NCBI GenBank assembly: GCA_950295325.1 | Contig: OX485803.1 | Span: forward strand, 52,033,554-52,097,553 | Reading direction: 5' to 3' | DNA length: 64,000 bases | Source: Polytrichum commune | Lineage: Eukaryota; Streptophyta; Polytrichopsida; Polytrichales; Polytrichaceae | Shown: piece after piece, positions 1 through 64,000 of the stretch | How the letters are laid out: the number at the start of each line of letters is the position of its first letter | Numbering within the stretch: the first letter of the stretch is position 1 | Translations under genes and position numbers: made by a program | The notes under the pieces: model-generated | What the model was told of the DNA's origin: nothing | Seen by the model: the letters and a program-made list of their open reading frames with translations, nothing else | Databases searched by the model: none

Positions 1-1111
1 TATAATGTATGTGACTTACCATTTGAAAGGGTCTATTATCATTCTAAAATGAAACTTATATTTGTGTGCTATTTTTAGTTTTAAAATTTTAAAATACTTA
101 GTTAATGCCTTCTAATTTGACAAAAACTCATACATATTTAAACTTACTAAGTGTAATTGAATGTAACAAATCATAATTAATTCAAGTAAGCACATTTTAG
201 ATATAGTTAGGCTTAATTTCCTTGGTAAGCATAAAATTTTAATCAGTTATATTTAATTTGGCTCGACACACACAATTACATTTATTCAGCTTAATGAGTT
301 CGGATATGTATGAATACTTGTAAAAGCAAAAGGCAGTAACTAAAATATCATAAAATAAATACCTAAAAATAGAACAAAATATGAGTTTCATTTTCAAATG
401 ACAAGTAGACTCTTTCAAATGGTAAGTCACAAACATTATACACTCAATGCTAATGAGGAATTTTGTAATATCATTTATTTTCAAGTTCATTACATGGTTT
501 ATTGACATTCATTTGTATGCTTTTGGTTTCAACTTTGGAAATGAAATCCCAATCAGTCATTTATTTACTAAGGGGAAGTGAACATATATATATATATATA
601 TAATTTTGGGCCTTCAAGGCAAAGTGCACTCAACATGGGATTTGTGGACAAGCAACCTTCAAGATTGCAAGGGCGATTAGTATTGGGAATCGGGCGGGGC
701 ATGCTACAATTGTCAGGTGGGATCAAAAAAATGAAAAATGGCAAGACTTCCTAGGGAGTACGATCACGGGCTTTGGCCCTGCCACCCCTTCCCCCATGAT
801 GGGGTCATGGCTCAGCTGGCCGGGGCCCGCCCAAATGGCATGAGCTCTAGCCCCAACCCTCTTCGAGTTGAGCCCCCACCATTAATATTGAGGCTAAGGG
901 GGTCTAGTAAAAACACAACAACATAGGTTTATGGTTAACTTATCACAAGTGGGTTCCTCTAGACTAACTTGGGCGTTTGATGTTAATTTTGAGGTTAAGT
1001 AATCCTATTAGAAAATATATATATATATATATATGTTATTTTGTAGTGATTTGCGTTCTCACCTTGGATTATAGTGGTTAGGACCTTGCCAACCCTTCTC
1101 TTCTCTTCTCA
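1..1111. other. No gene seen
   Basis: AT-rich sequence with an AT microsatellite (about 583-602). A GC-richer patch at 655-900 holds only short open frames with no recognisable domain. Confidence 0.6.
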
Positions 1112-2046
1112 GGGCCGGTTTATACTATGGACCATGAAGTCGGACCATGGAAGAGGGTTTTTTTCAATAGTCCGAGTTCATGGTCCAACTTCCATGGTCC
1201 GGCTTCTTAAAAAATCAGTGTTGAAAGTCTTGGGCTCCTCAATAGGGGTAAACTGGATGTGGACCAAGAAGAAATGACCATGCACTAGAAAGTGAATGTG
1301 CTGATTTAAAAAAAACCAATTATGTGCAGAAAAATAATTTCTGTAAAAAAAAATCAAGTTTTCTCATTCTCTTGTCTTCTCTTAGGCTTTACTTGTCTTC
1401 ACTTGTTGTTAAATATGTTGAAGATGTGGCTTGCAAATCTTCTCACAATAATTTTTACAAAAAAAAATGAGCGATTTAATTTGTACATGTTCAATGTAAT
1501 TTACATGTGACATGTACCTTGTGATGTTAATTTAGCATTATTTGCAACCCACTTCACCATGTGCACTCAAATTCTTGAGTTCTAGATGTCCCACATTGTT
1601 TGATGAAACATGTGGGAGCAAGTTTAAGGGGTAGGGCATGAAAGAAATGATATGTCTCATGGGCTATGATATGATCTAGGCACATAGAGGGCATACTTGC
1701 TTCTCAAGATTCTTCACATCAAATAGATGTTGAAATGTGTGCCTTGTGAGCCTTACCTAGTGGGAAGAGTTGTATATTAAGCCCCCAAAAAAATTCATTA
1801 AAAAAGCATTATAACGGCATTTCTTTGCCATGGGCCCTTGCTTTTTCCTACCATACCACCTCTCTTGCCTCTCTCACCACAAAACCCGTTGGACCATGTT
1901 AGTGTATTAATAAGCCTTAAAATATATCTTTTGGGGACCTCAAGTCCATGATCACTCTACCATTTTTTCCTTGATATAAACCGAAGTGGTCCCGAGATGA
2001 TTCAACAACCAATCAACACTTCATGGTCGATAGTATAAACCGGCCC
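1112..2046. mobile_element. Terminal-inverted-repeat element (non-autonomous)
   Basis: Begins GGGCCGGTTTATACTATGGA and ends in an imperfect reverse complement (about 27 of the outer 30 bases pair). Flanking trinucleotides are TCA and TCG, so the target duplication is imperfect. GGG-starting ends suggest a PIF/Harbinger-type MITE. No transposase is visible. Confidence 0.65.
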
Positions 2047-2262
2047 TCGTTGGTGTTAGTTATCTTGGTTTTGCAATCAATGCAAGTTAAGAAAACCACT
2101 TTCAAATTCATATTTGGTTCATAGCATGCTCTTTGCATGGATAAGAGGTGCACTTTGTCACAAATTTGAGTTTCATTGTCACAAAATAATAACAACATGG
2201 TATAGTCTACGTTACATTGACAATAGTATCTCACATCGCAATAGTGTGCATTTGCAATTATC

Positions 2263-2342
2263 ACTCCATGTACATACTTAGTATATTAAACATATGACAA
2301 CACTCCATGTACATACTTAGTATATTGAACATATGACAACAC
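2263..2342. repeat. Two-copy tandem repeat, about 39-bp unit
   Basis: CACTCCATGTACATACTTAG plus TATATTRAACATATGACAA occurs twice in direct succession with one clear substitution. Confidence 0.85.
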
Positions 2343-2662
2343 TTGAATCCACATGCTAATAATACTAGAAGTGTGCTATTGTCATTATATTGTACATTGC
2401 ATCTGCTCATGATTATACCGAGATGATATAACTTGAATTTTGTGTTGATGCGAAAGTTAGTTGCAACAGCCCCGGGTAGCCTTTTGGCTTTGTTTGCTCA
2501 TACCCAAAAGCTAGGCAGTGAACTCACTTTGGTTGCTCGGGGTTTCATTGTCGAGTGCCATTTGATTCCTAGTAGTGAATTGTCATGCTTTGCAAGCGCA
2601 TTGAGTCACAAAGACGTCAATATCTCCTTTGTGAGTGACGCACCTTTTGGTTATTTTTAAAA

Positions 2663-3075
2663 TCATGCCTTCAAATCCCCGCCCTCGCATAATGCCTTCA
2701 AATCCCCACCCTCACTTAATGCCTTCAAATCCCCACCCTCGCTTAATGCCTTTGAATCCCCACCCTCGCTTAATGCCTTCGAATCAATCCCCACCTTCGC
2801 TTAATGCCTTTGAATCCCCACCCTCGCTTAATGCCTTCGAATCAATCCCCACCTTCGCTTAATGCCTTCAAATCAATCCTCACCGTCGCTTAATGCCTTC
2901 GAATCAATCCCCACCGTCGCTTAATGCCTTCAAATCAATCCCCACCGTCGCTTAATGCCTTCAAATCAATCCCCATCGTCACTTAATGCCTTCGAATCAA
3001 TCCCCGCCCTCGCTTAATGCCTTCGAATCAATCCCCGCCCTCACTTAATGCCTTCGAATCCCCATCCTTATAAGT
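2663..3075. repeat. Minisatellite, 27-bp and 31-bp units
   Basis: About 14 units of AATGCCTTCGAATCCCCACC plus a CTCGCTT-like tail. Later units carry an extra CAAT (GAATCAATCCCC), which makes them 31 bp. An apparent open frame at 2635-2862 is only this array read through. Confidence 0.93.
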
Positions 3076-3558
3076 GAAGGGCACCATGTCGGCTATATTT
3101 AGAATAATAGTAGTCCATGGAATGCCTCCGAATCTTTACACGTGCGTACTAAATCAAACATGTGGGACACAATTTTTATTTATTTTAGAAGTCTTAAATC
3201 AATGCTTTTGTCTTGTGTGTTTGTACTAATGGATAAAACCTTCAAACAATGCATCATAAACCCATGCAAATGCTCCGCATCGCGGAATTTTCTTCCCTCG
3301 TTATTCTCTTTTGTTTTTCTTTTCATGAACTTGGGCCGAACCTGTCCACTTGCAAAACTCTACATTTGCGCAATTCGTCATCAATTAACTAAGACAAGTC
3401 GGTTCTCCTCATGAATATTGGTGGATTTTTTTACAAAAAAAACGGCATCCACTTGGTTAGAGCATAAGATATATATATATATATAATCATATTTGTCGGT
3501 TCTAAGATTAAATATCTCCACATTATTTAAGCATTTTTTAGTTCCCAAGTATTATATG

Positions 3559-3914
3559 GCCCCGGGCTAGATCACATCTTCATTCAGCTGGGCCCCGCCC
3601 CTCCCACGTCTCCTTCATTGTCCAGTCTTCCTGCCCTCACCTGCGTGGGAACTCCTCCTCGTTGGGAACCAATGTGACAATACCCGGTCAAAATTACAAA
3701 TATTCAAGTTGACATCCCTTTCATTATTCCCAAGTTCATTGATGGAGTTCCTTCACATGTCAAAGGAGCTTAATGGCTTAAGTGACCATGTATTGTCACA
3801 TTGATTCCCAACGAGGAAGAGTTCCCATGCATGTGCTGGCAGGAAGACTGGGTAGTGAAAGAGGCGTGGGAGGGGCGGGGCCTAGCCGAATGAAGATGTG
3901 ATCTAGCTTGAGGC
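3559..3914. mobile_element. Foldback MITE, Mutator-like, with 9-bp target duplication
   Basis: Two inverted arms of about 140 bp (3559-3700 and 3775-3914) pair along most of their length. The outer part reads GCTAGATCACATCTTCATTC in the left arm and as its reverse complement in the right arm. The 9-bp sequence TATTATATG flanks both ends (3550-3558 and 3915-3923). A 9-bp duplication with long terminal inverted repeats is characteristic of Mutator-like elements. No coding capacity. Confidence 0.88.
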
Positions 3915-4799
3915 TATTATATGCAACTAGATTTTGAATTCATGATAACTTACATTATTATAGAAATAATTATGTGTTTATGTTATTGAGGCCATTGCAC
4001 TACATTACTCCAAGGAATTAGTCTTTTCGACATCATTTTGATTTACTTCTAGTTTTATGAGCCTTTTTGGTTTCTTGGACTTTAATTTTTTTTTTCATAG
4101 ATGTCGTTACTAATAGTAATATGTGGATGCTTCAATATAGTGAAAGTTTTGAATTGAAAATATCAAAGCTTAGTTAATCAATTTCTTTTGAGATATGCTC
4201 TTTGTAATATTATTTTAGCTACAAGCAACTACAAGACACATTTCATACCTATCACTGAGGATCACTATAAGTCTAACATACGGAGGTAATTTTGCTTAAT
4301 GTAACTTTTTTTTAACTCATTTGTCATTGCTCAGAACAAGGAATATGGAATCAATATAATTGTTGTGGGTTTAAAAATATAATATATTATAACAACAATA
4401 CAATACTATACATATTATTTTAGATCGTTTCATTTTTGTATTAAAATTTTAATGTTAGAGCCACCCTCATTTTCAACCTTCACATAAATTACATCAAGAC
4501 ATGGTATTTGCTAAATGTGCTTAATAGGGGGGAAGTAGTTCTTTACTTCTATTCCTATGTCCCGTGGACATAGGTCTAGGGGTGGAACGAACAAACACTT
4601 CATTCACATCGGTCCCCTACTGGAGACCGAAGTTTCTCCTCCTCCTGCTTAATAGGTGTGATCAATGTAGTTTGAGAATCTCCTCCATGTGGGTTGAATT
4701 CGAGAATTTGGGTGAATAACAATTGTTGCGGCTTTAAAATCTTAATCTATCTACCCTCTATACCACTATAAAACATCTATAATGTTATTAAACCTCAAC

Positions 4800-5115
4800 A
4801 TCAAGTTTCCGAGTGGGAGTTAGGCACCTCCCTCTAGAAGATCTTTGTGTTGAAGTTAGACAATTCCAATTCGGAGATATGAATTGGAGTTAGACAACTT
4901 CAAGTAGATGGATATTATTTATCGGAGCTAGACAACTCTCATTAAATAAATCTAGTTGAAATTAGATTGTTCCAACTGAAAGAATGAATGAATCAATCAA
5001 GTTGGAGTCAAACAGTTCCAACTAGAAGAATGGATGACTGGATGGAGTTGGAATTAGGTAATACCAATTTGAAGAATGGATGAATACATCAAGTGATAAT
5101 TAGACAATTCTAGTT
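4800..5115. repeat. Degenerate tandem repeat (about 45 bp)
   Basis: Around seven units built from GGAGTTAGACAACTCCAA and AGAAGAATGGATGAAT-like words. Strongly diverged. Confidence 0.6.
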
Positions 5116-5975
5116 AGAGGAATATGATTGAGCCAAAAGATTAGAGAAGATCAAACGGTGAAATGATCTATGTATATGGATAAGAAGGCTCCAATCTAAA
5201 TTTAGCAAGAATGGAAATTTCTTAAAGAGTTTCTAAGATACTATGGATAAAGATGGATAAGACTAGGAGTGCCTTTGGGGTATAAGAGTGAGCTTGGGGG
5301 AGGAGAGAGAATCATCTTATGTCTCTCCTATGGTCAGGTAGTTTGAGCTCATAGCAATCACAATATTGAGATCAAGTTGTAGATATTTTTGTAATGTACA
5401 ATGTTTAAAAGTTCTCAATATTGGTGTCTCAGGTGCATTCATGCTTTTTGTGTTATTCTTGAGTAAAAAAGGAATGTGACAGCCCAACCTTCGTTTATCA
5501 ATAATTCAAGCTAATTTGAGAACCTCCTATCATAAGTATAGTAGTTATTTTGTTGATGTGGTTGTTATACGGATGAATAAACAAAGCTATGAGTCTATAA
5601 TTTGTATGAGTAAAGAGGCCACCTAATTGGGAAGGCAAACTCTTTGCAAATATCATTGTACATCATTTTCAACATTTTCATGTCTATAACATATGTAAAC
5701 TCTTGTTAAATCTATACATGAACCATTTGTATCAACTAAGATTGGGTATGAAGTAAATCTACACTCATGCACGAGTTTTGAACATAAGGAAATCTTTATA
5801 CATCTACACCATTTATGGTAGTGTCACATGCAACATAGTGCGATTTACCTTATTGTGGGGTGTATCCTAGGTTACACTAATGATCAGAAGCTTCATTATT
5901 AATGTCACCTCATGACATTGGTGTTCAAGTGCACTTGCTAATATCTTGGTATGAGTAAATTCAATACACCATTAA

Positions 5976-6160
5976 TGGTATTTAGTCACTTACTATGTAC
6001 ACTTGTGCAACGCTATAACTGTTTACTATAGATCTCATTTTCTTAGCAAAGGTCAATTGATTTTAGATATTATAGACAAATTAGCATTACTCATTCAACA
6101 TCAACAATAAAAACTCTCAATATTGTGTAACTTCGAATAGTAAGTGACACTAAATACCAT
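5976..6160. mobile_element. MITE family B copy
   Basis: Left end GGTATTTAGTCACTTACTAT; right end ATAGTAAGTGACACTAAATACC, its imperfect reverse complement. Shares GCAACGCTATAA near the left end with the copy at 60339. Confidence 0.8.
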
Positions 6161-7204
6161 AATTGGTGCAGAGTTATGAGGCGTATGCTTATGTTTTACA
6201 ATTTGATCAAAACTGTACACAAATGACACTTGCCATTGGTATGCTCAAGCTTATCTTTCTCTCGCGTATTAAAATGTAAACACATGACACTTGCTATTAG
6301 TATGCTCAATAAGATCTTCCCCTTGCATACTTGAATACAAAACTATCACCTCAAGTATCTAAATGTGCTACGTTAAATGTCATAATGTAAATATCTTTTC
6401 ACTTCAAAGACTTACTTATGTTAATGAATAGTGGCATGTTGATAATCAGTGTATGTGACACTTTGAAACCTTTAGAGTGATATTAAATATTGTAAACACA
6501 TCCATAATTGTCTTTTTGATCGAATTGCTTCTCAAATTTTATGTATAGTTGTGATTGCGACCATTTCAAAATCTATATTCCAATGAGGTCTTCCAATGAA
6601 GGTGATTGAAGTTGCCTGAACAAAATTTTAAGTCGAATCCTGGCTGTAAATTAGAGCTCAAATATTCTTATGTTTTGTATGCTGGTCACCTTAAACATGA
6701 TTAGCATTACATCTTTAGACAATAGACATGATGACGATGCATTAAGTTTTTAATATTCAGGTCATTGTATCTTGTTATAAGGTAAGTGGGCCTAATTCGG
6801 TCACTGGTCTTGAACGGACACTTGTATCAAGTGTTGAATGATTATGTGTGGATCTAAGAACGGTCACCAAAAGACATATGTTCAAAAGAGATTGGACCAC
6901 TTGCTCATAATTTTTTTATCATTCTAGGCTCAATATTCAACGTTACTGGAGATGCTATATGATCATATTAATAAGATTTTCATATGAGGAAAAAAGACTA
7001 CGGACATGATGTTGATTTGCTAATCATCTTGCATTAATTGCATATTTCACATTCCACAAGAAATGGCCTTAGAGCTAAACAAAAAATGCCCGTTCAAAGC
7101 CCACCTATCTCACATAGAGAGATCACATAGAGCATACAATATGGCAATTAGGGTTCTCAAGTATGGATGTGTTAATTGGTTACTTTTTCAAATCAGACAA
7201 GCCT

Positions 7205-7790
7205 ATATTTCATTGTTGTGTGGTTAGGTGAGGATCAAAGTACAAACAACATATCAAATACACACGTTGAAACAAAAGTGGACGATGTTTTCAAATTTTA
7301 CTAACTACCCACTAAAAAGTGAAAGTGATCGAGAGGATGTATGTATTCAGTGAAGAAATCAACAAACATGCAATTCTAATAAACATAACTAAATTAGGGG
7401 ATGTCCAATTTCGGCTGATGCTTCATCATAATTATCTCAAAGGATAATACATTATGCCACATTTGCTCTACAATGCATTTTTGAACGAAGCAAACTTTGT
7501 GTTGCAACGTCCCATGTATAACCTCATTAGAAATAAGTTCCCATCACTATTTGAGAATGTAGTACTAGGAAGCCTCACATCTTTCTTCCAATTGGACCAT
7601 CAAGTTGACATTAGCCTATATCTCACAGAGGCCACTGCACACCACCACTCTAGGGGAGTAGACGGTTTGAAACCACCATGATGTACTCTCAGTCCCACTA
7701 GCCTTTTGGCTTCCTGGACTTTAAAGCCCCTCCCGTTGCATTTCATTTCAATGCCACACAAGTTCCGTTGTGTAAATCTAGTTGGTAGAA
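7205..7790. repeat. Dispersed repeat, family D
   Basis: Related copies at about 6860-6960, 9050-9310 and 33870-34170 share, in order, CACATGTTTAAAAGAG-TTGGAC, TCTTCAAATTYTATTAA, a short spacer, TGATGCTTCATCATA and GCAACACAAG...TAGAAGTT. Old, non-coding in all copies; class unknown. Confidence 0.55.
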
Positions 7791-8459
7791 GTTTGGAGGA
7801 CATGATAAAAGGACACCCGCCCGCATCCATCCCCTAAACTTAGAGCAAGTGAGGGTTGTTGGAAAGCTAGATTGTCTCCATGAGGCAATGGATCGTGGGA
7901 CAAAATTTCGGTAGCGACATTAGGTTGCAATGTACAGGTGGCGGCCTGTGGTTGGTCGCATCTATGGGCTTGTAAAGGCTGGGTTTATCTGCACGGAAGC
8001 CCCCCCTTGTGGTAGCTTGTCCCTCAAGTACCATCCCTAGCATCTCCCGCATGTTGCTTCATCATTTCCATCAAATGGCCCTACCTCAATGCGCCAAAAC
8101 ACCACACCTTGAATGCGCCCTTGTAACTCTTAAATGGGCTTTGCTTTCGTAACAAACACCTAGTGATGGGTAATAGTAGTAAAAGCACGGCTCCTCTAGA
8201 TTGGTATCCCATTCGTCCAAGTTTAACATCACTAAACGAATATGGGGTCTTTTGATTCCGATTCGTGAATTAATCTCGTTGAATATACTATTCCACCCCA
8301 TGGATATGATCTGCAACAATAACCAAGGCTATTATACTCCAATCCTCACAGTTCATCCTCCTCCTTAGTGGGTGTTATGAACATTCAGTCCCATAAAACC
8401 TTATGCACCCCCACTAACTCATTGAGCTTGAGTTTTCTCAGTTTCATCCAACATCCATG

Positions 8460-8685
8460 ATTTTTTTGGGGGGGAGGGGGGGGTTTCAAAGTTGGACCCA
8501 AGCTTTTGATGAATAGTCTATTTCAAATCACCTACTCTCTCACTAGAAACAAACCAACAATTGTGTCGAAAGCTACACCCTACTAACGTGGTCCACAACG
8601 CTTGCCTAGGCGTTGAAAGTGCAATGACCCGATCTCAATTTCGTTTGGGAGCGGAGCTCTTGGTTACATTGGCAATCGAGGAGTG
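8460..8685. repeat. Dispersed repeat, family E
   Basis: Contains CACAACGCTTGCCTAGGCGT, then TGAAAGTGCAATGACCCGATCTC. Related sequence recurs at 32125-32190 and 32800-32960. Includes a G-run near 8467-8484. Confidence 0.5.
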
Positions 8686-9049
8686 ACTTGCAAGCCCACG
8701 GGACTTTGCAACAAAAATCGCTTTCATCCCCTTTTAAGTTTGAAGAAGCCTCAAAAGCTAATGGTAGCAAGAACATTTTCTTGGGACTTGTTGGGTATGT
8801 TTTTAGGCTTGAATCATCCTCAAGTTTTCAGAATGGACACATGATAAACTACGAATTTGCATGTATGTAAATATATATTAAGAAATTTGGTGCAGTTAAC
8901 ATCAAGACAATGCAAAGTGGCTGCTACACTTTCTTCATGTGTTGGTTGAGGGGCTAGTCCAAACATGGTTTAGGCCCATGACGTTCTCCATGGTCGAGAA
9001 GGTCACTTGTAATTGAAGATGGACAAAAATGACATGTTATGTATTGACA

Positions 9050-9330
9050 GTTTCTAGTAGCCAACACCAAACAACCACATGTTTAAAAGAGTTTGGACTA
9101 GTATGTCTTCAAATTCTATTAACTCCTCCATACTCAATAGTGAACATAATTGGGAGGGACATGTACATTTAGTTCAGGAATCACCAAATGTGCACTTCTG
9201 ATAACTAAAACCCTAAATCAATTGGAGTTCCACTTTTCAACCCGATTTTTGTTGATGCTTTATTATAGATTTGTGCTAATGCAACACAAGGGTTCGTCGT
9301 CTAAATCTCACCGGTAGAAGTTGGAAAAGA
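9050..9330. repeat. Dispersed repeat, family D
   Basis: Second clear copy, with CACATGTTTAAAAGAGTTTG, TTGATGCTTTATTATAG and GCAACACAAGGGTTCG in the same order as 7205-7790. Confidence 0.55.
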
Positions 9331-12300
9331 TGAAAAATGGACGACCAAAAAACCACACCCACGTACCCTTATGTACAAGCATTGTAAGGCTTGAGATGGA
9401 ACTCCAAACCTTCACAAGTATTACGAGGTTGGTGTTTTAGACATGAAAAAAAAGGGACATGTTCATGTTCCTATGTACATGGATGCATACAAGAGGTTGT
9501 GGAAGCTTATATTTCACTCCCAAGTCAAGTACCACTTGGATGGCTAATGAGCTGTCTCCCCAAAAAGCAAATGTCCAAAGTACTAAAACCATTGGTCCAC
9601 GCACACACGAGAGGAATAAGCCCCTTTGCACGAGAGGCCTTTTGGGGTACAAGGACATAAGCCAAGCATCACTTTTAATGAGCTTAAGCACAAAAAGAAA
9701 GCGAAGGGGGGGGGGGGGGAAGTTGATCATCCACGAGTATTTTGTAGTTTAAGCAACCACATGACTCCTTGCTTGGACAAACCCATGGCAACATCCGTAT
9801 GCCGACATCACTCACCCCTTTTGCGGTGGCCAATCCACCCTCAACCCAAAACAAAAACACCTAAAAGCCCTACATCTTACGGTTTGGGATTCGTGGCGTC
9901 TAGATAAATCAATCCATCGTGGATGCAGGGGATATAGTTCGTTTGAAAAAGAAAAAAAAGGAAAAAAAAGAAAAAAAACTTGCTATAAGTTTGGATCCAT
10001 TCATTCTATTGGACTTTGATTGAATGATTCATAATTTCAAATGTCGTTTTCGAGGTCAAGTACATAACATTACTCAACTTAGCCATGGTGATTTGTGGGC
10101 CATGGCTAAGTTGAGTAGTGTAATGTAAGTTATGTGATAAAATCTAATTGTATAATCGATCATTGCAATTTGCCTAATAATGGATGAGTTTGCCCAAAAA
10201 CCTCGAAGCTATAGCCTACATATTAGGGTATACATCACACAATTTTTACATGGTTTCTTTGGCCCAACCCATGATTTGAATGTTAACCGGACTTCGATTC
10301 ATCCACTAGTTGAGTTCAGTCAAGTGTCTTTGTTTGTCATGAATGAAAATCTCCATTATTTTATGGATGTAGTGAACATTGTGTGCTCCACATAGACAAA
10401 GGATTCATTGTGCAATGATAATATGCCATAGTATTATATCATGATCATCAATAGGTGGACAAGTTTAATGGCAATGGGCATTATTATTTTTAATTTATTA
10501 TTATTATTGTTGTTGTTGTTGTTGTTGTTGTCGAAGGGGGGGGGGGGGAGTAATGAACAATCACATATGTACGCAATCAATGGCTTTGTAGCTAGAAGAT
10601 ATAATTGTGTATTTGTATTCTAATGTGAGTTCCATTTCACTCATACTTGAATGCATGTGGGTTGTATTGGACCTCCACCCATACCAGTCTTGAGTGATCA
10701 CCGAAATACATAGTGTCACATTTTCTTGAAGATACATGACACATTGGTGTATATTTTCACCATTTCGAGTTTGCAAAGATATGTAATTGTTTACTACAAT
10801 ATAATATTCTAACATGCATATTGACTTCACAAAGTGGGTTGGGGAGTTGGGACAATTGTGATTTAATATCCAATGCACATGTTGTTGAAATGCACCATAA
10901 GGTAACATGTACATTATATGTTATAATGGAAGTCGTCCAAGCACAATGCACTGTGGTCTAAAACATGAACACAACATATTTTTTATGTCATAAACCCACT
11001 TTCCGATGCAAAGGCTTGTTCTTTAGTTTTGTAGCCAATAGGAACGACATGCACATGTGGGGAAGCAAAATAGAATTGACAAAGTGAGTTAGGTTTGAAG
11101 ATCCAAAAGATTGTTGCTACCGACATTTTGGGACCAAAACCCGAGGGTTCCGTGTACTTAGAAGAAACAAAACATTGGCAATCTCATCTAGTCCCAAACC
11201 TTTTGGACGAAGATAGGTAACCGTGTTGTGTCGGCACTTGGGTTCTTGTGCCAATGTCTAATCCTTCACAATACGGATTGCAACCACCCACTTAGATATC
11301 ATGAACATAAATAACATGGATACTTTATAAGCATACACAACATGGGAACATGATAAACTTTTGAAGGGGAAATCATCATCTCAAAGAAGTAAAATGTTGA
11401 AATAATATCATAAAGTTTTAATTACGTTCATGATAATTGCATTTTTCTAATTGAAGCATACAATTATCGAGATTGGCATATTTGGAATAAAATTATATAA
11501 ATGATATCTAGATTCAATCACATTCCAAGTATATTCCAATGCAAGTGTCACATATTACTGTGCTTTCATTTGCTCTTTTTGGTAAGTTATGCTAATTGTA
11601 GTTTCAATCTTAGAGATCAAGTCACTTCTAATTATCATCCTTGCTTGACGCTTACACAAACTCTCACGTAGATCATAAAAATGATATGGGTGCGTTCAGG
11701 TGTTAAAGCTGAGTATATGTCGACCTCTAAAAACACAGGGGTTTGAGCTTGAACCAAAAGATGTATTATAAAAATGGATTAGTTGATAATATTTGAGTTC
11801 GGTATCTCAATGTTGAAGCTCGTAAGACTATTTAAGTTGATATGTCTGAATAAGCTCTTCCCTATAAAGAAATCATGGTGAATACATGATATCTCATGAT
11901 AAATTCATGATACCCTATCAATGTTAACCTATGACTTTAGGTCATGATAAAGGGGTTGCGCTCATTGTCATGCATGGCTAGCGTTGGGAGCCAAGATCGA
12001 GTTACCTTCTAGAACAAGATAGGACCAGCCCACCGCTAACAACATTGATTAATGTATTAGTGCCTAAGTTATGGAGGCCTCCTAGTACGTCTTCGTGTGT
12101 TATAACGTGATTAGGTGGCCTTGTGTGGGACACGCCGGGCGCCTAAACCGACCCACGAGATGAAGACGCGTCGGTGGTACCTACTAACTTAGCTTCACAT
12201 ACGATTCTATTGGGTTGGACCGACTAATCTTTTGGAACTCGATCATGGTGGTGCCTGACTTGTGGGCTTCATTGTAATCATAAATCAGGTAATAAGTATG

Positions 12301-12763
12301 TAACGGGCTTTGGAGTAGCGGCGCGGACACAAAAACAAACAAACAAACAAACAAATGAAAAAAGAATTGTGAGATTGGAAACTCCGCCCTTCCCTCCGAA
12401 TCCTTTGCGAGATCGACGTGGCCAAAATGGGTGGGCGGGTGGGCTAATCATGCTCTTTGGCTTCCAAACGAGTACTTGATTGCCACTTATATGGGAGCGC
12501 CATACTTAAGATGGGAGCAAGGACAACCTTGGCTCATGCTATTCACAAGGTGTTCAAGCAATTGTGACTCAAATGATCTCCTCCTCAACACCCAATTACA
12601 CACCCAAAACGCATTGTAAGAAAGACCTTGACCTTGTCGACAACTTCCTCTTTACTGGTGCCTGGAAAAGAGTTCCCACACGGGATTCAAGTGGGTCTCA
12701 ACCAATGTGAAAATGACACGTGGCGAAGAGGAGGAGGGGAATGAGCGGCTTCTTTTCCGTCGC
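9331..12763. other. No gene seen
   Basis: Open frames at 9391-9907 on both strands overlap each other and show no domain. Homopolymer G runs are near 9707-9719 and 10537-10548, and (ACAA)n near 12333-12355. Confidence 0.6.
10061..10136. mobile_element. Small foldback MITE, family C
   Basis: Hairpin with outer sequence CATAACATTACTCAACTTAG and TAGCCATGG near the loop, mirrored on the right with a 5-bp insertion. About 76 bp in all. Confidence 0.8.
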
Positions 12764-12771
12764 CCTCTACG

Positions 12772-14354
12772 CAGTGTTCAAGATTGAAGCCCTCATATGA
12801 GTTTCATTTTGAAGGGCTCTAAAATTTGAGCCCTTCGGTTGAAGGGCTAGTTCAAATTCAAGACGTCAATTCAGTAATATAGAAATAAAATATAAAAAAC
12901 TCATATTAAACTTATGCATGATTTATATGGTGCATGCTTCCAATACAATGTGAAGAATTAAGAATCAACCATCTAACTCCACCTCTTCTAGTGATAATGC
13001 CCTACGCTTGTTGGTTCTTGTGCCAATTTTCCAAGATTCAAAAATACCATCCCAATCCATGAATTCAACTCCTAACCCATTTAGACTAACCCTCATTAAA
13101 GCATCTAGTGTGTCAAGGTTGAGTCTAGTTCTCCTTTCACTCTTAACCCAATTTTGCTTTGAAAAACCACGCTCACAAATAGCAGTGCTAGTTGGGATCA
13201 CAAGTATGGCTTGCCATAGCGACATCATAGTTGGCCAATTAATCATGAACTCCCGGTCATTGCCACAAAAAACCCAAGCTTCTTGCATACTTCGGCGTTC
13301 ACAAACAGAACATAACATCTCCACGAATTCTAGCAATTCCGCATTGCATTGATTAACAAGGTCATCGCTCCAACGGAAATGTGTCACCAACCGGTTCAAC
13401 CATTGTTCCGTTAATGTCCCTCTGTCCAATTCATCTACGGGATAGTGCTTCGGGCTAAAAAGCCGGGCCGCATTGAAAATGGACAAGTCAGGAAATCGAT
13501 CATTGAGTGAATCGATGATCTTCTGCACATACTGCCTCCCCAACATGATGCATGCCTCCAATGAGCCTCCTACGTCACACTCGGGCATGGAATCATAATG
13601 CAAGATATGCATTTTTTTCACACCCAAAACTATCAACATACAATATTTGCCCATTGGGTACCACCTCGCGGAGAAACTTTCCTAGGTGTTTGGTTGTCAT
13701 GCCAAAACTTACACCCAGATAGTGTCTACGAAACAAGCTGATTGTTACATCAATCGTAGAAGCTATGCTAGTGATATCTACAAGATCAAACTGAAACTTG
13801 CGATTGACCTTATTCAACTCTGATAATATATCAGCTAGCATGTGAATGAAAAATTGGAACCGAAGAGAAATTAGATCCTTGTACCATGTGGGTTCTTCAA
13901 CCTCCCAAATTTCTAAAATTGCAGGCATACAAAATACCAATCTCTCCATGACCAAGCCACGGGATAACCATCTCACCGAATGGATCTGTAAAGTTGCACG
14001 GGATTTCAAATCAGCACTGATTTCACATTGATTGAATCACATCACACTACAACACTGACTCAATGCTTACCAAAGAAAGGGTTGGATTCCAATCTTTTGC
14101 AAGACCTAAAAAGTTGAATTCCAAGTCAGATCGATGTTGAATGAATCATTTGCTAGGTGTTGAGGTTGTCACTGTAGCGACCTCCTCGTCACTGTAGCGC
14201 TACAGTGTTGACGGGTGTAAAAATTTTGAGGACGTCAAGTGAAGTTTTCATTTTGAGTTTGGGGTTGCATTTTGAAGGGCTGTTTTGAGAGAGGTATATT
14301 TTGAAGGGCCAAATCGCGTTTGAAGGGCATTGAAGACTTCAATCTTGAACACTG
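12772..14354 (-). mobile_element. hAT-superfamily DNA transposon with intact ends
   Basis: The left end CAGTGTTCAAGATTGAAG (12772-12789) is matched perfectly by its reverse complement at 14337-14354. The 8-bp direct duplication CCTCTACG flanks both ends (12764-12771 and 14355-14362), diagnostic of hAT insertion. GCCCTTCAAA/TTTGAAGGGC motifs recur just inside both ends, a subterminal-repeat layout used for transposase binding in hAT elements. The internal transposase is truncated and frameshifted, so the element is not autonomous. Confidence 0.93.
12965..14009 (-). pseudogene. hAT transposase remnant (ZNF862-like), frameshifted
   Basis: Two reading frames together cover the C-terminal half of an hAT transposase. 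The upstream part (14009 to about 13611) has HSVRWLSRG and helical sequence. The downstream part (about 13611-12965) has the hAT dimerisation region: LWQAILVIPTSTAICERGFS, then NWVKSERRTRL and LDALMRVSL. The frames change at a run of seven A (T7 at 13612-13618 on the + strand), so a one-base indel broke the gene. The N-terminal BED zinc finger and most of the catalytic RNase-H-like fold are absent, because the whole element is only 1,583 bp. Full-length relatives are usually 600-800 residues. No function is expected from this copy. Confidence 0.9.
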
Positions 14355-14705
14355 CCTCTACGGTAAGAGGGTCTCCCAAAATGGTTTGGTGCCAATAGGA
14401 CACCTCCCTTGCTCCATATTTAAGCGTTACCAAAATGCAGCACCTCACAAATGATTGATGTTCAAAAACTTATGTTGGGCCGGGGTATGATGACTATGAG
14501 GAGGGTTTGGGGAATGACCCCGTACATTGTTGGGCAAAAGAGTGTTGGCTTTGAAGTGGTAGATTTGTGCCCGTTCCGGTTCCTCTCCTACTACGGAGAT
14601 GGACAATGCCCGTTCCGTGACGTAAACGGTACACCACTCTTCATAGTGTACAAAATATGGCATACCCTCGACCTTTGGGTTCAGGGTTCGTGGTAGCCTA
14701 GGTTA

Positions 14706-15206
14706 GGGCCACTTCACACATGAGACCAAGAGCCCGTGACCATTACACTTCAAGCACTCTCAATGGTGGAAACGGCGGAGCCGGTCCAAGTTCGCTTCCC
14801 ACCGCGCTTGAGGGACCGACGGAGTATGTGAATGCAAGATGGATGTAAAGTCCGCATGGATTCCTACATGGCATCGAATGGATCATGTTTCATGGTCACT
14901 TGGACTATTTTCAAAAACCACCTCTTAGAGGTAGGCCTCACACAAAACCGGGAGACCATGGCACTCTAAACGCTCGCAACCGTTGGTTTATACTATTTTA
15001 TCATGTGTGAGGACCCGGATGAGTTGAAATTCATTGAAATAGCATTTGGTTGAGGGTCCGGTCACGTATGACTTCACACACTACACTTGAGGGTCCGTGA
15101 CCACACTACATAGTTTTGGAGGTGTCTTGGGATGGCATTTGGACACTTTCTTTTGGGTTGTCACAATTTCATGGTCACGGCTCTTGGCTCGTGTGTGAAG
15201 TGGCCC
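14706..15206. mobile_element. Harbinger/Tourist-like MITE, family A copy 1
   Basis: 501 bp starting GGGCCACTTCACACATGAG and ending CTCGTGTGTGAAGTGGCCC, with imperfect inverted repeats of about 40 bp. Flanked by TTA on both sides (14703-14705 and 15207-15209), the usual PIF/Harbinger target duplication. No open reading frame of note. Confidence 0.88.
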
Positions 15207-15219
15207 TTAGGGCTCATCC

Positions 15220-15483
15220 GCACTACCCACTTAAGTGAAATTATTAACTTATTAGTTGGTGAGGATCAGCTAGCCAAAGTAGGGTTCATGGTAGCCATGT
15301 TAGGGTACGCCCACACCATCTAGTTAGGAGAATTGGCTAACTTATGAGTTAGTGAAGATTAGTCAACGGAAATGCTAGCTAATTGGAATTATGGTCACCT
15401 TGGTTGCACTGCCTAGTTAGGAAAATTAAGTAATGATATGAGCTAGTGAGAATAATCTAACCAACATAGTAACTAATTGATCT
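15220..15483. repeat. Degenerate tandem repeat (about 95 bp, three units)
   Basis: CTAGTTAGGARAATT, AACTTATGAGTTAGTGA, GATTAGTCAAC/GATCAGCTAGCC and TTCATGGTAGCC/TTATGGTCACC recur in order. Immediately follows MITE copy 14706-15206. Confidence 0.6.
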
Positions 15484-18400
15484 CACACCCATCATTGACT
15501 GCAACATACCAAAGGTTGACCAATTTAAGAGAGGAGTTACAATTGACTTGCCAAAAGTTGTAAGTGACTTGCCAATTTTTTTGAAATATGACATTGATTA
15601 TGAATGCAATGATCTTTTGTGGTCCACACCACTTGGTTGCATTATGATTAATGTGAAATTGAATTAAACACATAATTTTAACATGGTACATGATATCAAA
15701 TCATTATTTTGTCAAATCATGGTATCTTATGATCTAAAATGTAAGCTAGTTAGGATGGTTTAAGAAATAGTGTGGTGCACCTCGTAGTAGAAGGGAATAG
15801 AGACATGAAAAATGAGAGGCAAGTACTCCCCATAAAAAATTGGATTAATCATTGGTAGATAGCATTAAGGGTATGAATGAGTTAAGATTTCTTCATATAA
15901 GCAAGGTTCCAAAAAGGTCAATAATTTTTATTTAAACCTAAAAATTTAACTAGGTGGTGTGGGCGTGAGATGATTAGTTTCCATGCATGTTAGATACACT
16001 AAATAGTCCTATCAGTGTGAGTAGAAAGTTCGTGTGGAAATAAATAGTGCGGGCCACACTAATTTTCTAGCCAAGGTGGAATTAATGTGGATTTAAGACC
16101 CTTGGGTCTTCCCCAAAGTCTTCATAAAGACTTCCGACCAACTCATTGAATATTACTTGTAGGAAACAAATAGCACAAAATAAATTAAACACCCACATTA
16201 ATTTTCTAGGAAATTAACGTTCCACTAGAAATTTAGCATGGGTTGAAAATTAATGTGGTCCACAGTAATAAGACTAATTAGTGTATGTCATATGTTAGTT
16301 GATTCTCTTGACTGGACATTGTGGGCACAATGTAACTAATTCAAGTGGTTACTTACTCAAAGCAAAGCCGGAAGGACGGATGGACCCATGGAGGGTTTGC
16401 TAAAAACCTATTCCATGGGAAGAACTGAATCAAATCCGGCTGCTTAGATAGGTTGAAGAAGATGAACATTCCCTTAGGCTCCACATACACCAATCCAATG
16501 GACATAGGTATCAACATGGTGACCAAGAATTGGGTGGGCTTCATCCAGCTCCACCTCCAAACATCTAAAACGAGACGGCTTTGCGTTACTATGTGGTCAA
16601 CGAGCCTTCATCACAAAGATGAAAGACGGGGGAGCAAGTGATAGGTAAAGTCAAGAACGGCTTGGAGTTGATTACCAAAACCTGAAACATGCGCCTCCAT
16701 CTCCACCGTTGCAAGGGCACTCAATAAGGCATACAAGAAGACAAAACAAATATTTCATGACAAGTAGATTTTGAATAAAACTGGACTAAATTAGAAAAAA
16801 AAAGAGTTTAAATTAATATATAATTATTCTTAATTCACTATTAATTTTAATTAGAAAATATCCACAAGTATATAATATAATATGGAGATCAAACCCATAT
16901 AAAATGTGGAGATTTCTCAATGCCTTCTGGACTAGAGATCACCCCATGTTAGTACGTAATATTTTGAACGCACTAGATAATATAATGGGGAGACCTGCCG
17001 GTTTGCATTTAAAAGACATTTTGAAGGGTTTAAGGTGAGCATAATTCATGACATCATGGGCAGATCTCCCAGTGAGGCTCCCAAGGTCAATACTGGAGAC
17101 TTCAGTAAATCACCTTTGGAGCCATACATGGAGATCTCCTGATATCGCACTCAATGAAAATTCAAATAATAAAACTACGAGATCATTTACAAGAAGATCA
17201 ATTACTTCCCTTGACGTGGCCTTTAAGACACAATCTATAAATGTTTAGACAACAATTCTAGACATACACCAAAAGAGGTAAAAACATGAAGTCAAAGAAT
17301 TTGAGACAATAGACTATACAATATACTTCAGCAGAGTTGAAGACAAAAGTTTATGAACATAAGACTCTAAGGGTTAAGACATACGACATAAGAGTTAGTG
17401 TGGACAATAACATGACATGAGGTAAAATGTCTCCATGTGGATAATAAAATATCAGAAGCCCTCTCAATGTATGATCGGGGAAAATGCATTTTAAGTCCAA
17501 CATAACATCGCTCATTGAAACACGAACAACAATCTTGATACTTGTGAGCCAAATTTTGGCCAATTAGTTTAACTACAGGCATATAGAAAAGTAGATGGTT
17601 GAAGCAACATCCAAATAGATGGGAATCGTTAACTATGGACAATAAAAAATAGTTATAACTATAGCCACATGCTTAGGAGCCCATAGTTAGTTATAATGTA
17701 ACAATCATCATCCCTGCCGAGCCAAAGGGGCTCGCAGAGGAGAAAGAAACATGCATTTTGTAGGTAGCTTGAGCGCATAGTAAAACCAAGCAGTTTTGTC
17801 TCCCTCAACACCGAGAGCGGGCAAGGCTATAGTTGAACTATAGTTTGTGAATCGAGGGTACTCACCGCAGTGATTGTGAGATTATTATTTTCTATTAAAA
17901 CACATTGTTATTTTGAATGATAAGTTGCATTGAATGGGCCGAAGAAGGTTGAACTATTTTCTTATTTGATGAGTGAATGTGAAATTGTGAACTGTTGTCC
18001 ATTGTTGTGACTGCAATTGACTGAATCTAAAGTGGTGAGTTGAGTTGAGTGAGTCCAAATTGCAAAAGAGAATGAAGAATGATGTGAGATTGATAGGGAG
18101 TTGATCGCCCTTTGAGGGAAAGAGGTTACGAGTCATAAATAGAAGAAGGCCTTGAAAGATAGAATGAAAGACGAAAAAATGAAAATGCATGAGGAATTGT
18201 GGAGCGAATCCAGGAGTTAAATATATAGTTGGAACAAATTGAGGATTGCGCAACAATTGTCCAAGGACCAATATTTTTTTCTTTCTAAGTTCGACATTAG
18301 AGAGAGTAGAACAAAGAGGGTTAACCTAAGTAGAGAAAGAGTAAACCATTAGCGCAGAAAATGATGGAATGACCACTACGTAAGAAACACACATAGTGAA

Positions 18401-20549
18401 ACTATAATGTGCTAGCACCTCGAGAGGAGAAACCCCAAGCAGCAGAGAATGGGCAAGTAGAGAGATTGTCCGATGAGGCACATGGTAACGGAAGATCATA
18501 GTTGAGTGAAACTATTGAACTCCTTGTGAGAGGGTGGAAATGAGTAGCCAAGGGTCACCTGGGATAAAATTTGTTTGAAGGATTAAGTATTGTAAAAGGC
18601 ATAAGCAATACGAGAAAGCCGAAAGATCAAGCCTCGGCATGTGAATGAAGCTATTGACAATTGTTAAAGCCTGTGAGAGGCACTGAGAGAGAAATGAAGG
18701 AAAGAAGATTAGTTGTACAGATAAATTATGATTATCGTTGAAGTAAACACTATAGTCTAGTAGTAGTGAAATCTACTAAGTTTGTTTAATTAGAGAACCC
18801 CCAATCAGTCTACAATAACAAATTTATAAAATAATAAATTTATATGCAATCTAGAGAAATTCTCAAAGTTGTCTTAAGGAAAAAATCTTTTATTGTCAAC
18901 TAGGGGGGGGGGGGGGGGTTATTGATGTTGGATTGCTAAGTGAGAATCACCAAAACATCAGCCTTATTGCAGGTGTTGCCCCCCTCTAGTGAATCATTTT
19001 TTACACCGCCTTGTTGAGCGGATAGATCCCCAATCAACCATTGTGGTTGGCCAAAGTTGGTGCTCTTCTAAAAGTGTTCTTGCATCCTTCTTATACCGCT
19101 CTTATGAATGGCCAAAGTGGTGTTATTTTATACTTGATGCCAAATTTAATTAATCAGTTTCAACAATGACTTACTTGATGGCCTCGTTGCACCCACTTGT
19201 TGACTGGATGAGGATTTAAAATAGGTGTCACCAAAAACAAGGTGACGTTTTAAGACCTCAGTACCTTAATTGGTCAAGATCCTAGTGTTTCCAAATTCAA
19301 CAAATTATATGTTGTGATCTTTTTGGTTTTTTGTTATTAATAATTTGAGGTTTACTCTATAAGTTCCTCTAGAATGATCGGTAAATTTCTTGAAGTCTTA
19401 AACTTCAATCACTTATTTATCAAACTCAACCTTTTCATTTGTAGCTATATTGATGACCCAATTAGTGAGGAAGGGCTAATAATGCATTTGGGAAACTAGT
19501 GAAGTTGATATTTAAAAAAATTACACTATGAAATTAGTGCCACCAAAAGATCTAGGAAGCATTGTTCATCTTGGCATTATTCAATAAAAACATTATTTAT
19601 AGCATCACTATTCATTGAAAGTACCGGTACTATTCATTTTGATACTAAACATTGACAAGCATGTGTTTGCATATGATTTTAGTTTTATCATTCTACAAGC
19701 ACCTTAGAGCACACACTAATTTTCTTGAAATGTTTGGTAAATGAGCTTGTATTCTTGAATCTAGCATCACTCAGTAAAAATTTCAACCCTCATTAATTTT
19801 GAGACTTGGCAAAAGAGTGTGTGCTCTGTGCATGAGTACCACACGCACAAATTGGATAATCAAGGTATTGATGTATTTAAGTAAATCTAGACATATTTTT
19901 AAATTTTAGATTTTTTGGGTTGCTTCAATCCTATCACATGATCTTACAATACACTTTTAATATTGTATGAAAGATGTGTGAATCCTTAGTGATTACTTGA
20001 TTTTTCTGTTATTAAAACATGATAAAAATAATATATCTATATTTATGTTAAATATAAATAAATAAATGTCGAATCCTAAAAATACAATCAAAGCAATTGC
20101 TATAATATTATCATAATCAACTCTACATATTTTATCAGACAACCTTCCCATATAATCATGTCGTAAGATCCTATGATAAAATTCAATATGTTATGATTTT
20201 GGACTTGGACTTCAATATGTGTTTGTAGTAGTCATTTCTCCCATTCATTGCTGCTATGAATTGAAAATACAAGAAAAATGCTACATAGATACATATCACT
20301 ATAAATGGAGGGTTAATATTGCCACCCTCTTCAGTGAAACTAGGAAATCATTTTCTCTCTTCATCTAAAATGGTCGGTTCCTTTCCTACAATTTGAAATT
20401 TAAATGGAGCTTTCTTTACCCTTTTAACTCGCTTAGTTTGTATATATAGTCCTATGAGAATGGTTATCATTTGGAGCTCCGCATTGCTATAACTTTTTAT
20501 TGGCATTATCAATTTTTGTCAAGTTAATAGCATATCCCGTGATGTTGCA
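15484..20549. other. No gene seen
   Basis: AT-rich, stop-filled. One possible MITE at 16045-16268 and a G-run at about 18903-18918. The part from 17700 to 18800 is purine-richer and may be an old retrotransposon fragment, but no domain, primer-binding site or terminal repeat was found. Confidence 0.5.
16045..16268. mobile_element. Possible MITE with GGGCCACACTAATTTTC ends
   Basis: GGGCCACACTAATTTTCTAG near the left pairs with GAAAATTAATGTGGTCCAC near the right. No clear target duplication. A diverged similar end is at about 36058-36110. Confidence 0.5.
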
Positions 20550-20740
20550 TACTAATTGTTTATGCCATCAAACGAAGAGAGAAATCTAAGGCTCGATGGT
20601 TGGCCATGCAAGCGAATGATAGATCAACGCAAGTCTTGGAGGCATTGGCCGAAAACATAGCTAGAGGAAAGGAGTCAAATTACCTGGCATCATAGAAGTA
20701 TATTTATTGGTATAGGGTAAATGAATTCGTTAGCATAATC
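20550..20740 (+). pseudogene. Coding-like relic, copy 1 of a duplicated segment
   Basis: Reads in one frame as KRREKSKARWLAMQANDRST, then VLEALAENIARGKESN, a stop, and KYIYWYRVNEF. The same frame with a different stop is visible in copy 2 at 21366-21525. The protein is not one I recognise; a transposon-encoded or captured DNA-binding protein is possible. Broken in both copies. Confidence 0.45.
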
Positions 20741-21359
20741 CAATTTTTGGGTAAGTGCGTGTTTTTAGGTTATTTTTTTTATACTAAACCAACAACTTCA
20801 AGAATTCAGGCCATTGGTTGCAACAATGGCGGACCTTAAGTTATTTGTTAAGAATGAAAATAAGAATAAAAGTTTGAAATGAGAGGACAATTGATGTCCA
20901 ACATAAAATGAATCTTTGAACACTAAGCATACAATTGTCTTAATTATTTTGATGTTTGTTCCCCCAAAGATTGAATGACGTTGTAACCATAGGAGATTAT
21001 CTCCTTGTCCCTTCAATGGAAACATGAAGTTGTAAATGAACAATCTAGGGGTATGATATTTTGAGGGTTGAAGATTCGTTTGTGAAATTTCTTTGGTATT
21101 GTGTCTAGCGTTATCTTATAGTTTTTTTTTATTTCTTTCTTATAGTTCAGTGTTGTTTGGGAGGTTGTAAATTTTTTAGCTTCACACCAGGTATTTTTGG
21201 CTATGTTTGATATCTTCTCTATTCATTGTTGGATCTTTTGTGGGTTGTTGGCGTGTGGTGGTGCGGGGACGATGGGGGTTTCATAGTTGGGCAATGATAT
21301 TTGATCAGGGCAACTGATGGTGGGGAGCAAGCGGGAATCGCAAGATTTAGGCACCATCA

Positions 21360-21525
21360 AATGTAGAGAGAAATCTAAGGCTCGATGATTGGTTATGCAA
21401 AGGAATGTCAAATCAATGGGAGTCTTGGAGACATTGGCCGAAAATATAGCTAGAGAAAAAGAGTCAAATAACCCAGTATCACAAAGGTATATTTATTGGT
21501 ATAGGGTAAATGAATTCATTAGCAT
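21360..21525 (+). pseudogene. Coding-like relic, copy 2 of a duplicated segment
   Basis: About 85% identical to 20577-20740 over 160 bp. It reads REKSKAR, a stop, then LVMQRNVKSMGVLETLAENI and AREKESN, and goes through to RYIYWYRVNEF where copy 1 has a stop. Unrecognised. Confidence 0.45.
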
Positions 21526-24500
21526 ATTCATTTTTTTTTAATAAATGTGTATTTCATGTTGCTTGCACAAGCCATTAATTGGCACACACGTTATTGCTTC
21601 TGCAACACAATTGTTCAGGGACAAGTATGTACGAATGTAGATGAAGGGCAAACCTCTCATTCATGTATTTAACAATATTGGTTTTATAGAATCTTACAAC
21701 TGTATCTAGAAGTTATAGGCATTTCCGTGATACAACTTTTGTTTTGGTACTTCTGGCTATAGTTTCACCTTGGCTTGCTACAATGTTAATTTTTTATGAG
21801 TTTTATATTTCTAGGTAAATATTGAAGTTATCTTTCTAGTCTAACTAGTCTTATTTCATTCTAGAAATTCGACTAGAAGTTATAAGCATTTTCATACGGT
21901 AAATCATAAAAAACCTCTCATTTTGATATTTTCTTTTAAATAATTAGAAATTTTAAAATATCATATTAGTTTTAGGCCACTTTGGATTGAATTTTAGTAG
22001 GATAACTAGATTTAAAGGGTCTAATTTACCTATTTCACATCAACTAAAGTTGTATTGGATTAATTAGATGTTTAGGAAGGCTAACTATGACGTTTTCATT
22101 TATAAAACTTTCAGATCTTATAATAGGTTATTTGTGAACTAAGGGTAAGTGCAAATCATCCCCTTGGCTTGGAAACTTAAGGAGTACTTACTTTACCTCA
22201 TAATGGATGAAAATTTTGCCCAATGAAAAATCTCTAATTTCAAAAACTTCCTAGCAAAATCCGATAAATTTTAGCAGAACTTGAAAAAATTCATAAAAAA
22301 TCACACAAACTCATAATTGAGTATGTGAAGTATTCATGGATATGCCTTTGAGGTTTCCATTCAAATAAATCATAATATTAAGATCTAAAGTTTAAAAAAT
22401 AAACAGAATGAAGTTTAATCTAATTATATTCTTTGTGATATGGTTTTGCACTTAGAACCCTCCACTCTACCCCCCTCCCCCGCATGCGGGGCCTTGCCAT
22501 GTGAAATGTCATTTGTCAAGGATTTAGGGTCTAATGAAGCAACTTAGTCTGCACTTTGTGTATTAGGCTTATCGGGTGGGTTAAAGTTCCACCAATCTGA
22601 GGTACATTACGAACGAGGTGACATGACTCCATAAAATGACACAATATTTATTGGAATGTTTTATGCTCATGGTATGGTTCAATAACCAGCAAAATCACAA
22701 ACGGGCTAAATATATAAAATAAGTAGCGATATCGTATATATTGGTATAAAAATAATCCAACCGACACAAAATAACTAGTGATATCATGTCACCTGACACA
22801 TCATAATTTTCTATGTATTTAGAATTTGGCCTCCAAATGTTGTACTTCAATTCCACCAGCTTTCGATGATCTGCATGTTATCTAGTCTCCATCAACAAAG
22901 TATATTTATAGTTGGATAATTCAACTTAGGACAATGAAAATCAATACATTATGGTATTTTCATCCATGTTGACAACTAGAAAGGTTTTCCAAGAGATATA
23001 GGTTGGATTCCTCCTCGTTGGTCACACTCATGAAGACAAAGACGAGCATTTTAGCCATTTGTCCAAGTAACTTTAAAAAAAATAAAAAATTGTTCTTGCT
23101 AATCTCATGAAAAGTTTCATAGAATCACATTTCATTTAATGTATTACATATTTTATTAACAAGGTTCTTGATTTTCAATCTTCCATTAAAGGTTATATTG
23201 AAGAGCTTGTAGGGTTGAAAGAAATGCACATTCTAGATTCTTTGTAGAAAACGATGAATGACATGTATTTGAATACATAAGAATATACACTTGATCTAGA
23301 GTAGTTGTTGTGAAACAATTTGGTTTGCATGTGGAATGATGATAGTTTAGGGCCCCCACTCATTTCCAAAAAACAAATCACCCACTCTCCATATTAAGCC
23401 TTTTTGGGGCCATGTTCTAGCTGGGCATTACAAAGGAAATGACAAGGAAATGACATTTGAGGATGCTCATGTTACAAATTATAAAGGAATGAGATTCCTT
23501 GCGGTAAAAGAGTTTAGATTGAAATTTGGGAGAGAGGTTGTTTGAAAATCAAAATTTACCATGAAATAATCGAGGATTACGTCACCTACTGGAAAGATGT
23601 TATTAAGGAATTAAATAATTCATTTTCCCATATATCTTACAAACTACAACTCAATTTTTGGCCAACATATACCACAACAAATGCAAGATGTTCAACGCAA
23701 TTCAAGAGGATATGATAATAAAGGATGATTCCCAAGATCTCTTCTATGAATTGCACACGACAAACCAAGAGAGTCCTACAACCCTTATAGAGATGTTATT
23801 TAAGGTTATTTTGTTTTGGTCTATCCTTTCAACACTAATATCTACCATGTGTGGATGGGTCGAGCATTTATAGTTGTGCAACTAGATGAAATCATTATTA
23901 ATATGGTTAATTCAAATGTGTTATTGGAAACCTAGGAATATATATATAAACAATACAAAGGGATTTGGGATGATAAGTGGGAGTACAATCTCACTTCCAT
24001 AGAAAAAATGCGGATAGGTAGTATCTCTAAGCTTTATTCCAATAAAGCTAGGGAAAACACAAATAACATTTTTGTTGTGCAAATAGGAAATTTGGAAAGA
24101 AACACGCCCAAAAAAGTCTAGAATTAGCGAACTCCTTCAGCCAGCCAACCAACATAAGGAAAATACTAAAAGCGTTCTTAAAGGTTTTTTTATTTAATTT
24201 TCTTATTGAACTTCATGGAGCCATTTGGGATTATATTTTCTTGTAAGTTGCATAAGTGTCTGAGCTTATCAATACATGGTAATCATTTGATAATTATAAT
24301 TTGATAATTTTAGGTATTATAATTAGATATTTGCTGTAACTTAAATATACCAAAACCAAGGTACAAACTCTGAAGGAAGGCTTTACTAGTGTCTATTACA
24401 AGCATTCATAACATTATAATTCATCAATTAGATAATATAGTTGTTATTTTCACTCTAAAACATCACTCAATCATCTTTTGTTCTTCTTTCCTTTAGGATT

Positions 24501-26069
24501 TCCTCTCCGTGTTTTTTATTTGATATTTGTGAGCCACCCAAACCACTCGCGGTTTGAGTAAGGCCCACAATTAAGTAAAAAAAGAAGTTAGTTGTGAGGA
24601 ATTACATTGATGTTCGTTAATTAGCATTTGTTAAGACAATTAGTCAATATGCAAAGATCGGCACGGCATCGAGCGGAGGATGATGTTGAACGGATGAAGC
24701 GTCAAGCGAATGAATGTGAGTAGAAAACAACGTTCAAGAGATGAAGCGTCAAGTGGATGAAGGCTATTGGATCAAGTGGGCGGCGGATGAAGACCATTGG
24801 ATTTAGGTGTTTCGAGAAGGTTAGCTAGGTGGAGTCCACCGTAGATGTCAACTGTTAGATATGGATCCGGCTAGATCTACGGTCGGTAAGGCCTTGTAGT
24901 TGGAGGGGGATAGTTCTGAGAAGGTTAGCATCAAGCTCACTCTGACTCTCACTTTCTCTTACGCGGTTAGGATACTCTCTCTCATTTTCTCTCCATCTAT
25001 GTAGATGTGTAAAATTCTTAGAATGAAATAAATATGAATGTTGAATAAAATGGTTCATAAACTCTATTAATGTTGAATAAGGTTATATGAACATGTGTTG
25101 CTGAGCGAACTATGTGTGGACGTGTATTTATTGGAGTGAAAACCGCAACCAATTGCTTTCAAGTTGTATTGTTGTCTCATTATATTAGCTTTTGATTTCA
25201 TTATGTATGCATAAGTTCTATTGCACAAGCATTGGTTACCTTACTTTCTATTGCTTTAGATTCTAATACATTAGCTGCAAATTACCTATGTTTTTGCTAC
25301 ATAAGCTTAGAAGCATGAGGCATGAGGTAGATATAGAAGTTAGTAGTTAGAGTTTGAGGTTAGTAATAAAATGAGCGATTAAGTTAGAGACTAAAGATAG
25401 AGCTAAAACTTTAGCTTTAGTCTTAATTGGAGTGTTGGCTTGGAGGGTGGTAAAAGGTCAGCCATTTGAGTACTATATCTCGGAAGGGTGGCATAATTGT
25501 TAATCCTCGTAGTACTTGGCCAACCCAACCAAGAATGACCGATGTGGAATTCCATGGAAGTTAGATACCTTGAGCAACTCCCCTCCAATCGTGGTAGCAA
25601 TAGATGATTTGTAGATGAAGTTAGGATGTTTTAGGTTCGATGAATAGCAGTTCTATAAAGAATGGAATAATAAGCTCAAGATAAATTTAGGTGGTTCACA
25701 TGGATGAATGAATGCACGGAGGGATACGATGTACAAATAAATGTGACGCACGGATGAACATAATGCAATTGAACAATTATAGGAATTAAAAGATCATTAT
25801 TTGGAGGTATTAGAGTAGTCCACCCATCTAGCCAATCTTGTGGGTTGTTACTTTGCTTGGAGTAGCAATTGTCACCACAATATTGTCTGTTTATTAGTGG
25901 GTTATAAGTTTCCATCTTGTCATGAGATTGTAGAACAATAATCTTTGAGTATTACAATTGTCTTGGTAACCATTGGCCAATGCAATTCCAACAAATCACA
26001 ACAATTCCTTCATTTATTGGTCAATGTTAATGTCAATACAAGACAAATTGTTTATTCATTAATTCTAAG
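21526..26069. other. No gene seen
   Basis: AT-rich sequence. The stretch around 24530-25150 has a composition and layout like a long terminal repeat, but I found no partner copy, so it is not called. Confidence 0.5.
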
Positions 26070-26285
26070 GTTTAATCATTACTCACAACTTGACTTACTG
26101 TTCGGAGTTATATATTCCTATATCTTTTTAATATTTAATGTATTTTATTACCAAGTAAAGATGTTAATGTTCTATAGTGTCCAAACAACCAATTCAACCA
26201 TGGTAGGCAAAAAATGAGATGCACAGTAGACAATTATAGCATTGCGTAATTCCAAATAGTAAGTCACACTAAATATCTTATTCAA
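26070..26285. mobile_element. MITE family B copy
   Basis: Right end TCCAAATAGTAAGTCACACT pairs with TGACTTACTGTTCGGAGTTA on the left. Interior has GTCCAAACAACCAATTCAAC. Outer limits are approximate. Confidence 0.7.
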
Positions 26286-27311
26286 TGTACATAGCACCAA
26301 GGGTAGGTTGGGATAGGTGATATTTAAAATCTTAAATTATTTTCTTCTAAATTCTCAAAAGGGCAATGCCATTTAGAGTCACTGGAGTAATGAAACCACA
26401 TATGGATGATGATACAGATTTTCATTCAAATTTGTGCATGTCCATCCAAAGTTTGGTGATTTCATCTATTTACTATGATTTTAAGGATTCTTTTGAAAAA
26501 TTCATCCATGAAGAAATATTTAAAACATATGAATATAATTTTACTTTTAAAATCACAATTTGATGACATGTTTCATGTCTAAAAAAAACATTGGTGGGGG
26601 TCAACTCTATTTCTAGGAGATTTTTGTTTTCCAACTAGGTGGCACTGATGAAGCAAATTGAATGAAAATGGTGAAAATGGATAAATTTGTGAGGAAATTT
26701 GTTTTGAGATTTGGTATGAGTTTCAACCCTAAAATTTGAAATTTGTTGTCGCCTTTGCCAACTAGGTATATTTTATCACTGAGAAAATCATTGGTTGGGG
26801 TGACACCTAGGAAGAACGAGATGGAATGGTCTTTTAAGAAAGTAGAGAATATTATGCACCATAGCTTTCTAGTAGTTTGGGCACCTTTCTGCGTAATGAT
26901 TAATTAAAGTGCAAAAGTAACTTAGGCATCCCAAGAAATTTAATATTTTAAAATTGGGAAGATTAAAAAATGAATTAAAAATAAGTTAGACATTCATCCA
27001 AGTCAATTCTATAATTCATAGATGGTTTTCCAATGAATGTCACTTGCATTATTATGATTTTAGGCACTCTTTGAGTGTTTTAATTTTAATTTTTAATTTT
27101 CAAAATTTTTTTGGAGGAGGGGGACACTCAACAAAATTAATTTCCTAGAAATTTAGGCACCTTTAATTTTTATTTTTATTTTGCCCAAGCTGCTAGAGAG
27201 CTACAGTAGTGTTCCTCTACATCGGTCATGTATTTCTTTTTGAAACTTCCTAGAGGTTGAACTCTCTTTCCTTCTATCTCTACCAATTGTTTTGTCACTA
27301 CATTGATTATC

Positions 27312-27496
27312 CCAATTAGTACATGTTACTATTCGGAATACTATAACTATTCAATGAGCATGTAAAATTTCATTAGACATAGTCATTTATGTTATAGTAT
27401 AATGTCCAAACAACCTATTGAACTTTCGTTAGTAAAAATTAAACTCCCCAGTAAGATGTTATTGCGTAGCTCCAAATAGTTACACACACTAATTGG
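27312..27496. mobile_element. MITE family B copy
   Basis: Left CCAATTAGTACATGTTACTA; right TAGTTACACACACTAATTGG. Interior has AATGTCCAAACAACCTATTG, linking it to the other copies. Confidence 0.75.
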
Positions 27497-27815
27497 TTTA
27501 TAATTAATGTACTTATTGAAGTAGCCAGTTCTGCCCGTGCATTGTTTCATGGTGCTTCTTTGCAATTAGCCTTCGTTTTGATGGTCAATCCGTTGGATGA
27601 TAAACATGTATTTCATTATTAATTAATTATAGTTTGTTTCGGGAGAAGCAAGGGGTGGATTGGGTTGAGGTGACAAAAGGTCGGGTTCCTTTCCCTCTCT
27701 CTTTGAGAATGAAGCTATTTATAATCTTTGTTTGGCCATTTCAACCTAACCATCAGATAACTTGTCGAAATCATACTATAGTTGCATGTTCTCCCCCTAA
27801 GGTAGACGTGTCTTA

Positions 27816-28807
27816 GGGCCACTTCACACACGAGCCAAGAGCCGTGACCATGAAAAACGAGCCCAAAAGAAAGTGTCCAAAGGTCATCCCAACACACCTC
27901 CAAAATCATGTAGTGTGGTCACGGACCCTCAAGTGTAGTGTGAACTCATACGTGATCGGGCCCTCAACCCAATGAATTCTATTCAAGCAGGTCCTCACAC
28001 ATGATAAAATAAAATAAATTAATGGTAGTGAGTGATCGGAGTGCCATGGTCCCTTGGTTTCGCGTTAGGGTCACTTCACACATGAGAAGGAGAGCCCGTG
28101 ACCATTACACTTCAAGCACTCTCATTGGTGGAAAAGGCGGAGCTAGTCCAAGTTCGCTTCACACTACCCTTGAGGGACCGACAGAGTAAGTATGTGAATG
28201 CAAGATGGATGTAAAGTCTACGTGAATTCCTACATGGCATCGAGTGGATCATGTTTCATGGTCACTTGGACTATTTTCAAAAACCGTTTCTTGGAGGTAG
28301 GCCTACCACAAAACCGAGAGACCATGGCACTACACCATGGCTTACAACCGTTGATTTATTCTATTTTATCATGTGCGAGGACCCGCATGAATAGAAATTC
28401 ATTGAAATAGCATTTGGTTGAGTGCCTGGTCACATATGACTTCACACTGTACTTGAGGGTCCGAGACCACACGACATGATATTGGAGGTGTGTTGGGACG
28501 GCCTTTGGACACTTTCTTTGGTCTGTCACAATTTCGTGATCACGGCTCTTGGCTCGTGTGTGAAGTGGCCCTTACGCCTACCTCCAAGAGGTGGTTTTTG
28601 AAAATTGTCCACGTGACCATAAAACATGTTCCATTTGATGCCATGTAGGAATCCATGTCGACTTTACATCCATCTTGCATTCACATACTCCGTTGGTCCC
28701 TCAAGCGTAGTGTGAAGCGAACTTGGACCGGCTGCACCTTTGCCACCAATGAGAGCTGCTTGAAGTGTAATGGTCATGGGCTCTCAGTGTTGTGTGTGAA
28801 GTGGCCC
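27816..28807. mobile_element. Harbinger-like MITE family A, outer copy interrupted by an inner copy
   Basis: The segments 27816-28064 and 28575-28807 are together a reverse-oriented family A element (compare 14706-15206). It is split by the second copy at 28068-28571. Removing the inner copy and one TTA rejoins the family sequence around GAGGCCTACC. Left flank TTA, right flank TTC, so this older copy has lost its duplication. Confidence 0.87.
28068..28571. mobile_element. Harbinger-like MITE family A, inner (nested) copy
   Basis: 504 bp, same orientation as the copy at 14706, starting GGGTCACTTCACACATGAG and ending GTGTGAAGTGGCC(C). TTA duplications are at 28065-28067 and 28572-28574. It lies inside another member of the same family. 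Confidence 0.9.
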
Positions 28808-29552
28808 TTCCTACTATGGAGTGCAAAATGGTTTGATATCCTTGTAAAACGAGCTATTCTGGTATAATTTAGGGCTTACTACAACGGGGGTTTCTTGCTT
28901 GGGAAAGCCAAAAAGACAATGCTTAAATCAGTTGAACACCACCAACGTTTAGGTTCAAATATGTAACCACTTCAATAGATCATATATATATATGTACACT
29001 CTTTGAAATTTTGTCACAAATTGAGGTTTATCCGGTTGCCTTGAATGTTGTTTGCATGGCATTTCGATCCGTATAAATATTGGCTAATCGATTTGGTTTC
29101 TTTTCATGGATTTGTTGCACATCAATAGAAGGCCAAACCTCATGGAAGTAATTGCAATAAGCTCATCTAGAGGTCTTACATTGTTCACGGGGTTGTCACA
29201 CTCATAGTCCGCCAAGAGCCTAAGGCTAGTGTAAATGCAGCCTACAAAATTTGTGACTTGGCCTATAAAATTTTGAAAGCGTAGGACAAAGAGCCTATGG
29301 ACAATTTAAAAACATAGGATATCAACCTATGTGATAAAAAACATGTAGGAAATTTTGCCTACAAAGTTTTTAAAAGAGAGGATTTTAGCCATTCATCCTT
29401 CTTCAAATTGGGAAATTAGTTGACCTAAGTACATATCTTTAGGCTAATACTCGGGGCTCTTGGGTGGCACATAGACGGATATCAATAATAGCCCTAACTC
29501 CCTTCCTGCTAATCTTTACAAATACCATTCATCACAACTCCTCTCTCATCAG

Positions 29553-29554
<2 letters not shown>

Positions 29555-29593
<39 letters not shown>
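29555..29593. repeat. (CT)n microsatellite
   Basis: About 19 CT units directly abutting the hAT relic at 29594. Confidence 0.95.
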
Positions 29594-29596
<3 letters not shown>

Positions 29597-29917
29597 AAAC
29601 TGAAATTTCCTAACCTACTAACGCTTGCCGTCATTGCAAGATGCCAATGTGTTAGTACTGCTACTTGTGAGAGAGCTTTCTCTGTGCAAAATAACATCAA
29701 GCAGAAGAAAAGGAATCGAATGACAACAACACACTTGGATAGTGTGATGCGGGTGGCGATTGAAGGACCAACCAAAAATTTTGAGTTTATTTTGGAGGAA
29801 GCTATATCTTTGTGGAAGGATTCAAGAAAGTTTCGATTCTTGTTTACTAATCCTGAGAAATATCTTGCAGGAAGAGTAGAGGTTGAATTAGAAGATGGTG
29901 AGGACTTTCACCCTTAA
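29594..29917 (+). pseudogene. hAT transposase C-terminal fragment
   Basis: About 107 codons with the hAT dimerisation signature VSTATCERAFSVQNNIK, RNRM and LDSVMRVAIEGP, ending in an acidic tail (ELEDGEDFHP) and stop. Upstream, the coding sequence is cut off by a (CT)n tract at 29555-29593 and no earlier transposase domain is visible. GCCTAC/GTAGGC-type motifs are scattered on both sides (about 29240-29370 and 30060-30240), as in hAT subterminal regions, but I could not find convincing ends or an 8-bp duplication. Sequence differs from the copy at 13 kb, so it is a separate hAT lineage. Confidence 0.85.
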
Positions 29918-30845
29918 ACTCATTTGAATTTTAGCAACCTTTCATTATAATCAACTCTTTAAAAAAGAGTTGGTTAATCCTTGGCCTTCAAACGTGGTGA
30001 AGGGCTTAGCCAGGTCCAATTCCTGCCAAGGATACCACTTAGTACTCAAATTTTGAATTTAAAGCCTACAACATTAAAAGATATGAAGGATTTTAACCTA
30101 CTAAAAATTAGTTTTGAAGGCAATTGGCGGGTAACTTAAAAACTCAAAAGGTTTTCAACTTACACAAATTTGATATTGTAGGATGCAACCTATGCCATGA
30201 GGGAAATAGCCTATGCCCTTTTAAAGAGGTAGGCAATTAACCTCAATAACTTCAAAAACTTTTCGGACACTGGTCACACTAGGTCGGCAAACCAACTAAA
30301 CTGGTCTCCTAGCTTGTCCAAAGTTGAAATTGATTCATGGAAATTGGGGAGACAAGTTATTGTTTGCGAGGTTCTAGCATGTTATTACCTTGTTCTCCGA
30401 GTTCCAGTTGGGCCCACTACCGATTTCAAAAAACTTGAAGTAAAGTACAAAGTCGAGCTATTTGAGGTACAAACAAACTAGATATCCATGTACCCATTTT
30501 TGACCCCAATTGGTTTGCTTGACAATATTGGAGTTGAGTGTGGTTGGGCCATTATACCACGGCCACACTAGGGTCGTTCGCCACTGCTTGGCTATAGGAG
30601 GAGTCCCTCTTCATAGGGAAACTTCATCTCTTTCCAAAATCTACTACTACTAGTAAGGATTTTCCGTCTTGCTTGCATAAACCTCATTGGGTATTATGGA
30701 TTGCAGTTTCATCAATGCATACAAGACATAAACTCTTATCAAGATGGAAACTCCCCACTCAGCATGGACCGATCGTTTGGTCCTAGACTCCTCATGTGGA
30801 CATGTTATCACTTAGGTTGTTCATTTGCAAATCACTCTCACGTGA

Positions 30846-31126
30846 TGGTGAGGGCCATTTCACACCTGAGCCAAGGGCCGTGACCATGTACTCGTGTGGG
30901 GCCCTGACTCTCATCCAAAGGTCATCCCTGTTGTCTAAGTCCCTTGAATCTCACACTGTCCTCCATGTGGGACCCTGTAGACTTTCAACCATGATAATGT
31001 CTCTTTGAGCCCTTCGGCCTTCACCTTCTAGTGTGAAGTGAACTTGGACGGCCTCGGCTTTTTTGACCAACGAGAGATCTTAGAATGAATGGTAACATGC
31101 CTTCAATTTCGTGTGTGACGTGGCCC
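30846..31126. mobile_element. Diverged relative of MITE family A
   Basis: Starts GAGGGCCATTTCACACCTGAG and ends near CGTGTGTGACGTGGCCCG, the same terminal motif as family A, with similar internal words (AGTGTGAAGTGAACTTGGAC). Interior strongly diverged. Confidence 0.6.
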
Positions 31127-31264
31127 GAATCAGATGGTTGATTGTTTAAAATAAATTTAAATCGTATTTATTTATAGCATGCCCACACTTACTGGTGTGG
31201 GGCAGCTAGTGAATGGCTCCTATTAGCATGGACCACTTTTATCTCCACTTTGACCAGTGATGAC

Positions 31265-31308
<44 letters not shown>

Positions 31309-31690
31309 CCAGTGTTGGTCTCACATGGTCCTCCATGTAGGAATCATGTCGACTTTCGACCATGGTAATGTCTTTGAGCCCTTCGGCTTTCACCTTCTAG
31401 TGTGAAGTGAACTTGGACGGTCTCGACCTTTTTGACCACCAAGAGATCTAAGAACGGAATGGTAACATGCCCTCAATTCCGTGTGTAAAGTGACCCAAGT
31501 CCGATGGATGATGATAATTCTTCTTATTATTAAAAAAATGTTTATTTATTTATTTATTTATTTATTTATAGCATGCCCGCACTCACTGGTGTGGGGCAGC
31601 TAGCGAAGGGCTCATGTCAGCACGGACCACTTTTAGCTCCAATTTGACCAGGGATGGCCACCAGATACATAACCAGCGTTGGTAGGAACC
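30940..31690. repeat. Tandem duplication of about 380 bp
   Basis: The unit starting GTCCTCCATGTGGGA (about 30957) recurs at about 31329 (GTCCTCCATGTAGGA). Both copies share GAGCCCTTCGG, AGTGTGAAGTGAACTTGGAC, AGCATGCCC.CACT.ACTGG, and GACCA.TTTTA.CTCCA in the same order, ending at AACCAG.GTTGGT. Copies are separated by an (AT)n tract at 31271-31307. Confidence 0.85.
31271..31307. repeat. (AT)n microsatellite
   Basis: About 18 AT units between the two copies of the 380-bp tandem duplication. Shorter AT tracts occur near 583-602, 1015-1034, 3471-3485 and 32223-32242. Confidence 0.95.
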
Positions 31691-33869
31691 GTTCACTCGT
31701 GGCCCACAGCGGTGCGTGTGGTCATGCTATCGGCTCCTCGGGTGGGTTATGTGGGCCCCACTCCGGAGGCGGGGCAGGCCTGACAAGCCAGGAATAGGGT
31801 GAGGCGATGCCCTGGAATCCGGGCAGGGGTGAAAAATGTCGGCACGGGGAGGGTGTCAGAACATGGGTGGGGCAGCCGGGCAGGAGCAGATCACGGACGG
31901 GCAGGCAGGGGCGAATAATCAGCCAGGAATTAAGATACATGGATCCCCTTCTGGAGGACCACTAGCTTAGCCTTGCCTTGCCTAGCCTATGCATGCTATC
32001 CATCTGCCTTGGACTCCGGCCTAAATTGGCCCCCAATAACTTATTATTATTACCCTTTTCCCTCGCAAATAATGATTGTGGTGTGAGAGTTTCGAGCCAA
32101 GCCAAGCAAAGCGACCCTACCTACCTAGCCCACAACGTTAGCCTAGGTGTTGAAAGTGCGACGACCCAATCTCGGACTCCCGGCCCTTTCGATTTCAAAC
32201 GTCACCACTCCGGGTCCCAAATAGATATATATATATATATATGTATGTATGTATGTATGTGTATATATAACCCTTGATGATGGGAATAATGAGGAGTTAT
32301 GTATGGGAGTCCCCTCAAAGAAGAGGGATGAAATCGTGGGCTATGATCGGGGAGAACCGGTAGTTCGTTACAAGTGATCCGGTTGAGTTTGATAAATGAC
32401 CGGTGGAAGTTCAAGATTGTAGGAAAATTACCGATCATTTTAGAGGAGTTTATAGAATGTACCCCAATTTAATAAAGGAAAACGGAAGGATGCCAACATG
32501 TAACCAGTTGGACTTGCTAACACACTAGGATCTCAACCGATTATGCGCAAAATCCTCCTTGATTACTAATTGTGGGTTTGATCCTTCTTTGAGAAAAAAG
32601 CTTGTTTAGCTCGTCGTGTATCGAAGCCTGTTTTGAAAGCTGGGTGAAGTTTTTGGGATTTACAATAGGGCATGCATATGAGACCCGCCCTTTTCTTTAC
32701 TAGTTTAAACCACACTACCCTTCAAAAGTGCATATGTCACTTCTCTCCCCTTTTTTTCCTTTTAGGAAACAATTGAAATGAATTCATGTAACCAAAAAAA
32801 GGGTCCACTCGCCGATCTGTTACCCACTCACTAGAAACAATTGGGTAGGGAACCAACTAACAACTACAACTACACCATACTACTATGGCCTACAAACTCG
32901 AGGTGTTGTAAGAAGCAATGACCCGATCTCAAGTTTGTTGCCTCTTAGTTTCATTGGTAGGTTAGGTTCACACTTTGGCGGTGAAGGGATGTATTCACAT
33001 ATGAGGTTGTCATAATAGAAATTTGTCTTGCACAAGTGCCTACAAGTTATATATATATATAGTGTGTGTGTGTTTTTCAAGTTCCATCTTTTAAATTTGT
33101 GTGGAAGTTTACATCATGTAGAGCCATGCAAGAGAAAATAATGAAAGTAAGATTGGACAAACTCTTAATATTTGTGCCCAACATTTCTAGTAGGTTATGC
33201 TTGTGATTCACATAACATGTAACTTGCAAAGCTTCCATGTGAGAAAGGTTAAGCCACAATACCTAAAAGTGTCAAAATGTGAATGTGACTGAGAGCGGAA
33301 CGTGGCAAAACTCAATAATTTGAAAGTAAATCTAGAGGCACATGGGGAGCTCCACAAGAAGAGAGGGTGGGTGCAAAAAGCCCCCCAAAAGTCATCATTT
33401 GTCATCTACATGTTGCTTGCTCTCAAGCCTCCTATCCATAGTTCAAGCCTCATGGTTGGGTGGTTCATGCAACATAAACTCCTCTAGACTTATAGATTAT
33501 AAAGATATATATATATGGATTTGTATCAGTTTAACTCGTAAGTATATAGGTTACAAATTTCTTGCTTTATGTATTTTCAATCACATTCTAGGTCCAACCA
33601 CATTATATTTAAAAGTACAATACATAATGGATATTGACAAGTAGTTTCTCAATTTTATATCCAAATGGTACTAAATCGACAATAGAACTATGCATTTCCA
33701 TCCAAAATATGCAAGGCACATGTTTTCGCATGGGACACTTGCTTTGCCATCCATGATGTAGATGCAAGTGTGGGATGAGTGGCTTTACTAATAAGGTATG
33801 TGGGGTGTGGGGTGGCCACTTCTCAACATTTTTACTTGATCGGGAAGACCCATATTTAATGGGTATGTG

Positions 33870-34170
33870 GTTTAGTGAGTATCAAAGAACAAACACCACA
33901 ACAACACATGTTTAGAAGAGACTGGACCATATCTTCAAACATTATTAAATATTCCACACTCAACATTGAACACAGTTGCAAAGAGACCTACACATACATT
34001 AAAAACAAAATCTCAATAAACTCCAAAAAACCCACCAACAAACATGAAACTCCACCAAAGAAAACCCTGATGATTTTGAACCCAAGTTATGTCGATGCTT
34101 CATCGTACATTTGCTACTGCAACACAATCCTCGTTATATATGAAGTTATCTAATTGATGGAAGTTAGCAA
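33870..34170. repeat. Dispersed repeat, family D
   Basis: Third copy: CACATGTTTAGAAGAGACTG, TCGATGCTTCATCGTACATT, GCAACACAATCC. Confidence 0.55.
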
Positions 34171-34329
34171 ACATATTCACAACAACAACAACAACAAAGT
34201 ACCTTATGGTTTCCACTTGTGGCACCAAGAGCGGCGGTGGTCACAAATGGCCACGGGTGCATACTTACCCTAGCCACCACTTAGCCTAGATGCTCCTCCT
34301 AGAAGCTAGTATAAGAAGTTAGTAGTACT

Positions 34330-34361
34330 ACAACAACAATAACAACAACAACAACAACAAA
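34330..34361. repeat. (CAA)n microsatellite
   Basis: CAA/TAA units; a similar tract is at 34180-34198, and CTAGATG/CTAGCCACC-rich sequence lies between. Confidence 0.85.
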
Positions 34362-35240
34362 TGGCCATAGGTGGGGACTCGACCGTTGTTTACCTCCACC
34401 TCGGACGTTTGATTGGATGAAATTTATTCGGCCTCTTTCGTGGGAATCATTGTCAGCTCCCCTTGATGATGATCCGCATTGTCTCAAACGTAAGTCATTC
34501 ATCCTAAATCCGTGTCCGCCTCCTTGTCCCATGGCATGTACAAAACTTGCCGGCCCCACCATTCGGGTGAAATTTATAAAGGCATCTTCCCCGAACTCAC
34601 TCTCCCCCCCCCCCTTCCCCCTTCCCAAATTTACCTTCAATTTCCCAAATCCCCATCTTCCCGGAACAACACTCACGAGTAATAAATACGAATATTCCCG
34701 GTTTCAAGTTCTTGCTTTCTTTGTGTGTGTGGGTGTGTGTGTACGGGTTCACTCACGGCTTCGGAGCATGCATGTAAGGTGGACGGGTGTTGAATGGTTA
34801 CATTTTTTTGACTAGCCCGCTTCGGCCTAGGGTATAAAATGCGCGCTTAAGTGGTACAAGATGGTTAGCGCCTCCGAACTGAGGCCGTTAGCCACTTTCC
34901 TCACGATCTTCGGAGCTCGTATAAATATCTTATTCACTATCGAAGCGGACGATTCTCGTGCTCGTGGAAATGGTCATATAGGTTTCTCTGGTGATGTCCA
35001 CTATCGAGCCTAGAATGGCTATCATATTATAAGCGCGCAATCCAATTTGTTTTAAATACATGTCCTTTTGGTTGGTGTCCATCATTGGAGCCGCACCTAA
35101 CTAGATACCACTCAAATATAGATGTCCAATCGAGATAAGTGGCCATATCAGGCATATCCACCTTACGTAAAATTCTAGGGGCAAGTGGCATGATTTTGGG
35201 TGGATTTTCAACTTATTTACTCGTGGGAAACCCTATCTTA

Positions 35241-35814
35241 GGGTGAGTTTCCACGCAGGCTGCTTGTCCACTAAATTCTAGTGAGAACAAGGACAAACTT
35301 GCCCAAATGTAGATGGAATCTAGTGGTGTGGGGTTTGCATGTGATAACTACACTAAATATTGAATGCGGTTTCATGTACTAACTGGAACTATGCAATGCT
35401 ATATTGATTTATTGTATATTATCTCATATTCTACCAACGAACATCAAATTGGTCGTTTGGACATCATAGAACATTAACAACTTTACTTGGTAAAGAATTG
35501 CATCGATAGTGAAAAGATATAGCAATGTGTAGCTCCAAATAGTAGGTGATATTAAATATCATAGCTTCTCATCTTCTCAAATTCGGGCCCACATACTAAC
35601 CTCTTCGAAAACCAATATTCAATCCTTTGGTGACCGGCACTTGTAGGTTTAGTGGGCGCATGGAAGTCTAGTGGCATGTGTCCATGGCCCTCCACACTCT
35701 AGCATGGCCACTAGAATGTGGTTGGTTGGTGGCGTGTGCTTATCTACATGCGAACACCTCCAACCCACAATTATCTAGATCTAGTGGGCGAGCGGCCTAC
35801 GTGGAAACTCACCC
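35241..35814. mobile_element. Harbinger-like MITE with TTA target duplication, carrying a nested MITE
   Basis: 574 bp starting GGGTGAGTTTCCACGCAGGC; the right end is GTAGGCCGCTCGCCCACTAG-type sequence in inverted orientation, ending in CTCACCC. TTA flanks both sides (35238-35240 and 35815-35817). A family B MITE sits at 35350-35573. Confidence 0.85.
35350..35573. mobile_element. MITE family B copy (nested in 35241-35814)
   Basis: Ends TACACTAAATATTGAATGCG (left) and an imperfect inverted match around GGTGATATTAAATATCATAG (right). The interior has GTTTGGACATCATAGAACAT and CTCCAAATAGTAGGTGA, diagnostic of the family. Confidence 0.75.
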
Positions 35815-35873
35815 TTAGCATACTAGATCCCATTTCAGTACAACTATTATAGTGGGCTGAAAGGTAGCATGGG

Positions 35874-36043
35874 CATAACATTATTCAAATCCATAACAGT
35901 GCTTTGTGAAATTGGCAGTATTCAACATAATATTCCCGAATATTCCCCATACATTCAATATGAATGTGGGGGAATATTCGGAAATATTACGTGGAATACT
36001 GCCAATTTCACAAAGCACTGTTATGGATTTGAATAATGTTATG
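35874..36043. repeat. Near-perfect 170-bp hairpin
   Basis: Arms of about 80 bp. The left starts CATAACATTATTCAAATCCA and the right ends with its reverse complement TGGATTTGAATAATGTTATG. Pairing is almost continuous to a small loop around 35957-35963, with a few mismatches and a small bulge near the loop. Terminal sequence matches MITE family C. Could be transcribed as a small-RNA precursor; that is untested. Confidence 0.9.
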
Positions 36044-36384
36044 GGTGAAACATATTGTGGTCCACTCTAGTTTATGTGTGGGTTGAAAATTAGGGTGGCT
36101 TATAAACTAATGGACTATTAATATGAAAATATATTAAGATGATAAATTATAACATCAGAGCATTGACAATTTTGGTATAAATGAATGTAATACTTCTCAA
36201 TCCACAATGATTGGTGTTCGTGTAAAACACATTGATTCCATATTCTTACTTTTTCTAGCACCATTGGGTGTTTTCTAGCACCATGATCTCAAACAATAAA
36301 TCTATATTTATATTTCTGGTGGCCCCATACTTACAAGATTGACATGACTCTAAAACGAGGTGAAAGGAGAAATAGGGTAATAGC

Positions 36385-36534
36385 CCACCCACACTTACTA
36401 GTGCGGGCCACCAGTATACAATGAGTACTAGCACCAGTTGCATCTAGTGGCTCTCACTGGCTGAACCAGCTCCCAAAGTGGCCCCTACTGGTAGGAACCG
36501 TTCAGTGGTGGCCCGCACCAGTAAGTGTGGGTGG
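36385..36534. mobile_element. Short MITE with CCACCCACACTTACT termini
   Basis: Starts CCACCCACACTTACTAGTGC and ends in an imperfect reverse complement (GGTGCGGGCCACCACTGAAC reading inward from the right). About 150 bp. The same terminal sequence occurs near 31181 and, inverted, at 31684-31727, so a related element probably spans that region too. Confidence 0.75.
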
Positions 36535-38750
36535 ACTAGAAGTTAGTCGACTTTCCATGTGAGTCGTGGCATTCGTTGTGGGGGTTTGGTTGCTTTTGTC
36601 AAGAAACTTATCACATTTTGATCTCGATTCACAAACACAAAATAGTGGCCAAATCGTCTTCTAAGGTGCTAGGTGCACCTTTCATGGACATTGGATCGCA
36701 ACACAGAGTGTTGAAGTTTGGCAACTCAATACATACGTACATGTATTTATCAACAAATCCAAATGAAGAACATAAAAAAAATAAAAAAATAAAAATTATC
36801 GGTTGAGATAGAAATTTATCTTTCACTTAAAATTTCAATAATTTCTCTCACTTAGGTTCCAAAAGACTAAATTGGGGTCTTTGACCACAAAAAGAGAATG
36901 CATGGCCTTAAAATAGAAACCACCGGGGTTTTCAATGGAGCCTCCAATGTGAAACATTACATTTAGAGGACACCGAAACTTTGCTCGCCATGTGAAAGGA
37001 AACCGCACTTGAAGAACGGGCAAGTCTCATCACTCTAAGGGAGGCAGGATTTAAGGTCTAAATGAGTCACCTACACACTTACATCTCCCTTGCATCTGCT
37101 GCTGCTAGGAAGGTACCGATTGCAAATTTAATAAAGGAGGAAATTGTTGGCTCGGTTCTTGATACTTAGGACCATCCCTAGCAACGACTTTTTGGGTGGG
37201 CCTATAGGGCTAGAGCATTGAATGGGGAGAACCAAGTTCAAAATTCCACGAAAATTACCCATCGTTAAAGAGGCATTCATGATATTACGCGACGATGTGG
37301 TCATTAGAATACAACGGTGAGATGTTGGGAGTTCAGTCTGAATCTAAGTCTCTCTGCGTAACTTTTCGAGCATCTCACTGTTATGTTTTGAGAGTTGAAC
37401 ATTGAGTGATGTTATGTGTGTGGAATATACTTTAAACTAATGGAAAAAGAGAACTGAAAGATGACGGCATGTAACCGGTTGACTGGGAAACACTAGGATG
37501 TGTGATCGATCGTGCCCAAAGATATCCCCAAACAATGCGCTAAAATGTCCGCACACATTTGGATATGGCCTTAAGGCATACGGCTTTATTTCCAAACTCC
37601 ATGGAATGATTGGACCTTTGGATCGGACTAGACATTGTTTCATTCTGCCATAGATTGTGAATTACAAAGGTTGTTATTTCAAGTTTTAGAATCAAAGTTG
37701 AGATGTAGAAGTTATAGCAGGTCAAAGTGAGGTTTTTTATTTTTATTTTTTAAAATAATTTTATATATGTATATATAAGTATTTTTTTTCGTGTGATCAC
37801 AAAGGCGTTGTCATATTGTGTTGATTGCTGAATTTTAGAATGGTTAACAATGTTTTGAGCACATTGTCCAATCTCATTGCAACATGTGTAGACTCCTTTG
37901 AGTGTCCAACCTTAACCAATGTATGCATGTTGCTAGTTTGGCGCCAATGTGCCACATAGTCTATTATATTTCCAAAAAAAATGTTGGCAATTTCAGTAAC
38001 TTAGAAGAAAAACCCATTTATTTTAAATGCATCCTTTGGTAATCTTGTGAGGCCAAAGAAATTGATGTTGTGACACCTTACAATCTTGCACAATTATAAG
38101 TACACATTGATTATGAGAATGCCCACCACCTTAACATCAATCTCCCATGTTGGTCCCCCCCCCCAACTCAACTCAATCAAGAAATCACCTCGCATTACAT
38201 TGATTTCACATATTGTCATGATAGATTCCTGGACATGGCCATCAAGAGAAATATTGGAATCCCATGTGGATTGCGAAATCAGGTCCTAGCTAAACAAACA
38301 CTTTTAGCTTTGCCTCCCCCATTGCACCCACTTGTCATACGATATGAGACACACAAGTAGTGCAAGATGATTAGCATATCCAAATTGTGTATGCAACACG
38401 TCTCCTCATAATTTGGGAGCTCTATGAATATCTTAATCATTATCAAACTGATCATTGTTTTCTTTTGTAAGAAATGATGATATAAGTCCCCACCCCCCTC
38501 CAAATTATGTTGATTGTTGAAATTGGATTGGTTAACAAATTTGGAGGACGTTTGCCCAATTTCTTACAGCACATATCTTGTTGGTGTTTGTTCTTGATCC
38601 ATGATTGACCATATACCACTCAAATATAGGTGTCCAACATTTAATACAAGTACACAAATTAGGGCGGCTTACTTTACCTTATGCGTGTTCACCCTCCTTC
38701 ATGCATAGGTGTCATGATACTTTACCCACACTTGGGGGTTGGGTGATGTG
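36535..38750. other. No gene seen
   Basis: Only the family C foldback at 37279-37416 and low-complexity A/T tracts are recognisable. Confidence 0.55.
37279..37416. mobile_element. Foldback MITE, family C
   Basis: Inner inverted repeat AACGGTGAGATG / CATCTCACTGTT flanks a core AATCTAAGTCTCTCTGCG. Outer ends GATATTACGC and GTGATGTTATG. The same core and layout recur at 49858-50011. Confidence 0.75.
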
Positions 38751-38800
38751 TCGTAGCACCTACCAAGGGGGAGGGTGAAAACGTTGGTTGCTAACATGTA

Positions 38801-39213
38801 CTCCCTCCGTTTCAAAATAAAAGTTACGTTTGGACATAAATTGCATTACAAAATAAAAGTTACATTTGGTGAAATTTCTCTCAAACTTCGCCAAATGAAG
38901 TGGAATGTTGTCAGAAATAATGTAAATGTTGTTGCTAATGAACTACCAAGTCAAATAACAGTCTACACTTGTTTAACAATTGATCTTTGGACTCGACGGG
39001 CGTCGATGCACATCAATGCGGGTTTATGTGTGAGATCAATCGGTGTCAATCGTTAATGACGGTGAATGAGCGTTACTATGGACACCCCTAGCTCGCCGGA
39101 AAGCGCTTAGTGAGAGCTATGCAATGCACGCAATTTTCGTGCTAAAAGTGCGAAAAATGACCTTAAGCCCACGGAATTTCTAAAACGTAACTTTCATTCT
39201 GCAACGGAGGGAG
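38801..39213. mobile_element. Stowaway-type (Tc1/mariner) MITE
   Basis: 413 bp beginning CTCCCTCCGTTTCAAAATAA and ending CGGAGGGAG, flanked by TA on both sides. This is the classical plant Stowaway terminal sequence. Internal AAAGTTACGTTTGGACAT repeats; no intact transposase. Inserted near the remnant of another foldback element (38751-38785). Confidence 0.92.
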
Positions 39214-39334
39214 TACAACCTAGGGATTGTCGTTTTGATCCCAAATAACACCTAAATTTGGGCTCAAAGACCTAGAACTAGTCTATTGTTAGATTAATAT
39301 GAATGAACAACTAACCATTAGTGAGGATATTCTA

Positions 39335-39786
39335 ACTAAGGTGAATGTTCACAACACCTACCTAGGGGGCACGGAGGGTAGGTGGTAAGGACAAACATGG
39401 GGAGGGCGAGGGTGAAAACACTGGACTACTATCATAGGCCCCGAGGATTACAATTTCAAAACATATTAAGACCTGAATCAAAATCAAAATTTTGAATTAG
39501 TCCAGAGAGTTTAAATTGGGAACGAATCAACCACCAATCTATCAGGGGGTATGGGTTCTTTACCCCTTCTATTTTCCTCTCAGCTCGGGTTAGGAAACAG
39601 AAACCCATTTCCTATGGTTGTTGATACATTTCCAGTTTGAGTCGTCTACACTAATGTAGGGCCTCTGACCTTGATTTAAATCCTCATATGTTTTGAAATT
39701 GTAATGCTCACGGCCTATGATAGTATGCAATGTTTTCACCCTCCCCCCTCCCCCTCGGTAGGTGTTGTGAATATTGAGCCTTAGTT
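39335..39786. mobile_element. Foldback element with CACAACACCTACC termini
   Basis: Left arm runs GTTCACAACACCTACC...GAGGGTGAAAACA...CTATCATAGGCC...ACAATTTCAAAACATAT; the right arm repeats the same words in inverted order, about 140 bp each. Ends at CCTTAGTT. A partial arm of the same family is at 38751-38785 (GCACCTACCAAGGGGGAGGG). Lies just upstream of the NAC leader region. Confidence 0.82.
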
Positions 39787-41089
39787 GTGGTGTTGGGCCA
39801 GTGCATTATTTACCACTTGTTACAAACCTCCCTCTCCTCACTTTACTTACCTTTCCGCTACTTCACTTTACCAGGCAGATTGTTGCCCTCCCGCCCGCCG
39901 GCCCACCACCGGCCCACCGCCAGCAGGCAGGCCGCATGAAATGAGAGGAAAAAGGAGGCAAAATGGAGGCTGATTTGTAGCTTCCGGGATCATGTCTGCT
40001 ACATACTTACCTACAAAGCTTAGACGCTGCATGGGTCACAATCCACCCGGTGCGTAGTAACATAACTTAGTGATGATGAGTGAGGAGGCGGAGCGGAGGG
40101 GAGGTGAGGTGAGGTGAATTCTTAAGAAACTGGTGCGAATTGCTAGCTGTAGCCACCCACCACCATCAGGCGACACAGCCCCCGAGATGCAGAAGAAGTA
40201 GCAGCAGCAGCGGCAGGCACTAATTTAGTGCAGATGATGCTGATGAGCAGCAGCAGCCCTGGCGCATCATACTTACCTTACACCCACCGATATTCCATGC
40301 TCGCGTGACGCTCCCCACCGCGGCCGACTGCCAAATAAAGAGCGCCTTTGACTTGCTGACTCTGCCCATATCCTCCTTCCCTCCCTCGCTCCTCCCTCTT
40401 TCCATCGCATCGCATCCCCTCACACCACCAACAATAACCACAACACCAACAACACCAACAAGTAATTATAAGACTAGTCAGTCCTTCCTTCCTTCCCTCA
40501 CAGCCTGCGGAGAGGGTATTTCTACGTCCCCTCCTTCCTCAAGACGCTTTCCTTTCGTGCATGCCTTTCGACTCCTGCTGCCCTCCCCCCCCCTTCTCTC
40601 TCTCTCACTCTCTCTCTCTCAACCTTCAAAAGCCCTTGCGCACTGCCGTCCCACCCCATTTGTTTCTTCTTCCTTCATACGGTGATGAGGCTTATGTGAC
40701 AGCATCACAATAATCTCACTCTGTGGTTCTGCGTTTCTCTCTCTTTCTCGCCTGCAGGGGCGATCGTCACTCACTACTTACGTACATGGTGCACTAGGAA
40801 TCCTCCGGAGGTTTTGGGCTGTATATGTGTGTTGGGGTGGGGATGAGACGATCCTCAGACTGTGAGACATAGACGGCCTGTCCCCGTGGTTTAAGTTGTG
40901 AGTGCATACATACACCTGGACTCACTGAACGGGCTGTCTGTCTGTGTCTGTGTTTGTGTGCATCCATCAGGCTGCGGCGTAGTAGTAACTTGGGTTTGGG
41001 TTGGGGTTAACATCATCTTTGTTGGCAGAGTGGTTGGGGTTAACATCGCTTAGGATTCGGGGTTAAGTGTGGTGGGTGATGATGCATCC

Positions 41090-41634
41090 CAGTTGTGTAA
41101 TGTTTTTGGGTTCATGACCACCAGCAAGACTGAACCTCGCAGATTGTATGTACCCGGCTGATCATGACGAGGCACATGAATCAAGCGAAAAGAATTAGCC
41201 TCTGCGAACGAACCCCCGAGACCGTCAGGTTGAGAGAGGGAGGGAGAGAGGGAGAGAGAGAGGGAGGGAGAGAGAGAGAGAGCTTAGAAGAGCGGCGGTT
41301 ACGGAATTGATCTTCAAAAGGGAGTAATGACGCTGCCTGCACAGATAGTTGGGTGACATTAATAATGAACAAGAGTTGGGGGGGGGGGGGGGGGGAGGGG
41401 AATAAACTTGTAGAACGGCATTATATGTTATAGTTCCTGAGCCTGCAGGTGTTTTCTTGTGGCGTACAGATGATGCACTAACTAATGCGCTTGCTCATCA
41501 TAATTTGGGGGCAAGAGTGGTGATGACAACAAGACTAAACCTCTCGGGTTTATTCATGGCTGATCATGATGGTCATGCATACGCGTCAGGCGGCTAGAAT
41601 TATTAGCCTCTGCGAAGCCCAACTCATCAGCTTG

Positions 41635-41669
<35 letters not shown>

Positions 41670-41885
41670 TTAGAGAGCGCAGTTACAAAAATTTCCGTAA
41701 GGGATCATTATTGAACAGGAGTTGGGGGGAGAGATATTGGAATGAAGTTGTAGGAGTCTAGCATATTCTAATACTTGTTCCTGAACCTGCCGCAGGTGTT
41801 TAGGCAGCTTGTGGCTTACACTATCATGTGTTTAAATATGGCACTTGCTCATCATGATTTGGGTGTAAAGAGTGGTGATCAAGTG
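41090..41885. repeat. Degenerate tandem duplication (about 400-bp and 350-bp units) upstream of NAC
   Basis: Two head-to-tail copies. The first starts near 41122 (AGCAAGACTGAACCTC) and the second near 41527 (ACAAGACTAAACCTC). Both contain GGCTGATCATGA, TTAGCCTCTGCGAA, a GA-dinucleotide tract, GAACARGAGTTGGG and CCTGAGCC/CCTGAACC in the same order. The unit end (GCTTGCTCATCAT...GAGTGGTGAT) recurs at about 41489 and 41846. The GA tracts differ in length between copies. Confidence 0.8.
41221..41282. repeat. (GA)n/GGGA tract in first upstream duplication unit
   Basis: Imperfect GA/GGGA purine tract; the second unit has its counterpart at 41637-41668. A G-run of about 18 is at 41378-41395. Confidence 0.9.
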
Positions 41886-41985
41886 CATGTGAAAATATAT
41901 ATATGTCGCAGTAAGTATATATGTTGATGTTGTTGCTTGTGGTGGTGCAGAGGGTAGAAATAAGTGAATAGGGAAGGAAAGCAAG

Positions 41986-44413
41986 ATGAGCCAACTGACG
42001 GCCGCCCGAGTTCCAGTGGGTTTTAGATTTCACCCCACTGATGAAGAATTGGTGGGTTACTACCTCCCCAAGAAAGTCGGTGCAATCAAGATTGATTTGG
42101 ACCTCATCCGCGACTTGGATCTATACAAGCTTGAGCCATGGGACCTGCAAGGTCAGCAACCGAAACTCTTCCTTGCAAAACAGTACATGCATCCAGGATC
42201 ATCATGTGTAGGCTATTCTGCAGATCATCCGGACAGACCCCCCCCCCAAAAAGAGTATTATAATCCATACCTGCAAGATGACGGAACTTGAAAATTTACA
42301 TGAATGATGACGATGATGATGATGATAGAACCAGCCGCATGCTTAAAATCCAAAAGCTCGGCTAGGATTCAGTAGACTTGGGCACATGAAATCCTGTCGA
42401 ATTATTTTTGAGTGATCAATGATCATCCCAGTACTACTGCAGGCATTCTCCTAGTTGGTTCAAAACACCCTCAGAAACCGAAAGGTAGGATTTCATTGTG
42501 TTAACGATCGGACTTGCACATTGCCTGTGGACATGTATTGCAACTTATAATAGGCACCATGAGCCCAATTGGTTCGTTGTGATCGGTTGTTAGGCTTGCA
42601 GGATTTCCACTAACGAGTTGGATTGTATGAACGACGTCACAGAGCTGTGCAAGATTCAAGCGGACACAAATGAGAAGCAAACGGACTACTACTTCTTCAG
42701 CCGGAAGGACAAGAAGTACCCGACTGGCAATCGCGCCAATCGGGCTACTACCAAAGGGTTTTGGAAAGCCACAGGGCGTGACAAACCCATCTACACCAAA
42801 CTGCAGACCTTGATTGGCATGCGTAAGACGCTCGTTTTCTACGAAGGCCGTGCCCCCCACGGCGTCAAGACGGACTGGATCATGCACGAGTTTCGCCTTG
42901 ACGATGGCCCTGGTCGACCGGCTCATGTAAGACTTGATCCCCTCCTCTCCTCTCCTCTCCTCACATCCCACCAATTCATTCTCTCTTCGGTGCATGCCTG
43001 CCCTCTTAATCACATAACCCAAGTAGCAACAATATTACAGACCCTTATTGTTATAAGTTAACTCCACGTAAAAAAAAACCCCAAGTGGCAAAGATCCCAC
43101 AGGCACGCTTATAAACCCACATCATAACTCAAGTAGCCAAAAGCCCACAAGCACTTATAAGTTAACCCACATCGAAACCGAAACCCAAGTAGCTAGAATC
43201 CCGCAGTCTCTTACACGTTTACTCACATAAAACCCAAGTAGCAACAATCCCACAGGCACTTGTAAGTTAAATCGCATAGGATCCAAGTAGCAAGAATCCC
43301 ACATGCACTCATAAGTTAACTCATAAAATCCAAGTAGCAAGAATCTTACAGGTACTTATAAGTTAACTCATGTAAAATCCAAGTAGCAAGAATCCCGCAG
43401 GAACTTATATGTTGCTAACCCACATAAATGCCGAGTAGCAAGATCTCACAGGCCTTACACGTTAACCTACATAGAACCCAAGTAGTCACTTATACGTTAA
43501 CCCGCTTAAATGCCATATAGCCTCAAGGTTTCAGAGGCTGTACCGAATGGGTGAACTCCAACCTATCTTACAATAAGGCTTGCATCATGAGAAGTAGAGG
43601 CGGCGATGATGAGAGGACTGTTGGTTTTGGAATTGCTTGGTGTTTGTTGCATGTCTGATAAATAATTCATGCTTCGGCGGTTTCCAGGAGGACGGTGGCT
43701 GGGTGGTGTGCCGAGTGTTCAAGAAGAACAAGAATTTCAAGATGAAGATGCAAGAGAGGGCATGCTCATTCGAGGAGCAGATAGGTCTGTTGCCGGAGAT
43801 GAGTTCGCCTGACATCCTTTCAGGAGGCGGTGGCAGCCATCAACATCATCATCATCATCACAACAACAACAACAACAACAGCAGCAGCAGCAGAAGCTAC
43901 ACATTCCCCAACAATCATCATCACTACGGCGTCAAACAGGAAGTGATTAATCTGGACGAGTATAACCCCTGCGGCCACGGCCAGTACTTCAATTCTCTCG
44001 CACAGCTTGGCATGAACAAGCTTGCATCTACAGAGCGCCATTCTATGCCGTCCGCCTCCGAGTGCCGGTCCCTCATCATCAAGAAAGACGACTACTTGGT
44101 CGACCCTTACCCCGAAAACTCATTGAGTGTGTTGGAGGAGCCGCAGAGCAGCGTAAACAACAACATCAATAACAATGAGGAGGCTATCTCGGGGCTGGAG
44201 AATTTGGACTGGAATGCTCTATACGAGGCTCCTGGGAAAGAGTTTCGGTCAAGTACTGCACAGCTTATTATACCCGGCACTACTGCTACTGCGAAGAGTG
44301 AGCCGTTGGTGGGGGGTGACATGAGCATCCTATTGCAGCTCAAGAGGCAAAACTCGGACATTCTCTCTTCGTTGGACCTTTGGAACTACACTCAGGTGGC
44401 CCAGCAGAAGTAG
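41986..44413 (+). CDS. NAC-domain transcription factor, VND/NST/SMB-like; three coding exons
   Basis: Predicted nuclear DNA-binding transcription factor of 391 residues. Exons are 41986-42151, 42643-42926 and 43688-44413; all introns are GT-AG and the phases (1, then 0) join cleanly to 1,176 nt. NAC subdomain A is residues 12-27 (GFRFHP, DEEL). Residues 36-55 carry the IDLD...[11 protein letters not shown] signature typical of the VND/NST/SMB clade. Subdomain C/D is KDKKYPTG (77-84) and WKATGRDK (96-103). Then come [10 protein letters not shown] (113-122), DWIMHE (133-138) and [10 protein letters not shown] (154-163). Intron 1 lies exactly after EPWDLQ, as is usual in the family. The C-terminal half has His, Asn and Ser runs (about 197-222) and ends in an acidic/aromatic LDLWNY-type motif, a likely activation region. 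In this clade such proteins switch on secondary-wall, water-conducting-cell or root-cap programmes; that role is inferred. The loop before YYFF is about three residues longer than in typical VND proteins. Clade assignment is moderate; the NAC call is near certain. Confidence 0.93.
43010..43525. repeat. Minisatellite (about 50-bp unit) in NAC intron 2
   Basis: Around ten imperfect units, each with the core CCAAGTAGCAAGAATCCC, then ACAGGCACTTATAAGTTAAC and a CACATAAAA-like spacer. The array fills most of the 761-bp intron between exons 2 and 3. Unit lengths vary from about 45 to 58 bp and no unit is perfectly conserved, so the array is old or evolving fast. Confidence 0.85.
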
Positions 44414-45309
44414 AAAATTAAGCGAGGCAAAATGCATGCATCAGTAGATCAGATCGTTGCATCCGTCACTCATTCATCATCAACCACATTGTACACAGAA
44501 AACATCATCAACAAGGGGGGTTTGGGTCAGGGAGAAGTGCAATAGGGAGTTCCAGGAATGCAGCCACCGAAGCTCATCATGTATAGGGAGGGCAACAAAT
44601 AATGTGTACATGGAAGGCTCGAGTCTCACGAGCTCGGGAAAAACAGAGTGGATTTGTACATATAGACTGCAGACAACCCAAAAGCTAGCGCAGGATCACT
44701 GGATGTACTGGCATCACAGAATTCCATGACGCATTTGCATGACAACATTGGTTTCCACAGGAGGAAGATCGACATCGCAACCCGAAACGGTGCAGACTGC
44801 AAATGATCCAACAAATGGCACACACCAAAACCCATCATCTCCTTGCTCATAGGAAACAACAACCACCAACAGACAGACCAGAGTAAATGACCGCAGATTT
44901 AACAAAGTTCTTCATAATTGCATGCGTGTTGTGTTTGATCTTACAAATGGATGGCCCTCAGCCTCCTGATAAAGTGGGCGGGCTGATCCTCAACCCTTGC
45001 ATCATGGTCAGGGTGAATGAATGAATGACTGACCCCACGGCTAAAACTTTTAGTGGGGAAAAATAGCAGCGCTTTAAGGTTAGTTAGCCAAGTTTTACAG
45101 AATACTAGACTGTTGATAGACATTGTATACAAATTTATATTCCTCGTGAGTCTGCGAGGAAAGGTTTACTACCATAGCAGGAGCCACACATTGTGGAGAA
45201 ACCATATACTTCCTTCTTGTATCATACTCTGATTTGCACTTATAAAATGGATACAAGAGCATTTGATGATGCGTTTCATACGATCCCCCATCTTGCTATG
45301 TTGCACCGC
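44414..45309. other. Convergent intergenic/3'-UTR interval
   Basis: Between the NAC stop codon and the LRRCC1-like stop codon. It should contain both 3' UTRs and both polyadenylation sites. I see no canonical AATAAA on either strand at the expected distance and no further gene. The two transcripts could overlap here. Confidence 0.5.
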
Positions 45310-47185
45310 CTATGTTGCAGTGTCTCGCAGCTCTTCCAACAGTTTCCCCAGTTGATTGACCTGAGAGGTTGCAAAAAAAGAAAAGAAAAAGAAAAAAGAG
45401 GTTTATGTTGCAAGTATGACATCAGAGACTTGATTTGGTTTCCTGTATTTGTTTCTCTGGCAGTTTACAAAACTGTGGTATGTCAAGCAGGGATCAGCTC
45501 AGATGGTTGTTGAGTTATAAGAACACTTGTTGTCTTCTGGTGTCTGTCAATTCTGAGCATCAGTCTTCGAGGTGCCAGTCTATTTATCAAAGTGCAGGGT
45601 TTGAATATTTTTGAGGTTGTTTTTTTTTGTTTTTTTTTTCCCTGCATTTATAAGCACATGACTGACATTCTAGTTGTACATAAAGAAGGGCTTGAATTAA
45701 AGGCACGAGGTGCTTCACTAAGACTACATGCAACATGTAGACTCTCTGTGCAAGGAGATAAGCTACAAGAGGGAGAAGTTTGATATGGACCTTGGCAGTG
45801 GAGACTGCCTTCTGCCTCTCCAAGGTCAAAATACGGGAGTGCATTTGGGCTTCGACCTCCAGCACTTTCATGTTCAATTCTGCAATCAGGGCGTCCTTCT
45901 CCTCCAACGCAGCATTTGTCTTCTTTTCTTGAGTCTGTCCGAAAACATGGTCATACTTTTGTGAGCATCTTCTTGGCATACATTCACTATCCTTCGGTCC
46001 AGTTTTTCAAAAATGCCCATATTGTACATAGACCAGATGTAGACAAAGGATGTCTGTCACAGCTAATTGTTGGTTCCAAATTCTAAGTAAAATCCAGTCC
46101 CAAGTTTTGCTTGTATTGGGAATAGCTCATTTGGCGATTGCCATGATCAAGTTATTTGGACAAGGCTTTAGAAAACTCTACGAGCTGATGTGATGGAGAA
46201 CCGCAGGGATCTTGTGCATCTCATGACCTTACGACCAATGAAGACCCGCAAAAACTCGATCAAAGTAATCTGAAGTAGAAAGCATGAAAGCTTTCTCATT
46301 GTGCTGTTTAGCGACTTACTAAACACCGTACACAAAACTGAAATAAAAAGAAAGAACGAGTAAATTCAGGAATACACTGCAAACCTTGAAGGAAAATGAA
46401 GGCGAAGGAACTATCAACTCCCCTTTCTGTTGCTTTCTCTACATGGCTTGATACTGAATCAAACGCTTTCACTTGTGACTTTGCGACTGAGATTCTGAGA
46501 AGAGAGTGTTCATTATGTTTACTGTGTCTGAAGCCAATGTTTGTTTGGTGTGACTTCCATTACAGGATGTTGATCTCCCTTCACTTTCATGTATGACAGA
46601 TCATGATGAGGATGGAGTGCAATTTCTGGCATTGTAATGCAAAGTACCATGTGCTTAACTACGTACACTGCCCCCCAGGACACCTTTTACCACAGAACTG
46701 ACCATCTCACAACTTGAGGTGCCCGCCCCTGACATGAAGGATACAAAAGAAATTAAATTGTTTGCTTTCGGTGACTATGGTCACTGCCTTTCTTAAAAAT
46801 CAATTAGTGAATCAATCAATTAATCTAACCTCCATAAATTTGGCTGTTTTCTCAGATTGAGCTCGCAGTGTAGCCTCAGCTGCCGATTCTGCTTCAGCCA
46901 TTTTCTGTCATGCACAAACCCATGGAGCCAATGTTCACCTCCTGACTGACGTGGGACCACTGAATGATGAGAAGTAGACTAAAATAAAATACAGTTGGAA
47001 TCTGATCTCTGATATTATTATTGTGGTGGTGCAGATATTAGTCTGCAGGTTCATGTGAGAGAGGTAAGGAAATGTTCTTGGTGAGACTCTTCTTTTATAG
47101 CTTGAGGAACTGTAAAGAATCCACGACATCATCTGCTATACTTAACAACTTTCAGAAGGGGTATTACAAGTTCCAAAGTAAGAGA

Positions 47186-47216
<31 letters not shown>

Positions 47217-50200
47217 CCTTCTGAAGAGCTTTGAGCTCCTCTAAAGCCTGATCTCGTTGAACCACAACGTTTCTCTCTTTGCCTTCATACAGGCTCTTCA
47301 CACGGCTGATCTCTTCCTCCACATACCTGCCATCCCAGCGCCTCTCCCATCATCATGAATATGATGAAGATTATATTGAAAAGTATTCTCTGACAATTGA
47401 AACGCTTAAATTCCTTGCCAACAAACATACAAGGCCCGGGCTGGCAATTCTCCCCTTTCTAATTCACTTCGTATACTTCTGATGTGTTGATGATTTGTTA
47501 TGTCCCAAAGAGAGGCAACATGTTTGGAAACATGGCATCGAGAGGAATCCATTGATACAATTGTGTCTAGATTAGAGTAAGTTTGCACTTCCATATTTGT
47601 CATGTTTAGATTTATTTTATTTTTTTCATCAAAAACATGGGTCACCATCCAAGGTACTATTGAGTTTCACTTTTGATAAGTTTTTAGTCTTACATCATTT
47701 TATAATGTGAAAGTGGCTCCAACATAATGCTTCTTAAGAATGGTTTAGCATTTCCAAAGTAAGTTTTAAAAAACAAAGAGAGGGGCAACTCTCTGGGAGG
47801 CACAAAATGGAATTGGACAACCCTCCTCTCCTAGAGATATGAGGATTTGATCCTTCTTATTAGGGCTCAATTTAGGAACACATCACTATGGGGATCGTGT
47901 GGTCTTACCATAGTTTGGTACCCAACCACTAGATGGTTACAAAAGATGTGGATATGGATTTAGAATTTACTGCCTTCATGATAGATCACCGAATCATCTT
48001 GTGACCAGGAAGCAAGGTCCAAACTGTGGTACTACCACATGTTCCCGTAGTGCTTGTCACTCGAGTGCCACTTGGGAGCTCCTTGGGAGATCAAACTAAT
48101 GAGGTAGGTAATGGCCTAGGGGATGGATTCTTTATTGGAAACCTAAATGACATGCGTGGGTCACTATGAAATTAAACCCCCTATACACAAGAATTTCATA
48201 GAGAAAAACAAAAGTATACATTCTAACAGCATGCTAGAAAATTGGCTCATATATTTATACTAATATTTTCAATATCATGTAATAAATGCCTCCGCTACAT
48301 ATACAAAATATAGATCATGAATTAAATAGGCCTTATTACATATGGAATCCACTTTCACTTTCCAATGAGAAAGTCATATGAATTGTTTTTTCATTCATAG
48401 CATGTAATTCAAGAATTGCATCAAATTGTCAAAAAAGACAAGAACACAATAACTTAAACATAATCCAAAGAGCGAAACTCAAGGGAGCCCATGATGAGCA
48501 CTTCAAGAGCCTTCAATTTGTAAAAACCTAAAACCCAAATGCAAATCATAACAAGAACGGACATGGTAGTCATTAAGGACTACTACCACATGACAAACAC
48601 AAATTGGATGAAGTTAACACATCTATAGTCAAACCTTAGGGCCCTCTATTGTACATCTACCTTTACGTGCAAAAGATAAATCAATGGGCATTTTAAATGT
48701 ACAAACTAAAGAAAAAGAATACCTCTCCCTTTTGTATACTATGTATACTAATGCCTCAAATAATAACTCCTTCCTACATTCACATTAGCACATACATGGT
48801 ATGAAGAGTCCACCCCTGGGAGTAATGGTGGCCATAATGCTTTTGCATACTCCATTGGGATTTCTTCAAATACATGTAAATATGTACATACAATTTTGAT
48901 TTTTTTAGTTTAATTTTTTTTTTTTCCAGCCTGCCATGTCTAGCCGATGCCATAATTGATGTGATGGTCAATCGCTTGGTCGACTATCACATCTATTATG
49001 ACACCCATGCCATGGACATAGGTTCCGAAGAAGCAAGTGTACTAGCATCAACCTATGTGAGCCTTGTCCTAGTGCACATAAATTGCAGCAATACGATTCA
49101 TGTGATGTGTCCAGTAAAAACCTACCCCCTATAGGTTTATGGTTGATTCATCCCAACATAATCCCGTTTTCTCATGAAATCCAGTTAGGAGTTTCTCATG
49201 CTAAATTTTGTGGCCAATTCATGCTAAATTCTCATGCTAAGGGGAAAAAATTCTCTAAGCCATAAGGAATTGCCAACATGTTTACTCTCAACTGACATGA
49301 TTAGCATGGATCCGTGGCCCTTGGACACTGCCTCTGTGCAATGTGTTCTTTGTACTAGACAATATACACAATACCACTGAGAGAGATTATATGTGGGACT
49401 AGTCACTGAACTCTGTACTCGAGTTTCAAAGGAACGACCGCCCTGGTGGCCAAGCATACACCTCTTATTCTTCCATGAGGGATCCCAGTTAGTAAAAGGT
49501 GATATGCAATAACCCATCTTATAATTATTATAACACAATGCAATATTGAGCCACGACAATCCGGTGAATGAAAGTTTAGGAGTGATGACCTGAGCATGGA
49601 ATCCACATCATTAACTTTCTGTTGGAGAGCTTTGCATGCATTCTCTGCTGCAGTTTTTGCGCCTTTCACAATCTTGAGTTCCATCGCCATATCAGAAATA
49701 ATAGCCTCTTGGTCTGTCAGCTCACTTTGCAGTGCATGATTCTGCAATACAGGATGCATGATATATCTTCATATTAAGAGGACGCGATTAACGTATAGGA
49801 GGAGGACAAAGCAAGGAGCTCACCATCCAAAAGTGATAATTCGGTGATAAGTAAATCGTAACATTACTCAGCGATGTGGGCCTTTGGAACATAACATGCG
49901 GATGTCGGGAGCTCAGTTAAAATCTAAGTCTCTTTGCACAACTTTCCGAGCATCTGACTGTTGTATTCCAAGGGTCCATTGAATGAGCACTAAGTACTGA
50001 GTAGTGTTATGATGGGAGCTTTATAGGAAGAGGACAAAATCATTAAAAATAACTCAGGTGATGCTTGTAGTCTATTAGTTTGGACCAAAGCTTTAAAAGA
50101 TGTAGAGGAGAGGAGGCCTTCGGCTACGAGAAAGTCATGGACAACTTCGTTGTGCATTGGAAAGCCAATAATTCCCTCTTTTTTCGGGTAGATTAGTTGT

Positions 50201-53200
50201 GGGTGTCATTGTACATAGCATTCTTCAGGAGCTTAACAATGTTCACTTTCTAATTTGGTACCACACATTGCTCGTGCCGGTGTCAAGCACAGGCTAGGTA
50301 ATAGGGTTCTTTGTAATAAATGACAACCAACGTAATTAAGCCTACCGGTTTCTTGGATATTTGGTGAACTTCTCCCATCTACCTAGTTAGAACCCGACTG
50401 AAAATTTATAAGTATGCGCCATTTATTTGCAATTGAGTCGAGAATCTTTGCAACAAGAAACTGGCCGCACTGAACATGATAGGTCAATTGAAGAATGTTC
50501 CGTATCTTTCTTGAGATTGTCTAGCTCCACCATATACAGCCTAGAGAGAACTTCCCCTTTCTTTGGTGTGGGTCACAGTAGTCTTGGATGTTTCATGTTT
50601 TTATATATAATAAACAAGAATAATGAAGTGGGGCATTGCAACGACAACAGCCCCTGTACCTTGGACACTAAAGGCTCATTTTCCCTAGTACGCTGACAGG
50701 CTCTTTGGTCCGTGATTTAATGACAAAACTAGTGAGTGAACCTTTCAACATTGGGAATTTTCGGAAAGGCCAGAACAATCTGAAGAATAAAGGGTCCAAG
50801 AAACATACGGATTGCGCTTCATTTGACACCTGCATAGTGAGTAGGTTGGAAGTGATGTTTACCAACTGTAGGCCTTATCTCTTAGATTATAAAGACGACT
50901 ATTTGTCTTGCCTGGTCAATTTCCTCTTGTAAACGTTGTTGCCAATCAGATTCAAGGACTTTGGCTTTGGTGATGGATTCTTGGGCTACCCCCTTCGCCT
51001 CAACAAGCTCGCTTTTGAGCTGTCGAATAGTCTCGTTTTGACTGTCCAACATCTTACTTTTCACCTGCATCAACATGTGCATCGTGCTGAATTCGGCTCC
51101 ACAGTACACTAAATATGGGTATTCAGTGTTACTCACGCTTTGGAGTTACACAATGCTACATCTTTTTACTACTGAATGTAGCTTTTAACCCAAGTAAAGA
51201 TGTTAGTGCTCTATGCTGTCCAAACAACCAGTGTGACCTTTGTTGGCAAGAAGTGAGATATACAGTAAATGGTTATAGCATTGCATAATCCTGAATTGTA
51301 ACTGACACTAAATACAATATTTAGTGGAGTGTATTTTCCCTGAGAATGTCTAAATGTGACTAGCTTGTTAAACTACGACCAGGATAAGCTCCACAATGAT
51401 ATATCTGCTGGGGGGGGGACAGACTCAGGACTAAAACACATTGAGAAAGATAAACAATTTCTCACAGTGAGAATTTGTAACCGGGAAAACTAGCAGAGGT
51501 GAATCCATGGACACTGCGACGTAAGTTAATCTCATATTATCATTTTTCCGGTGAGGAATAAATGCGGATCGAAATGCACCATGGCACAAATTTCGTTTTG
51601 AAAATTTTACAACGGTCATTGCCCATTAAAACTGTCCGTTATGGTACGATCTGAGGTTGAATATAGAACCTGTAAGGTTTATGATTCTTAACCAGAAGAT
51701 ACAACCCACATGAGGTACCTACCCTGACGACGTCCTCAGTCTCTTGAAGTTTTTGCATCAATGCCATAACTTCGGAGGCCGCCTTCTTGTTTTCAACTTT
51801 AAGAGCAGACAACTGCGCCCGTGCAGCTTTCTCGAAGGATTTCTGCTCTCTTTCGGAGACGCATGACACACTTGCAAGTTCACGTCGAAGTGCATCCACT
51901 TCCAAAGCCTTCTCTTCTGCAACTTGTGTCTTCTCACGTAACTCTGTGACCACCCCTCGGAGGTGCTCTACCTCCTAATAACCCACCATGGAAATTGTTT
52001 GCAAGGATTGATAAGCAAGTGGAAAAACATATTCTATAATCATTATAGAGATATCCTTTAACCGAATGAGGTTTCTTGTCGGGGGAGTCATTCGGATTCA
52101 TTCCCTTATGATTTTGAATTGGTTCTTTTGCGTGCTTTTTAACTAATTTTTTCTGAACATGTGTAGTGCATGCTCAGAGGTAATGCTTGAATTTGAATTT
52201 GAATGAAGAGCAACCTATTTCTGTTTGTTGATGGCCAAACTCATTCCAACGTCTCTTGGCATGCCAAAATGAATTTGACCCTCAATGAACCAATATAATA
52301 TATTAGAATGTTCTTCCTTCAAACCTCCACACTAGCTCCAAGCATGCAACACAAATTTACCAAACATGGGAGGCATTCCATGCAAAACAATCAACTACTG
52401 ACCAAAAGTGATGTTGAGGTAGAGGATAACGCTAATGTGGTGGGAATATGAGGTTCTTAAATATCATGTGCACAAGATTGAGCTCATCATGACTGATAAT
52501 TGATTGTTGCACATATTCTAAAATGACTTGACAAATTAATGATGCTATGATAGAAACCTCATTAAAAATAAAAATAAACCACAACTTGATGAATGGATAT
52601 AACAAAACGTTGGTTTTGCTCGGGAGCAAGCATGAATGAAGAGCCTCTTCGTCCGCAGGTTACTACCCCATTTTGGGGGTGTTCATAAAATCACTTATTG
52701 ATTATAGGGATCATCGTTCATGTAAACTGGAATAATTGTAGGGAGATATTTCTTAAAAACATCTTGGTGAATAATCATCCCCAACTTAACATAACTGAGC
52801 CCTCACTGCTACAAATAAACCAAGATTTATGCCAACATAATTCACTTGAGATCATGATTCAAGTGGATGGCACAATCAAAACAAACACCATGCTTTGACC
52901 TATGCATTAGGGCATCGTCATATTGGGAAGAGAATTGGGTTATATTATGAAGTACTCCATCAAATTGCATACTCAATGAGGATAGGTTGGACCTTCACAT
53001 GTACATGAAGAATGGCATTAAACATTTAAAAGTGAGCTCAATTCCAATGTGCATTTGCTAGCTACCAAAGGGAGTCTCACCTTCTCACTAATGGCAAGGC
53101 GATCCAAATCATGTTGCACTTTTTGCAACCTTAGTTTCTGCATACCCATGATTCCAACTCTTAGTCAACATATTAGGTCCATTCCACAGGGTTTGTCCAC

Positions 53201-56200
53201 ATTACCACATATTTTCCTTGGTGGTAATTAGATTGCCAAATGTTCCTTGTGAGAATGTAGCTTTAAAATTCAAGCTTCCATCAAACAACGTTTTGATGTC
53301 TAGGGAGCAACTATTTGTAGCACCCATAGGGATCAACTTCTTTGGAGTTTGGTTTGGAACTATTTAAGAAACGTTATTTGGGAGTTTCTTTCACATAATG
53401 AGCATTTATAAGACTACGAGTTTTAAGAAATTTTATAAATTTTCAAGGAAGTAAAAATATTATTAAAAAAAACCAGGGTGTAGGGTTAACCCTTATTTTA
53501 AAAAAATTCTTTTGAGTATTTTTAAAAATGATATATGAAATGGTATAAATGGTGCAAATGGATTCCTCTCAATGCATATGCTCTTTTCAAGCACCTTCCT
53601 CCTCTTTGGGATGTACCTAATCATCAATTCACTAGGAACATGAGAAATGACGAAAAAACAATTGATCTAAATTGGAAAGTTGCCACCCACAGCATTAACG
53701 TATAAGATGCAAATAAACCTGAGCACGGATAACATCAGTTAATTCAGTGATCAATTCCTCCGCTCCTCTCTCCTGAATCACAAACAATAAACCATATCAT
53801 AAGATCCGGGATACTCCCTCTACAATATCACATACAAAACAATCCATAGGATTGGCCTTCCATACAAAAATAAACTAAATCTGTCCAAGTGCATTCCCAG
53901 TGACCACGCAAACTGTCACTCAATCATTGTGTGCATAAGTTTGAAACCAATAAAGAAATTTCGGTTTATAAAATCAAGGTAAGAGTAAAGGAGCTACACC
54001 TTTTGTTGCAACTAGTCTGGACAAGAGTCGAGTGGATCACATCAATTTTCAAATCCCTTAAGTTAGAACTAGAGTGGAGGATGTACGATCAACACAAACG
54101 CAAACAATAGTAGCATAGTGTCACATGACTTGGAGTGATTCATAAATTATTCGATGAGCGACCGTGACAAGTGGCACGATGAGAGTGATTCACACCAATG
54201 ATGACCGTGGCCCCACATGACATACAACCAAGATTCTTGACATTTATTGGACTCCATGATGCTAAACACCAAAATATCGCATGACACATGGCTTCGTGGG
54301 ATGTGCCCACCAAGGACAATAGATTAACTAGTTATACTATCGACTTCACAACACACCCTCTTTCTAGGACCTAAAAATTTCATGTGGTATACATCGGGCA
54401 CACGCCAATTGTTTGGGAGCAAAATTCTCGTGGGTTTTAGGATATAATTTGATTCACATTGATTCTAAAGTTTTGGAGGCTTAGAAACTTTGTAGTGTTA
54501 TCTATACTATTTGAGCAAAAGGTGTCGTGTGTTGGTTTCAGAAATATGGCCCCAAAATGATTTGGTCAACTTGGGGAACCAACCTTTTCTCTGATTGATT
54601 CGACTGTTGCCTTCAGTTGTGTGACTTCCTTTTCCATGTCGTCACGAAATTTCTTCATGTTTTGTAGATTTGTTGCATTGTCTGCCAGTTGCACACATAC
54701 ATTGAATGCAAAATAAAAGAAAACAAAGAACAACCTCATGCAAATATTCAAGATATGCAAAAGCTCCCCAGAAACTAGACTCGCTAGGTCTCTGACAACA
54801 ATATTAGGTGCTCGCCATTTCATTGTCCCAAATAATAAAATGAAGTGGCACTCAATGTTATTCCCCTCAAACCCTACCAGCTCCTCTAAATTTGGACTCC
54901 TCCTCATGCAAGTTACTCTTTGGTCAGTTTGAGTGGAGTAGGATGACTTGACCTTGAACAACCACAGATGGGACGAGAAAGATGGACCAAAACCATTCAG
55001 CAAGGTATTATGGACTCATGCAAAGATCACATGAACCAAAACAAACGAAACTTGATCAATCCGCCTTCAACTATGAGAGTTTTTTTAACCACTTCGACTC
55101 TTCTTGGAGAACTAACAACTTATCCTACTTTCATGGAGTCCCACTCCAAGATTTTGTGGAATATCAAATCAAGCAATGTTGGATCATTTTAACCATGTTG
55201 ACGGGGCACCTCGTCACCTTTCTTGAGGTTATCTAGTTACACCGCAAGTGCCCAAGAAAGCCGCCCAGTGGCTTTGTAGTCGTCGTTGTTTTTTCTTAGT
55301 ATTCTTCTTCTACAACAATAGTGGAATGAAAGAAGATAGCATTACACTTTCTCTCCAACTCCACCCGAAAAAAGTGCCCTCAAATAAACAGCAGAATTGC
55401 ACGTGTTCATTTCATTATACACTACAGCTAGAATCGATGGTGTTGTGGCACCTTGAAGGGACTGTCGGAGCTCAGTTTGTGTAAGCAAAAGCTTCGATTG
55501 CAACTCCTCCCGAACATGTGCCATGTCCTTTTCAGCTTTCTCTCGCCAGAACACCTCTAAAGCTGCCGACTCCCGCTCCAGCTTACTTCTCACCTCTAAC
55601 TCCTTTTCCCTGCACAAATGAGGAACAAGGTTGTATGGACAAAGTATGGACAATTTTTGGGGGGTTTAGATTAACCCTCCCTCTTCATGCTTCTTAATTA
55701 ATATCATGAAGCAATGATTTGTAACGACACAAAGAGAAGCAACATGCATGGTTGGCAAGAGGGCATTGAGAGGAATCCATTGATTTTCGCCTGAATGAGA
55801 AATTAAAGCTTAGTTTACACATTCAATCACTATATTTGTTAATCGGAGACTTTGAAAAGTCTCAAAATAAATGCAAATGGTTTAATATTTGGTCCAATTT
55901 CTTATTCTGATGACATGTATTTGTGCCAAATTGGTTAGTGCCACCCATGTGAATTGGTTTATTAAGTCACATTGAATATATATTTGTGTTTTCCTTGTTC
56001 TTTATTTGAAAACCATGTCCCTAAGTAGTCTCAAAATCATGAAAAAGTCTCCAATTACCGAATATAGTGATATTCATATATTGATCTTAGAACTATGTTC
56101 ACATGGGTTTCAAGTGGAGTTGCAAGTCCCACTCATGTTAGCAAGTTCCAATATGGAGGCAAAGTCTGGACCTTCGAGCCTTAACGAACCATGAGGATGT

Positions 56201-59200
56201 GATTGATTATCAGTAAGCTCAGGTCTTGATTATTTTTTTGCGAAAATGTTCACAGGACGTGTGTTGAGAGTTGGGTCTAACTTTTTGCTCGACCCAACTC
56301 TCAACGCATGTCCCAAGCCTCACCTCCAAAAAGTGTTGCCATGTAGGCATCCGTGTCATGCCTTGGGACTTAAGACTTGGGACCATGTGTGAAGTGGTAC
56401 GTCCCAAACTCCATGCTCTCGATGGTGAAGATTGCACGGATTGACCTCAAGTGACTTGGGATCCCATGTGAACTTACCTTCAAAAGCAATATTTCAAAAG
56501 TAAACGTATGGGTCATTGTGCAGACACCCTACGTATTTATTCTCGTTTAAAAGAGAATGCTGATGCCAAAAATGTCTTATCAACTCTGAGTCGTGTCCTA
56601 AAGATTTTGGCCTTTGCGGGTGTTATAGATAATTGCCATCTTGGGCATCACATATATGAGATATGGTTTTCAAGCATCATTGTGGTAAAGTATGTAACAT
56701 ACATGCCACATTCAATCAAGTCATGATACATCCTCTAGTGGACAAGCATCACGAGCTAGGATTGCTCCTAAAGAGATGTAGGCCTTATGTGGTCAATCTT
56801 TTCAATCAAACACCTATATTTGGGTGGCACATGGCAAGGCTTGTAGTCATGAACATAAAAAAAAAATTAAAAAATTAAAAAATTAAAACATGTTTTAATG
56901 GGAGTAGACTATGTGCTTAGAATGTAGACATCATTTTAGGTTGAATAGTTATTAATGCAAATGTGAGAGCCCACATGATCTCTTAAAGAGAAAAAAAAGA
57001 ATCTCAATTTTTACTATTAAATCTTTTGCATCTCAACTCCAATTCCAAAACCTGAATTGACAATCTTTACGATTCATAATTGATAACCAGATCCCCACAG
57101 CTTAAAAGTATGTCTTCAAGACTCACAATTTGGAGTTTTTATACTCTTGTAGCTCCTTGTGGACCCACTCAAGCTCTTTTGTAAGCCAATTGCATTCCTC
57201 AAGCCTCTTCTTTTCTTGATGCGCACATTTTTCCTGAACAACAGAGTACCAAAGCCCACAGAAAACTCAAGTTAGATACAAGGAAACAAGTCTGCAAATA
57301 AAAATGTAGTGACAAGTATTAGATGGCATGCTTTCATACAGGCCACTTGGCAATCTTATATTGCTTGGAAAGGAATCCACAGTTCGGAATCCAAAAACAT
57401 GAACCTCCTGCACCTTGCAGTAAATCCAACTTCACATGTACCGCATTCATGTCAACCCCCAACATCTAATAAACTAACAAGGTTTTTCTTTGGCCAAAGA
57501 CTTCTAGGTTCCCAGGGAGGTCACTAATTGTAAGATATTAAGAACCACGTGCAAAAAAAATATAGGGTGGAATAAACTCCAAAGAAGTAAAATTCATAAA
57601 ACAATGAACATACACCTAGGATACTAGAAATTCATTTTGAGACCTTATTACTTATATTTCAAGAATATTTATCAAATATATGAAACATCCCTAGATTATG
57701 CACATTGCTTGCTTCATAGGCCCTTAAGTTACCCCTTTATCGCATGTGATTCATATCCCAAAAAGGGAGCTATCTCTCACCCCCCCCCCCTCCCCAAAGG
57801 AGCTTAGTAATGTTATGTACAAACATGTAGGCAAAAAAAAGTTACATTTTTTCATCATGAGTTTTAAGAAATAAAAATGAGCACAAATCGATTTGAAAGT
57901 GGGAGGCCAATACATTACCAGCTCCTCCTCTGCAATTTTGAGTTTAGTGCGTTGCTCATCCAATGTTTTCGCCAACACTGTTGACGTCTCACTCACCCTC
58001 TCCATCTCACACATTGCATCTCCTAGTGCCTTCTCCGTCGTCTACAATGAGGTTAAATTTTACAATGATATATAGTCTACCCCTTTTCGAAACATATTTT
58101 GATCATCCAAAGCTCCCAAGCACTTCATATTTAATTTAAAATTCTAGCCACGAGCATCTTTGTAAGGTTTGGTGTTGCTTATAGGTAAATATGGCAATGT
58201 GAAGACAGTGACCATTTATGAATTTTGAGCCTATCATTCTGACAAAATTAATACATGAATTAAGTACATCCGGACTTTAAGGAATTTGAAACATACATGA
58301 CATGAGGTCAACCTGGCGTGCATTTTTGGCAAGGTCCAAGGCCTCCTTCAAGGCCAAAACCTCAAAATTCATTGTTGACAACTTAGCTTCTGCCTTCAAC
58401 CGAATGGTTGCTGCAATGTGATTTCGATCTGCAAGCAACCGCTTCTCCGCCACCGCAACAATGTCCCTCAATTTCTGAACCTCTTCTTCGTAATCCTACA
58501 GTAACCCAACTCAAGAATTTTCCTTACTTCACTAAAATCTTGGACAAAAGTCATTGAAACTCATTAAAAACGTCACATCCACATCAACTCAATACCATAG
58601 TAGACTTATCCATAAATTCTCTCAAATTTCTTGGTTTGATTGGGAGCTTTGGCTCATTTTGGACATTTGATCATGTATAAGGAGTGTTCAAGTGGTGTCG
58701 GAACCCCAATTCTTTTTGTAAAACAGAGAGAATGACTTTGGCCAAAAGATGGCTATATACAAATGAACTCCTTATCAAACTTTGAGTAATAAAACCAAGA
58801 AGGTGTTGACCATTCATAATGATGATGCATCCAATTTACCAACAAATATTGCAAGTTGTCAAGTCAAAATGCAAGTGATTAGGGTCTAATGTTGAGTCAG
58901 TTGTTGATACATACCTACCTTTGAGGGTTTGGCATATTTTTTCAATGCTCACCAAAGGTTTAGGAAATGATTCATTCCACATTGATTCAGCTCATTTCAA
59001 CCTTTTAGGTGGGTTAGAACTTTGGAATATAGATTACAAAAAACTTAGCCCTGTGTTTGGTACTCATTCAATGTTGTCAAAGTTTGACAAGATTGAGTGA
59101 ATGTGAAATGAATGTTGATGATACATGAATTTAAAGGATTCTGATGATGATTTTACATTGAAGGAACCCACTTACAGGATAGTCACCTTAAGCTTCAATT

Positions 59201-62200
59201 CTAGATTCGCAATAGTCATCGACTTCCTTTCATCCTCCAATTGAAAGCGCTCCCTTTCACTGCACAGAATTTGCTTCGATGTTGCCACTTCACCTTCCAA
59301 CACTTTCCGGTCTTCAATCAGCCTAAAAATCTCAGTATCTTTCTTTGCAAGCTCCACTTTTGCATTTTGATTCTTGCTTTCCATTTCAGCTATTGTGGAG
59401 CCTTCAATTAGCTTCCGCGAGAAAGATTCATCAGCTTTTCGACTCATGCTCGCCACCTCCAATTGCAGGTTGCTCACCTTGTCATCATCAACATTTTGAT
59501 ATTGAGTATTAAAAACCGTGACCCATCATCTCATAATTCAAGTGAATAGCATTTCATATTGATAGATACCCTTCAGGATTTGATATCTTCTTTTTTGTGC
59601 GAATCCAACATTTAGCTAATAATTCCTTCAACATTGATTCAACTCAAAATTTAACTGAATGGGTGTTGAAACTTCTATTTTAAAATAAATAAAATATTAA
59701 AATTGCAACCTTACGTTTGGTAGGCATTACTTCAATTATGTTGGAATTTGATATGATTGAATCAATGCAAAAATTTGCAAATAAAGTCGTACTAAGTTAG
59801 CTTTCAAACAACCATATTAATTTATTCATTTTTAGAGCAAGTGAAGAATTAGAAACCTCATGGCACAACCGCTCCAGAACAGGTTCAGGAACAGAATCCG
59901 TTTGAGCACCCGCCTCTTTGTATGTGCGGATTGGATCCTTTTGCACCTACATTCAAGCCTTCCAACCATTTCATCAACAAACAAACATCATGACAAACCT
60001 CTATGTTCAATCACATCAAACTATCAGTATCTCATTTTTGGTAAGCATTAATTCAATGTTGATCACAAAAACATGCAAAGCCTACACAAAAATCCTCGAC
60101 AGTTCATGATTGACTATCATTGCGGATGTCATCAACAACTAAACATCACAACCTCTATATTTATATAGCAATACCGGTTTCACATTGATTCAACGACATC
60201 AAACTATAACCTCACTACAACATTGAACCTATGCCTACAAACAGAGGGTTGCAATTTTAATCGTTTGTTTCTTTATTGTATTATTGCAGTCTATCTATAA
60301 GGCTCAATTAAGTTAAATCAATGTTGAGTGAATCAATACACTACATATGATATTTAGTGTCACTTACTATTTGGAACTATGCAACGCTATAATTGATTAT
60401 TGTACATCTCATTTTTTACCAACAAAGGTTGAATTGGTTGTTTGGACATTATAGAACATTAACATCTCTACTTGCTAAAAATTACATTAATAATAATAAA
60501 AAGATATATGAATGTGTAACTCCAAATAGTAAGTGACAATAAATATCATATTCCGTGTAGCTAAATGTTGAGTTGGGCTAGCAAATAAATATCAAACCCC
60601 CTGAAGCATAGGTATGTATCAACACTGACTCCACATTAACCTCTATCCACTTTCATTTTGAGACTTGATGAGCGCATGCAACATTCAAATTAACACCTTC
60701 CAACAAAGAAAAAATTCACCAATGTGAATGTCAACAATGAATATTTCGTGGCATAGATTCAGCCACATCAACCTAAAACCTCACTCCAACATCAAACCAA
60801 TGTCTACAAACCCAGGTTACGATTTTAATCTTCTGTTTCTAAATGCTATAGTTGCGATCTACCAAAATGGAAGTTGAATGATGAGTTGAATCAATCCAAA
60901 AAAAAACCGAACCCTGAAGGAAGGGTTGAACAATAACCACTATAATCTATTCACTTGCATGATGAACCTTGAAGAGCTCATTCGACTTTCATAAACCTTC
61001 CATCAAAGAGAGCAAGGACGATTTCAGACACCAATGTTGCTTTGTGATGCAACTCAACAGCCAGAGGCCACATCACATTCATTTGTATGTCCCTGATAAT
61101 GCGTATATCAATCTCCATTTTGCCAATTCGTCGCAAAATTATGAAAAACTCACATAAACAAAAACCCTTGACAGCTTAGTCGGTTGAAGAGTGCCTACCG
61201 GTGTGGTGGAGTTTTTCGAATTCTTGCGGCCCACAAACCGAACATACCGGTTTCGGTGGGTGGGAAGAGCACCAGATGCAGCAACAACAACACTACTCTC
61301 AGAAGATCGGTCATCAGTGGCCGACGAGTCGCCTGCAACATCATCCTCCGCTAATTTTCTCCGAGGACTACTAATTTGCCCTCTTGAGGATAATTCCAAC
61401 CCACTCGCTTTTGCAAGTTGGCCCACAAGATCCAGCACCCGCACTTCCAACCTCCCTAACCGTGCTTCATGGTTATCATTCTCCCCTTGCTTTTTTTTCC
61501 TCGCACCATCAACCTCGCCGTCCGTCATCATGTCCGCACCATAATGCGGGCCATTATACGTCCCCTTTCCCATCTGCTGAGGGTAATGTGTCTGCAATAC
61601 TGGTCCACCTTGACAATTTGCAAACTGGGCATTCTTCGAATTAGGATGAATCCATTGAGTTTGGGATGATGGCCCAGACATGACTTCACCACATTGCGGT
61701 TTTTGAGGACCTCTCTGGGGTCTTTCCTTGGAAGGGCTTTTCCACCGGGGTTTATGAGGCTCCGGTACTTGATGAGGGTGGTGACTTCGTTTCTTTGCAA
61801 CAGGGTAAGGGTTAGGATACAATGGTGTCACACCATAACTATCCTGATACTGATGCTGTTCAACCCTAATCTGCTCCCTGGGATTTTGGGGGGACGGTGT
61901 TGAAGGGATTTCATATGGAGTGGGGGAGGTGGTGACATTATTGTTATTATTAACATGATTAGGGTTGTAAAAGACAGGGGGATGGTTGGGTGGGTAGCTA
62001 TGTTGCAATGCCCAAATGGGTAGTGGAGGCACCGACACCATCTCCAATGTTGATGATGGTGTCGCGCTGCTTGTCTGATCCATGGGTTTAAATTTGTTGT
62101 TTCCGTCCAAGCTTCGAAGGCACGGAACCACGGATCGAAGTGTCGAGTGGTATGTGCTTGCTTCGCACACCGGGTTCGTGTAACCACCATGTTGGAACAC

Positions 62201-63962
62201 TACTTCTTCGAGGTGGAGACAGCCTGCGAGCACCCATAATTCACACAGATATTCCACCAGGTTGCCTTGCAATTCGAGGTGCTGCAATGCGTACCTGAAT
62301 GAAATGTAATGAAGTGAAATTGATCATAAAGTCTGGGACTCCAAAAGGCTTATGGGACTTAAAGTACATCAAGATGGTGTCAAAAAGGTTATTTCACTAG
62401 AGTAGCGGAATGCAGAAGCCTCCGTGACATAGAGGCTAATATCAACTTGATGTTCCAATTAGAAGAAAGGCTTAAGACTCCCTAGTACTACGTTCTCAAA
62501 TACTGAAAGGAACTTATCTCCAATGGAGTCAACAAATTATTGAATCAAGTCATCAAATCCATCCCTTACTGCAATTTAGTTGCATGATGATGTCATATAA
62601 AATTTCCCCTCTGGAAGTTAAGTAGATCACCACATCCAGCTGACAAAAGATCAAAAGCAATCAAGTCAGCTAATACAAGTGCCAAGTGTAGCAAACCTCA
62701 TCGCAGGAGGCGATGGCAATCACGAGGAAGATTTTATGAAATGTATTGGAACTAAATGGGGTCACATAAATTCCCTCAGAGGCAAAGTAGTTGCACTCAA
62801 ATCGACACACAATTTTACATGTGATTTTGGAGGTTTTAGAGTCTCCACAGGACACAAAATATTATGTGTTTCCACCGACAGCTTGTTGCAGAGGAGAAAC
62901 GGGTCCAATAAGCCTTGAATCTCGATCTACCATAGCTGATTGATGATGAATGAGGGAGTCATGAAAGTCAAAGAAATGAAATAAATGAGCTGCGCTCTCA
63001 CACTAGCCCGTGCTGCCTCCTTTTTACAATGTGCAAACATTTTAGTCAAACCCAGCTGGCTATTACCATCAATTCAGTTGTTGAGTAAACATTGTAAGGA
63101 GGAAAATTACCAAATAAAAAAATAAAAAATATTGTTCAAAACACACTGCAGACGGAAAAAAAAGACGGAGGAGACGGAAAAAGCCTTCATCTATGATGAG
63201 GTTTTGGACCATTTTGACAGGATATGGAGAGCCAATAATCTTCTCTAAGTTACTGATGTTCAAACTCTTAACATTTTTTGGAACATCCACACGCTACTGT
63301 TGACTCAGTTGATCATGCTTAGGTTTCTCTTTTATTTTTGTGGTGTGAGATGGTTCCACCATGTGCACCCCAGAGAGTATCCCGGGTCTCTGTTTTAGGT
63401 CCCAATGGCCTTGTCTGGTATTTTGGCAATGAAATAAATTGTTTCCTTTGTCTCAACACAAAAACTGTAAAATATCAAAAAAAATCCCAAGGATATAAAT
63501 TAACACACATATAGTCACGAAAGTGATGAGTAATCATGACAGATGAGCACACTGATTGAAGCACCAGATAAAAATATATCCTAATTAGAAATAGAGGACT
63601 AGGTACTCACTGGGGTCCGTGGACAGCCGACAATCCACCAAGCAGGGCAATCCGGTTGTGGGAAAGGATGAGATGTTGGAGAGCCACCAACCCATGCAAG
63701 CCAGTGATTTCCCGGATCTTGTTACTCGCAAGATTGAGGACCCGGAGGTTTTTGAGGTGAGAAATACCCTCCATTCGTGCAATGTTGTTGGACGACAGGT
63801 TGAGTGTCACAAGAAGGCTCAACACCTCCAAGCCCTCGATACGTTTGATCTGGTTGTCATGCAAATTCAGCGTCTGGAGGTTGACAAATTTGGAGAGACC
63901 CACGATCGCATTCGGGGACTGTAGAGAAGCTCCAAGCGCATATATCTCCTTGATCTCATGAT
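45310..63962 (-). CDS. LRRCC1: LRRCC1/VFL1-like centriole/basal-body protein, 18 exons, 5' end outside window
   Basis: Exons in transcript order: 63962-63611, 62294-61154, 59946-59857, 59477-59187, 58495-58313, 58041-57919, 57233-57127, 55609-55452, 54681-54584, 53772-53719, 53137-53081, 51974-51723, 51064-50912, 49741-49590, 47326-47218, 46904-46830, 45934-45791, 45360-45310 (TAG). Every junction keeps frame, giving about 1,196 codons (human LRRCC1 is about 1,030). Order: SDS22-type LRRs, an LRR cap with NPVC and LRSLD, a proline-rich linker, then coiled coil to the end. The LRR-cap-coiled-coil layout and the cap match LRRCC1 and Chlamydomonas VFL1, which sit in the centriole or basal body and are needed for correct flagella. 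In a plant it would act in basal bodies of motile sperm (inference). Introns hold MITEs. The intron after 50912 appears to start with GC. The donor of the 61154 exon could instead be at 61199. At least one upstream exon is missing. Confidence 0.8.
47187..47213. repeat. (CA)n microsatellite next to a splice donor
   Basis: Lies 4 bases inside the intron after the exon ending at 47218; on the coding strand the intron begins GTAGGTGTGTG and continues as TG repeats. Confidence 0.95.
49858..50011. mobile_element. Foldback MITE, family C, in an LRRCC1-like intron
   Basis: Begins CGTAACATTACTCAGCGATG and ends TGAGTAGTGTTATG. Inner arms CCTTTGGAACATAACATGCG and CTGTTGTATTCCAAGGG pair. Core AATCTAAGTCTCTTTGCACA is shared with 37279-37416. 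Confidence 0.8.
51107..51326. mobile_element. MITE family B copy in an LRRCC1-like intron
   Basis: 220 bp between the exons at 51723-51974 and 50912-51064. Begins CACTAAATATGGGTATTCAG and ends with the inverted CTAAATACAATATTTAGTG. Interior GTCCAAACAACCAGTG matches the family. Confidence 0.82.
56240..56485. repeat. Foldback-like repeat in an LRRCC1-like intron
   Basis: Contains the inverted pair GTGTTGAGAGTTGGGTC / GACCCAACTCTCAACGC around 56260-56310, then words resembling MITE family A (CATGTAGGCATCCGTGTCATG, TGTGTGAAGTGG). Likely a diverged transposon; limits uncertain. Confidence 0.5.
60339..60559. mobile_element. MITE family B copy in an LRRCC1-like intron
   Basis: Left CATATGATATTTAGTGTCAC, right GTGACAATAAATATCATATTC, about 25 bp of inverted repeat. 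Interior GTTGTTTGGACATTATAGAA. Lies between two halves of a local duplication (60180-60338 and 60755-60900). Confidence 0.85.
61154..62294 (-). other. Exon with last LRR, LRR cap and long proline-rich linker
   Basis: A single 1,141-nt exon (380 codons). It begins with the final LRR and a C-terminal LRR cap (GYTNPVCE..., then LRSLDGNN). It continues into about 300 residues of low-complexity, Pro-, His-, Gln-, Asn- and Ser-rich sequence, with a basic patch (KKRSHHPH, KPRWKSPSKERP) and a short amphipathic segment (EARLGRLEVRVLDLVGQL). The acceptor is TTCATTCAG and the donor ...TTTAT|GTGAGT, with ACCG|GTAGGC as alternative. Animal LRRCC1 proteins, as far as I know, have no comparable linker, so this looks lineage-specific. 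Confidence 0.75.
63611..63962 (-). other. LRR exon of the LRRCC1-like gene
   Basis: Encodes about five 22-residue SDS22-like leucine-rich repeats, for example LQTLNLHDNQIKRIEGL, LVTLNLSSNNIARMEGI, LRVLNLASNKIREITGL and LQHLILSHNRIALLGGL, ending in AVHGPQ. The acceptor is the AG at 63964-63963 (TATATGTCCAG on the - strand) and the exon enters in phase 1. The donor is CCCA|GTGAGT, leaving phase 2. The next exon completes the Gln codon and continues YALQHLELQGN, another LRR. This is the leftmost recoverable part of the protein; the start codon is not in the window. Confidence 0.85.
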
Positions 63963-64000
63963 CTGGACATATACAATCACAGTTAAAGGGTGACAATGTA

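Follow-up and report, generated by a model that had tools for sequence, protein, structure and literature searches.

This locus raises a two-part question: does a series of minus-strand exons in a 64,000-nucleotide stretch of plant DNA (the window, by which we mean the whole stretch analysed) encode one protein of the centriolar LRRCC1/VFL1 type, and in what kind of plant? On the sequence evidence set out below, we consider it very probable (roughly 0.92) that the gene is a single-copy bryophyte ortholog of LRRCC1/VFL1 with a predicted role at the sperm basal body.

Structure of the gene

With splice sites chosen by context on the minus strand, the 18 exons joined in phase from 63962 to 45310 into a single open frame of 1,180 codons closed by a TAG at 45310, in agreement with the number of exons, the phase and both ends given in the first-pass annotation, and we infer that the exons are spliced in this way (Table 1). 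The statement that most exons are shorter than 160 nt also held (13 of 18). The other two frames of the joined exons contained 43 and 80 stops, and when same-length pieces of the locus were joined at random 2,000 times, no join had fewer than 35 stops (mean 64). All introns but one were GT-AG (16 of 17), the remaining one, after exon 13, being GC-AG.

This GC donor and the weak donor of exon 17 (AAG/GTCCAT) would fit a decayed copy or pseudogene, or two adjacent genes, one for LRRs and one for a coiled coil, read as one. Against these readings, which we regard as very improbable, stand 1,180 codons without a stop or frameshift, a phase kept across 17 introns, a GC content of 0.58/0.36/0.51 at codon positions 1/2/3 versus 0.37 in introns, and the collinearity of both the LRR and the coiled-coil parts with a single human protein.

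Exon 1 of the window begins at an acceptor in mid-codon, so the gene is incomplete within the window, and this exon is probably the second coding exon. Examination of the next 10 kb placed a candidate ATG exon 761 nt upstream of it, which likely belongs to the gene and would extend the model to 19 exons and lengthen the protein to some 1,203 residues. Because this exon was chosen by eye among several candidate donors, the assignment is likely but short of proof; because the frame is open upstream of the candidate ATG, the start codon is unproven and more upstream exons are possible. Open frames resembling group II intron reverse transcriptases/maturases of mitochondrial type were also seen by eye upstream of the gene on contig 1 (stretch L002, ~4900-5600), possibly a mitochondrial insert.

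Table 1. Exons of the LRRCC1/VFL1-type gene model (window positions, except for the candidate 5′ exon, given on contig 1, C1; a slash marks a splice boundary)
Feature	Position	Strand	Content
Candidate 5′ exon (likely)	C1:52098277-52098343	-	MARSYGVPGVVLDVRAQDPDKP + split codon; ATG frame reaching right-phase donor
Exon 1	63611..63962	-	SDS22-type LRRs; acceptor CCAG/AT, donor CCA/GTGAGT
Exon 2	61199..62294	-	last LRR, NPVC cap, Pro-rich linker
Exon 3	59857..59946	-	coiled-coil region begins
Exon 4	59187..59477	-	coiled coil
Exon 5	58313..58495	-	coiled coil
Exon 6	57919..58041	-	coiled coil
Exon 7	57127..57233	-	coiled coil
Exon 8	55452..55609	-	coiled coil
Exon 9	54584..54681	-	coiled coil
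Exon 10	53719..53772	-	coiled coil
Exon 11	53081..53137	-	coiled coil
Exon 12	51723..51974	-	coiled coil
Exon 13	50912..51064	-	coiled coil; begins VKSKMLDSQNETIRQLK, facing human IKCKIIDDQTETIRKLK; GC donor; unspliced tblastn E 0.002
Exon 14	49590..49741	-	coiled coil
Exon 15	47218..47326	-	coiled coil; unspliced tblastn E 0.034
Exon 16	46830..46904	-	coiled coil
Exon 17	45791..45934	-	coiled coil; tblastn match in order, chance-level E 4.3
Exon 18	45310..45360	-	VNQLGKLLEELRDTAT + stop TAG; aligned near human LRRCC1 C-terminal end

Domain architecture of the protein

The spliced protein matched LRR families only in Pfam (LRR_4, 7.7e-16; LRR_8; LRR_9), in keeping with the SDS22-type LRRs claimed for it. 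These are followed by the NPVC cap, a Pro-rich linker of 301 residues with 36 Pro, and a coiled coil that runs to the C-terminus, which is the domain order of LRRCC1/VFL1. The long C-terminal coiled coil of the earlier description was recovered as residues 483-1180, the last 698 of the protein; this segment contains 3 Pro, and its hydrophobic residues recur with a period of 3.52, at a power of 0.80 where none of 200 shuffles exceeded 0.48. Chlamydomonas VFL1 reportedly has an LRR plus coiled-coil layout as well. Human LRRCC1 (CLERC) shares the LRRs, the NPVC cap, a disordered linker and a coiled coil to the C-terminus, but the length and Pro content of the window protein's linker and a coiled-coil identity of about 24% set the two apart. 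Passages of PMC8983040 describe the disordered linker and following coiled coil of human LRRCC1 and name Chlamydomonas VFL1 as its ortholog.

Comparison with human LRRCC1

As the LRRs alone left the family undecided, human LRRCC1 was used as the comparator, in the form of a reconstructed sequence rather than a database record, which was checked against published oligonucleotides and the end of an antibody fragment. PMC8983040 describes an LRRCC1 antibody fragment that ends at residue 1032 and prints the sequences of two siRNA targets and of four PCR primers for LRRCC1. The reconstructed protein is 1,032 residues long, matching the fragment end, and all six oligonucleotides translated in their best frame to it, five fully and si1 at 6 of 7 positions; because two of the primers overlap, the oligonucleotides cover five places. 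Among these are EKDGDD, encoded by a printed siRNA target and located directly before NPVC, and CKIIDDQT, encoded by a primer and located in the coiled coil opposite exon 13.

Alignment to the reconstructed LRRCC1 gave 30% identity over 253 positions from the LRRs through the cap into the first part of the linker (E 2e-28) and 24% over 459 for the coiled coil (E 3e-9), both E values referring to a search space of one sequence. The coiled-coil alignment stopped 4 residues before the end of the window protein and 3 before that of human LRRCC1, and without composition correction it became a single alignment of 522-1176 with human 375-1029. Its score was 336; the reversed sequence gave 185, and two stretches taken from centriolin gave 188 and 221. 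When the human LRRCC1 coiled coil was shuffled or block-permuted (200 times each), the maxima were 260 (28-residue blocks), 303 (70-residue blocks), 215 (local) and 209 (heptad-keeping). Together these values indicate collinearity beyond the generic likeness of coiled coils. A phmmer comparison of the coiled coil alone with LRRCC1 did not reach significance (E 3.5 when scaled to the size of PDB).

Centriolin and CEP97 are centrosomal proteins that likewise have SDS22-type LRRs, and membership of another LRR-coiled-coil family of similar layout (centriolin, CEP97, DRC3 or a plant SDS22-like family) is the alternative that the LRR part brings up. This part scored 86.6 bits with LRRCC1, 64.5 with CEP97 and 45.7 with centriolin, all as reconstructed sequences, those of centriolin (CNTRL) and CEP97 being used without a check. 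LRRs of this kind also match many proteins: 238 PDB sequences were found at E up to 0.01, with SDS22, internalins, DRC3 and LRGUK among the best 60, and more SDS22-like LRRs occur elsewhere in the genome. The two centrosomal proteins resemble the window protein in the LRR part but mismatch it in the last LRR and cap, which, again with the reconstructed sequences, scored 106 with LRRCC1 versus 37 (centriolin) and 41 (CEP97). The window protein carries the human-LRRCC1-type pattern NPVC....Y........P.LR.LD, in line with the cap claimed at first pass. The last LRR and cap had no significant match among 177,635 PDB sequences, SDS22 and DRC3 included (best E 0.25), and the coiled coil had none in PDB either. 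With a cap covered by no other genome match and a C-terminal half collinear with LRRCC1, another family is improbable, if slightly less so than a composite or decayed gene.

Searches of the window and genome

Unspliced tblastn of the reconstructed human LRRCC1 against the window returned 16 matches at E up to 10, of which 10 fell on model exons and 6 elsewhere. The five best lay in order on exons 1 (twice), 2, 13 and 15 (E 1e-14 to 0.034), and the best match off the gene had E 0.29. Matches on exons 5 (0.86) and 17 were in order at chance level, while those on exons 4 and 14 were out of order; 8 of the 18 exons had any match, and for exons 4, 5, 14 and 17 no match was better than E 0.38.

The genome searched comprised 408 Mb in 64 contigs, contig 1 being 77.9 Mb. 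The LRR domain of the reconstructed human LRRCC1 placed the window gene first of 7 matches (4.5e-12; next 1.6e-7) in this one search direction, with 150 of 629 candidates scored and a match that spans the LRRs (38-132) without the cap. Conversely queried with the 187-residue LRR-cap part of the window protein, the genome gave 21 matches, two at the gene itself (1.6e-66 and 8.1e-43) and the others at 2.9e-6 or weaker; none of the matches elsewhere among these 21 extended past residue 129 of the query, and the ranking was unchanged among loci compared directly. The first rank of the window gene, together with the cap and the collinearity, supports the LRRCC1/VFL1 identity proposed in the first-pass annotation. 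No second ortholog was found in the viral contig and prokaryotic genome contig collections scanned, and neither Rfam nor a tRNA scan returned anything for the window.

The host as a probable bryophyte with swimming sperm

The LEAFY DNA-binding domain had six matches in the genome, pairing into three genes, one with KPKMRHYVHCY and VGAWRQACY and two with KPKMRDYVHCY and VGAWCQACY. LEAFY types are said to be told apart by residues 312 and 345, and by these residues the genes presumably include both type I and type II. Sections of PMC6588583 place both types together in the mosses Tetraphis, Andreaea, Sphagnum, Takakia and Polytrichum commune and in the liverwort Plagiochila. This co-occurrence therefore makes it very likely that the genome is that of a bryophyte, most likely an early-diverging moss. 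A flowering-plant host was considered and is ruled out by the same co-occurrence.

SAS-6 had one match in the genome (2.1e-19) and the radial-spoke family five, four of which lie in profile order on contig 1 (best 2.6e-38) and are taken as one gene; the fifth, on contig 5, is weak (7.8e-4) and has an internal stop. The SAS-6 and radial-spoke matches indicate that centriole and axoneme genes are kept in this genome. Bryophytes have motile sperm, the spermatozoid bearing two flagella whose basal bodies lie on a multilayered structure (passages of PMC9516144), and many flagellar genes were lost in Gnetum, conifers and angiosperms (passages of PMC9023351). The earlier proposal of a plant with flagellated sperm is thus borne out by the LEAFY, SAS-6 and radial-spoke genes, but the surprise attached to it is not, as centriole genes are expected in a bryophyte: given a host with swimming sperm, SAS-6 and radial-spoke genes, an LRRCC1/VFL1 gene is expected as well. 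Such a gene is unremarkable in a bryophyte.

Proposed role at sperm basal bodies

Moss centrioles form de novo in the cells that give rise to sperm, without an old centriole as template. It is conceivable, at somewhat less than even odds in our estimate, that mosses retain the VFL1/LRRCC1 asymmetry system despite this mode of formation, and the gene offers a way into the question of how basal bodies that form de novo acquire polarity.

According to passages of PMC8983040, VFL1 and LRRCC1 localise mainly to one side of the centriole's distal part; in the presence of motile cilia, the position of centrioles and their rotational polarity depend on VFL1-type proteins; LRRCC1 is needed for cilium assembly and C2CD3 recruitment; and an asymmetric distal location, with basal-body number and position disturbed on loss, is reported for VFL1 and, in part, for the planarian, Xenopus and human proteins. 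Chlamydomonas VFL1 is located at the acorn filament in a passage of PMC9010356. Orthology with VFL1/LRRCC1 would imply the same role in moss spermatids. By analogy, the protein may sit on one flank of sperm-cell basal bodies at their distal end, where its LRR head and long coiled coil would help to build an asymmetric acorn-like structure; this structure might in turn determine how the two basal bodies are rotated, docked and positioned with respect to the cell's microtubule band, and the gene would be used only during motile sperm formation.

The locus documents the retention of the acorn-linked protein in a land plant with swimming sperm. Its 18-exon model (19 if the probable 5′ exon is counted) describes a diverged coiled-coil gene of a sort that can escape similarity searches. 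In open-licence full texts we found no co-mention of VFL1 with Physcomitr, of LRRCC1 with 'land plants' or of LRRCC1 with spermatogenous, and a single one of VFL1 with 'land plants', in a Paramecium paper; a prior plant publication is possible.

Neighbouring features

A NAC transcription-factor gene of about three exons lies at 41968-44413 (+), convergent with the LRRCC1 gene, and its NAM domain reached E 1.2e-40 in Pfam on a rough hand-made join; this neighbour is consistent with a land plant. Its span includes a repeat array at 43181-43485 with a period of about 49 bases. Reading frames at 12965-13681 (-) and 29513-29917 (+) encode hAT transposase dimerisation domains (2.1e-6 and 1.2e-7, respectively), and a minisatellite at 2674-3060 repeats a 31-base unit 13 times.
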